Source of the DNA: Propylenella binzhouense
Lineage (GTDB): Bacteria; Pseudomonadota; Alphaproteobacteria; Rhizobiales; Afifellaceae
Length of the DNA stretch: 46,530 nucleotides
NCBI RefSeq assembly: GCF_009866965.1
Contig: NZ_SPKJ01000025.1
Location: 1-46,530 of the forward strand
Reading direction: 5' to 3'
Both the position numbers and the translations under genes were made by a program. The notes under the pieces are model-generated. The model made no database searches. It was not told the origin of the DNA and worked only from the letters and a program-made list of their open reading frames with translations. Shown in pieces: positions 1 to 46,530 of this stretch; position 1 is the first letter of the stretch, and the number at the start of each line of letters is the position of its first letter.

Positions 1-80
1 AGCGGGGCGGCCACCGCGACGAGCGACGCGCATGCGAGCGCCGCCGCTAGGACGCGGGCGGGGCGGGACGGTCGGCGCAT
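1..80 (-). CDS. 5' end of a secreted/membrane protein, probably penicillin-binding protein 1C (partial)
   Basis: An ATG at 80 on the minus strand opens a frame that runs off the window edge. The 26 visible codons start MRRPSRPARVLAAALACASL, a basic N-terminus followed by a hydrophobic Ala/Leu/Val stretch, as in a signal anchor. It lies only 13 bases after the alpha-2-macroglobulin stop codon in the same direction. In many proteobacteria the bacterial alpha-2-macroglobulin gene is followed by pbpC, whose product (a bifunctional glycosyltransferase/transpeptidase) starts with a signal anchor. The identity is inferred from gene order only, because no catalytic domain is inside the window. Confidence 0.5.
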   Translation of the reverse strand, partial: MRRPSRPARVLAAALACASLVAVAAP

Positions 81-93
81 CGCCGCGGCCCCC

Positions 94-3000
94 TCAGCGG
101 AGCGGGCCGACCACTTCGACGCGCCCGCTGTCGGAGCGCGCGCGGAGCTCCGGCCGGTACATGTCTTCGACATGCGCCGCCGGATGGGCGAAGACGCCCG
201 GCGACACGGCGCGGACCACGTAGGCGAGCTGGAACCGGGTCGGCTCCTCCGGGCTCCTGTCGAGCGCGGCGGCGAAGCGGTCGGCGCGGAACTCGACGTG
301 GCTCGTCTCGGCCGGCGCGTCGAAGGCCGCGAGATCCGGCACCTGGCCGGCGGCGAGGAGGTTCGGGTTGTCGATCTCGAACCCGCCGGGAAGCGGATCC
401 TCGACGAGGAGGCGGCCGCCGCCGGCCTCGCTCGTCGTTACGGTGAGGATCGTCACCAGCCGAGTGCCCTGCGCCACGCTCGCCGGGTCGGCCGGCTCGC
501 CCTCGAGCGTGAAATAGGCGCGGGCGATCTCGTAGCCGTTTCCCGAGGCCGGTTCGGGCGCCGACGGCACGCCGCGGATGGTGACGGCGAGGTCGGCCGG
601 ACGGCCGGACCGGTTCTCCAATTCGGGCGGACGGGAGAGCGCGGCCTCCGCCGGAATGCTGCGGAAGAGCGGACCGCCGATCTCCCGGCCGTCGAGAAGG
701 AACCGCAGCGGCTCCGCCCGCTCCATCAGCGCGTGGGCCGCGAGCAGCGACCAGGCATCCTCCTGCGTGCTCGTATGCGCCGCCGCGGCGCGCTCCGCCC
801 CGACCCGTTCGGCGAGCCGGCGGTACTCGACCGCATCGCTCCCGGTCTCGGAGGCGAGCGTCAGGATCGCCGCGCCGTCGCGCAGCCCTGTGCCGTAGTC
901 GGAGCGCCAGCCGCCCGTATCGCCCGTCTGGTCGAGCAGCCCGAGCGCCGCGCGGAACGCCTCGTCGGCGCGGAGCCTGTCGCCGTAGAGCGCGAGCGCC
1001 GCGCCGATCTGGGCCTTGGCGAGCGGCGTGCCGAAATCCGCGAGCTTGGTGTCGGCGTAATAGCGGAGGTCCCCGATCGAGGCGCGGCCGTTCTTCGCGA
1101 GCACGTAGAGGCCGTAGGCCACGTCCTCGCCGCCGCTCTCGAAATCGGGGGCATAGGCGAGCCTGTTCCTGAGGTTGTCGAGCGCGAGGTCGAAGGCCGC
1201 GTCCGGGACCGCGAAGCCGGCCTCCCTGGCACGCGTCAGGAAGTCCGTCACGTAGGCGTCCAGCCAGAAATCGTCGCCGCCCGGCCCCCACAGCCCGAAC
1301 CCGCCGGAGGCGGCCTGATTGCCGAGAATGCCGGCGACCGCCTTCTCGATGCGGGCGCGCGCATCGGGATCGTCCCCGAGCCCGACGGCGAGCGACACCG
1401 AATCGAGATAGAGGAGCGGCAGGGCCCGGCTCGCGAGCTGCTCGGTGCAGCCATAGGGATAGCGGTCGAGCCCGCGCACGATCGCCGGGACGTTGAGCGG
1501 GCCTGCGCCGCTCGCCGAGAGGAACAGCGATGCCGTTTCCGGCACGAGCCCCGAGAACGCGTCCGCCCCGATCGTGAACCGGCCGCCATCGGGCATCCGG
1601 ACCTGGCTCACGCGCACGACCGGCGGCTCGCCATAGCGGACGGGAACCGTGAGGCGCTTGTCGAGCGTGCTGCCGTCGGGGAGCGTGAGCGTGACCGCGA
1701 TCCCCGCATCGCCGGCAGAGCCGGCCTCGACGGGGACCAGGACCGTCCGGCGCGCCCCGGCCTCGACCGCGAGGTCGCGCCCGGCCTCCGCTTCGCCGAT
1801 GCGGATCGCCGGCCCGTCCGAGGCGACGGCGAGGCGGACATTTCCCGCCACGTCCTCGACCGCGTGCAGGTCGAGCGCGATCCGGGACCGGTCTCCGGGC
1901 GCAAGGATCCGGGGCGCGCTCGCGGAGACGACGATCGGGTCGCGCAGGACGGCATCGCGCTCGGCATGGCCGACTCCGCTCTTCGTCCAGGCCATCGCCA
2001 TCAGCCGGACGGTGCCGGTGAAGTCGGGGATCGGGATGGAGAAGCGGGCGCGGCCGTCGGGACCGGCACGAACGATGCCGGAATGCCAGGCAAGCAGCGC
2101 TTCCGTCGGCGGCGGACCCGCGAGCGCGAGCCCGCCGGCATCGCCGCCGGAGCGGACGATGCCGCGCACGCCCTGCATGCGGTCGATGAGCTGGTCGTAG
2201 AGGTCGCGGATGGCGACGCCGAGCTGGCGCTGGCCGAAATACCAGTCGTCCGGCGCCGGCGTCTCGTAGCGCGTGAGATTGAGGATGCCCACATCGACGG
2301 CGGCGAGCGTCACATAGGCCTCCTCGCCGGCCGCGAGATTGCCGATCGCGAGATCGACGTCGAGCGGCCCGCGCGGGCGCGAGACCGCCGGTGCGGAGAG
2401 GTCGAGGTCGAGCAGGCGGTCGCCCGGATCGACCGCCGCCCAGGCAAGGCCGAGCGCGCGCGCCGGCATGCGGCGCGCCGCGATGTCCATCGGCCGGTAG
2501 AGCGAGGCGGTCACATAGGCGCCCGGCCCCCAGTCGCGCGTGACGGGAAGCGTCACGTCGGTACCTTCGGCCGCGACCTCGACGGCCTTCGTCGCGATCA
2601 GCCGGTCGTCGGCGACCATCAGCAGCCCGACCCCGGGAAAGCGCGATTCGAGATGGATGGTGGCGGTTTCGCCGACCCGGTAGGACGGCTTGTCGAGCGA
2701 GACCTTCAGCCCTTCCGGCGTGTCGAGCGCCTTCGGCTCGACGTACCAGCCGGCCTCGAAGGAGACCGATGCCGGCAGCGCCTCCCCGGCCGCAGCCACC
2801 TCCAGCTCGTACTCGCCCCATTCGACGGGGGCCGAAATCCGCCCGGCCTCCTCGGCGCCGGCCGCGACCGTGCCGCTCGCCACGCGGTTGCGCGACCTCG
2901 TCGTCTCGTAGTCCCACCGGCCGTCGCTGCGGAACCACTGAAAGTCGGTCCGCACCTTGTAGAGCGACCAGGAAAGGTCGCCGGCGGCCCGGCTTCCGTC

Positions 3001-5559
3001 CGCGCCGACCAGGATCGCGTCGAACCGGGCGGTGCTGTTCTCGTCGACCGCATCCTCGAAGAGCGGGCGCAGGCCCGCCCGGCTCTCGCTGCCCGCGACC
3101 GGGAGCGTCAGCGAGCGCTCGACCGGGCGCCCGCCCGGATCGAGCACCCGGACGTTCACGATCGCCTCGAGCGGATGGCTCACCCGCGTGAGCGGAGGCA
3201 TCTTCAGCGCGAGCGTCGCGCGGCCGTCCTCGTCGGTGCTGGTGCCGGCGAACGGCTCGCTCACCTGGTCGAACGGCTCGCTCGCCAGGCCGAACCGGTA
3301 GCCCGGGAAGGCGGCGAGCGCATCCGCCGATCTCACCTGCGTCTCGCCCTCGACGTCGAGGCCGCCCGCGGGGGCGCCGTAGAGGAAGCGCGCATCGACG
3401 GTGACGGCGGGCGGTGCCTCGGGATCGAGCGCCGCGGCGTCGCTCGCGAGGTCGAAGGTCAGGCGCTCCGGCTGGAAATCCTCGACGAGCAAGCTCTCCT
3501 CGGCGAGCGCCTTTCCTTTCGGATCGGCGTGGATGGCCGCGCGCCACGTGCCGCGCATGGCGTTCGGCGCGAGAGAGACCTCGGCGAGGAGACCGCCGAG
3601 GCCCTGGTCGGAGAGCCGGCGCCGCTCGCTCTCCTTGCCGTCGGGACGGGTGACGATCAGGGTGAGAGGCACGCCGGTCACCGCCTCGGCTCGCGGATCG
3701 CGGACGAGCGCGGTCGCGTGGACCGTCTCCCCCGGCCGGTAGACGCCGCGGTCGGTCGACAGGAACACGTCGAGCGGCCCGGGCGGCGGCCGCCCCTCCA
3801 CGCCGCGGTCGGTGAGATCGAAGCCGGAGCGCGTGAGGTCGAGCACGCTGTAGTCGCCTGCGCCGGTCTCCGCCACGACGAGCGCGGGCGACATGCCGCC
3901 GGTGCCGCGCGTCAGCCCCGGCGCGAAGCGGGCATAGCCGCCGGCATCCGTCTCCGCCTCGCCCAGGATCTCGTTGTTGAGGGCGACGAGCCGGAGCTTC
4001 GCGCCGGCGACCGAAGCCGCCGAGCCGAGCGAGCGCACGAAGACGTGCAGGCCGTCATTGCCGTCGAGGGTGGCGATGCCGAGATCGGTGACGATGAACC
4101 ATTGCGTCGCCTCCGGGCCCCATTCCTCCCGCGCGCCGGCGGCGCGGGCGACGAGCACGTAGGCGCCCTTGGCGAGCCGGGCCACCATCGCGCCGACCGG
4201 GATCGCGGTGGTCTCCTCGCGGTTCAGCTCGCGCCTCACCTCGACGCTGCCCTTCCACACCTCCTCGCCGGTCTGCGCCGCGATCTCCTCGCCCTCGTAG
4301 CTCGACAGCTGGCGGAGAAAGCTGCCGTCGCCGACGGTGCGGGCAAGCTGGCGGTCGCCGACCCGGTAGAGCGACGCCTCGATGCGGTCCGTGTTGACCG
4401 AGACGACCGGGATCGTGGGCTCGCCGCCGGCGGGAAGCACGTAGGCCGTGCCCGGAAACCGGACCGACGGCGCGCGGTCGCGGACATAGATGTCGAGATC
4501 CACCGTCCGGGCGAGCGTCTCGCCGTCGGCCGCCGGCAGGCCGGCGCGCAGCGAGACGCGGTAGCGCGCGCCGTGCTCGGCGCCGTCGACGCAGATCTGC
4601 CGGCTCTCGACCTCGACGGAGAGGCTGCCCGGCCCCTCCGCACGCACGAAATCGGCGAGGTCGGCGCGGCCGGCCGGCAGCGGATCGGAGAAGAGGACGC
4701 AGATCCGCGGGCTCGCGGCATCGGAATCGACCTGATGCTCGGTGATCCGGAAGCCGTGCTGGGCGACCATCTCGTCGAGCCGGGTCGCGAGCCCCGCATC
4801 CGCCCGGATCGCGAGGCTCGCACGCAGGGCGGCGATCGCCGGCCGCCAGGCCTCGCGGGCGGCGAGCGCATCGCTCAGGAGGACGAGGCTCCCGGCCCGG
4901 TCGGCGGCCGCGTCGGCACGGAGATAGGCGTTGATCGCACCGGCGGTCCGGTCCCTCAGGATCTTCTGCTGCGCCTCGTAGAAGCTGGAGGTCTCGCCGG
5001 CGGCCGCGCGCGTGAAGGCGAGCCAGAGATCGACCCGCTCGGGGCGGAGCCGGAGCGCGGTCCGGTAGAGCGCCGCGGCGCGCCCGTGGTCGCCCGCGGC
5101 GTCGGCGCGCCGGGCATCCGCCGCGATCGCCTCGGGCGAGCCCTCCATGGCCGGCTGGAACGCCTCGCCGGCGAAGCGGCGGGCTTCGTCGAGATAAGGC
5201 TGCGGCAGGAACCGGAGTTCGGCCGTCCTCACCGCCGCGCGGTCGACGGTGGAAGGCTGCGGCCCGGCTATCCGGCCCGACACCGCGCCGGCGACCGCCC
5301 TCAGTTCCCCGACCCCGTTCTTGAGGAAGCACCAGCCGGCCCTGGTGTTGAACGTGAAGGCCTGGCACTGGGCGTCGCCGACGCAGGCGGCCTCGCAGGC
5401 CTCGAGGTCTACGCCCTTCCGGACGTCGTAGTCCGAGCCGAAATAGTCCGCCCCCTCGGTCACGAGCAACCGGCGTTCCTGGGCGGAAGCCTGGAGGGAG
5501 AGCGCAAGGAGCAGCGCGACGGCCAGAGAGCCGCGCAGCGCGCGCGCAAGAGCGACCAT
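94..5559 (-). CDS. Bacterial alpha-2-macroglobulin family protein with N-terminal PAN domain
   Basis: The 1821-aa protein starts with a signal peptide (about residues 1-26, ending ASA) and no lipobox Cys, so it is probably soluble or loosely held in the periplasm. Residues 28-95 carry a Cys-rich PAN/Apple-like module (EACEAACVGDAQCQAFTF). Residues 140-265 look like TPR helices, followed by the macroglobulin beta domains. The thioester motif YGCTEQ is intact, with the Cys at residue 1371. In this family the thioester covalently traps attacking proteases after bait-region cleavage and so protects the envelope; the partner PBP1C repairs peptidoglycan and may start just downstream. The ATG at 5559 follows a strong ribosome site (GGGGAGGAG). 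Family assignment is secure; the actual protease targets are unknown. Confidence 0.95.
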   Translation of the reverse strand: MVALARALRGSLAVALLLALSLQASAQERRLLVTEGADYFGSDYDVRKGVDLEACEAACVGDAQCQAFTFNTRAGWCFLKNGVGELRAVAGAVSGRIAGPQPSTVDRAAVRTAELRFLPQPYLDEARRFAGEAFQPAMEGSPEAIAADARRADAAGDHGRAAALYRTALRLRPERVDLWLAFTRAAAGETSSFYEAQQKILRDRTAGAINAYLRADAAADRAGSLVLLSDALAAREAWRPAIAALRASLAIRADAGLATRLDEMVAQHGFRITEHQVDSDAASPRICVLFSDPLPAGRADLADFVRAEGPGSLSVEVESRQICVDGAEHGARYRVSLRAGLPAADGETLARTVDLDIYVRDRAPSVRFPGTAYVLPAGGEPTIPVVSVNTDRIEASLYRVGDRQLARTVGDGSFLRQLSSYEGEEIAAQTGEEVWKGSVEVRRELNREETTAIPVGAMVARLAKGAYVLVARAAGAREEWGPEATQWFIVTDLGIATLDGNDGLHVFVRSLGSAASVAGAKLRLVALNNEILGEAETDAGGYARFAPGLTRGTGGMSPALVVAETGAGDYSVLDLTRSGFDLTDRGVEGRPPPGPLDVFLSTDRGVYRPGETVHATALVRDPRAEAVTGVPLTLIVTRPDGKESERRRLSDQGLGGLLAEVSLAPNAMRGTWRAAIHADPKGKALAEESLLVEDFQPERLTFDLASDAAALDPEAPPAVTVDARFLYGAPAGGLDVEGETQVRSADALAAFPGYRFGLASEPFDQVSEPFAGTSTDEDGRATLALKMPPLTRVSHPLEAIVNVRVLDPGGRPVERSLTLPVAGSESRAGLRPLFEDAVDENSTARFDAILVGADGSRAAGDLSWSLYKVRTDFQWFRSDGRWDYETTRSRNRVASGTVAAGAEEAGRISAPVEWGEYELEVAAAGEALPASVSFEAGWYVEPKALDTPEGLKVSLDKPSYRVGETATIHLESRFPGVGLLMVADDRLIATKAVEVAAEGTDVTLPVTRDWGPGAYVTASLYRPMDIAARRMPARALGLAWAAVDPGDRLLDLDLSAPAVSRPRGPLDVDLAIGNLAAGEEAYVTLAAVDVGILNLTRYETPAPDDWYFGQRQLGVAIRDLYDQLIDRMQGVRGIVRSGGDAGGLALAGPPPTEALLAWHSGIVRAGPDGRARFSIPIPDFTGTVRLMAMAWTKSGVGHAERDAVLRDPIVVSASAPRILAPGDRSRIALDLHAVEDVAGNVRLAVASDGPAIRIGEAEAGRDLAVEAGARRTVLVPVEAGSAGDAGIAVTLTLPDGSTLDKRLTVPVRYGEPPVVRVSQVRMPDGGRFTIGADAFSGLVPETASLFLSASGAGPLNVPAIVRGLDRYPYGCTEQLASRALPLLYLDSVSLAVGLGDDPDARARIEKAVAGILGNQAASGGFGLWGPGGDDFWLDAYVTDFLTRAREAGFAVPDAAFDLALDNLRNRLAYAPDFESGGEDVAYGLYVLAKNGRASIGDLRYYADTKLADFGTPLAKAQIGAALALYGDRLRADEAFRAALGLLDQTGDTGGWRSDYGTGLRDGAAILTLASETGSDAVEYRRLAERVGAERAAAAHTSTQEDAWSLLAAHALMERAEPLRFLLDGREIGGPLFRSIPAEAALSRPPELENRSGRPADLAVTIRGVPSAPEPASGNGYEIARAYFTLEGEPADPASVAQGTRLVTILTVTTSEAGGGRLLVEDPLPGGFEIDNPNLLAAGQVPDLAAFDAPAETSHVEFRADRFAAALDRSPEEPTRFQLAYVVRAVSPGVFAHPAAHVEDMYRPELRARSDSGRVEVVGPLR

Positions 5560-5853
5560 GTTCTCCTCCCCTCGTCCCGCCGGGTTCGGGGGTCCCGCCG
5601 GGTTCGGGCGAGTCTATGCCCGGTCCGGAAGCCGGTAAAGCACGCAGCACGGCGGCCGGAAACGCGCCGCGGCGGGCACCGCCATTGCGAATTGCCGATT
5701 TTCGGTGTCGAATGGTCCGATCGCCGAAACACGTTGCAGCTCAAACCATCTCGTGCCTAAACGGGGACAGGGTTGGAGTCGGCGGCCGGGCGGCAGCGAA
5801 GGCGCTCGGAATGCCGGCGCGCCGGCCGGACGGATCCCGCTGGGGGGAAAACA
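5560..5853. other. Divergent intergenic region between alpha-2-macroglobulin and dctP
   Basis: This 294-base stretch separates two divergent genes and must hold both promoters. Next to the macroglobulin start is a short tandem duplication: the 17-base word GTCCCGCCGGGTTCGGG occurs at 5574-5590 and again at 5592-5608. I see no convincing -35/-10 pair for dctP, no GGAAC-type stress promoter and no RNA gene. The dctP ribosome site is the purine run at 5841-5850. Confidence 0.5.
5574..5608. repeat. Two-copy 18-bp-period tandem repeat upstream of the alpha-2-macroglobulin gene
   Basis: The 17-base unit GTCCCGCCGGGTTCGGG is present twice, separated by one G, directly upstream of the macroglobulin ribosome site. 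It lies in the 5' leader or core promoter of that gene. It could be a binding site repeated for a regulator or a replication-slippage duplication. Confidence 0.8.
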
Positions 5854-6903
5854 ATGATCGATCGCCGCAGATTCATGACGACGACGGCAGCGGCGCTTGC
5901 CGCGCCCGCTTTGTTGAAGGCGACGCGCGCCCGCGCGGCGGAGGTGACGCTGAAGCTGCACCATTTCCTGCCGCCCGTCTCGAACGTGCACAAGAACTTC
6001 CTGGTGCCGTGGTCGGAGCAGATCAAGAAGGACTCCGACGGCCAGCTCGAGATCCAGCTCTTCCCCGCGATGCAGCTCGGCGGCGCGCCCCCGCAGCTCT
6101 TCGACCAGGCGCGCGACGGCGTGGTCGACATGGTCTGGACCCTGCCCGGCTACACGCCCGGCCGCTTCCCCAAGCTCGAGACCTTCGACCTTCCCTTCGT
6201 GGCGGCGAAGCGCGGCATCGTGAATTCCCCGGCCATCCAGGAATTCGCCGACAACAATCTCGCCGAGGAACTTGGCGAGGTGCATCCCGTCGTCGTCTGG
6301 GCCCAGGACCACGGCGTCATCCATTGCAAGAAGGCGATAGAGAGCCTCTCGGACATGAGCGGGACCAAGCTCCGCTCCCCGACCCGGCTTGCCGCGGAGG
6401 CGCTGAGGGCGCTCGGCGCGACAGTCGTCTCGATGCCGGTCCCGCAGGTTCCGGAGGCGCTCGCCCAGGGCGTGATCGACGGCGCCGTGGTGCCGTGGGA
6501 GGTGGTGCCTTCGGTGAAGCTCCACGAGCTGACCAAGTTCCACACGCAGATCCCCGGCACGCCGACGCTCTATACGACCGCCTTCCTCGTCGCGATGAAC
6601 AAGCCGAAATATGAGAGCCTTCCGGACGACCTGCGCAAGGTTCTCGACGCCCATTCCGGCCAAAGCGCATCCAAGCAGGCGGGGAAGACCTTCGACGACC
6701 TCAACGAGAGCGTCGTCGCGCTCGCCGAGAAGAGCGGCGGTCAGGTCCTCACGCTCGCGGAAGACGAGAAGGCCAAGTGGGTCGAGGCGACGCAGCCGGT
6801 GATCACCGCCTGGCTCGGCGCGATGAAGGACAAGGGCATCGACGGCCAGGCGCTCCTCGACGAGGCGCGCGCGCTCGTGGCGAAATACGACCAGGCCGCA
6901 TGA
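5854..6903 (+). CDS. dctP: TRAP transporter solute-binding protein (DctP family)
   Basis: The 349-aa periplasmic receptor of a tripartite ATP-independent transporter. It starts MIDRRRFMTTTAAALAAPAL, a Tat-type signal (RRRF then an Ala-rich core, cleavage after ARAAE near residue 29). The mature part shows the TRAP receptor pattern: a ligand domain beginning VTLKLHHFLPP, the central VVVWAQDHG/KLRSPTRLA region, and PQVPEALAQGVIDGAVVPWE. I chose the ATG at 5854 over an in-frame ATG at 5773 because the Tat signal begins there and a purine-rich ribosome site (GGGGGGAAAACA) precedes it. It is the first gene of a dctP-dctQ-dctM operon. The substrate cannot be read from the sequence; organic acids are usual for this group. 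Confidence 0.93.
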   Translation: MIDRRRFMTTTAAALAAPALLKATRARAAEVTLKLHHFLPPVSNVHKNFLVPWSEQIKKDSDGQLEIQLFPAMQLGGAPPQLFDQARDGVVDMVWTLPGYTPGRFPKLETFDLPFVAAKRGIVNSPAIQEFADNNLAEELGEVHPVVVWAQDHGVIHCKKAIESLSDMSGTKLRSPTRLAAEALRALGATVVSMPVPQVPEALAQGVIDGAVVPWEVVPSVKLHELTKFHTQIPGTPTLYTTAFLVAMNKPKYESLPDDLRKVLDAHSGQSASKQAGKTFDDLNESVVALAEKSGGQVLTLAEDEKAKWVEATQPVITAWLGAMKDKGIDGQALLDEARALVAKYDQAA

Positions 6904-7433
6904 CGCAAGAAACGGGGGTCGGCCATCCGGCCCCGACGCGCCCCGGCCACGGGCCGGCCGAGCGCCTCGTCGAGGCGCTCGCTTATGCCGCCGCCGCAAT
7001 CGGCGGTCTGTTCCTGGTCGGGGTTTCCCTGCTCGTGACGGCCAGCATCCTCGGGCGCTGGCTGTTCAGGTCTCCCATCAACGGCGATTACGAGCTGGTC
7101 CAGGTGGGGATCGCCATCGCGGCCTTCCTGTTCCTGCCGCTGTGCCAGCTGCACAACGAGAACATCATCGTCGACGCCTTCACCACCCGCGCGCCGAAAT
7201 GGGCGGTCTCGGCCCTCGATGCGTTCTGGGCGCTCGTCTACGCGATGGTGGCCGCCTTCCTCGCCTGGCGGCTCGCGGTCGGCGCCGCCGACACGATGCG
7301 CTCCGGCATGACCACCCCGATGCTGCAGCTTCCCTATGCCTGGGCCATGGTGGTCGGAGCCGCGGCGCTCGGCTTCCTCGCGCTCGCCTCGCTGCTTGTC
7401 TCGATCCGCCACGCCAGGGACGCCGGCCGGTGA
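6900..7433 (+). CDS. dctQ: TRAP transporter small membrane subunit (DctQ family)
   Basis: The 177-aa protein has four predicted membrane segments, starting with the hydrophobic stretch AAAAIGGLFLVGVSLLV, and contains the family-like segment near LVQVGIAIAAFLFLPLCQL. Its ATG at 6900 overlaps the dctP stop as ATGA, so the two are translationally coupled. DctQ partners DctM in the sodium-driven transport complex of the inner membrane. The size is normal for the family. Confidence 0.9.
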   Translation: MTQETGVGHPAPTRPGHGPAERLVEALAYAAAAIGGLFLVGVSLLVTASILGRWLFRSPINGDYELVQVGIAIAAFLFLPLCQLHNENIIVDAFTTRAPKWAVSALDAFWALVYAMVAAFLAWRLAVGAADTMRSGMTTPMLQLPYAWAMVVGAAALGFLALASLLVSIRHARDAGR

Positions 7434-8749
7434 GCGGGCCAACCATCGCGGCGATCGGCTTCGCCGCCATGCTGGTGCTGATGGCGATCCGCATGCCGGT
7501 CGGGCTCGCCATGCTGGTCGTCGGCGCCGGCGGCTACGCCTGGCTCGCCGGGCCGCTGGCGCTCATGAATCTCGTCAAGACGACGCCCTACTACCTCTTC
7601 AGCAACTACACGCTCTCGGTCATCCCGCTCTTCATCCTGATGGGCGCCTTCGCGGAGCGCTCCGGCATGTCGCGCGCGCTCTTTTCGGCCGCCAACATGC
7701 TCGTCGGCCATTTCCGCGGCGGGATCGCGATGGCGACGATCGTCGCCTCGACCCTCTTCGGCGCGATCTGCGGCTCCTCGGTCGCGACCACCGCGACCAT
7801 GAGCCGGGCCGCGCTGCCGGCCTTCAAGGAATACGGCTATGCGGATCGCCTCGCGACCGGCACCTGCGCGGTCGGCGGCACGCTCGGCATCCTCATCCCG
7901 CCCTCGGTGATCCTGGTCATCTATGCGATCTCGACCGAGCAGAACATCGCCAAGCTCTTCATGGCCGCGATGATCCCCGGCCTCATGGCGGCCGCCTTCT
8001 ATCTCGTCACCATCAGGCTGCTCGTCGCGCGCGATCCGACGCTCGGCCCCGCCGCCGATCCGGTCGGGACGAAGGCGAAGCTCGAGGCGATCGCCGCGGT
8101 CTGGCCGGTGCTCCTCATCGCCGCCGCCGTGGTCGGCGGCATCTATGGCGGCATCTTCACGCCGACGGAGGGTGCCTCCGTCGGCGCCGCAGGCACGCTC
8201 CTCGTCGGGATCGTCCGCCGGACCCTCGGCTGGAAGGAGATCCGCGAGAGCCTGATCCAGACGGCCGGCACCTCGGGCATGATCTTCCTGATCCTGCTCG
8301 GGGCCGAGTTCTTCAACGGCTTTCTCGGGCTGTCGCAGCTGCCGACCGCGGCGGCGGAGTGGATCGCCGGCCTCGGCCTGCCGGCCTACGGCGTGCTTGC
8401 GGTGCTTCTCCTCTTCTACATCCTGCTCGGCGCGGTGATGGACGAGATGGCGATGATCCTGCTCACATTGCCCGTCTTCTTCCCGATCGTATCGGCCCTC
8501 GATTTCGGCCTCACCGGCGAGGAGACCGCGATCTGGTTCGGGATCCTCGTCCTCGTCGTGGTCGGCATCGGGCTGACGGCGCCCCCGGTCGGCCTCAACG
8601 TCTTCGTGGTGAGCGCCCTCGCCCGCGACGTCCCGATCACGCGGATCTATCGCGGCGCGCTGCCGTTCCTTGCGACCGACGTCGTCAGGCTCTCGGTGCT
8701 CGTCCTCTTTCCCGGGCTCTCGCTGGCGCTCGTCAGGCTCCTCAGCTGA
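7430..8749 (+). CDS. dctM: TRAP transporter large permease subunit (DctM family)
   Basis: The 439-aa protein is almost entirely hydrophobic, with about 12 membrane segments, and carries DctM hallmarks such as GAICGSSVATTATMSRAALP and TLGILIPPSVILVIYA in the first half and GAVMDEMAMILLTLPVFFPI in the second. It starts at a GTG (7430) that overlaps the dctQ stop as GTGA. Its last 8 bases overlap the last 8 bases of the convergent treY gene. It is the channel-forming subunit of the transporter encoded with dctP and dctQ. Confidence 0.94.
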   Translation: MSGPTIAAIGFAAMLVLMAIRMPVGLAMLVVGAGGYAWLAGPLALMNLVKTTPYYLFSNYTLSVIPLFILMGAFAERSGMSRALFSAANMLVGHFRGGIAMATIVASTLFGAICGSSVATTATMSRAALPAFKEYGYADRLATGTCAVGGTLGILIPPSVILVIYAISTEQNIAKLFMAAMIPGLMAAAFYLVTIRLLVARDPTLGPAADPVGTKAKLEAIAAVWPVLLIAAAVVGGIYGGIFTPTEGASVGAAGTLLVGIVRRTLGWKEIRESLIQTAGTSGMIFLILLGAEFFNGFLGLSQLPTAAAEWIAGLGLPAYGVLAVLLLFYILLGAVMDEMAMILLTLPVFFPIVSALDFGLTGEETAIWFGILVLVVVGIGLTAPPVGLNVFVVSALARDVPITRIYRGALPFLATDVVRLSVLVLFPGLSLALVRLLS

Positions 8750-11441
8750 GGGGCTGCGCGACGAGGATCGCCGCGGGAAAGCGGGCGAGCACCTCGCGGA
8801 GCGCGAGCGTGCCGGCCGAGCCGTGCTCCGCGCCCGTCACCGCGTCCCGCCAGGTCCGGCCGGCGAGCGCCGCCGGCAGCACGACCGCCGCGTCGCTCCA
8901 GGCCCCCGGAGGGACGAGCGGCAGATCCGCGCTCCCGACGAGCGCGGTGGCAAGGCGGCTCGCCACCACGATCACCGCGTCCTCGCCGTGGCGGCGGGCG
9001 AAGGCGAGGGCATGGCCCTCCGCGCGGCCGGCAAGATCGAGCGGAAAATATTCCCCCTTGCCGAAGAGGTCCGGCCGCTCCCGCCTCAGCGCGAGCCCGG
9101 ACCGCATCAGGCGGAGCTTAGGTGCGCCGGAGCGCCAGTCGGCGAGCGGGTCGCCGCCCGGGGCCTCCGCGGCCGTCAGGAGCGCCTGCAGCGCGTCGTA
9201 GGCGACCGGGCGCCGGTTGTCGGGGTCGACCAGGCTCAGATCCCAGGTCTCGGTGCCCTGGTAGATGTCCGGCACGCCCGGCGCGCAGAGCTTGATCGCG
9301 AGCTGCGAAAGGCCGTTCAGCGCGCCGGCCGTCCAGATCGGCGCGCAGGTGGCCGCGAAATCGGCTGCGAACCAGTGGTCGGGCGCGAGCGCGCCCTTCA
9401 CGAACCGGCTGACCGCATCCTCGTAGGTGGGCGACGGCGTCGTCCAGCTCGTGCGGAGCTTCGCCTCGCGGACGACCTTGGTCATGTAGGCGTCGAGCCG
9501 CTCGGCAAGGGCCGCCAGGCCGTCGCGGTCGCGCGGATCGAGATCCGCCGGCCAGGCGCCTGCGAGGGCCTGATAGAACAGCCATTCCATGGCGGGTTCG
9601 GGCGCCGTGCCGTCGTCGAGCTCGGTCCTGAGGCCCGAATTCACGACGCGCCAGCGCTCCGCGGCCGCCGCCCAGCGGCCCGGAACCTCGCCGAGCACGT
9701 AGAGCCGCGCACGCGCATCCTCGCCGCGCTTGGTGTCGTGCGTCGCGGTGGCGCTGAGGCCCCCGGGCTGGTCGCCGAGCCGCGTCCGCATCGCCTGATG
9801 GAAATCTTCGCGTGAGGCCCCGAAGCGATCGGGCTCGCCGCCGACCTCGTTCAGCGCGACGAGCCGGTTGAAGCGGTAGAAAAGCGTATCCTCCAGCGCC
9901 TTCGCCATGACCGGGCCGGTCGTCTGCTGGAACCGGGTTGCGAATTCCAGTGCGGTCGCCTGGCTTGCCGGATCGGCGAAATCGAGCCGCAGCATGCGGC
10001 CGACGAAGTCGATGGCGCTCTCGTCCTCCACCTCCCGGCCGGTCCTGGCCGCCGCCATCGCATTCTCGATGAGCGCGAGATCCTCCGCGGCCGGCCCCTC
10101 GACGTTCACGTAGGTGCGGTAGACCGGGAGCGCGGCCGCGATCTCCATGACGGCGCGGCGCAGGCTGTCCGCCCCGATGTCGCGCGTCATCGGATCGCCC
10201 GCGGAAAGCGTGCAGCCGAGCTGCTTCAGGAATTCGAGCTCGCCGGCAAGGTTTCGCGACAGGATGCGGCGCTTGGTGTCGAGCACCATCGCCTCGTAGT
10301 CGACCGCGCTGCCGATGAAGCGCTCGTACGCCGCCGTCGCCTCCGCCGCACGGGCGGGATCCATGAAGAGCCCGGCGAGCGCGGTGATGAACTCGTAGCC
10401 GGTGGTGCCGGCGATCGGCCAGTCGTCGCGGAGCGTCTCCCCCGGCCCGAGGATCTTCTCCACGAGCAGATAGAACGGCGCTTCGGACCCGATCGCGCCC
10501 TGCAGCCGGACGAGATAGGTCTTGGGATCGGCCAGGCCGTCTATGTGGTCGAGGCGGATGCCGTCGACCGCCCCCTCGGCGACGAGCCGGAGCAGCAGGG
10601 CATGAACGTCCTCGAACACCTTCGGCCGCTCCACCTTGATGCCGACGAGGTCGGCGATCTCGAAGAACCGGCGATAGGTGAGCGTCTCCCGCGCCGCGCG
10701 CCAGAAGGTGAGGCGCCAGAACTGGTCCTCGTGCAGGTCATGGAGCGCGGCGTGATCGGCGACGACGGCATCGATCGCGTGCCGGACCCGCTCGGCAACC
10801 GCCCGGTCGGAAACGAGCCGGGCAAGCTCCGCCTTCAGCTCCGGCGCCGTATCCGGGTCGGCGATCGCGAAGCGCCGCGCAAGCTCCGGGAACGACTCCT
10901 CCTCCAGCCTGCCGAGGATGCGCGCATAGGAGGGCGGCGCGATCGGCAGGCGGAGATCGCCATAGGAGAAGGAGACGCCGCCATCCGCCTCGTCGAGATC
11001 GAGGCCGAGCTTCCCGTCCGCGAGCGCCCGGCCATAGGCTTCCCCGAGCACCGGAACGATCAGCTTCGGCGCGCTCCAGTCGATGTCGAAATGGCCGGCG
11101 AACGGACTCGCCTGGCCCCATTCCAGGACGTCGCGCCACCACGGATTGAAGGGCGAGGCACCCATGTGGTTCGGCACGAAATCGAGGATCAGGCCGATGC
11201 CTGCGCTCCTCAGCGCCGCAGCGAAGGCGAGGAAGCCCTGTTCGCCGCCGATCGCGGGTTCGATCTCGCCGAAATCCGCGACGTCGTAGCCGTGGGTCGA
11301 GCCGGGCGCCGCCCGGAAGATCGGGGAAGCGTAGACGTGCGACACGCCGAGCCGGGCGAAATAGGGCGCGAGCGCGGCCGCCTTCCCGAAGTCGAAGCCG
11401 TTCCGGAACTGGAGCCGGTAGGTGGCGGTCGGGAGGGTCAT
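8742..11441 (-). CDS. treY: Malto-oligosyltrehalose synthase (maltooligosyl trehalose synthase)
   Basis: The 899-aa GH13 enzyme turns the reducing-end alpha-1,4 bond of a maltodextrin into an alpha,alpha-1,1 bond, giving a maltooligosyl-trehalose that TreZ then cuts. Visible motifs are HGYDV (about 50-54), DFVPNH (87-92), GIRLDHIDGL with nucleophile Asp298, and LVEKI with Glu328. The start MTLPTATYRLQF is typical of TreY. The ATG at 11441 overlaps the malQ stop as ATGA. It is the last gene of the eight-gene operon and runs into dctM, which converges on it with an 8-base overlap. Confidence 0.96.
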   Translation of the reverse strand: MTLPTATYRLQFRNGFDFGKAAALAPYFARLGVSHVYASPIFRAAPGSTHGYDVADFGEIEPAIGGEQGFLAFAAALRSAGIGLILDFVPNHMGASPFNPWWRDVLEWGQASPFAGHFDIDWSAPKLIVPVLGEAYGRALADGKLGLDLDEADGGVSFSYGDLRLPIAPPSYARILGRLEEESFPELARRFAIADPDTAPELKAELARLVSDRAVAERVRHAIDAVVADHAALHDLHEDQFWRLTFWRAARETLTYRRFFEIADLVGIKVERPKVFEDVHALLLRLVAEGAVDGIRLDHIDGLADPKTYLVRLQGAIGSEAPFYLLVEKILGPGETLRDDWPIAGTTGYEFITALAGLFMDPARAAEATAAYERFIGSAVDYEAMVLDTKRRILSRNLAGELEFLKQLGCTLSAGDPMTRDIGADSLRRAVMEIAAALPVYRTYVNVEGPAAEDLALIENAMAAARTGREVEDESAIDFVGRMLRLDFADPASQATALEFATRFQQTTGPVMAKALEDTLFYRFNRLVALNEVGGEPDRFGASREDFHQAMRTRLGDQPGGLSATATHDTKRGEDARARLYVLGEVPGRWAAAAERWRVVNSGLRTELDDGTAPEPAMEWLFYQALAGAWPADLDPRDRDGLAALAERLDAYMTKVVREAKLRTSWTTPSPTYEDAVSRFVKGALAPDHWFAADFAATCAPIWTAGALNGLSQLAIKLCAPGVPDIYQGTETWDLSLVDPDNRRPVAYDALQALLTAAEAPGGDPLADWRSGAPKLRLMRSGLALRRERPDLFGKGEYFPLDLAGRAEGHALAFARRHGEDAVIVVASRLATALVGSADLPLVPPGAWSDAAVVLPAALAGRTWRDAVTGAEHGSAGTLALREVLARFPAAILVAQPLS

Positions 11442-13312
11442 GCCTGTTTCGGGCGCTCCTCGCGAACCGCGCGGCAGATCGCGCGGTAGAGCGCGGTCTC
11501 GACGAGGCGCTCGACCGGCACTTCGAGCTTCATCTGCCAGTTCGGATGCTCGTCGGTGGTGCCGGGTATGTTGACCTGCTCGATGGCGCCGACGAGGTCG
11601 TCGAGGGGGATCGCGAAGAGCCGCGACGGCGTGCGGGCCATGAACCGGTGGAGCGCGACCGCGACCTCGGGCGGCAGGGCGCAAGGCGCGTCGACGTCGC
11701 CCCGCATCATCGCCTCGGCCTCCGCCGGCAGGAGGCCGGCATCCGCGAGTGCGCCCAGCATGCGCCTGCGCTCGTGCGCCCGGCTCTCCTGCTGCGCGGG
11801 AAGGTCCTCCGGCGCGTTCATCCCGATCGCCGCGCGGGTCTCCAGATCGTGCCCGGCCCACCAGCCGGCGAGCGGGGGCAGGTCGTGGATCGAGATGCAG
11901 GCCATCGACGCATGCGGATAGGCGTCCGGGGGCAGGAAGAAATCGTCTCTCCGCTCGAAGAAGAAGACCCGGTACGAATGGATGTCCATCGCCGCCATCA
12001 CGTCGCGGAACCCTTCCGGGACGACCCCGAGGTCCTCGCCGATGACGATCGCGTGGCGCGCCTGCGAGATCTCGGCGAGGCTCTGCAGCATGTCCTGGAA
12101 CGGATAGCGGACATAGACGCCGTCGGCGGCGGAGAAGCCGGACGCGATCCAGTAGAGCCGGTAGAGGCTCATGGCGTGGTCGATGCGCACGGCCCCGGCG
12201 CGGCGCAGAACGTCGTCGAGCGCCGTGCGGTAGGGCTCGAAGCGCCGCTGCACCAGGGTCGCCGGCGAAAGCGGCGCAATGCCCCAGTCCTGGCCGGCGG
12301 CATTGAAAAAATCGGGCGGCGCGCCGATCCGGGCATCGGGCACGGTGAGCGCGGGGTCCGACCACGTCGCGGAGCCGTCGGATGCGACGCCGACCGCCAG
12401 GTCGACATAGAGGCCGATCCGCATTCCGGCCGCGATCGCCCGCCGCTGCGCCTCCGCCAGCTGCCGGTCGGCGATGAACTGCAGCCAGGCATGGAACGTG
12501 ACCCTGTCCTCGTGCTCCTCGGCGAAGTTCCGCACCGCGAGGCTGCCGTGATCCTGGAACTCCGCGGGCCAGCCGTGCCAGCCGCTCCAGCGCCCGTCGG
12601 CCACCATCCGCTCGGAGATCGCCTCGAACAAGGCATGGAGATAGAGCGGCTGCCCGTGCTCGGCACAGAAGGCCTGGAAGGCGGATACGTTCGCCTCGTC
12701 GTCGCCGAAGGCTTCGAAGAGCGCCTCCAGCGCCCGCTTCTTCGCGAGCGCGACGAGCGGATAGAGAACCCGGTCGGACGCCCGCAGCTCGTCGAGCTCC
12801 GCGGCATCGAGGTCGAGCGCCGCGGCGCCCGGGACGCCGTCGACGGCGATGTAGAGCGGATTGAGGAATTGCCGGTTCGACGGCGAGAACGGGCTGAAGC
12901 GCCGGGCGTCCGCCAGGAAGAGCGCATGGAGCGGGTTGACGCCCACGAAATCGGCGCCCTCGGCGGCCGCGATCTCCGCAAGCCGGGCGAGATCCTCGAA
13001 ATCGCCGATCCCCCAGTTGCGCCCGGAGCGGAGGGCGTAGACCTGGCACGTGACGCCCCAGGTCCGGCCGTCCTTCAGCCAGGGCGGCACGAAGCAGCGG
13101 ATGCCGGCCGGGGCCTCCATCGCGCCGAAATCGATCGGCATGGCGCAGCGGGCCGCCTCCGCGATGTCCTGCTCGGTCTCCGTCCAGACGCCCATGGCGC
13201 GGAGGATCGCACGCTTCGCCTCGTCGCGGACGTCGCGGCGCTTGCCGTCTATCCCGACATAGGTGGATTCGATGCCGTAGAGACCGGCAAGCCGGTCGAG
13301 ATCGGGGTTCAT
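11438..13312 (-). CDS. malQ: 4-alpha-glucanotransferase (amylomaltase, GH77)
   Basis: The 624-aa disproportionating enzyme moves maltodextrin segments between chains and releases glucose. GH77 marks are WGVTCQVYALRSGRNWGIGDF near residue 90, the nucleophile Asp378 in VRIDHAMSLYRLYW, the acid/base Glu426 in VIGEDLGVVP, and SIHDLPPLAGWW. I start it at the ATG at 13312, which overlaps the treZ stop as ATGA, giving the bacterial-type MNPDLDRLAGLYGI. In this operon it would resize oligosaccharides released by GlgX and TreY/TreZ. Confidence 0.94.
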   Translation of the reverse strand: MNPDLDRLAGLYGIESTYVGIDGKRRDVRDEAKRAILRAMGVWTETEQDIAEAARCAMPIDFGAMEAPAGIRCFVPPWLKDGRTWGVTCQVYALRSGRNWGIGDFEDLARLAEIAAAEGADFVGVNPLHALFLADARRFSPFSPSNRQFLNPLYIAVDGVPGAAALDLDAAELDELRASDRVLYPLVALAKKRALEALFEAFGDDEANVSAFQAFCAEHGQPLYLHALFEAISERMVADGRWSGWHGWPAEFQDHGSLAVRNFAEEHEDRVTFHAWLQFIADRQLAEAQRRAIAAGMRIGLYVDLAVGVASDGSATWSDPALTVPDARIGAPPDFFNAAGQDWGIAPLSPATLVQRRFEPYRTALDDVLRRAGAVRIDHAMSLYRLYWIASGFSAADGVYVRYPFQDMLQSLAEISQARHAIVIGEDLGVVPEGFRDVMAAMDIHSYRVFFFERRDDFFLPPDAYPHASMACISIHDLPPLAGWWAGHDLETRAAIGMNAPEDLPAQQESRAHERRRMLGALADAGLLPAEAEAMMRGDVDAPCALPPEVAVALHRFMARTPSRLFAIPLDDLVGAIEQVNIPGTTDEHPNWQMKLEVPVERLVETALYRAICRAVREERPKQA

Positions 13313-15150
13313 GCGTTGGGCAGGGCTTTCGCGCCCTGTTCCAGGTAGAAGGCGACCGAAAGAGGCGGCAGCTTTCCCTCGCGCAGCGCGGGATCGGCCC
13401 CCGGCCGCCAGTCGAAGATCAGACGGCCGTCGGGAACGTCCGGCACGGGGCAGACCTCTTGCTCGAAATTGGCGTAGAGCGACAGGCGCGAACCGTCCCC
13501 CAGGAGCCAGCGGACGAGGAAGGCGTCGCCGTCGAGCATCTTCCACGCGCCGGCGTTTCCGCCGATGCCGGCGAGCCGCGGCGCGATCTCGTCGCGCCTG
13601 AGCTTCAGAAGCCGCTTCACAAGGTCGAGCCGCCGGGCATGCGCGGTGTCGAACCTCAGGCTCCAGTCCATCCGCGACGACGTGAAGGTCGTTTCCGCGT
13701 TCGGATCGGGGATGCGCGCGCGGTTCTCCTCGCTCGCGAATTGCGGCCACTTGCGGAACTCGTTGCGGCGCCCTTCGCGGACCGCATCGCCGAGTTCTCC
13801 GTGGAAATCCGTGAAGAAGCCGAAGGAGCGCGTCTCCGCCCATTCCTCCCCCATGAAGAGGAGCGGGATCTGCGGGCTCAGAAGGAGGATCGCCGTCAGG
13901 AGCTCGAGCATCCGCCCGGGCGCGAGCATGGTGAGGCGCTCGTTGAAGGCGCGATTGCCGATCTGATCGTGGTTCTGGAGAAAGTTCACGAAGGCGGTCG
14001 GCGGCAGGATCGCGCTCGGCTCGCCGCGCGGCTCGTTGTCCCGGAAGACGGACGGCTCGCCCTGGAACACGAAGCCGGTGGCGAGCGCCTTGGCGAGCTT
14101 CGCGGCGTGCTCGCGCGTGTAGTCGGCGTAATAGCCTTCGCTCTCATGGGTCGCCATGACATGCGCCGCGTGGTGGAAGTCGTCGTTCCACTCGCCGTCG
14201 TAGAGCCGGATCCGGCCCGCCTCGTCGCGGACGTGGAGCCGGGTGATGTTGCGGTCGTCCTCGGTCGTCAGGTGGATCTCGCGATCGGTGATGCGGCTCC
14301 GCACGGTGAGCGCCAGCTCCTCCAGAAGCGGCTCCTCCGTGTCCTGGTCGATCTGGTCGATCGCATCGAGGCGGAGCCCGTCGAAGCGGAACTCCTCCAG
14401 CCAGTAGAGCGCGTTCTCGATGAAGAAGTCGCGGACCGGCGGCTTCTCGTAGGCGATGGCGCCGCCCCAGGGCGTCTGGCGCTCGGGGTGGAAGAAGTCC
14501 GGCGCGACGAGATGCAGGTAGCTGCCGTCCGGACCGAAATGGTTGTAGACGACGTCGAGGAACATCATGAGCCCGCGCTCGTGCGCGGCGTCGACGAGCG
14601 CCTTCAGCCGCTCCGGGCCGCCATAGGCGGGGTGCGGCGCATAGAGCAGGACCCCGTCATAGCCCCAGCCCCGGTTTCCGCCGAACTGGGCGACCGGCAT
14701 CAGCTCGACCGCGGTCACGCCGAGCTCGGCCAGGTAGTCGAGCTTCTCGTTCACGCCGTCGAACGTACCCTTCCCGGTGAAGGTGCCGGTATGCAGCTCG
14801 TAGAAGACCGTCTCGCCCCAGGGACGTCCCTTCCAGTCGGCCGTCCTCCAGACATGGGCCTTCGGATCGACGAGACGGCTCGGGCCGTGGACGTCGCCGA
14901 TCTGGGCCCGCGCCGCAGGGTCGGGAATGGCGAAGCCGTCGGGCAGGACGAAGCGGTAGCCGCCCCCGACCGGCACGGCATCGGTCTCGAGCTCGAACCA
15001 GCCGCCCTCCGCCTGGCGCATCGGGAGATCGCCGCGCCCTTCGGCCCGCAGCGTCATCGCGGAATGCGACGGAGCCCAGATCCGGAAGCGCGCTCCGCCG
15101 CCTTCGGTCGGAATCGCACCCCAGCTCGTCTCGAAGCGGAAGCGGGTCAT
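13309..15150 (-). CDS. treZ: Malto-oligosyltrehalose trehalohydrolase
   Basis: The 613-aa GH13 enzyme hydrolyses the maltooligosyl-trehalose made by TreY to free trehalose. An N-terminal CBM48-type beta domain (about 1-95) precedes the barrel, which shows DVVYNHFGPDG, nucleophile Asp262 in GLRLDAIDQI and Glu297 in TTEDDRN. The ATG at 15150 overlaps the glgX stop as ATGA. TreY and TreZ together make trehalose from glucan without ATP. Confidence 0.95.
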   Translation of the reverse strand: MTRFRFETSWGAIPTEGGGARFRIWAPSHSAMTLRAEGRGDLPMRQAEGGWFELETDAVPVGGGYRFVLPDGFAIPDPAARAQIGDVHGPSRLVDPKAHVWRTADWKGRPWGETVFYELHTGTFTGKGTFDGVNEKLDYLAELGVTAVELMPVAQFGGNRGWGYDGVLLYAPHPAYGGPERLKALVDAAHERGLMMFLDVVYNHFGPDGSYLHLVAPDFFHPERQTPWGGAIAYEKPPVRDFFIENALYWLEEFRFDGLRLDAIDQIDQDTEEPLLEELALTVRSRITDREIHLTTEDDRNITRLHVRDEAGRIRLYDGEWNDDFHHAAHVMATHESEGYYADYTREHAAKLAKALATGFVFQGEPSVFRDNEPRGEPSAILPPTAFVNFLQNHDQIGNRAFNERLTMLAPGRMLELLTAILLLSPQIPLLFMGEEWAETRSFGFFTDFHGELGDAVREGRRNEFRKWPQFASEENRARIPDPNAETTFTSSRMDWSLRFDTAHARRLDLVKRLLKLRRDEIAPRLAGIGGNAGAWKMLDGDAFLVRWLLGDGSRLSLYANFEQEVCPVPDVPDGRLIFDWRPGADPALREGKLPPLSVAFYLEQGAKALPNA

Positions 15151-17261
15151 TTCGGCTCCTGCCCGGATGTCGCCCCAGGGGCCTTTGCACCGAAGAGAAG
15201 AAGGCACCGCCCACCGAGCTCGATCTCCGTCTCCGCCGGGACCGGATCCGCCTCCGGCCGGACGAGACCCTCCGCCGTGTCGACGAGGAGCTGCCAGCTC
15301 TCCGCGGTCGCGGCCGAAGGCAGCTTGAACCCGATCGGCTCGTGATAGGCGTTCGACAGCAGCAGGAGGCGGTCGGCCTCGCCGCAGAGGAGCATTCCGA
15401 CCACCTTGGCGAGCGGGTCCGACCAGGCGCCGGCATCCATCTCCTCGCCGTCGGGCCTCAGCCACACGACGTTGCGCGTCCCGTTATCGTCGATGGCCTG
15501 GCCGTGGACGTACCTGTTCTGCCGCAGCAGCGGTTCGGCGGCGCGCAGGCCGATCAGCCCGTGCGCGAAATCGAAGAAGGCCTGGTCGCGCGGCCCGATA
15601 TCCTCCCATTTGAGCCAGGCGATCTCGTTGTCCTGGCAATAGGCGTTGTTGTTGCCGAACTGCGTCCGTCCCACCTCGTCGCCCATCAGGATCATCGGCG
15701 TGCCCTGCGACAGGATCAGCATGGCGAGGAGGTTGCGCCGCATGCGGTCGCGCAGGTCGAGAATCGCCTCGTCCTCCGTCGGGCCTTCCGCCCCGCAGTT
15801 CCAGCTGCGGTTGTCGTCGTGGCCATCGCGGTTGCCCTCCTCGTTCGCCTCGTTGTGCTTCTCGTTGTAGGAATAGAGGTCGAGAAGCGTGAAGCCGTCA
15901 TGGGCGGTGACGAAGTTGACGCTGGCCCAGGGCTTCCGGCCGCGCTTCTCGAAAAGGTCCGAAGAGGCGAGGAGCGCCCGCGAGAAGGCCGGAAGCAGGC
16001 CGTCGTCGCCCTTGGCGTAGCTGCGCATCTCGTCGCGGTAGCGCCCGTTCCACTCCGCCCAGCCCGGGGGGAAGTTGCCGACCTGGTATCCGTTCGGACC
16101 GAGATCCCAGGGCTCCGCGATCATCTTCACCCGCGAGAGCACCGGGTCCTGCCGGACCACGTCGAAGAAGACCGCGTTCGGCTCGAAATTGTCGTACTCG
16201 CGCCCGAGCGAGCTCGCGAGGTCGAAGCGGAACCCGTCGACGTGGCACTCCTCCACCCAGTAGCGGAGCGAATCCATCACCATCTGGAGCACCCGGGGAT
16301 GGCGGAGATTGACCGTGTTGCCGCAGCCGGTCGTGTCGAAATAGTAGCGGGGGTCCTGCGCCAGCAGGTAGTAGCTCGCATTGTCTATGCCGCGGAAGGA
16401 GAGCGTCGGGCCGAGATGGTTGCCTTCCGCGGTGTGGTTGTAGACCACGTCGAGGATGACCTCGATGCCGGCCGAATGCAGGCGGCGGACGGCGAGCTTG
16501 AACTCGTGGAGGTCGCCGCCCGGCGAGACGTAGCGCGGCGCCAGCGAGAAGTAGTTGACGGTGTTGTAGCCCCAGTAGTTGGTGAGTTTCTTCGCCACGA
16601 GGTAGCGGTCGTCGAAGAAGGCCTGCACGGGCATCAGCTCGATCGCCGTCACCCCGAGCTTCACGAGATGATCGACCACGCGCGGGTCGGCGAGGCCGGC
16701 GAGCGTGCCGCGGATCTGGTCGGGCAGCTCGGGATGGAGGGCCGTCAGCCCCTTCACGTGCGCCTCGTAGATGATGGTCTTCGACCACGGCGTACGGGGC
16801 CGCCGATCGTCTCCCCAGGTGACCGCCGTGTCGATGACGACGGATTTCGGCATGACGAATGCCGAATCGCGCTTGTCGAAGGAGAGGTCCTCGCGCGGCG
16901 AACCCACCCGGTAGCCGAAATGGGCGTCGTGCCAGCGGAGATCGCCATAGAGCTCCTTGGCATAGGGATCGATCAGGAGCTTGTTCGGATTGAAGCGGTG
17001 GCCCCGGCGCGGATCATAGGGACCGTAGACCCGGTAGCCGTAGAGCTGGCCCGGCCGTACGTCGGGAAGATAGCCGTGCCAGACCTCGTGCGTGTATTCG
17101 GGCAGCGCGATGCGCTCGAGCTCCCGCTTGCCCTTCGGATCGAACAGGCAGAGCTCGACCTTCTCGGCATTCGCGGAAAACAGCGCGAAGTTGACGCCGA
17201 ACCCGTCCCAGGTCGCCCCGAGCGGATGGGGGGACCCGGGTTCGACACGAAAATTCGCCAT
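15147..17261 (-). CDS. glgX: Glycogen debranching enzyme (GlgX/TreX type)
   Basis: The 704-aa GH13 isoamylase-type enzyme removes alpha-1,6 branches. CBM48 at the N-terminus (PLGATWDGFGVNFALFSANA) is followed by the barrel with DVVYNHTAEG, nucleophile Asp347 in FRFDLASSLGR and Glu383 in MIAEPWDLGPNGYQVG. The ATG at 17261 fits homologues; an in-frame extension upstream would overlap glgB and does not look like protein. There are 13 bases between the glgB stop and this start, the only real gap in the operon. Linear chains it releases feed TreY. Confidence 0.95.
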   Translation of the reverse strand: MANFRVEPGSPHPLGATWDGFGVNFALFSANAEKVELCLFDPKGKRELERIALPEYTHEVWHGYLPDVRPGQLYGYRVYGPYDPRRGHRFNPNKLLIDPYAKELYGDLRWHDAHFGYRVGSPREDLSFDKRDSAFVMPKSVVIDTAVTWGDDRRPRTPWSKTIIYEAHVKGLTALHPELPDQIRGTLAGLADPRVVDHLVKLGVTAIELMPVQAFFDDRYLVAKKLTNYWGYNTVNYFSLAPRYVSPGGDLHEFKLAVRRLHSAGIEVILDVVYNHTAEGNHLGPTLSFRGIDNASYYLLAQDPRYYFDTTGCGNTVNLRHPRVLQMVMDSLRYWVEECHVDGFRFDLASSLGREYDNFEPNAVFFDVVRQDPVLSRVKMIAEPWDLGPNGYQVGNFPPGWAEWNGRYRDEMRSYAKGDDGLLPAFSRALLASSDLFEKRGRKPWASVNFVTAHDGFTLLDLYSYNEKHNEANEEGNRDGHDDNRSWNCGAEGPTEDEAILDLRDRMRRNLLAMLILSQGTPMILMGDEVGRTQFGNNNAYCQDNEIAWLKWEDIGPRDQAFFDFAHGLIGLRAAEPLLRQNRYVHGQAIDDNGTRNVVWLRPDGEEMDAGAWSDPLAKVVGMLLCGEADRLLLLSNAYHEPIGFKLPSAATAESWQLLVDTAEGLVRPEADPVPAETEIELGGRCLLLFGAKAPGATSGQEPK

Positions 17262-17274
17262 GCAGATCGAACTC

Positions 17275-19497
17275 CTAGCGGGCGAGCTCGAAGACGAGTG
17301 TGCCGAGTGGAGGAAGCGTGAGGTCGAGGGAGACGGGGCGGCCGTGCCAGGGCACCGGCTCGGCGGAAACCGCCCCGCCATTGCCGACATTCGAGCCGCC
17401 ATAGACCGCAGCGTCGGTGTTCAGCCGCTCGATCCAGGTGCCTGCGGCCGGCGCCCCGACGCGGTAATGGTGCCGGACGACCGGCGTGAAGTTGCAGATC
17501 ACCAGGGCCGGCGGGTCCTCCGGCCCGCCCTTCCGCAGATAGGCGTAGACGCTTTGGTCGGCATCGCCCGCCTCGATCCACTCGAAGCCCTGCGGATCGG
17601 CGTCGCGCACATGGAGCGCACGGCAGCCGCGATAGAGGCGGTTCAGGTCGCGGACCAGGCTCTGCAGCCCGGAATTCTGCGGATCGGCCAGCAGGTGCCA
17701 GTCGAGGGAGCGGTCGTGGCTCCATTCGCGGTCCTGGCCGAACTCGCCGCCCATGAAGAGCAGCTTCTTGCCCGGATGCGTCCACATGAAGGCGTAGTAG
17801 GCGCGCAGATTGGCGAATTTCTGCCAGCGGTCCCCCGGCATCTTGCCGAGCAGCGAGCCCTTTCCGTGCACCACCTCGTCGTGGCTGAGCGGAAGAACGA
17901 AGTTCTCCGTGAAGGCGTAGAGCAGGCCGAAGGTCATCTCGTGGTGATGGTGCTTGCGGTGCACCGGCTCCTTGGACATGTAGTCCAGCGTGTCGTGCAT
18001 CCAGCCCATGTTCCATTTGTAGCCGAAGCCGAGCCCGCCCATGTCGACCGGGCGGGACACCTGCGGCCAGGCCGTGGATTCCTCGGCCATCGTGGTGGCG
18101 CCGGGCGCATCCGCGAAGACCCGCGTGTTCATGGTCTTCAGGAACGCGATCGCCTCGAGGTTCTCGCGTCCGCCATGGACGTTCGGAATCCATTCGTCGG
18201 CGGGCCGGCTGTAGTCGAGATAGAGCATCGAGGCGACGGCATCGACCCGCAGGGCGTCGATGTGGAAGCGCTTCAGCCAGAAGAGCCCGTTGGCGAGCAG
18301 GAAGTTCGACACCTCGCGGCGCCCGAAATTGTAGATGAGCGTGTTCCAGTCGCGGTGGAAGCCGAGGCGCGGGTCCTCGTGCTCGTAGAGCGCCGTGCCG
18401 TCGAAGCGGGCGAGCCCGTGCGCGTCCGTGGGGAAATGGGCGGGCACCCAGTCGATGATGACGCCGATGCCCGCCTGGTGCAGCCGCTCCACGAAGCGGG
18501 CGAAGCCCTCCGGCGGGCCGTGGCGGCTCGTCGGCGCGAACAGGCCGATCGGCTGATAGCCCCAGGAGCCGGAGAACGGGTGCTCGCTCACCGGCATGCA
18601 TTCGACATGGGTGAAGCCGAGATCGCAGAGATAGGGGACGAGTTCGTCGGCGATCTCGTCATAGCTCATCATCTGGTCGCCGTCCTTGCGGCGCCAGGAT
18701 CCGAGATGCAGCTCGTAGATGGAGATCGGCGCGTCGAGGGCGTTCCGCCGCTGCCGGTTCGCCATCCATTCGTTGTCCTGCCAGTCGTGCTCCGGCAGGC
18801 CGTGGACGATGGAGGCGGTCGAAGGGGGCTGCTGCTGGGCGAAGGAGACCGGGTCCGCCTTGAGCGGCAGCAGCTGGCCCTGCGCGCCGAGGATCTCGAA
18901 CTTGTAGAGCGCGCCCGGCCCGAGACCGGGGATGAACAGCTCCCAGAGGCCGGCCTCGATGCGCTTGCGCATCGGGTTCCGCCTCCCGTCCCAATAGTTG
19001 AAGTCGCCGACGACGCTGACGCGCTTCGCGTTCGGAGCCCACACCGCGAAGCTCACCCCCGCGACCCCGTCGATGGTGACGGGATGGGCTCCGAGCCGCT
19101 CGTACATCTCGCGGTGCGTGCCCTCGGCGAGCAGGTGGACGTCGAGGGCCCCGAGGACGGGCGGAAACCGGTAGGGATCCTCGGCCTCCCAGACGCGCTC
19201 GCCCGCCGTCATCCGCAGGCGGTAGCGAAACAGGCGGCGCCGGCGCGGGACCGGCCCGGCGAAGAATCCCGCCGGGTGCAGGAGCTCGAGCTCCGCGCAC
19301 CGCTTGCCGGAATCCGCATCGACGACGCTGACGGTCTCCGCGCCCGGCCAGAAGACGCGGACGGTGATCGGCTCGTCCCCGCGGGCATGCATTCCGAGAA
19401 GCGCGAACGGATCGCCGTGGCGGCCCTGCACGAGCGCTTCGACGGCGCGCGGATCGGGCCTCCAGGCAATATCTGCCGACGCTTCCGCCACGTTCAT
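17275..19497 (-). CDS. glgB: 1,4-alpha-glucan branching enzyme
   Basis: The 740-aa enzyme introduces alpha-1,6 branches. It has the long form: an N-terminal beta domain (about 1-110), CBM48 ([21 protein letters not shown]) and the GH13 barrel. Nucleophile Asp419 ([17 protein letters not shown]) and acid/base Glu472 ([10 protein letters not shown]) are spaced 53 residues apart, as I recall for E. coli GlgB. The ATG at 19497 shares a base with the treS stop (ATGA overlap). With GlgE it forms the glucan-building half of the operon. Confidence 0.97.
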
Positions 19498-22400
19498 CAG
19501 GCCACCTTCGTCTCAAGAATGTCGAGGACTCCCCTCACCGGAATGGTGAGCCAGGCCGGACGGTTCCCCGCCTCGTAGCCGATTTCGTAGAACCCTTTTT
19601 GAAGCAGGAAGAGCGCGAGCAGCCCGTCGCGCGTGGCGGCATCCTGGGGAACCGAGGCGACCCCCTCCACCGTCGCCCAATAGGCTGCGAGGAATTCCTC
19701 GACCGAGCGGTCGCGCCACGCGAAGGCCCTCGCCGTCACGGCCTCGCCCGGATCGCCGCGGCGGAGACGGAACCGGTCGAGCGCGGCCCAGGCCGCATAG
19801 TCGAACGAACGCAGCATGCCCGCAACGTCCCGGAGCGGCGAGGCCTTGGCCCGCCGTTCGGCGAGGCTGCGCTGCGGCTCGCCCTCGAAGTCGATGATCA
19901 TCACGTCCGCCTGCGCGACGAGCACCTGGCCGAGATGGTAGTCGCCGTGGATGCGGATCTTCGCGCCCGACGGGGCCACCGCGCGGAGCGCGGTCAGCCG
20001 GTCGAGAACGTCCTGCCGTCCCTCGAGAAGCCGGTCGACCGATGCGAGGACGGCGTCGGGCAGGACGGAACGCGCGCGCTCCAGCGCCGCGATCGTCTCG
20101 CGCGCCTCGAGCGCCGCCTCCTCCGCCCAGCGCCCGATATCGGCCGCGGTGACGGGCTCCGGCGCGAAGGCCGGGTCGCCGGCCCCGGTGCTGAGCGCGG
20201 CATGCAGCTCGCCGGTCCGCCTCCCGAGCAGGCTCGCGAGGTCGAGCGGGAAGGAGAAGATCGCGGCCGGCGCCTCGCCGGCAGGCGCGAGCTCGGCGCC
20301 GAGCGCCAGGTCGTCGAGCTCGCGGTCGAGCGCGTCGATGATCACGCTCCAGGCGTCGCCCTGGTTGAGCACGAAGCCGAAGGCGGAGGCGAAGGCGACC
20401 GGCTCGCCGTCGTCCGGGACGTATTCGGCGGCGCCGAGATAGGCCGGGGTGTTCGGGTATCCGGCCCTTTCGGTCAGGAACCGCGCCATTTCGAGCTCGG
20501 GCTGCTCGCCCGGGCGGAGACGGCGGTAGACCTTCAGCATGATCTCCTCGCCGAGGATGATCGAGACGTTGCTCTGCTCGACGGCGACCGGCCGCACCGA
20601 CTCGACGTTCTCGATCTCCCGCAGGCGGTCGGTGGCTTCGTAGCGCAGCCTGCCGCCCGGAGCGGCGGCGTCCGTGCCGGCCTTCATGGCCGCGACCACG
20701 CTGCGGGCGAAGTCCTCGTCCCCGGCGGCATCGACGAGCGCCCCGACCTTCGGGCCGGACCGGATCTTGGCGAGCGTGTAGGAGAGCTTCGGCGCGCCGA
20801 AGCGGAGATTGGCTTCGCCCCAGCTGACGCCGAGCGGCAGGAAATAGCACTGGCCGGCGCCGTCGCCGGTCGTCACGTCGGCGATGCCGAGCCGGTAGCC
20901 GGGCGCGAGGTCGCCAAGGCTGCGCAGCGCGACCGACTGGATCTTCTGGCTCTTGCCGGCGAACCAGCGCTGCCGGGCAAGGTATTCGGGCAGGGCATCG
21001 CGCTCGAGATTGCGCAGGTCGCGGCCGTCGAGCGCCCGCTCCAGGCTTCCGCCCGGCGCCGTCAGGGTGACGAATTCCGGCAGCGGATCGGGAGGCGCGG
21101 CATGCCATTGCGGCGCCGCTTCCTGGTCGGCCAGCACGAACCAGAAGAAGCCGTAGGCCGGCAGCGTCAGCATGTAGGGGAGATCGCCGACGGGCGGAAA
21201 CGCGGCCCGGCCGGTGAGCTCGATCGGAACGGCGCCCCGCCAGGGCGAGAGGTCGAGCTCCACCGCCTGCGCGCTCCGCGCAAGGTTGGCGACGCAGAGG
21301 ATGCGCTCGTCCTCGTGCTCCCGGATATAGGCGAGCACCTTCCTGTTGCGCGGATAGAGGAAGGTGAAGCTGCCCCGGCCGAACGCCTTGCGCTGCTTCC
21401 GGACCCCGATCAGGCGCCGCATCCAGTTGAGCAGGGAGGACGATTCGTTCTGCTGGGCTTCGACGTTCACCGCCTCGAAGCCGTAGACCGGGTCCATGAT
21501 GGGGGGCAGGTAGAGCTGCTGCGGGTTCGCCCGCGAGAAGCCGCCGTTCCGGTCGCTCGACCATTGCATCGGCGTGCGCACGCCGTCGCGGTCGCCGAGA
21601 TAGTAATTGTCGCCCATGCCGAGCTCGTCGCCGTAATAGATGATCGGCGTGCCCGGCATCGACATCAGCAGGGCGTTCATGAGCTCGATCTTGCGCCGGT
21701 CGTTCTCCAGGAGCGGCGCGAGCCGGCGGCGGATGCCGAGATTGATGCGGGCGCGGGCGTCGCGCGCATAGGTGCGCCAGAGATAGTCGCGCTCCTCCTC
21801 CGTCACCATCTCGAGCGTCAGCTCGTCATGGTTCCTGAGGAAGATCGCCCATTGGCAGGGATCGGGGATGTCCGGCGTCTGCCGGATGATGTCCGTGATC
21901 GGGTGCCGGTCCTCCTGGGCGAGCGCCATGTACATGCGCGGCATCAGCGGGAAGTGGAACGCCATGTGGCATTCGTCGCCCTCCCCGAAATAGGGCCGCG
22001 TGTCCTCCGGCCACTGGTTCGCCTCGGCGAGCAGCATGCGGTCGGGATATTTCGAATCGAGCTCGGCCCGGATGCGCTTCAGGACCTCGTGGGTCTCCGG
22101 CAGGTTCTCGTTGTTGGTGCCGTCCCGCTCGACGAGATAGGGGATGGCGTCGAGCCGCAGCCCGTCGACCCCCATGTCGAGCCAGAAGCGCATGACGCGC
22201 AGGACCTCCGCCAGAACGCGCGGATTGTCGAAGTTGAGATCGGGCTGGTGCGAATAGAAGCGGTGCCAGAAGAACTGCTGGGCGACGGGGTCCCAGGTCC
22301 AGTTCGAGGTCTCGGTGTCGAGGAAGATGATCCGCGTGCCCTGGTACCTGTCGTCCGTGTCGCTCCAGACATAATAGTTGCGGACCGCCGAGCCGCGCCG

Positions 22401-22823
22401 CGCCAGCCGGGCCCGCTGGAACCACGGATGCTGGTCGGAGGTGTGGTTGATGACGAGCTCGGTGATGACGCGGATGCCGCGCTTATGCGCCGCCGTGACG
22501 AAGCGCCGGAAGTCCCGCATGTCGCCATAGGCGGGGTTGATGGAGCGGTAGTCGGCGATGTCGTAGCCGTCGTCCCTCAGCGGCGACGGATAGAAGGGCA
22601 GCAGCCAGATCGTGTTGACGCCCAGGCTCTCCACGTAGTCGAGCTTCTGGAACAGGCCGTCGAAATCGCCCATCCCGTCATTGTTGCCGTCGAAGAACGC
22701 CTTGATGTGCAGCTGGTAGATGATGGCGTCCTTGTACCAGTAGGGGTCGTTCCGCGTGATTCCGCCATGCTGCTCCTCGCCCTCGTCCGGACCGGGCGCC
22801 ACGCTGATCGTCTTCATGTCCAT
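19497..22823 (-). CDS. treS: Trehalose synthase fused to maltokinase (TreS-Pep2 fusion)
   Basis: The 1108-aa bifunctional protein has an N-terminal GH13 trehalose synthase (about 25-580) and a C-terminal maltokinase domain (about 640-1108). The first half shows Asp225 ([10 protein letters not shown]), Glu267 ([12 protein letters not shown]) and the TreS sequence [18 protein letters not shown]. The second half has the phosphotransferase motif HGDYHLGQ starting at His959 and IIDFEGEP. TreS interconverts trehalose and maltose; the kinase makes maltose-1-phosphate with ATP, the substrate of GlgE. Fusion of the two is known in several phyla. The ATG at 22823 overlaps the glgE stop. The active sites look complete. 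Confidence 0.96.
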
Positions 22824-24877
22824 CAATAGGGCTCTCCCGGCCGAATGAGGCGCCAGATGGCGTAGGGACGCTCGCGCGGGTCGAGCCAGACATGCTGGAC
22901 CTTGCCGCTCCAGGTGAAATACTGCCCCGTCACCAGGTCCTCGCCGTCGATCGAGGCATGGTCCGGAAGCCCGAACTCCCAGAGCGGAACCTCGAAATCG
23001 GCACCTTGCGGATTGTGCGGGTCGAGATTGACCGCGAACAGAAGGAAGTTGTCCTTCGCCTCGGTCATCTTCCCGTAATAGAGGATGTTGTCGTTCCAGG
23101 CGTTGTAGAAGACGAGATTGGCGAACTGCTGCAGCGCGGGATTGTTCCGCCGCAGCCGGTTCATCAGGTGGATGTCCTTCCGGATATGGCCGGGACGGTC
23201 CCAGTCCCAGGCGCGGATCTCGTACTTCTCGGAATTGAGGTACTCCTCCTTGCCGGGGATCGCTTCCGCCTCGCACAGCTCGAAGCCGTTATAGACGCCG
23301 TAATTGCCGGCGAGAGAGGCGGCGAGCACGAGCCGCGTCTGGAAGCCGGCGCGGCCGCTCGTCTGCAGGAAGAAGGGGTTTATGTCCGGCGTGTTGACGA
23401 AGAAGTTCGGCCTCATGACGTGCCGGGCGTCGGTCCGGGTCAGCTCGGTCATGTACTCCGTCAGCTCGGACTTCGTGTTGCGCCAGGTGAAGTAGGAATA
23501 GGACTGCGTGAACCCGACCTTGGCGAGCCGCTTCATCATCTTCGGCCGGGTGAACGCCTCGGCGAGGAAGATGGCGTCGGGATACTTGTCCTGGACCTCG
23601 CGGATCATCCACTCCCAGAACGGCACGGGCTTGGTGTGGGGATTGTCGACCCGGAAGATCCGCACGCCCTTCCCGGCCCAGAACAGCACGACGTCGCGGA
23701 GCGCGTACCAGAGCGAGGGCAGCGCGCCGCGATAGAAGTGGACGTTGACGATGTCCTCGTACTTCTTCGGCGGGTTCTCCGCGAACTTGATGGTGCCGTC
23801 CGGCCGCCAGTCGAACCATTCCGGATGCTCCTTGATCCAGGGATGGTCGGGAGAGCACTGGATTGCGAAGTCGAGCGCGACCTCGAGCCCGTGCTCGCGG
23901 GCCGCGTCGACGAGGCGTGCGAAATCGTCAAAGGTCCCGAGCTCCGGATGGATCGCGTCGTGCCCGCCCTCCTCCGAGCCGATCGCGTAGGGGCTGCCGG
24001 GGTCGGTGGCCGCGGCCGTCAGCGCGTTGTTGCGGCCCTTCCGGTTCTTGCGGCCGATCGGATGGATCGGCGGGAAATAGAGCACGTCGAAGCCGAGATC
24101 GCGCACGTAGGGAAGGCGCGCGATGACGTCGTCGAAGGTCCCGTGGCGCGCCGGATCGCCGGATTGCGAGCGCGGCATCACCTCGTACCAGGCGCTGAAC
24201 ACGGCGGCGCGCCGGTCGACGACGAGTTCGAGCTCCTTCGGATAACGGCTGAGATTCGTCCGCAGGCCGACCCGCTTCATCAGCGCGGCGGCCGCATCGC
24301 CGAGAAGGTCCGCCAGCAGGTCGGCATCGTCGAGCTCGTGCGTCAGGCGCTGGACCAGGCGCTCCATCACCAGCCGGTCGCCCTCGCCGATCCGGTCGCT
24401 CTCCTCGAGCGTACGCTCGATCAGCTCGCGTCCCTCGATCAGCTCGAGGCGCAGGTCCTGGCCGGCGGCATGCTTCTTCGTGGCGCCGTCGCGCCAGGAG
24501 GCGAAGAGGTCGCGCCAGGCGACGATGGTGTAGCGGTAGCGGGTGTTCGCCTCGACCGTCGTCTCCGCCCGCCAGCGGTCGTTCCCGAGCGGGGCCATCC
24601 GGACCTCGCTCCAGTCCTCCTGGTCCGCGCGCCACATGAGAAGCGCCGCGTCGATCTTGTCATGGCCGTCGCAGAAGATGTCCGCTTCCACGGCGAAGCG
24701 GTCGCCGACGGCGGCCTTCGCAGGGAAGCGCCCGCCATCGATCTCGGGCGAGACGCCCTCGATCACCACCCGGTCTGCGGCGAGCGCGAGGAGACGTTCG
24801 TCTTTGATGGCTGGGGAGCGGGATGCGGCGGGCTGGGTCGGCGTCCTAGATTGTTGCAGCGTCGGGCTTGTCTTCAT
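22823..24877 (-). CDS. glgE: Alpha-1,4-glucan:maltose-1-phosphate maltosyltransferase
   Basis: The 684-aa GH13_3 enzyme adds maltose units from maltose-1-phosphate to glucan. Residues 30-130 form the N-terminal beta domain, then a helical insertion, then the barrel with YFPPIHPIGRKNRKGRNN, DFAIQCSPDHPW, nucleophile Asp411 (FRVDNPHTKP) and Glu440 (FLAEAFTRPK). Its ATG at 24877 lies inside otsA, giving a 32-base overlap with the otsA end. No later start is plausible before conserved sequence, so the long overlap is probably real. Together with the TreS fusion and GlgB it completes the GlgE pathway. Confidence 0.95.
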   Translation of the reverse strand: MKTSPTLQQSRTPTQPAASRSPAIKDERLLALAADRVVIEGVSPEIDGGRFPAKAAVGDRFAVEADIFCDGHDKIDAALLMWRADQEDWSEVRMAPLGNDRWRAETTVEANTRYRYTIVAWRDLFASWRDGATKKHAAGQDLRLELIEGRELIERTLEESDRIGEGDRLVMERLVQRLTHELDDADLLADLLGDAAAALMKRVGLRTNLSRYPKELELVVDRRAAVFSAWYEVMPRSQSGDPARHGTFDDVIARLPYVRDLGFDVLYFPPIHPIGRKNRKGRNNALTAAATDPGSPYAIGSEEGGHDAIHPELGTFDDFARLVDAAREHGLEVALDFAIQCSPDHPWIKEHPEWFDWRPDGTIKFAENPPKKYEDIVNVHFYRGALPSLWYALRDVVLFWAGKGVRIFRVDNPHTKPVPFWEWMIREVQDKYPDAIFLAEAFTRPKMMKRLAKVGFTQSYSYFTWRNTKSELTEYMTELTRTDARHVMRPNFFVNTPDINPFFLQTSGRAGFQTRLVLAASLAGNYGVYNGFELCEAEAIPGKEEYLNSEKYEIRAWDWDRPGHIRKDIHLMNRLRRNNPALQQFANLVFYNAWNDNILYYGKMTEAKDNFLLFAVNLDPHNPQGADFEVPLWEFGLPDHASIDGEDLVTGQYFTWSGKVQHVWLDPRERPYAIWRLIRPGEPY

Positions 24878-26393
24878 AGCGGATCGTCTCGGTCCGTGTC
24901 GGAGGCTTCGGGCGCGGCACCAGCTCGCCGCTTATCGATACCGGCTGGGCGTGGCCCCTCCGTGACGCCCGCAGCGCCTCCAGGAAGCGGTTCCGCCACC
25001 AGGCGATGTTCTGCGTCGTCACATTGTCCCAGAGCGCCGCGTGGCGGGCGCGGCGCTCGCCGAGCGGCATTTCGAGCGCGCGGCGGATGGCGTTCGCCAC
25101 GTCCTGCGCGTCGTGCGGATTGACGATGAGCGCCTCTTCGAGCTGCTCGGCGGCGCCCGCGAACTGCGAGAGGACGAGCACGCCCGGATTTTCCGGATCC
25201 TGCGCCGCGACATATTCCTTCGCGACGAGGTTCATCCCGTCGCGAAGCGGCGTCACCAGCCCGACCCGGCTGCGGCGGAACAGGCCGGCCAGCACCGGCC
25301 GCGGCACGGGCCGGTTGATGTAGCGCACCGGCGACCAGGCGAAATCGCCGAAGCGGCCGTTCACCTGGCCCGTCGCGCGCTCCAGCTCCTCCCGGATCGC
25401 GTCATAGGCCTCGACGCCCTCGCGCGTCGGCGGAGCGATCTGCACGAACTGGATCTTGCCGGAATATTGCGGATAGGATTCGAGCAGGGCCTCGATGCCG
25501 TAGACGCGCTCCGGCAGGCCCTTGGAATAGTCGAGACGGTCGACGCCGATGATCAGGTGCCGGGATTCGACGGACCGCGCGATCGGACGCAGGTCCGGGA
25601 GCCGCGCGTTCTTCTCCGCATCGGCCCGGAACTGGACGGCGTCGATGCCGATCGGGAAGGCCTCGATCGAGAGTACGCGGCCGAAGGCCTTGAGGCGGCC
25701 GTCGTCGAGCCGGCGGCACCCCAGGTGCTCCTCGGCGTAGCGGGCGAAGTTCTCCCGGTCGCGCACGGTCTGGAAGCCGACGAGGTCGTAGGCGAACAAT
25801 GTCCGCATGAACTGCGTGTGATGCGGCAGCGCCGAGACGATCTCCGCGGGCGGGAACGGGATGTGGAGGAAGAAGCCGATCGGATTGTTGACCTGCTTCT
25901 GACGGAGATAGGCGGCGAAGGGGATCAGGTGATAATCGTGCACCCAGAGCAGGTCGTCGTCTCGCAGGAGGGGCCGGAGCTGCATCGCGAACCGCTTGTT
26001 CACCGCGAAATAGCAGGCTTCGAGCTGGCTGCTCATCTCCGCCAGGTCGAGCCGGTAATGCAGCAGCGGCCACAATGTCCGGTTGGCGAAGCCGAGATAG
26101 TATTTCTCGTGCTCGTCATGCGTCAGCGCGACGGTCGCGGTCCGCACGTCGCCGTAGCGGGTGACCTCCGGCTCGCGGCGGCGGGCGTCGTCGCTGCGCT
26201 CGCCGCTCCAGCCGAACCATACGCCGCCGGAGTCGCTCAGCGCCTCGCCGACGGCAACCGCCAGCCCGCCCGACTGAAAGCCGGACGACAGGTCCGCCAC
26301 CCGGTTCGACACCACCACCAGCCGTCCGCGCGCGGCATGGCCCTTGCCGGATGAAGCCGCTGGTTCTGCTGATTGCCTGGTCGGCGACGACAT
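24846..26393 (-). CDS. otsA: Trehalose-6-phosphate synthase
   Basis: The 515-aa GT20 glycosyltransferase joins UDP-glucose and glucose-6-phosphate to trehalose-6-phosphate. Visible motifs are RLVVVSNRV near residue 25, WVHDYHLIPFAAYLR, HIPFPPAEI, GVDRLDYSKGLPERV and VTPLRDGMNLVAKEYVAAQ, which form the donor and acceptor sites. The ATG at 26393 has a strong ribosome site (GGGGGAG). It is the first gene of the eight-gene operon, and no trehalose-6-phosphate phosphatase gene (otsB) is in the window, so that step must be encoded elsewhere. A GGAAC-type stress promoter candidate lies about 50 bases upstream. Confidence 0.96.
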   Translation of the reverse strand: MSSPTRQSAEPAASSGKGHAARGRLVVVSNRVADLSSGFQSGGLAVAVGEALSDSGGVWFGWSGERSDDARRREPEVTRYGDVRTATVALTHDEHEKYYLGFANRTLWPLLHYRLDLAEMSSQLEACYFAVNKRFAMQLRPLLRDDDLLWVHDYHLIPFAAYLRQKQVNNPIGFFLHIPFPPAEIVSALPHHTQFMRTLFAYDLVGFQTVRDRENFARYAEEHLGCRRLDDGRLKAFGRVLSIEAFPIGIDAVQFRADAEKNARLPDLRPIARSVESRHLIIGVDRLDYSKGLPERVYGIEALLESYPQYSGKIQFVQIAPPTREGVEAYDAIREELERATGQVNGRFGDFAWSPVRYINRPVPRPVLAGLFRRSRVGLVTPLRDGMNLVAKEYVAAQDPENPGVLVLSQFAGAAEQLEEALIVNPHDAQDVANAIRRALEMPLGERRARHAALWDNVTTQNIAWWRNRFLEALRASRRGHAQPVSISGELVPRPKPPTRTETIRYEDKPDAATI

Positions 26394-26439
26394 TGACGCT
26401 CCCCCTCGCCCGCCGGCGGAGTTCTTAACCGTTGCACAA

Positions 26440-26469
26440 GGGAACTGGATCGGGCTCCCGTCAGTTCCC
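26440..26469 (-). promoter_or_regulatory. EcfG-type (general stress) promoter candidate for otsA, within an inverted repeat
   Basis: Reading leftward, GGAAC is followed after 18 bases by GTT, which fits the alphaproteobacterial EcfG promoter GGAAC-N16/17-CGTT except that A replaces the first base of the -10 CGTT. The site is a perfect 8-bp inverted repeat (GGGAACTG, 14-base spacer, CAGTTCCC), so the same pattern also reads rightward. The inferred leftward transcription start would lie about 40 bases before the otsA ATG. A role as a dyad operator is an alternative. Confidence 0.5.
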
Positions 26470-26615
26470 ACGTCTGCCCCGGGCGGGCGCAAGATTCTGC
26501 CGCACCCCGCAGGGCCGGCGGATCCGCCCCCTGCCTGGCCCGAGATTTCGCGAGAGGCGGATAGGGGGCAGCATAACGTCACGAGCAGGTGGCGCAACCG
26601 CCAAGGGCCGATGGC

Positions 26616-26677
26616 GGAGATGGCATCGGGCGGCTCGGAACCCGCCGCGCGGAATTCCGTTAGCCATCTCCAAGATG
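26616..26677. promoter_or_regulatory. Possible MarR operator: clustered AGATG/CATCT inverted repeats
   Basis: GGAGATGGC at 26616-26624 is perfectly repeated in inverted form as GCCATCTCC at 26663-26671, and the right arm continues as CATCT-CCA-AGATG, a near palindrome at 26665-26677. Palindromes of this size just upstream of a marR gene are often the site of autoregulation. The site overlaps the expected start region of the marR promoter. No binding evidence exists. Confidence 0.35.
26637..26661 (+). promoter_or_regulatory. EcfG-type (general stress) promoter candidate for marR
   Basis: GGAAC at 26637-26641 is followed after exactly 16 bases by CGTT at 26658-26661, a full match to the EcfG consensus with allowed spacing. 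Transcription would start near 26669, about 40 bases before the marR ATG. Confidence 0.6.
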
Positions 26678-26708
26678 CCGCGCTCTGAACCCAACCAGGG
26701 TCACGCGA

Positions 26709-27170
26709 ATGAACGACAGAATCACGTTCGAACTGCTGCAGGCGGCCCGTGCGTACCGGGTCAGGTCGGCCAAACTACTGTCACGTGTCGGCCTTTATCC
26801 TGGGCAGGACAGTCTGTTGAAGCTCCTTCATGAGCGCGGCCCGCTCACGATGGGGGAGGCGGCCGCCGCGCTCTCCATCCAGCCGCCGACCGTAACGAAG
26901 ATGGTCAACCGGCTGTCCGCGTCGGGCCTGATCCGGACCGACGGCGCCACCACCGACCGGCGCAAGACCTTCATCGCGCTCACGGAAGAGGCGAGGGCCA
27001 AGGTCGACGAGATCGAGCGCATCTGGAACCGGCTCGAGGCGGAAGCCCTCGAGGAGGTGGAACTCACCCGCGAGCTTTGCGACCAGCTGGCCACGATCAC
27101 GCGCAATCTCTCGCGGTCCGGACCGGCCGGAACGAGAGAGCACGAGATCGCCCATTCCGACGCCGCCTGA
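26709..27170 (+). CDS. MarR-family transcriptional regulator
   Basis: The 153-aa protein has the MarR layout: N-terminal dimerisation helices, a winged helix-turn-helix at about 35-100 (LTMGEAAAALSIQPPTVTKMVNRL, wing around TDRRKTFIALTEEA) and C-terminal helices. The Asp-Arg-Arg wing motif is present. It is divergent from otsA, so it may regulate itself, the trehalose operon, or both. The ligand is unknown. A GGAAC-type promoter and an inverted repeat lie just upstream. Confidence 0.9.
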   Translation: MNDRITFELLQAARAYRVRSAKLLSRVGLYPGQDSLLKLLHERGPLTMGEAAAALSIQPPTVTKMVNRLSASGLIRTDGATTDRRKTFIALTEEARAKVDEIERIWNRLEAEALEEVELTRELCDQLATITRNLSRSGPAGTREHEIAHSDAA

Positions 27171-27208
27171 CGCGCAAGTCGTTCCGGCAAATAGACTTTG
27201 CCAGTCGC

Positions 27209-27233
27209 GGAACCGAGCCGCCGATCGGGTGTT
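27209..27233 (+). promoter_or_regulatory. EcfG-type (general stress) promoter candidate for the 27.3-30.1 kb cluster
   Basis: GGAAC at 27209-27213 is followed after 17 bases by GTT at 27231-27233 (TGTT in place of CGTT). It lies between the marR stop and the 24-codon gene, about 58 bases before that start codon. The genes downstream resemble stress-induced proteins, which supports the reading. Confidence 0.5.
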
Positions 27234-27290
27234 GTGATCTCGAGGTCCGCAATTTGGGCGCGGACATGAAATGATCCGGGGAGTCGGACG

Positions 27291-27365
27291 TTGAACGCGA
27301 TCATATACCTGATCGGCCTTGTGGTCGTGATCCTCTTCATCCTCCAGCTTCTTGGTTTGAGCTGA
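27291..27365 (+). CDS. 24-aa hydrophobic membrane peptide
   Basis: A TTG at 27291, preceded by GGGGAG seven bases upstream, opens a 24-codon frame that begins (M)NAIIYLIGLV and is one continuous hydrophobic helix ending in LLGLS. I recall peptides of this kind (an N-A-I/V-I-Y start, about 25 residues) from many Rhizobiales genomes, usually annotated as hypothetical. It ends 23 bases before the next gene, so it is probably the first cistron of the stress cluster. Function is unknown. Confidence 0.6.
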   Translation: MNAIIYLIGLVVVILFILQLLGLS

Positions 27366-27388
27366 TTCATCAGGCCTGGAGTCAAGAA

Positions 27389-28573
27389 ATGGCATCGAAC
27401 ATGAGTGGCCCGGAGAGCCCCCGCGGGGCATCTTCGGCGGGGGGCTCAGGCTCGCAGAGCCCGTACGCACGCGGTTCCGAAAGCGAGATCTCGCAGGACC
27501 TCGACGCGCTGCAGAAGGACGCCCGCGAGCTGCGCGACAGGGCGCAGCGCGAGGGCGAGGCGCTCGGCGCGACGATGCGCCACGGGCGCGAGGCGGTCAC
27601 GGAGGAGGCGATGGCCTTCGCCCGGAGCGCGAAGGACCGCGCCGCCGGCTTCGCCGAGGACCAGAAGAGCGCCGCCGCCGGCGCCCTCGGCGATTTCGCC
27701 AGGGCGGTGAAGCGCGCGAGCGACGAGCTCGAGAAGTCCGACCAGACCATGGCCGCCCGGCTCGTCCGCGAGGCGGCATCGAGCGTGGAAGGCCTGTCGG
27801 ACTCGCTTTCGAGCCGGAACATCGACGGCATGATCGGCTCGCTGCGCGATTTCGGACGCCGCAATCCGGCCGCCTTCATCGGCGGCGCCGTGCTGGCCGG
27901 CGTTGCGCTCGGCCGGTTCGCGCGGAGCTCGAGCGAGCGCCGCAGGCTCTATGAGCGGCACGATTTCGACTATGGCGCGACGGGAAGCCGGATGGGCCAG
28001 GACACGCGGACGCCCGCGCCGATGCGGCACGGCGAGAGCGTCGGCGAGGCCGGCGGATCGGATGCCTCCGGGGCGCGGCCGCGCCATTACACGGAAGGCG
28101 CCGCCTATGCCGGCGCGACGAGCGCGGCCGGAATGCGTTCCGGCGGATCGGGCCCGGCGACGCCGCGGCCGTCGAGCACCGTCGGGTCCTCGGCGCCGAC
28201 CTATGGCGCGGCGGGGTCGTCCTCCGCGGCATCCTCGCCGCTTTCGCCGTCGCCGACGGGGCTGGGTCCGGCGATGGGATCGGCCTCCGCTTCGGGGACG
28301 GGCAGCTCGTCCGGCTCCGGTTCCTCCGCCGCGTCGGGATCGCCGGCGGGGTCTGGGACCGGCGGCTTCCGCTCCGCCGGCTCGGCCGGCGGTTTCAGCA
28401 CGGCCTCATCCGGCGGATCGGCCGGCGGGTCGGCCAAGGCCGGCGGCGCAGGCGCAAGAACGGCCGACGAGCCCGGCCTCAACGTGATGCCCGACAAGTC
28501 CGGCTCGGTCGGCAGCAGCTCGACCTGGGCCGGCACCAACGAGAGCGGAGGCGGCCATGGCGAATCCCGTTGA
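27389..28573 (+). CDS. Nutrient-deprivation-induced-like protein with Ser/Gly-rich tail
   Basis: The 394-aa protein has three parts: a charged, Ala-rich helical region (about 33-145) with coiled-coil character, a hydrophobic segment at about 161-178 (AAFIGGAVLAGVALGRFA) preceded by RDFGRRNP, and a long low-complexity Ser/Gly/Ala/Pro tail (about 195-390). The helix plus single membrane segment resembles proteins labelled nutrient deprivation-induced in Rhizobiales, which sit beside the same two partners found here. The stop overlaps the next start by 17 bases, so translation is coupled. The tail is presumably disordered. Biochemical role unknown. Confidence 0.8.
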   Translation: MASNMSGPESPRGASSAGGSGSQSPYARGSESEISQDLDALQKDARELRDRAQREGEALGATMRHGREAVTEEAMAFARSAKDRAAGFAEDQKSAAAGALGDFARAVKRASDELEKSDQTMAARLVREAASSVEGLSDSLSSRNIDGMIGSLRDFGRRNPAAFIGGAVLAGVALGRFARSSSERRRLYERHDFDYGATGSRMGQDTRTPAPMRHGESVGEAGGSDASGARPRHYTEGAAYAGATSAAGMRSGGSGPATPRPSSTVGSSAPTYGAAGSSSAASSPLSPSPTGLGPAMGSASASGTGSSSGSGSSAASGSPAGSGTGGFRSAGSAGGFSTASSGGSAGGSAKAGGAGARTADEPGLNVMPDKSGSVGSSSTWAGTNESGGGHGESR

Positions 28574-28973
28574 CACGCAGCGCACGGCCGCGGCCGACCC
28601 GCGCAGCGTTCCGCAGCTCCTCGGCGAGCTCGCGCGCGACCTGACGACGCTCTTCCGCAAGGAAGGCCAGCTCGTCCGGGCGGAGCTTGCCGACAAGATC
28701 GCCCAGCTCGAAATCGGCGCGGGGTCGCTTGCGGCCGGCGCGGTCTGCCTGCTCGCGGCGCTCCTGGTGCTGCTGCAGGCGCTGGTGATCGCCCTCTCCA
28801 ACGTGATGCCGCCCGGCTGGGCGTCTCTCGTCGTCGGCGTCGTCGTCGCCATCGTCGGCGTGGTCCTCCTGAAGGTCGGCGCGAACCAGATGAAGGCGGC
28901 CAATCTCGCACCGGAGCGCACGACGCATCAGTTGAACAAGGATGCCGAGCTGGTGAGGGAGCAGGTACGATGA
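28557..28973 (+). CDS. Phage holin-like membrane protein (Holin-X / DUF1469 family)
   Basis: The 138-aa protein has an amphipathic N-terminal helix with RDLTTLFRKEGQLVRAEL and two membrane segments (about 55-80 and 87-107). The motif LFRKEGQLVRAE followed by a two-helix hairpin is typical of this family, which despite its name is chromosomal and common in stress clusters. The ATG lies inside the end of the preceding gene, and the stop overlaps the next start as ATGA. There is no lysis cassette here, so a phage role is unlikely. Confidence 0.85.
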   Translation: MANPVDTQRTAAADPRSVPQLLGELARDLTTLFRKEGQLVRAELADKIAQLEIGAGSLAAGAVCLLAALLVLLQALVIALSNVMPPGWASLVVGVVVAIVGVVLLKVGANQMKAANLAPERTTHQLNKDAELVREQVR

Positions 28974-30124
28974 GCACTGAGACAGACCGGATCGAGCGCG
29001 AGGTGGAGAACACGCGCGCGCAGGTCGAAGAGACGGTGGACGCGCTCCGGGAGAAGCTCTCGCTCGGCCAGATGGTCGACGAGGCCGCCCGCTACTTCCA
29101 GAGCAGCGGCGGCGGCGAGATGGTGAGCAATCTCGGGACGCAGGTCCGGGCCAACCCGATCCCGCTCCTCCTCGTCGGCGTCGGCCTGGCCTGGCTGATG
29201 TCCGGGCGCGGACAGCCGAACATGGAGATCCCGCATGTCGGCTTCCGGCACGACGGATCGCGCCACGAGCCGCGCTACGATCCGCGCTATCCGCCGGGCA
29301 GCGCCTACGGAAGCTCGGAGGCCGGCATCCGCGGCAACGGTCACGAGCGCCGCTCCTGGCCGGCGGGCGAAGGAAGCGCGATGGGCGGGACCGCGTCGGG
29401 AATGGCGTCCTCCGCGGAATCGGCCGCGCACCGCGCCGGCGAGGCGGCCCATTCGGCCGCGCAGCGGGCCGGCGAAGGCGCCTCCTCCGCGATGCATCGC
29501 GCCGGCGACGCCGCGTACCGGGTCGGCGAGGCGGTCTCTTCGGCCGCCGGTTCCGCCGCGGGCGGCGTCTACCACGCCGGCAGCGCGGCGGCGTCGGGCG
29601 CCCGCTCGATGGCGGAAGGCGCTCTTTCCGGCGGCCGCTATGCCGGCGAGGCCGCCTACGGCGCCTATGACTGGGGCAGCCGCAACGCCGCGTGGATCGG
29701 CGGCCGCGCCCGCCGCACCTTCGCGCGCATGCTCGACGAAGAGCCGCTGGCGATCGGCGCGCTGGGCCTAGCCGTCGGCGCGGCGATCGGAGCGATGCTC
29801 CCCCCGACCGAGATGGAAGACGAATATTTCGGCGAGACCCGCGACAGCTGGAAGCGCAGCGCCGAGGACTATGCCCGCGAGCAGCTGGACCATGGCGTCG
29901 AGATGGCCGAGGAGGCCTATGCGGCGGCCAAGGACGAGTTCCGGAGCGAGGACAGCGGAACGACCTTCGCCGAGCGTGCCGAGCACGCCGTGAAGGCCGC
30001 CGCCGAAAAGGTGAAGGGCGAAGATTCCGAAGCGGGCACCTCCTCTGCCGGCTCCACCCCGGGATCGGCATCGTCGGAAGGCTCGTCGGCGCCGGCGCGA
30101 AACGGGCTCGGAACCTCGTTCTGA
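28970..30124 (+). CDS. DUF3618 membrane protein with Ala-rich repeat region
   Basis: The 384-aa protein starts with the DUF3618 domain (about 1-50: ETDRIEREVENTRAQVEETV) followed by a membrane segment at about 62-78 (NPIPLLLVGVGLAWLM). The middle (about 135-225) is built of loose Ala/Gly/Ser-rich repeats with recurring HRAGEAA, QRAGEGA, HRAGDAA words, resembling LEA-type amphipathic helix repeats. A second hydrophobic segment lies near 262-283. It is the last gene of the cluster and is followed by a hairpin. A membrane-linked role in desiccation or osmotic stress is an inference from repeat type and company. Confidence 0.82.
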   Translation: MSTETDRIEREVENTRAQVEETVDALREKLSLGQMVDEAARYFQSSGGGEMVSNLGTQVRANPIPLLLVGVGLAWLMSGRGQPNMEIPHVGFRHDGSRHEPRYDPRYPPGSAYGSSEAGIRGNGHERRSWPAGEGSAMGGTASGMASSAESAAHRAGEAAHSAAQRAGEGASSAMHRAGDAAYRVGEAVSSAAGSAAGGVYHAGSAAASGARSMAEGALSGGRYAGEAAYGAYDWGSRNAAWIGGRARRTFARMLDEEPLAIGALGLAVGAAIGAMLPPTEMEDEYFGETRDSWKRSAEDYAREQLDHGVEMAEEAYAAAKDEFRSEDSGTTFAERAEHAVKAAAEKVKGEDSEAGTSSAGSTPGSASSEGSSAPARNGLGTSF

Positions 30125-30163
30125 CCCGGCGCGGAACGGTCGCCTTCCCCAACCGGCATCCGG

Positions 30164-30191
30164 AGAGCGGCGCGATGGCGCCGCTCTTCCC
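30164..30191 (+). terminator. Candidate intrinsic terminator after the DUF3618 gene
   Basis: A perfect 10-bp stem AGAGCGGCGC / GCGCCGCTCT with the loop GATG spans 30164-30187, 40 bases after the stop codon. The following tract is pyrimidine-rich but has only short T runs, so it may be a weak or Rho-assisted terminator. Confidence 0.55.
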
Positions 30192-30329
30192 GCTTGTGCC
30201 GCTGCTTTCGCAGCGGCCCTGCCGTCCTTCGTGCCCGGCCGGCGCTCTCGCGCCCGCGGACGTGAAATCACGGGCAGCTCCCGTCACGATCGTTCCGGTC
30301 TTCAGCACTCGTTAACCATAATGATGAGA

Positions 30330-30347
30330 AAATCAGGCTTCTGATTT
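30330..30347 (+). other. Leader hairpin before the 63-aa protein
   Basis: A perfect 7-bp inverted repeat AAATCAG-GCTT-CTGATTT lies 13 bases before the ATG at 30361 and just after the word GTTAACCAT. It could fold in the 5' leader or be a regulator site. Confidence 0.4.
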
Positions 30348-30360
30348 CCGGAGAACACGG

Positions 30361-30552
30361 ATGTTCGTGCGTCGCGCGGTGCGCAGGATGCTGAGCGAGA
30401 TCGCGGCCGATTCGGGCGTGCTGGCCGTGGACGAGGTCGCCGACAGGCTGAGCCGGAGCGGCGCGTCCGGGATTGCCAGGCTGCCGCGGCGGCGGCTCGT
30501 CGAGCTGCTGATCCGCGAGGGGATGCGGGCACGGCTGGTGCTCGAGGTCTGA
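30361..30552 (+). CDS. Small basic hypothetical protein
   Basis: A 63-aa Arg-rich protein (MFVRRAVRRMLSEIAADSGV) with a predicted helical fold. It has a ribosome site (CGGAGAAC) and normal GC-rich codon use, with G or C at most third positions. I recognise no family. It stands alone between the DUF3618 cluster and the exonuclease. The helix-rich pattern around VDEVADRLSRSG and LPRRRLVELLIREG could suggest a small DNA-binding fold, but this is weak. Confidence 0.5.
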   Translation: MFVRRAVRRMLSEIAADSGVLAVDEVADRLSRSGASGIARLPRRRLVELLIREGMRARLVLEV

Positions 30553-30609
30553 CGGCAGGCCGCCGAGCCGAATGCGCTGTCATCGGGCGGCGCGCCGCCC
30601 TATCTGAGC

Positions 30610-31623
30610 GTGATGCGCTTCACCGACCTGGTCTGCCGGACCGAGAAGGGCATCTACTGCCCGCCCGGCGACTTCTATATCGACCCTGTTCGCCCCGTCG
30701 CCCGTGCTCTCGTCACGCACGGGCATTCCGACCACGCCCGCGCCGGACACGAGGCGGTTCTCGCGACCCCGGAAACGCTCGCGATCATGGCGGCGCGCTA
30801 CGGCGAGGACTTTGCCGCCACGCGACAGGAGGCCGTGCTCGGGGAGGTGCTCGAGATCAACGGCGTGAGCGTCACCTTCCATCCCGCGGGCCATGTCCTC
30901 GGCTCCGCGCAGATCGCCGTCGAGAAGGCCGGCACCCGCATCGTCGCCTCGGGCGACTACAAGCGGCGGGCGGATCCGACCTGCACCCCGTTCGAGCCGG
31001 TACCGTGCGACGTCTTCATCACGGAGGCGACCTTCGCGCTGCCGGTCTTCCGCCATCCCGACGACAGGGCCGAGATCCGCAAGCTCGTCGCCTCGGTCGG
31101 GCAGTTTCCGGATCGGACCCATCTCGTCGGGGCCTACGCGCTCGGCAAGGCGCAGCGCGTCATCGCCCTCCTGCGGGAGGCCGGCTACGAGGAGACGATC
31201 TACATCCACGGCGCGCTGCAGCGGCTCTGCGACCTCTACGAGGAGGAGGGCATCCGGCTCGGCCCGCTCGCGCCGGCGACGGTCGAGAAGGGCGGGCGCA
31301 AGGACTTCGCCGGCGCGATCGTTCTCGGGCCGCCCTCCGCCTTCGCGGACCGCTGGGCGCGCCGCTTCGCCGACCCGGTCGCCGCCTTCGCCTCAGGCTG
31401 GATGCGGATCCGCCAGCGCGCGCGCCAGCGCGGCGTGGAATTGCCGCTCATCATCTCGGATCATTGCGACTGGGATGAGCTCACCCGGACGATCGGCGAG
31501 ATCCGTCCCGCCGAGGTCTGGGTCACGCACGGCCGGGAAGAGGCGCTGGTCCGCTGGTGCGAGCTCAACGGAATCGCCGCGCGGCCGCTGCATCTGGCCG
31601 GCTACGAGGAAGAGCCGGATTAA
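30610..31623 (+). CDS. Ligase-associated DNA exonuclease (metallo-beta-lactamase fold)
   Basis: The 337-aa protein belongs to the beta-CASP/metallo-beta-lactamase group. THGHSDHARAGH (metal ligands His37, His39, Asp41, His42), HPAGHVLGSAQ, SGDYKRR, EATFALPVF, ISDHCDWDEL and VTHGREEALVRWC are all present and in the order seen in ligase-associated exonucleases. Such enzymes are thought to act in DNA end processing with an ATP-dependent ligase. The start may be the GTG at 30610 or the ATG three bases later. Unusually, no ligase gene follows: the next gene is convergent and unrelated. Confidence 0.9.
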   Translation: MMRFTDLVCRTEKGIYCPPGDFYIDPVRPVARALVTHGHSDHARAGHEAVLATPETLAIMAARYGEDFAATRQEAVLGEVLEINGVSVTFHPAGHVLGSAQIAVEKAGTRIVASGDYKRRADPTCTPFEPVPCDVFITEATFALPVFRHPDDRAEIRKLVASVGQFPDRTHLVGAYALGKAQRVIALLREAGYEETIYIHGALQRLCDLYEEEGIRLGPLAPATVEKGGRKDFAGAIVLGPPSAFADRWARRFADPVAAFASGWMRIRQRARQRGVELPLIISDHCDWDELTRTIGEIRPAEVWVTHGREEALVRWCELNGIAARPLHLAGYEEEPD

Positions 31624-31684
31624 CCCGTTCCCCGGCCGATCCCGACATATTCCCTGTACGTTCCCGTCGGTGTAAACGGAAGCC

Positions 31685-31712
31685 GGCGAATTTGAACCTA
31701 TCTCGCCTTTTT
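31685..31712 (+). terminator. Weak candidate terminator after the exonuclease gene
   Basis: GGCGA at 31685-31689 pairs with TCGCC at 31703-31707 across a 13-base loop, followed by five T. The stem is short, so support is modest, but it sits 62 bases after the stop in a convergent gap. Confidence 0.4.
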
Positions 31713-31745
31713 GCGTCAGGGTTAAGGGGCCGCGCGATCCGGTCG

Positions 31746-32162
31746 TCAGTCCGCGATGGCGGTCGGATCCTCGAGCGCCAGGCGCACGGCAGCCAGCGTG
31801 ACGAGCGCGGCGTGGAGCGAAGCCGCCGCGAGCACGCCGGAGAGGGTCGCATCCCGGCCGAACACGGTCGCGGCGAGAATGGCGCACAGGAAGACGAGAT
31901 GGACGCTGATGCCGCCCAGGAGCACGCCGGCGCTCCGGCGATTGACCTGGACGAGGGCCGGCGTGACCTTGTAGCGCCCATCGGCCGTGGTCGGCCCGAA
32001 CAGGCGATGGAGAAGCGCCCGGTCGGAAATGCCGGTCAGGTCGCGGAGCATCGCATAGGAGGCGGAACCGCGCGTGACGCTCGCCCAGGCATGGCCGGTA
32101 ATGAGCACGGCGCCCACGTAGAAGCCGGTCAGCAGGATCGCAATCCCGTCGACGACACCCAT
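31746..32162 (-). CDS. Small membrane protein of unknown function
   Basis: A 138-aa protein with three hydrophobic segments: near the N-terminus (about 3-25, VVDGIAILLTGFYVGAVLI), about 76-98 (GVLLGGISVHLVFLCAILAA) and about 105-128. The middle is a soluble loop with GRYKVTPALVQVNRRSAG. I start it at the ATG at 32162, which has a purine-rich ribosome site and puts the first helix at the terminus; an ATG at 32198 would add 12 polar residues. I recognise no family. It converges on the exonuclease gene. Confidence 0.65.
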   Translation of the reverse strand: MGVVDGIAILLTGFYVGAVLITGHAWASVTRGSASYAMLRDLTGISDRALLHRLFGPTTADGRYKVTPALVQVNRRSAGVLLGGISVHLVFLCAILAATVFGRDATLSGVLAAASLHAALVTLAAVRLALEDPTAIAD

Positions 32163-32231
32163 TCTCTTGCCCCCAGCTTCGTCCCGTCCCGCTCCCATCC
32201 TAACGGAGCGAGGTGATTCGCACCATTGATG

Positions 32232-32256
32232 GGAACCATGGCGGAGTGTGGGCGTT
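32232..32256 (+). promoter_or_regulatory. Orphan EcfG-type promoter match pointing rightward
   Basis: GGAAC at 32232-32236 is followed after 16 bases by CGTT at 32253-32256, a full consensus match. The next rightward gene is chvI, over 600 bases away, with a leftward gene in between. It may be chance, or it may start an antisense or small RNA. Confidence 0.3.
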
Positions 32257-32280
32257 TGAATCGATTCGGGCTCCCGATCG

Positions 32281-32298
32281 AAACGCCTCGGCAGGCGG
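32281..32298 (-). terminator. Candidate terminator after the flavin-binding protein gene
   Basis: On the minus strand CGCCT-GCCG-AGGCG is followed by TTT, two bases after the TAA stop at 32300-32302. The 5-bp stem is short. Confidence 0.45.
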
Positions 32299-32299
32299 C

Positions 32300-32788
32300 T
32301 TATGCCGGAAGGGGTAAATGAAGCCTTTCGGCGGGGATCGTGGCAATTCGTCCGAACCCCGCGACGAGATGTCCGTGCGCGGTCTGGAAGCGGAAGATGC
32401 GGAAATCGCCGAAGCGCGCATAGCCCGCAGCCTCCGGATGGCTCGCCAGGAAACGCTCGCGCGCCGGCTCCTGGTGCGCGGCGGGAACGAGCCGCCCGAC
32501 GAGGGACAGCCGGCTCTCCGCAAGCCGGTCCGGCTGGGCGGAGGGCTCGACCAGGAGAAGGGATGCCCGGGAATCTCGCTCGACGTTCTGCGTGTGCACG
32601 GCCAGCTTCGAGAGGAGGAGAAGCGGCGCCCCCTCCTCGTCGAACCCGACCGTCACGAGCGAGGCGAAGGGCGCCCCGTCCGGCAGCAGCGTCGCGAGCG
32701 TGCCGGCGCGGGCGCCCGCCAGCACCGCGCGTGCGAGTTGCGCATGGTCCGGCCCACCGGCCTTGTCTGACGCGTTCTCCTCACCCAT
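32300..32788 (-). CDS. Pyridoxamine 5'-phosphate oxidase-like flavin-binding split-barrel protein (HugZ-like)
   Basis: The 162-aa protein has the split-barrel pattern: [51 protein letters not shown] near the start, then [10 protein letters not shown] and RLSLVGRLV, and a [26 protein letters not shown] region that matches HugZ-type members. Such proteins bind FMN or heme. The usual C-terminal DUF2470 heme-associated domain is missing, so it is the short form. The ATG at 32788 follows AGAGGA. It is divergent from chvI. Confidence 0.85.
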
Positions 32789-32872
32789 GTCCGGGTCCTC
32801 TGCCACAATCCGTTCGCATTCTGTTACATAAGCAACCCGGCCCTGCGCCGAACAGACGAAAGGAGACCGGTC

Positions 32873-33574
32873 ATGCCGACCATCGCGCTCGTCGACGACG
32901 ATCGCAACATTCTCGCCTCGGTGTCGATGACGCTGGAAACGGAGGGATACAGGGTCCAGACCTACAATGACGGCGTCTCCGCGCTCGACGGTCTGTCGCA
33001 GAGCCCGCCCGATCTCGCGATCCTCGACATAAAGATGCCGCGCATGGACGGCATGGAGCTCCTGAGGAAGCTCAGGCAGGGATCCGACATGCCGGTCATC
33101 TTTCTCACGTCCAAGGACGACGAGATCGACGAGCTGTTCGGCCTGAAGATGGGTGCGGACGATTTCATCAAGAAGCCGTTCTCGCAGCGCCTGCTGGTGG
33201 AGCGCGTCAAGACAGTGCTGCGGCGTTCGCAGCCGCGCGACGGCCTGAGCCCGCGGACGAGCGAGCCGAGCCGGGCGCTGGAGCGCGGCGCGCTGGTGAT
33301 GGACCAGGACAGGCACACCTGCACCTGGAAGGGCGAGAACGTCACCCTCACCGTCACGGAATTCCTGATCCTCTTCGCCCTCGCCCAGCGGCCGGGCGTC
33401 GTGAAGAGCCGGAACGCGCTGATGGATGCCGCCTATGACGACCAGGTCTATGTCGACGACCGCACGATCGACAGCCACATCAAGCGGCTCCGGAAGAAGT
33501 TCAAGGCCGTCGACGAAGACTTCAACATGATCGAGACGCTCTACGGGGTGGGATACCGATTCCGGGAATCCTGA
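32873..33574 (+). CDS. chvI: Response regulator ChvI
   Basis: The 233-aa OmpR-type regulator has a receiver domain (Asp9/Asp10, phospho-acceptor Asp52 in [13 protein letters not shown], Thr79, Lys101 in IKKPF) and a winged helix DNA-binding domain (about 130-230, ending [16 protein letters not shown] and [10 protein letters not shown]). The run [20 protein letters not shown] is characteristic of ChvI, which with ChvG controls envelope, acid and host-adaptation genes in Rhizobiales. The ATG follows AAAGGAGACC. chvG starts 23 bases downstream. Confidence 0.95.
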
Positions 33575-33597
33575 CAGTCCGAAACGGGTGACCGGCC

Positions 33598-35391
33598 TTG
33601 GTGGCGGAGACGCAAAGCACGGGTGAACGTGCGCGCGGGAGAAACCGGCCCGTCCGCGCCGGCTGGTCCGCCGTGCTCGTCCGGCCGTTCGCCCGAACCG
33701 TCGCCGGGATCGGCCGCATCGCCACATCGAGCCTGACCCGGCGCATCCTTCTCCTCAACCTGGCCGCCATGATCGCTCTCGCCGGCGGCATCCTCTACCT
33801 CAACAAGTTCCGCGCCGGCCTCATCGACGCGCGCGTCGAAAGCCTCCTCACCCAGGGCCAGATCATCGCCGCGGCGATCGCCGCGCAGGCGAGCGTCGAG
33901 ACCGACGCGATCACCATCGACCCGGACAAGCTGCTGGAGCTCCAGGCCGGGCAGAGCGGATCGCCCTACGACGTCGGGGAGGGTGCGGCCGATTTTCCGA
34001 TCAATCCCGAGCGCGTCGCACCGCTCCTCAAGCGCCTCATCTCGCCGACCAAGACGCGGGCGCGCATCTACGACCAGGAGGGCACGCTGCTCCTCGATTC
34101 GCGCGGCCTCTACTCGCGCGGACAGATCCTCCGCTACGATCTTCCGCCGCCGGCGCAGTCGAGCGACGGGTTCTTCGAGCACTGGTGGAAGAAGCTCAAG
34201 TTCTGGTACCGCTCCGGCGACCTGCCGCCCTACCGCGAACTGAGCGGGCAGAGCGGGCGGGACTATCCGGAGGTGGCGAGCGCGCTCAACGGCTCGTCCG
34301 CAAGCGTCGTGCGCGTCGACGAGGATGGCGGGCTGATCGTCTCCGTCGCCGTTCCCGTGCAGCGCTTCCGGGCCGTGCTCGGCTCGCTCCTGCTTTCGAC
34401 CGAATCCGGCGACATCGATTCGATCGTCTCGGCCGAGCGCGCCGCGATCCTGCGGGTGCTGGTGGTGGCGGTCGCGGTCAGCGCGATCCTCTCGCTCCTT
34501 CTGGCGAGCACCATCGCCGGGCCGATGCGCCGGCTGGCCGCCGCCGCCGACCGCGTGCGCCGCGGCACGAAGCGGCGGGTCGAGATCCCGGATTTCGGCC
34601 ATCGCAACGACGAGATCGGCCATCTCGCGCGCTCGTTCCGCGACATGACTCGCGCGCTCTACCGCCGGATGGAGGCGATCGAATCCTTCGCGGCCGACGT
34701 GGCGCACGAGCTCAAGAATCCGCTCACGTCGCTCCGGAGCGCGGTCGAAACGCTCCCGATCGCCCGCACCGACGAACAGCGCGACCGCCTGCTCGGGATC
34801 ATCCAGCACGACGTGCGCAGGCTCGACCGCCTGATCACCGACATCTCGGACGCATCGCGGCTCGATGCCGAGCTCGCCCGCGAGGATACCGAGCCGGTCG
34901 ACCTCGCGAACCTGCTCCGCACGGTGGTGACCGTTCTGCGCGAGACCCGGCTGGCGACCGACGACCGCATCCGCCTGAAGCTCGAGCCGGGCAAGTTCGG
35001 CAAGGACGCCTTCTACGTGCTCGGCCACGACAGCCGCCTCGGCCAGGTGTTCAACAATTTGATCGACAACGCGCTGTCCTTCTCGCCGCCGGACGGCTCG
35101 GTGCGGATCACCGCGGCGCGATATCCCGACCGGATCGAGATCCACGTCGACGACGACGGTCCGGGCATCCGCGCGGAGAACGTCGAGAACATCTTCGAGC
35201 GGTTCTATACGGACCGGCCGGGGATCGACGATTTCGGCCAGAACTCGGGTCTCGGGCTCGCCATCACGCGCCAGATCGTGGAAGCGCATCGCGGCACGAT
35301 CACGGCGGAGAACCGCACCGCCCCGGACGGCACCGTCGCCGGCGCCCGCTTCGTCGTTTCGATCCCGGCGCCGAGCGAGCGCTCCGAATGA
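33598..35391 (+). CDS. chvG: Sensor histidine kinase ChvG (ExoS)
   Basis: The 597-aa inner-membrane kinase has an N-terminal cytoplasmic tail, a first membrane helix near 45-65 (RILLLNLAAMIALAGGILYL), a large periplasmic sensor region, a second helix near 285-305, a HAMP domain, the phospho-acceptor His370 in DVAHELKNPLTSLRSAVETL, and an ATPase domain (NLIDNALSF, DDDGPGI, GLGLAITRQIV). It starts at TTG 33598 or at the GTG directly after; neither has a strong ribosome site. In relatives the periplasmic inhibitor ExoR controls it; exoR is not in the window. Its stop overlaps hprK as ATGA. Confidence 0.94.
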   Translation: MVAETQSTGERARGRNRPVRAGWSAVLVRPFARTVAGIGRIATSSLTRRILLLNLAAMIALAGGILYLNKFRAGLIDARVESLLTQGQIIAAAIAAQASVETDAITIDPDKLLELQAGQSGSPYDVGEGAADFPINPERVAPLLKRLISPTKTRARIYDQEGTLLLDSRGLYSRGQILRYDLPPPAQSSDGFFEHWWKKLKFWYRSGDLPPYRELSGQSGRDYPEVASALNGSSASVVRVDEDGGLIVSVAVPVQRFRAVLGSLLLSTESGDIDSIVSAERAAILRVLVVAVAVSAILSLLLASTIAGPMRRLAAAADRVRRGTKRRVEIPDFGHRNDEIGHLARSFRDMTRALYRRMEAIESFAADVAHELKNPLTSLRSAVETLPIARTDEQRDRLLGIIQHDVRRLDRLITDISDASRLDAELAREDTEPVDLANLLRTVVTVLRETRLATDDRIRLKLEPGKFGKDAFYVLGHDSRLGQVFNNLIDNALSFSPPDGSVRITAARYPDRIEIHVDDDGPGIRAENVENIFERFYTDRPGIDDFGQNSGLGLAITRQIVEAHRGTITAENRTAPDGTVAGARFVVSIPAPSERSE

Positions 35392-35873
35392 GCGAGACGG
35401 TCCACGGGACGGCGGTTCTGATGGGTGCCTCCGGCATCCTGATCCGCGGGCCCTCGGGCTCCGGCAAGTCCCGCCTGGCGGCGGCCATCGTCGAGCGCGG
35501 CGGCCGGCTGGTGGGCGACGACCGTGTCCACCTCTCCGCCCGGGCCGGGCGGCTGGTCGCGGTTCCGCACGGGGCGCTCGCCGGGCTCATCGAGCTGCGC
35601 GGCCGGGGCCTCCTGCGGCTCCCTTACGAACCCGCCTGCGTCGTGTCCCTGGTGGCCGACATCGAGCCCGAGGAGACGCTCGCCCGGCTGCCCGAGCCGG
35701 GCGCGCTCGTCACCGCCATCCTCGGCGTCGCGCTGCCGCGCCAGCCCGTGCCCGGCCGCCCCGGTCAGGCGATCCGCCTCCTCCGCGTCGCGCTCGGCGC
35801 GACATTCGGGGCTTGCGATCGGACCGCGAATGGCCAAGATGGCGGCCCTTCAGGAATCCAGACGGTTCGATGA
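35388..35873 (+). CDS. hprK: HPr kinase/phosphorylase, short alphaproteobacterial form
   Basis: The 161-aa protein holds only the catalytic domain: P-loop GPSGSGKS at 21-28, VGDDRVHL, and the GLIELRGRGLL segment. Alphaproteobacterial HprK lacks the N-terminal domain of the Firmicutes enzyme, so the length is normal. It phosphorylates HPr on a serine. It overlaps chvG upstream and EIIA downstream (ATGA at both ends), linking sugar/nitrogen PTS signalling to the ChvG/ChvI unit. Confidence 0.93.
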   Translation: MSETVHGTAVLMGASGILIRGPSGSGKSRLAAAIVERGGRLVGDDRVHLSARAGRLVAVPHGALAGLIELRGRGLLRLPYEPACVVSLVADIEPEETLARLPEPGALVTAILGVALPRQPVPGRPGQAIRLLRVALGATFGACDRTANGQDGGPSGIQTVR

Positions 35874-36271
35874 TCGGTCTCGTGCTTGTCACCCACGGCC
35901 AGCTGGCGGCGGAATTCCGGGCCGCGTTGGAGCATGTCGTCGGACCGCAGGAAAGCTGCGAGACGATTTCGATCGGCCCGGACGACGACATGGAGGAAAG
36001 GCGGCGCGACATCATCGCCGCGGTGGCGCGGGTCGATCGCGGCGCCGGCGTGATCCTCCTCACCGACATGTTCGGCGGCACGCCCTCCAATCTGGCGATA
36101 TCGGTGATGGAGCCCGGCAAGGTGGAGGTCGTCGCCGGCGTGAACCTTCCCATGCTCATCAAGCTTGCCCGCATCCGCGCGGAGAGCAGCCTCGAGGATG
36201 CGGCCCTGGCCGCGCAGGAGGCCGGCCGGAAGTACATCAACGTCGCCAGCCGGATTCTCGCCGCGAAATGA
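35870..36271 (+). CDS. PTS EIIA component, mannose family
   Basis: The 133-aa protein shows the EIIA-Man fold: MIGLVLVTHGQLAAEF with the phospho-acceptor His9, then GVILLTDMFGGTPSNLA. In alphaproteobacteria this protein has no cognate sugar permease and is a regulatory phosphate acceptor from HPr. It overlaps hprK and the HPr gene by four bases each. Confidence 0.93.
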   Translation: MIGLVLVTHGQLAAEFRAALEHVVGPQESCETISIGPDDDMEERRRDIIAAVARVDRGAGVILLTDMFGGTPSNLAISVMEPGKVEVVAGVNLPMLIKLARIRAESSLEDAALAAQEAGRKYINVASRILAAK

Positions 36272-36546
36272 CGGACGGCCGGGCCCGGCAGGTCACGATT
36301 CTCAACAAGCGGGGTCTCCACGCGCGCGCATCGGCGAAGTTCGTGCGCTGCGCGGAGAGCTTCGACGCCGATGTCAGGGTCACCAAGGACGGCCAGACGG
36401 TCGCGGGGACCTCGATCATGGGCCTGATGACGCTTGCCGCCCTGCCCGGCTGCTGCATCGAGATCGCGGCGAGCGGCCCCGATGCCTCGGCCGCCCTCGA
36501 TGCGCTGGAGGCGCTCGTCGCGGAGCGCTTCGGCGAGGAAGAGTAG
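36268..36546 (+). CDS. Phosphocarrier protein HPr
   Basis: The 92-aa protein has the PEP-dependent site His18 in NKRGLHARASAKFV and the HprK target serine, Ser49, in GTSIMGLMTLAA. It ends with a normal HPr helix (ALEALVAERFGEEE). Enzyme I is not in the window. The ATG at 36268 overlaps the EIIA stop; 41 bases separate it from the ABC ATPase gene. Confidence 0.95.
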   Translation: MTDGRARQVTILNKRGLHARASAKFVRCAESFDADVRVTKDGQTVAGTSIMGLMTLAALPGCCIEIAASGPDASAALDALEALVAERFGEEE

Positions 36547-36587
36547 CCCCCCTCTGCGATCCGCGGCGCCGGGTCTATATAGAGGCC

Positions 36588-37349
36588 ATGAGAGCCGATC
36601 CACCCGCCATCGCCGTCGTCGATCTCGTGAAGAAGTACCGCGGCAGCACGGCCGTGGACGGCATCAGCTTCGAGGTGCCGCGCGGGTCGATCACCGGTCT
36701 CCTCGGCGGCAACGGCGCCGGAAAGACCACGACGATCGCCATGATCATGGGCCTCGTCACGCCCACCTCCGGGACCGCCTCCGTGCTCGGCGTCGACATG
36801 GCGCGCGACCGCCACCGCGTGCTCCACCGGATGAACTTCGAGAGCCCCTATGTCGAGATGCCGATGCGGCTCACCGTCCGGCAGAACCTCAAAGTGTTCG
36901 CCGCCCTCTACGGCGTCCGCGGGGCCACCGCCCGCATCGCCGAGCTCGCGCGCGACCTCGCGCTCGAGGACTTTCTCGACCGGCCGTCCGGGCAGCTTTC
37001 CGCGGGCCAGAAGACGCGCGTCGCGCTCGCCAAGGCGCTCGTCAACGCGCCCGACGTGCTCCTCCTCGACGAGCCGACCGCCTCGCTCGATCCCGACACG
37101 GCGGACTGGGTGCGCAGCCGCCTCGAGGCCTACCGCGCCGGACGGAACGCCACGATCCTCCTCGCCTCCCACAACATGCCGGAGGTCGAGCGGCTCTGCG
37201 ACGACGTCGTCATGCTCCGCCGCGGCCGGATCGTGGACCGCGGCGCGCCGGCGGAGCTGATCGCGCGCCACGGGCGGAGCACCATGGAGGAGGTCTTCCT
37301 CGATATCGCGCGGGCGCGCGAAGGCGGCGAGCGGACGGCGGCGGCATGA
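36588..37349 (+). CDS. ABC transporter ATP-binding protein (ABC-2 export type)
   Basis: The 253-aa ATPase has Walker A GGNGAGKTTT, signature LSAGQKTRVALAKAL, Walker B VLLLDEPTASLDP and the switch His in LLASHNMPEVERL. The C-terminal STMEEVFLDIAR is typical of ATPases paired with ABC-2 permeases for drugs or polysaccharides. The signature has A in place of the usual second G. It overlaps the permease gene as ATGA. Substrate unknown. Confidence 0.93.
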   Translation: MRADPPAIAVVDLVKKYRGSTAVDGISFEVPRGSITGLLGGNGAGKTTTIAMIMGLVTPTSGTASVLGVDMARDRHRVLHRMNFESPYVEMPMRLTVRQNLKVFAALYGVRGATARIAELARDLALEDFLDRPSGQLSAGQKTRVALAKALVNAPDVLLLDEPTASLDPDTADWVRSRLEAYRAGRNATILLASHNMPEVERLCDDVVMLRRGRIVDRGAPAELIARHGRSTMEEVFLDIARAREGGERTAAA

Positions 37350-38170
37350 GTACCGGTCTCCTTCCGGAATACGAGCGCTTCTCGCCCCGCCGCGTCGCGG
37401 CCATGGTGATGCGCTACTGGTACCTGCTGCGCTCGTCCTGGCCGCGCATCCTCGACCTCGTCTACTGGCCGGCCGTCCAGATGCTCACCTGGGGCTTCCT
37501 CCAGCTCTATCTGAAGGACGTCTCGAGCCCGGCCGGCCGGGCGGGCGGCGCCCTGATCGGCTCGGTCCTGCTTTGGGACGTGCTCTTCCGGGGCCAGATC
37601 GGGTTCTCGATGTCCTTCCTCGAGGAGATGTGGTCGCGCAATCTCGGCAACCTGCTGATGACGCCGCTGCGGCCGGGCGAGCTGATCCTCGCGCAGATGG
37701 TGATGAGCATCGTGCGGGTCTCGATCGGCATGCTGCCCGTCAGCATCCTCGCCATGGTCTTCTTCGGCTTCAACATCTGGGCGCTCGGCTTCATGGTGGC
37801 GCTGTTCTTCGCCAACCTGCTCCTGACGAGCTGGACCGTGGGGCTCCTCGCCTGCGGCATGGTGCTGAGGAAGGGGCTCGGCGCGGAGGGGCTCGCCTGG
37901 AGCATCGGCTTCCTGCTGCTGCCGCTCTGCGCCGTCTACTACCCGGTCTCCACCTACCCGGAATGGCTGCGCTGGGTCGCGCTCGCGCTGCCGCCGACCC
38001 ACGTCTTCGAAGGCCTGCGCGCCGCAATCTTCGACCATGCGTTCGACGGGCGCGCCATGCTCCTCGCGGCGGGCCTCAACGCCTTCTACTTCGCCATCGC
38101 CGCGGGCGCCTTCGTGCTGCTCCTGCGCTCGGCCCGCAGGAGCGGATCGCTGCTCCAGACGGGCGAGTGA
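37346..38170 (+). CDS. ABC-2 type transporter permease
   Basis: The 274-aa membrane protein has six predicted helices and ABC-2 features: an N-terminal RYWYLLRSSWPRILDLVYWPAVQMLTWGF, a central EMWSRNLGNLLMTPLRPGELI coupling region, and YYPVSTYPEWLRWVALALPPTHVFEGLR. With the preceding ATPase it forms an exporter. The family is sure; the exported compound is not. Confidence 0.92.
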   Translation: MSTGLLPEYERFSPRRVAAMVMRYWYLLRSSWPRILDLVYWPAVQMLTWGFLQLYLKDVSSPAGRAGGALIGSVLLWDVLFRGQIGFSMSFLEEMWSRNLGNLLMTPLRPGELILAQMVMSIVRVSIGMLPVSILAMVFFGFNIWALGFMVALFFANLLLTSWTVGLLACGMVLRKGLGAEGLAWSIGFLLLPLCAVYYPVSTYPEWLRWVALALPPTHVFEGLRAAIFDHAFDGRAMLLAAGLNAFYFAIAAGAFVLLLRSARRSGSLLQTGE

Positions 38171-38324
38171 GCGGGCCGGACGGCCGCGCCCGCTCCGGCG
38201 ATCCCGGGGAGGATGCATCTTCCGGGTTGTCTCGCGCCCGATAAAGTCTACATTTTGCAATGCGGGACGTGTCTGTGCGTCGCACAAGCATGGTCCTCCT
38301 GCCTTGTGAGCATCGGCCAGCCAC

Positions 38325-39887
38325 GTGTCCTTCTATCAGCTTTACGAAATGAACCACGCCGCCCTGGCGCCCTGGCGCGCCGTAGCGGACGTGACCCGGC
38401 TCGCTTTCCAGAACCCGTTCAATCCCTGGTCCGAGACCACGTTCGGCCGCTCGGTCGCCGCCGCTGCCGAGCTCTTCGAGCGGACCACGCGCCGCTACGG
38501 CAAGCCGGCCTTCGGGCTCGACGCGACCGAGGTCGACGGCCGGAATGTGGCGGTGACCGAGCATGTCGTCTGGGAGCGCCCGTTCTGCTCGCTCCTCCAT
38601 TTCGCGCGCGACCTGCCGGCCGACCGTCCGCGCGATCCGAAGCTCCTGATCGTCGCGCCGCTCTCCGGGCATTACGCGACGCTCCTGCGCGGCACCGTGG
38701 AAGCCATGCTGCCGGCGCACGAGGTGTTCGTCACGGACTGGAGCGACGCCCGCATGGTGCCGCTCGCCGAGGGGCGCTTCGATCTCGACGATTACATCGA
38801 CTACGTGATGGCGATGCTCCGCCATCTCGGGCCCGGCACCCATGTCATGGCGGTCTGCCAGCCCTCCGTGCCCGTGCTCGCGGCGGTGGCGCTGATGGAG
38901 GAGGAAGGCGACCCCTCCGCGCCCGCCACGATGACGCTGATGGGCGGCCCGATCGACACCCGGCGCGGGCCCACCGCCGTCAACTGCCTCGCGGAGGAGA
39001 AGGGCACCGACTGGTTCCGCCGCCACGTCGTCATGAAGGTGCCGTTCCCGCATCCCGGCTTCATGCGCACCGTCTATCCGGGCTTCCTCCAGCTCACCGG
39101 CTTCATGAGCATGAATCTCGACCGCCACATGACGGCGCACCAGGAGCTCTTCCTCCATCTCGTGCAGGGCGACGGCGATTCCGCCGACAAGCACCGCGAG
39201 TTCTACGACGAGTACATGGCGGTCATGGACCTGACGGCCGAGTTCTACCTCCAGACGGTCGACACCGTGTTCGTCCGCCATCTCCTGCCCAAGGGCGAGA
39301 TGACCCATCGCGGCCGCCCGGTCCGGCCGCAGGCGATCCGCAACACGGCCCTCCTCACCGTCGAGGGCGAGCGCGACGACATATCAGGCGTCGGCCAGAC
39401 CGAGGCGGCGCACGACCTCTGCTCGGGCCTGCCGGCGGAGAAGAAGGTCCACCACCTCCAAAAGAGGGTCGGCCATTACGGCGTCTTCAACGGCTCGCGC
39501 TACCGGGCCGAGATCCAGCCGCGGATCGCGGCCTTCATCCGCGCCCATGCGGCCGGCGAAGCCGCCGCAGTCAACGGCGCGGCGCGGCCGATCCGGACCC
39601 GGCGCAAGGGGGCGCAGCGGGTTCTCGCCGACGGCTTCGGCATGACCGCGCTCGAGCCGAAGAACCTGCCCGCCCTCGCCGGCGGCCTCGGCGCGGTGCC
39701 CGGGATCGGCCCGGACCTCGTCCCGGCCCTCAACGCGGCCGGCATCTTCGAGGTGAGCCAGCTCGCCGAGATGGGGGCGGACGGGCTGCGCGAGCTCGAG
39801 GCGCAGATCGGGACGGAGAGCGCGGTCATCAGGGGCTGGATCGACGAGGCGCGGCGCATCGTCGTCGGCGCCGGCGGAAAGCACTGA
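38325..39887 (+). CDS. phaZ: Intracellular polyhydroxybutyrate depolymerase with C-terminal helix-hairpin-helix-like extension
   Basis: The 520-aa protein degrades stored PHB. The start MSFYQLYEMNHAALAPWR (GTG at 38325) matches PhaZ1-type enzymes. A catalytic Cys178 (AVCQPSVPVL), Asp351 or Asp352 (GERDDISG) and His384 (RVGHYGVFNGSRY) fit the Cys-Asp-His triad known for this group. Residues 1-410 are the depolymerase. After a basic linker, residues 448-510 form a separate domain (GAVPGIGPDLVPALNAAGIF, then VSQLAEMGADGLREL) that looks like a helix-hairpin-helix unit, unusual for this enzyme. There is no strong ribosome site. Confidence 0.9.
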   Translation: MSFYQLYEMNHAALAPWRAVADVTRLAFQNPFNPWSETTFGRSVAAAAELFERTTRRYGKPAFGLDATEVDGRNVAVTEHVVWERPFCSLLHFARDLPADRPRDPKLLIVAPLSGHYATLLRGTVEAMLPAHEVFVTDWSDARMVPLAEGRFDLDDYIDYVMAMLRHLGPGTHVMAVCQPSVPVLAAVALMEEEGDPSAPATMTLMGGPIDTRRGPTAVNCLAEEKGTDWFRRHVVMKVPFPHPGFMRTVYPGFLQLTGFMSMNLDRHMTAHQELFLHLVQGDGDSADKHREFYDEYMAVMDLTAEFYLQTVDTVFVRHLLPKGEMTHRGRPVRPQAIRNTALLTVEGERDDISGVGQTEAAHDLCSGLPAEKKVHHLQKRVGHYGVFNGSRYRAEIQPRIAAFIRAHAAGEAAAVNGAARPIRTRRKGAQRVLADGFGMTALEPKNLPALAGGLGAVPGIGPDLVPALNAAGIFEVSQLAEMGADGLRELEAQIGTESAVIRGWIDEARRIVVGAGGKH

Positions 39888-39981
39888 CCGGGAGCGGGCG
39901 CTTTCGATTCCGGACCTCGTTCCTTGATATGCCCCCGAGGGGTCCCCATCTCATTTTGGTCGCTAACCAACGGGGATTAGG

Positions 39982-40404
39982 ATGACCCACACTGCAGATG
40001 CCGTCCGCTCGTGCTCCTCGCGGGGCCGCTGGTCGGCACTGAACATCGTTCTGATGATCGTCGGTTTCGCCGTGTTCTGGCCGCTCGGGCTGGCCATGCT
40101 GGCGTGGATCATCTGGGGAGACGAGATCGCCCGGAAGACGGACGACCTGAAGGCTCAGTTCCGTTCGAAGGCGCGCGCCGCCCCGTTCCGTCCCGCCTCC
40201 GGCTGGGGCGAGACCGGCAATGCCGCCTTCGACGACTACCGCGCGCAGGAGCTGAAGCGGCTCGAGGAAGAGCGCCGCAAGCTCGACGAGATGCGGGCGG
40301 AGTTCGAGACCTTCCTGAAGGAGCTGCGTCGCGTGAAGGACCAGCAGGAGTTCGACAGGTTCATGGACTCCTTCCGGAACCGCACGATGGGCGAAGGCGC
40401 CTGA
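39982..40404 (+). CDS. DUF2852 membrane protein
   Basis: The 140-aa protein has one N-terminal hydrophobic region (about 18-45, ALNIVLMIVGFAVFWPLGLAMLAWIIWG) and a charged helical C-terminus (about 80-128) with coiled-coil pattern RLEEERRKLDEMRAEFETFLKEL. This layout, with NAAFDDYRAQELKRLEEER, identifies DUF2852 of alphaproteobacteria. Function unknown. A strong terminator follows. Confidence 0.88.
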   Translation: MTHTADAVRSCSSRGRWSALNIVLMIVGFAVFWPLGLAMLAWIIWGDEIARKTDDLKAQFRSKARAAPFRPASGWGETGNAAFDDYRAQELKRLEEERRKLDEMRAEFETFLKELRRVKDQQEFDRFMDSFRNRTMGEGA

Positions 40405-40432
40405 CCCGCGCCGCAATCGCAATGCGCTGCGA

Positions 40433-40459
40433 GCGGGGCCCACCGGCCCCGCTTTTTTT
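40433..40459 (+). terminator. Strong intrinsic terminator after the DUF2852 gene
   Basis: GCGGGGCC-CACC-GGCCCCGC forms a perfect 8-bp GC stem with a tetraloop, followed by seven T. Confidence 0.92.
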
Positions 40460-40502
40460 GGCGATGTTGCAGTATCGGTACCTACCGGACATGCAGAGAT
40501 GA

Positions 40503-40533
40503 CAAAGGCCGCTCAACCCGAGGGGAGCGGCCT
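40503..40533 (-). terminator. Candidate terminator for leftward tRNA-region transcripts
   Basis: On the minus strand AGGCCGCTC pairs perfectly with GAGCGGCCT (9 bp) across a 10-base loop, followed by a short T run. It lies downstream of the tRNA-like sequences. Confidence 0.65.
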
Positions 40534-40574
40534 AGACAAATCCCAGCGTCCTAAGCGTTGGACGACTCACCAAT

Positions 40575-40602
40575 TGGTCGGGGACACCGGGCTCGAACCG
40601 GC
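40575..40602 (-). pseudogene. 3' fragment of a tRNA gene (T arm to ACCA end)
   Basis: On the minus strand a T arm (GCCGG, loop TTCGAGC, CCGGT) is followed by GTCCCCG, A and CCA: a complete 3' acceptor half with discriminator and CCA. The matching 5' strand (CGGGGAC) is not present upstream, where the tRNA-like gene at 40630-40702 sits instead. An anticodon-like word CTTTTAA lies upstream of the T arm but its stem does not pair. Such remnants are typical of tRNA loci used by integrating elements. Confidence 0.6.
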
Positions 40603-40629
40603 ATCTCTGGAGTGTTCGGGATTAAAAGC

Positions 40630-40702
40630 CGAGGGTGGGCGGGCTCGAACCGCCGACCCCTCGCTTGCGATGCGAGTGCGCTACCGACTGCGCTACACCC
40701 TG
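40630..40702 (-). tRNA. tRNA-like gene, anticodon CGC (Ala by anticodon)
   Basis: The 73 bases fold as a class I tRNA: D arm GCGC-AGTCGGTA-GCGC with the invariant GG, anticodon stem CTCGC/GCGAG around ATCGCAA (anticodon CGC, reading GCG), 5-base variable loop, and T arm GGCGG-TTCGAGC-CCGCC. The acceptor pairs six of seven positions (CAGGGTG with CACCCTC); the first pair is C:C. There is no encoded CCA, and the G3:U70 pair of alanine tRNAs is absent. It may be a diverged, element-borne or decayed tRNA rather than a normal one. Confidence 0.55.
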
Positions 40703-40758
40703 ATGAACGGTTTCCCGTTCGACTTCCCTCACCTGGTGTCGCTCCGCTTCTTCTTCAA

Positions 40759-40778
40759 GTCTTAACGCCCCGGCGTTT
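40759..40778 (-). terminator. Hairpin next to the distal 45-bp repeat, probably the original lepA terminator
   Basis: Reading leftward, the 45-bp lepA-end copy is followed at once by GGAAACGCC-GG-GGCGTT, a short GC hairpin (AACGCC/GGCGTT). If the cassette were absent this hairpin would lie directly after the lepA stop codon. It is now cut off from lepA by the inserted gene. Confidence 0.45.
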
Positions 40779-40780
40779 CC

Positions 40781-40825
40781 TCACCCCTCCATCTTCAATG
40801 CGGCGATGAAGGCCTCCTGCGGGAT
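40781..40825. repeat. Distal copy of the 45-bp direct repeat (duplicated lepA 3' end)
   Basis: These 45 bases are identical to 43045-43089 and, read on the minus strand, encode the last 14 residues of LepA ([14 protein letters not shown]) plus the TGA stop. Identity ends sharply at both sides. With the copy inside lepA it flanks the NTPase cassette like a pair of attachment sites. Confidence 0.97.
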
Positions 40826-40846
40826 ATATCTTCATCGCCACAAATC

Positions 40847-42991
40847 TTATTGTACCCTCAAGAATTGATTCAGGTACTCTGTGGCTCGCGGGGTCAACTC
40901 TCGATTCTTCAGATCGTAGTAGGTGACTCCCAACCTGTTCGCACACTGTTCTGGGTTTAGGTAATAAAACCTACCTTCCAATCTGAGGATTCCATCGCCA
41001 ATCAGCTGATGAAGAAGCCTTTTCCCCAACGCTCCCCTGCTCACTCGAGAACTCTCTATCTTGTCTCTGAATCGCGCAAGCGATCCTCGGCTATGTGACC
41101 GAAACGCAGTAACAATCCTCCGCAAAATACGCTCTGCTCGCTCATAGTCGTCCCCTTCGTCACCAGTATCCGGAAGCGAGCTTTTAAATTTGCCCCAAGG
41201 ATAACGTTCCGCCCCCGGGAAGTCCACCTGCAACGTACCAAATACTTTTGGCGGGCGGCTAACGCCGTCCTGCACGTTGATGCCGTGAATAGAAGTGGTC
41301 GTTTGCCTCGCGTCTTCAGTCGGTCGCTCCGGCCTACGGGGCCGTATTACTATAGATTCAACATCAAACACCAAATCTCTCGCACTTATCCACACATCTC
41401 CAACAAACTCAAACTCCTTGGAGGGGGACGAAAACTTAATACACCCGTCTATATCAATATCAGCATGCGAAAGGATCCTGCTAAAAACAAGACAACTAAC
41501 CACTGTGGTACTAAATTGCACAACTCTTGGCTCTATGATCGTCTCGCGCGCCTCGTCAGTAAAAAACTCAAAACTTCCTTCCAATTCGCTACTCGACGAA
41601 TCGCCTGATTCTAGGGACAACTGGACATTTCTGTCTATCGTCTCAGACGCCAATGCAGATTCGTACAACATCCCCATATGAGTTGCGTCGATTCGATGAA
41701 CGACATCTCTACCTCCTTCCCCAAAGAAGAACTCAAACAACAATGGAGATGGTCGTCCGGAAAGCCGCGAATGATCCGATATTATGTCAGCACTCAGGGC
41801 ATCATTCTCCTTAAGCATCAGCGCATAGAGGTAATCCCGAAAAACTACATTCGCCGCAACTCTGCTGCCTTCTAGCAAAAATGGGTGCTCACGCAGAAAT
41901 TCCTCGATACTTTCTTCGTACAAATCAGCCGCATGATCCGGCAACCGAGACGACAGTTGGCGAGAACGATCATCTTTATCATGCATATAGAATAAGACTC
42001 TGTATGCCTGCTCTCTACTTCCATATAGCCCCTCCATGACGCTCGGGCTTACCATAGCCTTAAGTGCTTCAGGAGCATTATCTTGATACTTACGCTGCTC
42101 TCTTTGAAGTATTTCTTCTATCAAACTCCTCACTATCGCTATAGCGCCGCTGTCAAGCTCTTCCGGAGCCGCAGCCCATCGCTGAGCCACGGCATAAAAA
42201 TTCCTTTCTTCGCTCAGCGCACGCGCGATTGCCATAAGCACCGGTGCATATCCTATGAAGTCTGATACGTTTTCCTCCGGAACGGATTTCTCGATCGCTG
42301 ATATGATGGAGTTACGAGCATTCTCATAAGGAACGCGAAAACCCGACCGCACTTGTTCCTGCTCAGGCGCAAATTTGACGACATAGCGATCCAGGAACTC
42401 GATAGACTTATTCTTATCAAAATATGATATTTCATATATAGGAGCTGATATTTCGTGGCTCGATATATACAGCCATGCATCCTCTATAACCTGCTTCCTC
42501 CCTAATATTATGAAACTAAGCCCCCTAGCGTTCCTGGCCATATCGGCGATACTCTTAAGAAAATCTGAAAACGTTGATTCTGTAATACGAATTCTTGCCT
42601 CATCCAACGCATCTATTATTATACATCCACGTCCATTTTCGACATCGTTCAAGAATTTAGCCGCAATATCTCGCCCGAAATTCATGTTCATCTGGCCGTC
42701 AAGCGCACCGGCACCTATGCTGGGAGCTCTAGCGAGGTCCCAAATAGGAGACTTAAGGAGATAGGCCAATTGAGAGGCGAATGTGCTCTTCCCTACAGCC
42801 GCGGGCGCTGTAATCAACACTATCTGGCCTTGCTCTTCAGGAGCTATATCTGACCTGTGTCGCAGGTCCGGGGCGACGAACTCGGCAAGCGTCGCATTTA
42901 CAACCCGAAAGCTGGAGGTGAGAGGTGTCTTCAACTCGATCTCGGCTCTAGGCAATCTCCTGACGAACTGTTCGAAGCTGATCACCGCCAT
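40847..42991 (-). CDS. STAND/NACHT-like P-loop NTPase, candidate defence protein
   Basis: The 714-aa protein has a short N-terminus (1-55), an NTPase core with a Walker A variant APAAVGKST (62-70, Ala for the first Gly), Walker B CIIIDALDEAR (123-133), a likely sensor FIILGRKQVIE (160-170), and a helical part reaching VFRDYLYALML (383-393), which resembles the F-x-x-Y-L-A end of NACHT modules. Residues 450-555 look beta-rich, and 610-714 resemble a C-terminal winged helix (LHQLIGDGILRLEGRFYYL). I see no nuclease, protease or TIR effector motif and no membrane helix. The ATG at 42991 follows GGGGGAGA. Its codon use and AT content are foreign. STAND NTPases often sense phage, but that role is inferred here. 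Confidence 0.85.
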   Translation of the reverse strand: MAVISFEQFVRRLPRAEIELKTPLTSSFRVVNATLAEFVAPDLRHRSDIAPEEQGQIVLITAPAAVGKSTFASQLAYLLKSPIWDLARAPSIGAGALDGQMNMNFGRDIAAKFLNDVENGRGCIIIDALDEARIRITESTFSDFLKSIADMARNARGLSFIILGRKQVIEDAWLYISSHEISAPIYEISYFDKNKSIEFLDRYVVKFAPEQEQVRSGFRVPYENARNSIISAIEKSVPEENVSDFIGYAPVLMAIARALSEERNFYAVAQRWAAAPEELDSGAIAIVRSLIEEILQREQRKYQDNAPEALKAMVSPSVMEGLYGSREQAYRVLFYMHDKDDRSRQLSSRLPDHAADLYEESIEEFLREHPFLLEGSRVAANVVFRDYLYALMLKENDALSADIISDHSRLSGRPSPLLFEFFFGEGGRDVVHRIDATHMGMLYESALASETIDRNVQLSLESGDSSSSELEGSFEFFTDEARETIIEPRVVQFSTTVVSCLVFSRILSHADIDIDGCIKFSSPSKEFEFVGDVWISARDLVFDVESIVIRPRRPERPTEDARQTTTSIHGINVQDGVSRPPKVFGTLQVDFPGAERYPWGKFKSSLPDTGDEGDDYERAERILRRIVTAFRSHSRGSLARFRDKIESSRVSRGALGKRLLHQLIGDGILRLEGRFYYLNPEQCANRLGVTYYDLKNRELTPRATEYLNQFLRVQ

Positions 42992-43011
42992 TCTCCCCCT
43001 GTGCGATGAAA

Positions 43012-43041
43012 TTATTACGAACTCCGAACTCAGCCTGTCAA
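43012..43041 (-). promoter_or_regulatory. Near-consensus sigma70 promoter for the NTPase gene
   Basis: On the minus strand a perfect -35 box TTGACA (43036-43041) and TAATAA (43012-43017) are separated by 18 bases. The -35 box begins four bases after the lepA stop codon, just outside the 45-bp repeat. Transcription would start near 43005, giving a leader of about 14 bases with the GGGGGAGA ribosome site. Confidence 0.75.
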
Positions 43042-43044
43042 ACG

Positions 43045-43089
43045 TCACCCCTCCATCTTCAATGCGGCGATGAAGGCCTCCTGCGGGAT
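43045..43089. repeat. lepA-proximal copy of the 45-bp direct repeat
   Basis: This is the functional end of lepA: the last 14 codons and the TGA stop. It is identical to 40781-40825. If the cassette came in by recombination inside the repeat, this copy is the one brought by the element, which would explain why lepA remains intact. Confidence 0.97.
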
Positions 43090-44856
43090 CTCGACCTTGC
43101 CGAACTGGCGCATGCGCTTCTTGCCCTCCTTCTGCTTGTCGAGGAGCTTGCGCTTGCGGGTGATGTCGCCGCCATAGCACTTCGCCGTCACGTCCTTCCT
43201 GAGCGCGCGCACCGTCTCGCGCGCGATGATGCGCCCGCCGATCGCCGCCTGGATCGGGATCTGGAAGAGGTGCTGCGGGATGAGCTCCTTCAGCTTCTCG
43301 CACATCGCCCGGCCGCGCCGCTCGGCCTGGGAGCGGTGGACCAGCACGGAGAGCGCGTCGACCGGCTCGGCGTTCACCAGGATCTGCATCTTCACGAGGT
43401 CGCCGGCGCGGTAGCCGGTGATCTGGTAGTCGAACGAGGCGTAGCCCTTCGAGATCGACTTCAGCCGGTCGTAGAAGTCGAACACCACCTCGTTGAGCGG
43501 CAGGTCGTATTGCAGCATGGCGCGGGAGCCGACATAGGAGAGGTCGACCTGGATGCCGCGCCGCTCCTGGCAGAGCTTCAGGATGCCGCCGAGATAATCG
43601 TCCGGCGTCATGATCGTGGCGCGGATCCAGGGCTCGCGGATCTCGGCGATCTTCACCGGATCGGGCATGTCGGCGGGGTTGTGGAGCTCGATCTCCGTGC
43701 CGTCGGTGAGGCTCAGCTGGTAGACGACCGAGGGCGCGGTCGCGATGAGGTCGAGGTTGAACTCGCGCTCCAGCCGCTCCTGCACGATCTCGAGGTGGAG
43801 GAGCCCGAGAAAGCCGCAGCGGAAGCCGAAGCCGAGCGCGGCGGAGGTCTCCATCTCGAAGCTGAACGAGGCGTCGTTGAGCCGGAGCTTGCCCATCGCG
43901 GAGCGGAGATCCTCGAAATCCGCGGCGTCGACCGGGAAGAGGCCGCAGAAGACCACCGGCTGGGCCGGGCGGAAGCCCGGCAGCGGGTTGGCCGTCGGCC
44001 GGCGGTCGTCGGTGATCGTGTCGCCGACGGCGGTATCCGCCACCTCCTTGATCGAGGCGGTGAAGACGCCGATCTCGCCGGCGCCGAGCACGTCCGTCAC
44101 GAGGAGGCCCGGCGTCATCACGCCGACGCGCTCCACCTCGTAGACGGCGCCGGTCCGCATCATGCGGATCTTCTGGCCCTTCTTCAGCGCGCCGTCGACG
44201 ATCCGCACGAGCACCATGACGCCGAGATAGGCGTCGTACCAGGAATCGACGAGCATCGCCTTGAGCGGCCCGGCGGGGTCGCCCTTCGGCGGCGGCAGGC
44301 GGTGGACGATCGCCTCCAGCACCGCGTCGACGCCGAGGCCCGTCTTCGCCGAGATCATGACGGCGTCGGAGGCGTCGAGCCCGATCACGTCCTCGATCTG
44401 CTGCTTGACCCGGTCCGGTTCGGCCGCCGGCAGGTCGATCTTGTTGAGGACCGGCACGATCTCGTGATTGTTGTCGATCGCCTGGTAGACGTTGGCGAGC
44501 GTCTGCGCCTCCACGCCCTGGCTCGCATCGACGACGAGGAGCGAGCCCTCGCAGGCGGCGAGCGAACGGGACACCTCGTAGGCGAAGTCGACATGGCCCG
44601 GCGTGTCGATGAGGTTGAGCCGGTACTGCTCGCCGTTCCGCGCATTGTAGATCAGGCGCACGGTCTGCGCCTTGATGGTGATGCCGCGCTCGCGCTCGAT
44701 GTCCATCGAATCGAGCACCTGCTCCTTCATCTCGCGCTCGGTGAGCGTGCCGGTCATCTGGATCAGGCGATCGGCGAGCGTCGACTTTCCGTGGTCGATA
44801 TGCGCGATGATCGAGAAGTTGCGGATATGGTCGAGGGGCGTCGTCATCCGCGGCAT
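43045..44856 (-). CDS. lepA: Elongation factor 4 (LepA), back-translocating ribosomal GTPase
   Basis: The protein of about 603 aa has all GTPase motifs ([41 protein letters not shown]), domains II and III, and the LepA-specific C-terminal domain ending KMRQ-like [13 protein letters not shown] and [10 protein letters not shown] use the ATG at 44856 because GGGCGAG precedes it; the ATG at 44847 ([11 protein letters not shown]) is equally likely. EF4 binds stalled ribosomes. Its last 45 bases are duplicated at 40781 around the NTPase cassette, and the gene is intact. Confidence 0.97.
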
Positions 44857-45089
44857 GTAGCACTCGCCCGACGGGGGGCAAAGGGCGGAGGCGCCTGAGC
44901 GTCCGGCTCTTCGCCCGCGGCCGGCATGCCGCGCATCGCCCCGGCCGCTTCGATGAGGGGCGCGCAGTCGAAGGCCGCGTTGAGATCGCGGCGAGGCGCG
45001 CCGCGATGCAGGCGCGCTTCTCGGCATGTTCCGCCTCTGTATGGTAGGCGGGATTCTGGTGTACCGCCGACGCAGGAGGAGGACCGGCG

Positions 45090-45635
45090 ATGCCGCAACA
45101 CGTTCGGGGCGACGCGCCCCTCCTGGTCCGCGCCGCGACCGAGGCCGATCTCCCCGGCGTGCTGGCGATCTACAACCATGCCGTCGCCCATACGACGGCG
45201 ATCTGGAACGACGTCCTCGTCGACCTCGACAATCGCCGGGCATGGTGGCGGGGGCGGGTCGAGGCGGGCTTCCCCGTGCTCGTGGCGGTGGCAGGTGGCG
45301 CGGACCGCGCGGCGGATCGCGCGGAGCCCGTGCTCGGCTATGCGAGCTACGGCCCGTTCCGCGCCTTCGACGGGTACCGGCTCACGGTGGAGCACTCCGT
45401 CTATGTCGCGGAGGGCGCGCGCCGCCGCGGCGTGGCGACGGCGCTCCTTCGCGCGCTCGAGAGGGAGGCGCGCTCGGCCGGCCTCCACGTGATGGTCGGC
45501 GGCGTCGCGGCCGACAACGAGCCGTCGCTCCGGCTCCACGCCCGCCTCGGCTTCGTCGAGACCGGCCGCATGCCTGAAGTCGGCACCAAGTTCGGACGCT
45601 GGCTCGACCTCGTGCTGATGCAGAAGGTGCTCTGA
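45090..45635 (+). CDS. GNAT acetyltransferase, phosphinothricin N-acetyltransferase-like
   Basis: The 181-aa protein follows the phosphinothricin/methionine sulfoximine acetyltransferase pattern: [45 protein letters not shown], the acetyl-CoA loop [10 protein letters not shown], and [17 protein letters not shown] near the C-terminus. It would acetylate an amino acid analogue or related amine; the exact substrate is unknown. A strong ribosome site AGGAGGAGG precedes the ATG. It is divergent from lepA. The frame stays open in phase for 41 codons beyond its stop (next entry). Confidence 0.92.
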
Positions 45636-45761
45636 CCGGACCTCTTCACCGTCGGCCCCGCCGCGCGTGCCGCCGCCAGCGCGTACTGGCAGACCGGCGA
45701 GGAGCTTGTCGCCAAGCGGCGCAAGGACAAGCGGATGAACGACCCCTATCTGCAGCCCTGA
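45636..45761 (+). pseudogene. 41-codon open tail in phase after the acetyltransferase stop
   Basis: Directly after the TGA at 45633-45635 the same frame continues PDLFTVGPAARAAASAYWQT and ends NDPYLQP before a second TGA at 45759. It has no start codon of its own, yet the composition looks protein-like (Tyr, Trp, a Lys/Arg-rich stretch). It may be the C-terminal remnant of another gene or, less likely, a read-through extension. I recognise no family. Confidence 0.4.
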
Positions 45762-45827
45762 CCGGGGGCCGGCCGGCCCGCCGAGGCCGGCTTGGGCCGG
45801 GCGGCCGGCCTCTGCGGCGCCCGGCGC

Positions 45828-46052
45828 TCAGCGCCTCAGGATGACCCAGACGGCGTGGATGATGCCGGGAATGTAGCCGAGCAGCGTCAGGAGGATGTTG
45901 ATCCAGAACTGCAGGCCGATGCCGACCTGCAGGAACACGCCGAGCGGCGGCAGCAGGATCGCGAGCAGGATCCGGATGACGTCGCCGCCGGTGGCGGTGC
46001 GCCGGGACACCGGATTGCGGTACGGATCGTTCGTGCGGGTATCGTAGGCCAC
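45828..46052 (-). CDS. YqaE/Pmp3-family small membrane protein
   Basis: The 74-aa protein starts at GTG 46052 (ribosome site GGGAGAG) and has a polar N-terminus (AYDTRTNDPYRNPVSRR) followed by two membrane helices, RILLAILLPPLGVFLQVGIG and FWINILLTLLGYIPGIIHAVWVI. The LPPLGVFLQ and LGYIPGIIHAVWVI words define the Pmp3/YqaE family, which is linked to salt, cold and membrane stress. The N-terminal tail is longer than in the classical 50-60-aa members. A consensus GGAAC-type promoter lies just upstream. Confidence 0.92.
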   Translation of the reverse strand: MAYDTRTNDPYRNPVSRRTATGGDVIRILLAILLPPLGVFLQVGIGLQFWINILLTLLGYIPGIIHAVWVILRR

Positions 46053-46080
46053 GGATGTGCTCTCCCTGCGTCGGGGAGAC

Positions 46081-46106
46081 AACGCTTGGGCCCGTGGGCC
46101 CGTTCC
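46081..46106 (-). promoter_or_regulatory. EcfG-type (general stress) promoter candidate for the yqaE-like gene
   Basis: On the minus strand GGAAC (46102-46106) is followed after 17 bases by CGTT (46081-46084), a full consensus match. The expected start of transcription lies about 25 bases before the GTG start codon. A second GGAAC at 46127-46131 comes from the tandem repeat but has no -10 at the right distance. Confidence 0.65.
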
Positions 46107-46133
46107 GGGCTTGGGCCCGTGGGCCCGTTCCGG
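46084..46133. repeat. Perfect two-copy 25-bp tandem repeat
   Basis: The 25-base unit GCTTGGGCCCGTGGGCCCGT plus TCCGG occurs at 46084-46108 and 46109-46133. Each copy holds two GGGCCC palindromes and one GGAAC on the minus strand. The promoter-proximal copy supplies the -35 box of the yqaE-like gene. Confidence 0.95.
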
Positions 46134-46144
46134 CTGCCCGGGCC

Positions 46145-46530
46145 TCAGGGCCCCATGCGCAACGATGCGGCCTCCGCGACCGCCTGCGCCGGGAAGGCGG
46201 TCTCCGCTTCGCCGGGGCCGTCCTCCGCCCGTGACGGGGCGGCGGACGTGCCGGCCGGAAGCCGGAACGCGGCGGGTATGATCCCTTGCGCGCCGGGCAG
46301 GACGGGGGCGTAAGCGGACCAGAGCAGCCGCGGCGCGGGTGTCGGCGCGGCCGAAGCCGGGGCCTCCCGTGCAGGCCGCGGAACCGGAAGCGCGGCGATC
46401 ACGACATTCTCGGCCCCGCTCGCCCATCGCGGCTCTGCCGGCGCCGGCGCCTCGGTCTTCGACGACGCCGCGACGGGCGGGGCGGCAGCCTCGGCCGCCT
46501 CCGCCGCGGCGAGAAGCGCCGGCGTCGGGC
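46145..46530 (-). CDS. C-terminal part of an Ala/Pro-rich protein (partial)
   Basis: A minus-strand frame is open from the window edge to a TGA at 46145. The visible 128 residues are low-complexity: LLAAAEAAEAAAPPVAASSK, then WASGAENVVIAALPVPRPA, and end ASLRMGP. Such tails are common in secreted or cell-wall enzymes of alphaproteobacteria, for example peptidases or transpeptidases, but no domain is visible to decide. A GTG at 46402 could also start a short protein; the longer, edge-crossing reading is preferred because composition is uniform across it. Confidence 0.5.
   Translation of the reverse strand, partial: PTPALLAAAEAAEAAAPPVAASSKTEAPAPAEPRWASGAENVVIAALPVPRPAREAPASAAPTPAPRLLWSAYAPVLPGAQGIIPAAFRLPAGTSAAPSRAEDGPGEAETAFPAQAVAEAASLRMGP

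Follow-up and report, generated by a model that had tools for sequence, protein, structure and literature searches.

Two separate predicted EcfG-type promoters between a trehalose/glycogen gene cluster and a divergent marR gene in Propylenella binzhouense

The otsA and marR genes of Propylenella binzhouense are divergent (ATG at 26393 on the minus strand and at 26709 on the plus strand, respectively), and the 315-nt gap between them quite probably holds two separate diverging promoters for EcfG, the sigma factor of the general stress response in alphaproteobacteria: a strong one directed to marR and a weaker one directed to a cluster of sugar genes. The window, that is the whole stretch of DNA analysed, is 46,530 nt long and comes from a 4.70-Mb genome in 229 contigs. 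A preliminary description of this DNA had proposed stress control in both directions. The sequence largely bears this out, as genes for NepR, EcfG and PhyR are present and both promoters are conserved in relatives. Coordinates of all features are given in Table 1.

Table 1. Features of the otsA-marR locus, in window positions
Feature	Position	Strand	Remarks
malQ-like 4-alpha-glucanotransferase	11438..13843	-	TIGR00217 above cut-off; ORF limits, true start uncertain
treZ, malto-oligosyltrehalose trehalohydrolase	13309..15465	-	ORF limits; true start uncertain
glgX, debranching enzyme	15147..17402	-	ORF limits; true start uncertain
glgB, branching enzyme	17275..19497	-	
treS-maltokinase fusion	19497..22829	-	TIGR02456 and TIGR02457 above cut-off; overlaps glgE end; start chosen by hand
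glgE, maltosyltransferase	22823..24877	-	Pfam GlgE_dom_N_S; ORF overlaps otsA end
otsA, trehalose-6-phosphate synthase	24846..26393	-	First operon gene; Pfam Glyco_transf_20; start chosen by hand
Inverted repeat GGGAACTG-N14-CAGTTCCC, 8-bp arms	26440..26469	.	Holds otsA-facing motif plus the mirror image of that motif
Predicted EcfG-type promoter of otsA operon, variant -10, GGAAC-N17-AGTT	26443..26468	-	Motif match; position kept at operon heads
Predicted EcfG-type promoter of marR, GGAAC-N16-CGTT then AGC	26637..26661	+	Motif match; class in genome-wide excess; Faunimonas counterpart
marR	26709..27170	+	153 aa MarR-family regulator; Pfam MarR E 5.2e-10

Sigma factor machinery and the marR-facing site

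With the starts used here, successive genes from otsA through glgE and the treS-maltokinase fusion to glgB overlap by 1 to 32 nt, the end of one with the start of the next, and glgX, treZ and the malQ-like gene follow downstream of glgB on the same strand. We infer that the cluster, from otsA to malQ, forms one transcript. The otsA product scored 562.1 bits with TIGR02400, slightly below the cut-off of 564.85. Judged by MarR, the nearest named relative is Faunimonas pinastri, and the next two are Afifellaceae MAGs.

A profile search of the genome detected a nepR gene on contig C124 (53.6 bits). The adjoining sigma factor gene matches Pfam in regions 2 and 4, and its product is hit by the PhyR sigma-like domain model as well. 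A PhyR-type domain was matched on contig C180 (88.3 bits). EcfG sites of the strict pattern, GGAAC-N16/17-CGTT, are found upstream of both nepR (C124:26546-26570) and the PhyR-domain gene (C180:12012-12036). At the nepR locus (L204, G000:C124:26546-26758), strict sites face nepR-ecfG as well as the divergent gene, whose start is 484 nt from the site; by eye, we take this neighbour to be sensor-kinase-like. A third match of the PhyR sigma-like domain model (G000:C222:579-734, 36 bits) is possibly a second EcfG-like sigma factor.

Over the whole genome, the strict pattern was matched 84 times versus 28 for the control, the same pattern read backwards, a threefold excess. For the TGTT class, 27 matches were counted versus 16 in the control, and for the AGTT class 29 versus 34 in its reversed control, which is no excess. 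In the window, the looser pattern GGAAC-N15..19-GTT had seven matches for a shuffle mean of 2.78, a number reached in 4 of 100 shuffles. Two further strict matches are located in the window, at 32232-32256 and 46081-46106.

Positions relative to genes were determined for 81 of the 84 strict sites, the three in the window being left out. Of these, 66 were intergenic and 60 were both intergenic and at most 300 nt from a co-directed start, versus 15 and 9, respectively, of 34 control sites (60/81 versus 9/34, Fisher p 2.6e-6); the control was the reversed AGTT pattern instead of the reversed CGTT pattern, and the intergenic counts are rough because the gene caller, a crude home-made codon-usage script, misplaced the otsA start (26318 versus 26393). 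Placement of the AGTT class did not differ significantly from the control (9/24 versus 9/34, p 0.27). When this class was split post hoc by spacer, 5 of 8 N16 sites, 3 of 5 N17 sites and 1 of 11 N18 sites were promoter-placed, which is only suggestive. The distance from the -10 to the start had a median of 42 nt among promoter-placed strict sites; the 47 nt for marR and 49 nt for otsA are close to it. By eye, we take the genes downstream of several strict sites to encode CsbD, PRC-barrel, YciE/DUF892, Ku, superoxide dismutase and similar stress proteins, presumably typical stress genes as in known EcfG regulons.

The GGAAC-N16-CGTT motif that had been described as facing marR is indeed present. 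GGAAC, the 16-nt spacer and CGTT make up the full consensus, 47 nt ahead of the ATG, and the site is a textbook EcfG promoter by prediction. Faunimonas has a counterpart, GGAAC-N17-CGTTAGC, upstream of a 66% identical MarR. CGTTAGC is common to both genomes, and the first GGAAC base is at -66 from the marR start in Faunimonas versus -72 here. Among 80 named marR loci, only that of Faunimonas had a strict site, which was absent in the other 79, and among 27 marR loci from the genome search, four had one, including this locus and Faunimonas. In the five g5 species, whose MarR is 39-42% identical, GGAAC-N16-TGTT is found 90-96 nt upstream of the gene. From the locus counts and the Faunimonas site, the predicted stress promoter of marR would be particular to this corner of the family, and not a property of related MarR genes generally. 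Beyond marR, at 27209-27233 on the plus strand, GGAAC-N16-TGTT lies between marR and an ORF at 27389 and is a possible extra stress promoter; this ORF precedes holin-like and DUF3618 genes.

The otsA-facing site and the heads of related operons

The second motif of the preliminary description, GGAAC-N18-GTT directed to otsA, was recovered as GGAAC-N17-AGTT. The two sites of the gap resemble EcfG (sigma-EcfG/RpoE2) promoters in the GGAAC -35, the spacer of 16-17 nt and, for marR, the CGTT box, in a genome that has NepR, EcfG and PhyR. In contrast, the otsA-facing -10 is AGTT instead of CGTT, a minority variant. Taken on its own this site is weak, because it is off consensus and its class has no genome-wide excess. 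An alternative is that only the marR-facing promoter depends on EcfG, the otsA-facing motif being a chance match and the operon being driven from a promoter further upstream. The lack of excess of the AGTT class speaks for this view, as does the scarcity of EcfG motifs among the otsA relatives examined: a strict site was found within 400 nt upstream in 2 of 30 non-own otsA loci (L125 at -373 and L131 at -67), the 30 being L087 plus the best 29 non-own of the matches in 73 of 150 genomes, a draw that Faunimonas falls outside.

OtsA relatives as such are a less suitable comparison than the head of the GlgE operon. Twelve heads of the otsA/glgE operon, from the source genome and its relatives, were compared, with positions counted from starts extrapolated by protein alignment, so that an error of a few codons is possible. 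Faunimonas has the same otsA-glgE pair, with a 68% identical otsA, and GGAAC-N17-TGTT at -73; an ATG is present there 6 nt ahead of the extrapolated start. In the g5 species glgE is at the operon head, and GCAAC-N16-(C/T/A)GTT is found at -81 to -84. Their five sites align, with CGTT at the -10 in three, TGTT in one and AGTT in one (L174, at the homologous place), each followed by AG. The operon head of G025 has GGAAC-N16-CGTT at -79, and that of G027 has one at -196.

Taken together, GGAAC-N16/17-CGTT was present in 2 of the 12 heads (shuffle mean 0.03) and GGAAC-N16/17-NGTT in 4 (shuffle mean 0.06). The broadened motif, G[GC]AAC-N16/17-NGTT, was found within 250 nt upstream in 9 of the 12, of which eight were between -73 and -84, whereas dinucleotide shuffles gave a mean of 0.14 heads and a maximum of 2 in 1000 shuffles; G[GC] and N were admitted into the pattern partly after viewing the data, and the five closely related g5 genomes do not count as independent. 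Both g3 genomes (G002 and G006) and G014 had no broadened motif within 250 nt of the operon head.

Deviating boxes are documented in other bacteria. In Sphingopyxis, EcfG -10 boxes are flexible, only one other -35 box is as common as or commoner than GCAAC, and -10 mutants that deviate from the consensus give lower output (PMC7083833). For Sphingomonas, the motif is given as GGAAC-N17-20-GTT, with one AGTT example in the table (PMC6599016). The otsA-facing site is held to be a real EcfG promoter because of the conservation at operon heads and of these documented GCAAC and non-CGTT boxes; as a prediction, it is probably the weaker of the two. That the motif arose by chance is unlikely: its position at the operon head is kept, AGTT recurs at the homologous place in L174, and no sigma-70-type match to the consensus of the search program was found in 26300-26800.

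The inverted repeat

Both motifs had been placed within a perfect inverted repeat reading the same both ways. Perfection holds for the 8-bp arms; as a whole, the 30-mer is self-complementary in register at 20 of 30 positions, and it takes in the otsA site only, 167 nt being left between the repeat and the marR-facing promoter. The sequence gives no support for one palindrome serving both genes: the sites are two and separate, and symmetric sites occur in this genome about as often as by chance and, summed over 11 family genomes, less often than the reversed control.

The mirror image of the otsA-facing motif, GGAAC-N17-AGTT, lies on the plus strand at 26441-26466, inside the repeat. Since GTTCC reads GGAAC on the other strand, any EcfG -10 with CC behind it is at once a -35 for that strand, and this complementarity largely accounts for the palindrome at the otsA site. 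Without mismatch, GGAACT-N16-AGTTCC occurs at this sole place in the genome, which led us to reject a repeated genomic element; with up to two mismatches, 61 places were found versus 30 in the control. A terminator was likewise rejected, no terminator-like site being found in 26300-26800.

A reading of the palindrome as a true symmetric promoter, i.e. one site of EcfG-RNA polymerase firing both ways with mutually exclusive orientations, would fit the occurrence of GGAAC-N17-AGTT on both strands (26441-26468). Sigma-70 bidirectional promoters are established, as far as the consulted portions of PMC12825309 and PMC10268837 go, and those of E. coli are pseudo-symmetric (PMC12825309, in its available part). 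The likeness to the E. coli case is that the motif can be read on both strands; the differences are an EcfG-type motif, a symmetry at chance level and a nearer site belonging to marR itself. In a search of open-licence PMC papers for palindromic or bidirectional EcfG promoters, none of the 20 papers listed out of 140 mentioned EcfG, and another such search matched two papers.

The source genome and Faunimonas each have three fully symmetric strict sites versus one reversed control. Here, these three places amount to 6 of the 81 strict sites, versus 4.75 expected from single frequencies, and the sum over the 11 family genomes among the 297 is nine symmetric sites versus 23 reversed controls. 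A symmetric site is present in 161 of the 297 genomes of the order and the asymmetric comparator in 213, a difference that decides nothing because a match on either strand counts for the comparator. In these sequences we see no sign of selection for symmetry. At the locus itself, the plus-strand reading has a poor -10 and is 242 nt from marR, which has a separate consensus promoter. A symmetric promoter is thus very unlikely, and a single shared promoter was discarded as the main reading, given the nearer marR site and symmetric strict sites at chance here.

Two fully symmetric EcfG sites elsewhere in the genome are between divergent genes, L224 (G000:C160:16309-16335) and L255 (G000:C220:15753-15779), and may fire both ways. 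By eye, we take the flanking genes to be superoxide dismutase-like and tautomerase-like at L224, and Fur-like and uracil-DNA-glycosylase-like at L255.

MarR and the predicted stress circuit

The MarR domain and the position divergent from the operon are both present for marR. MarR-family regulators are often encoded divergently from their possible targets, and marR has this arrangement in two genera. In G002 and G006, which belong to the second genus, the adjacent divergent marR recurs with glgE heading the operon. A test of marR-otsA adjacency had indicated no linkage of marR and operon outside the source genome; this was misleading, the operon of these two genomes being headed by glgE. The proposal that MarR acts as a brake stays alive because of this second genus, and gene order hints that MarR may regulate the operon.

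The palindrome or a nearby repeat may be a MarR operator, through which MarR would repress the otsA operon, marR, or both. We regard this as a tentative possibility, to which the gene order in G002 and G006 lends some weight. Two candidate operators are observed near the marR promoter: a perfect 9-bp inverted repeat, GGAGATGGC/GCCATCTCC (26616-26624/26663-26671), brackets it, and CCGATG-N10-CATCGG (26608-26629) is just ahead of it. Against an operator stand the half-sites of 26440-26469, 22 nt apart centre to centre, which is wide for MarR, and the distance of about 18 kb between marR and otsA on one contig of Faunimonas. No 6-bp dyad was common to the source genome, Faunimonas and g3 in a search that kept 67 of 81 upstream stretches. 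A palindromic motif model of related marR upstream regions, built on rows L035-L111 after thinning, scored at best 5.4 here, whereas the median within its own set was 16.9. By shared dyads and by this model, no operator was found for this genome.

Other palindromes were seen in relatives. In the marR-glgE gap of both g3 genomes (L033 and L034), TGACCGCT-N-AGCGGTCA, a perfect palindrome of 17 bp and a candidate MarR operator, lies before marR. Across L035-L111 (Roseibium, Stappia, Kaistia and others) a palindrome near TGTCTTT.AATT.AAAGACA is found upstream of marR, and many of these marR genes are followed by a same-strand membrane protein gene, in a loose single-linkage cluster that touches 71 of 84 loci. 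We presume this membrane protein to be EamA-like.

Under stress, phosphorylated PhyR would titrate NepR and so free EcfG. Free EcfG would start marR strongly, from a consensus -35 and -10, and the otsA-glgE-treS-glgB-glgX-treZ-malQ cluster more weakly, from a consensus -35 with AGTT at the -10. MarR, produced under the same stress signal, would likely regulate the promoter of marR itself and perhaps also that of the operon. In this scheme we infer sigma binding, the transcription starts, the relative strength of the promoters and the action of MarR. A bolder version, in which the EcfG-dependent, stress-induced MarR feeds back on the EcfG-driven operon across a partly symmetric promoter, making an incoherent loop, and EcfG promoters can be inherently two-way, is in our view quite improbable. 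If true, the MarR feedback loop would cap the synthesis of sugar reserves.

Known cases are trehalose genes under EcfG in Bradyrhizobium diazoefficiens (PMC8092242) and, in Sphingomonas melonis, a trehalose/glgX cluster that depends on EcfG (PMC6599016). As in these cases, trehalose and alpha-glucan genes would be under general stress control here, by prediction. Unlike them, the cluster predicted to be under EcfG is GlgE-TreS-GlgB-GlgX-TreZ, with otsA as its first gene and marR divergent from it. The locus also departs from other divergent MarR regulators in that marR carries a predicted stress promoter of its own. The promoters are thus of a known kind, and the locus would add members to the predicted EcfG regulon, MarR being a plausible further layer of control.

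The predicted general stress regulon of the family that contains Faunimonas thereby gains a MarR regulator and an entire trehalose/GlgE-glycogen cluster. At the operon head, the predicted stress promoter keeps its position while the -10 drifts and the first gene changes (otsA or glgE), and these heads may offer a handy natural series for how much deviation in the -10 EcfG tolerates.
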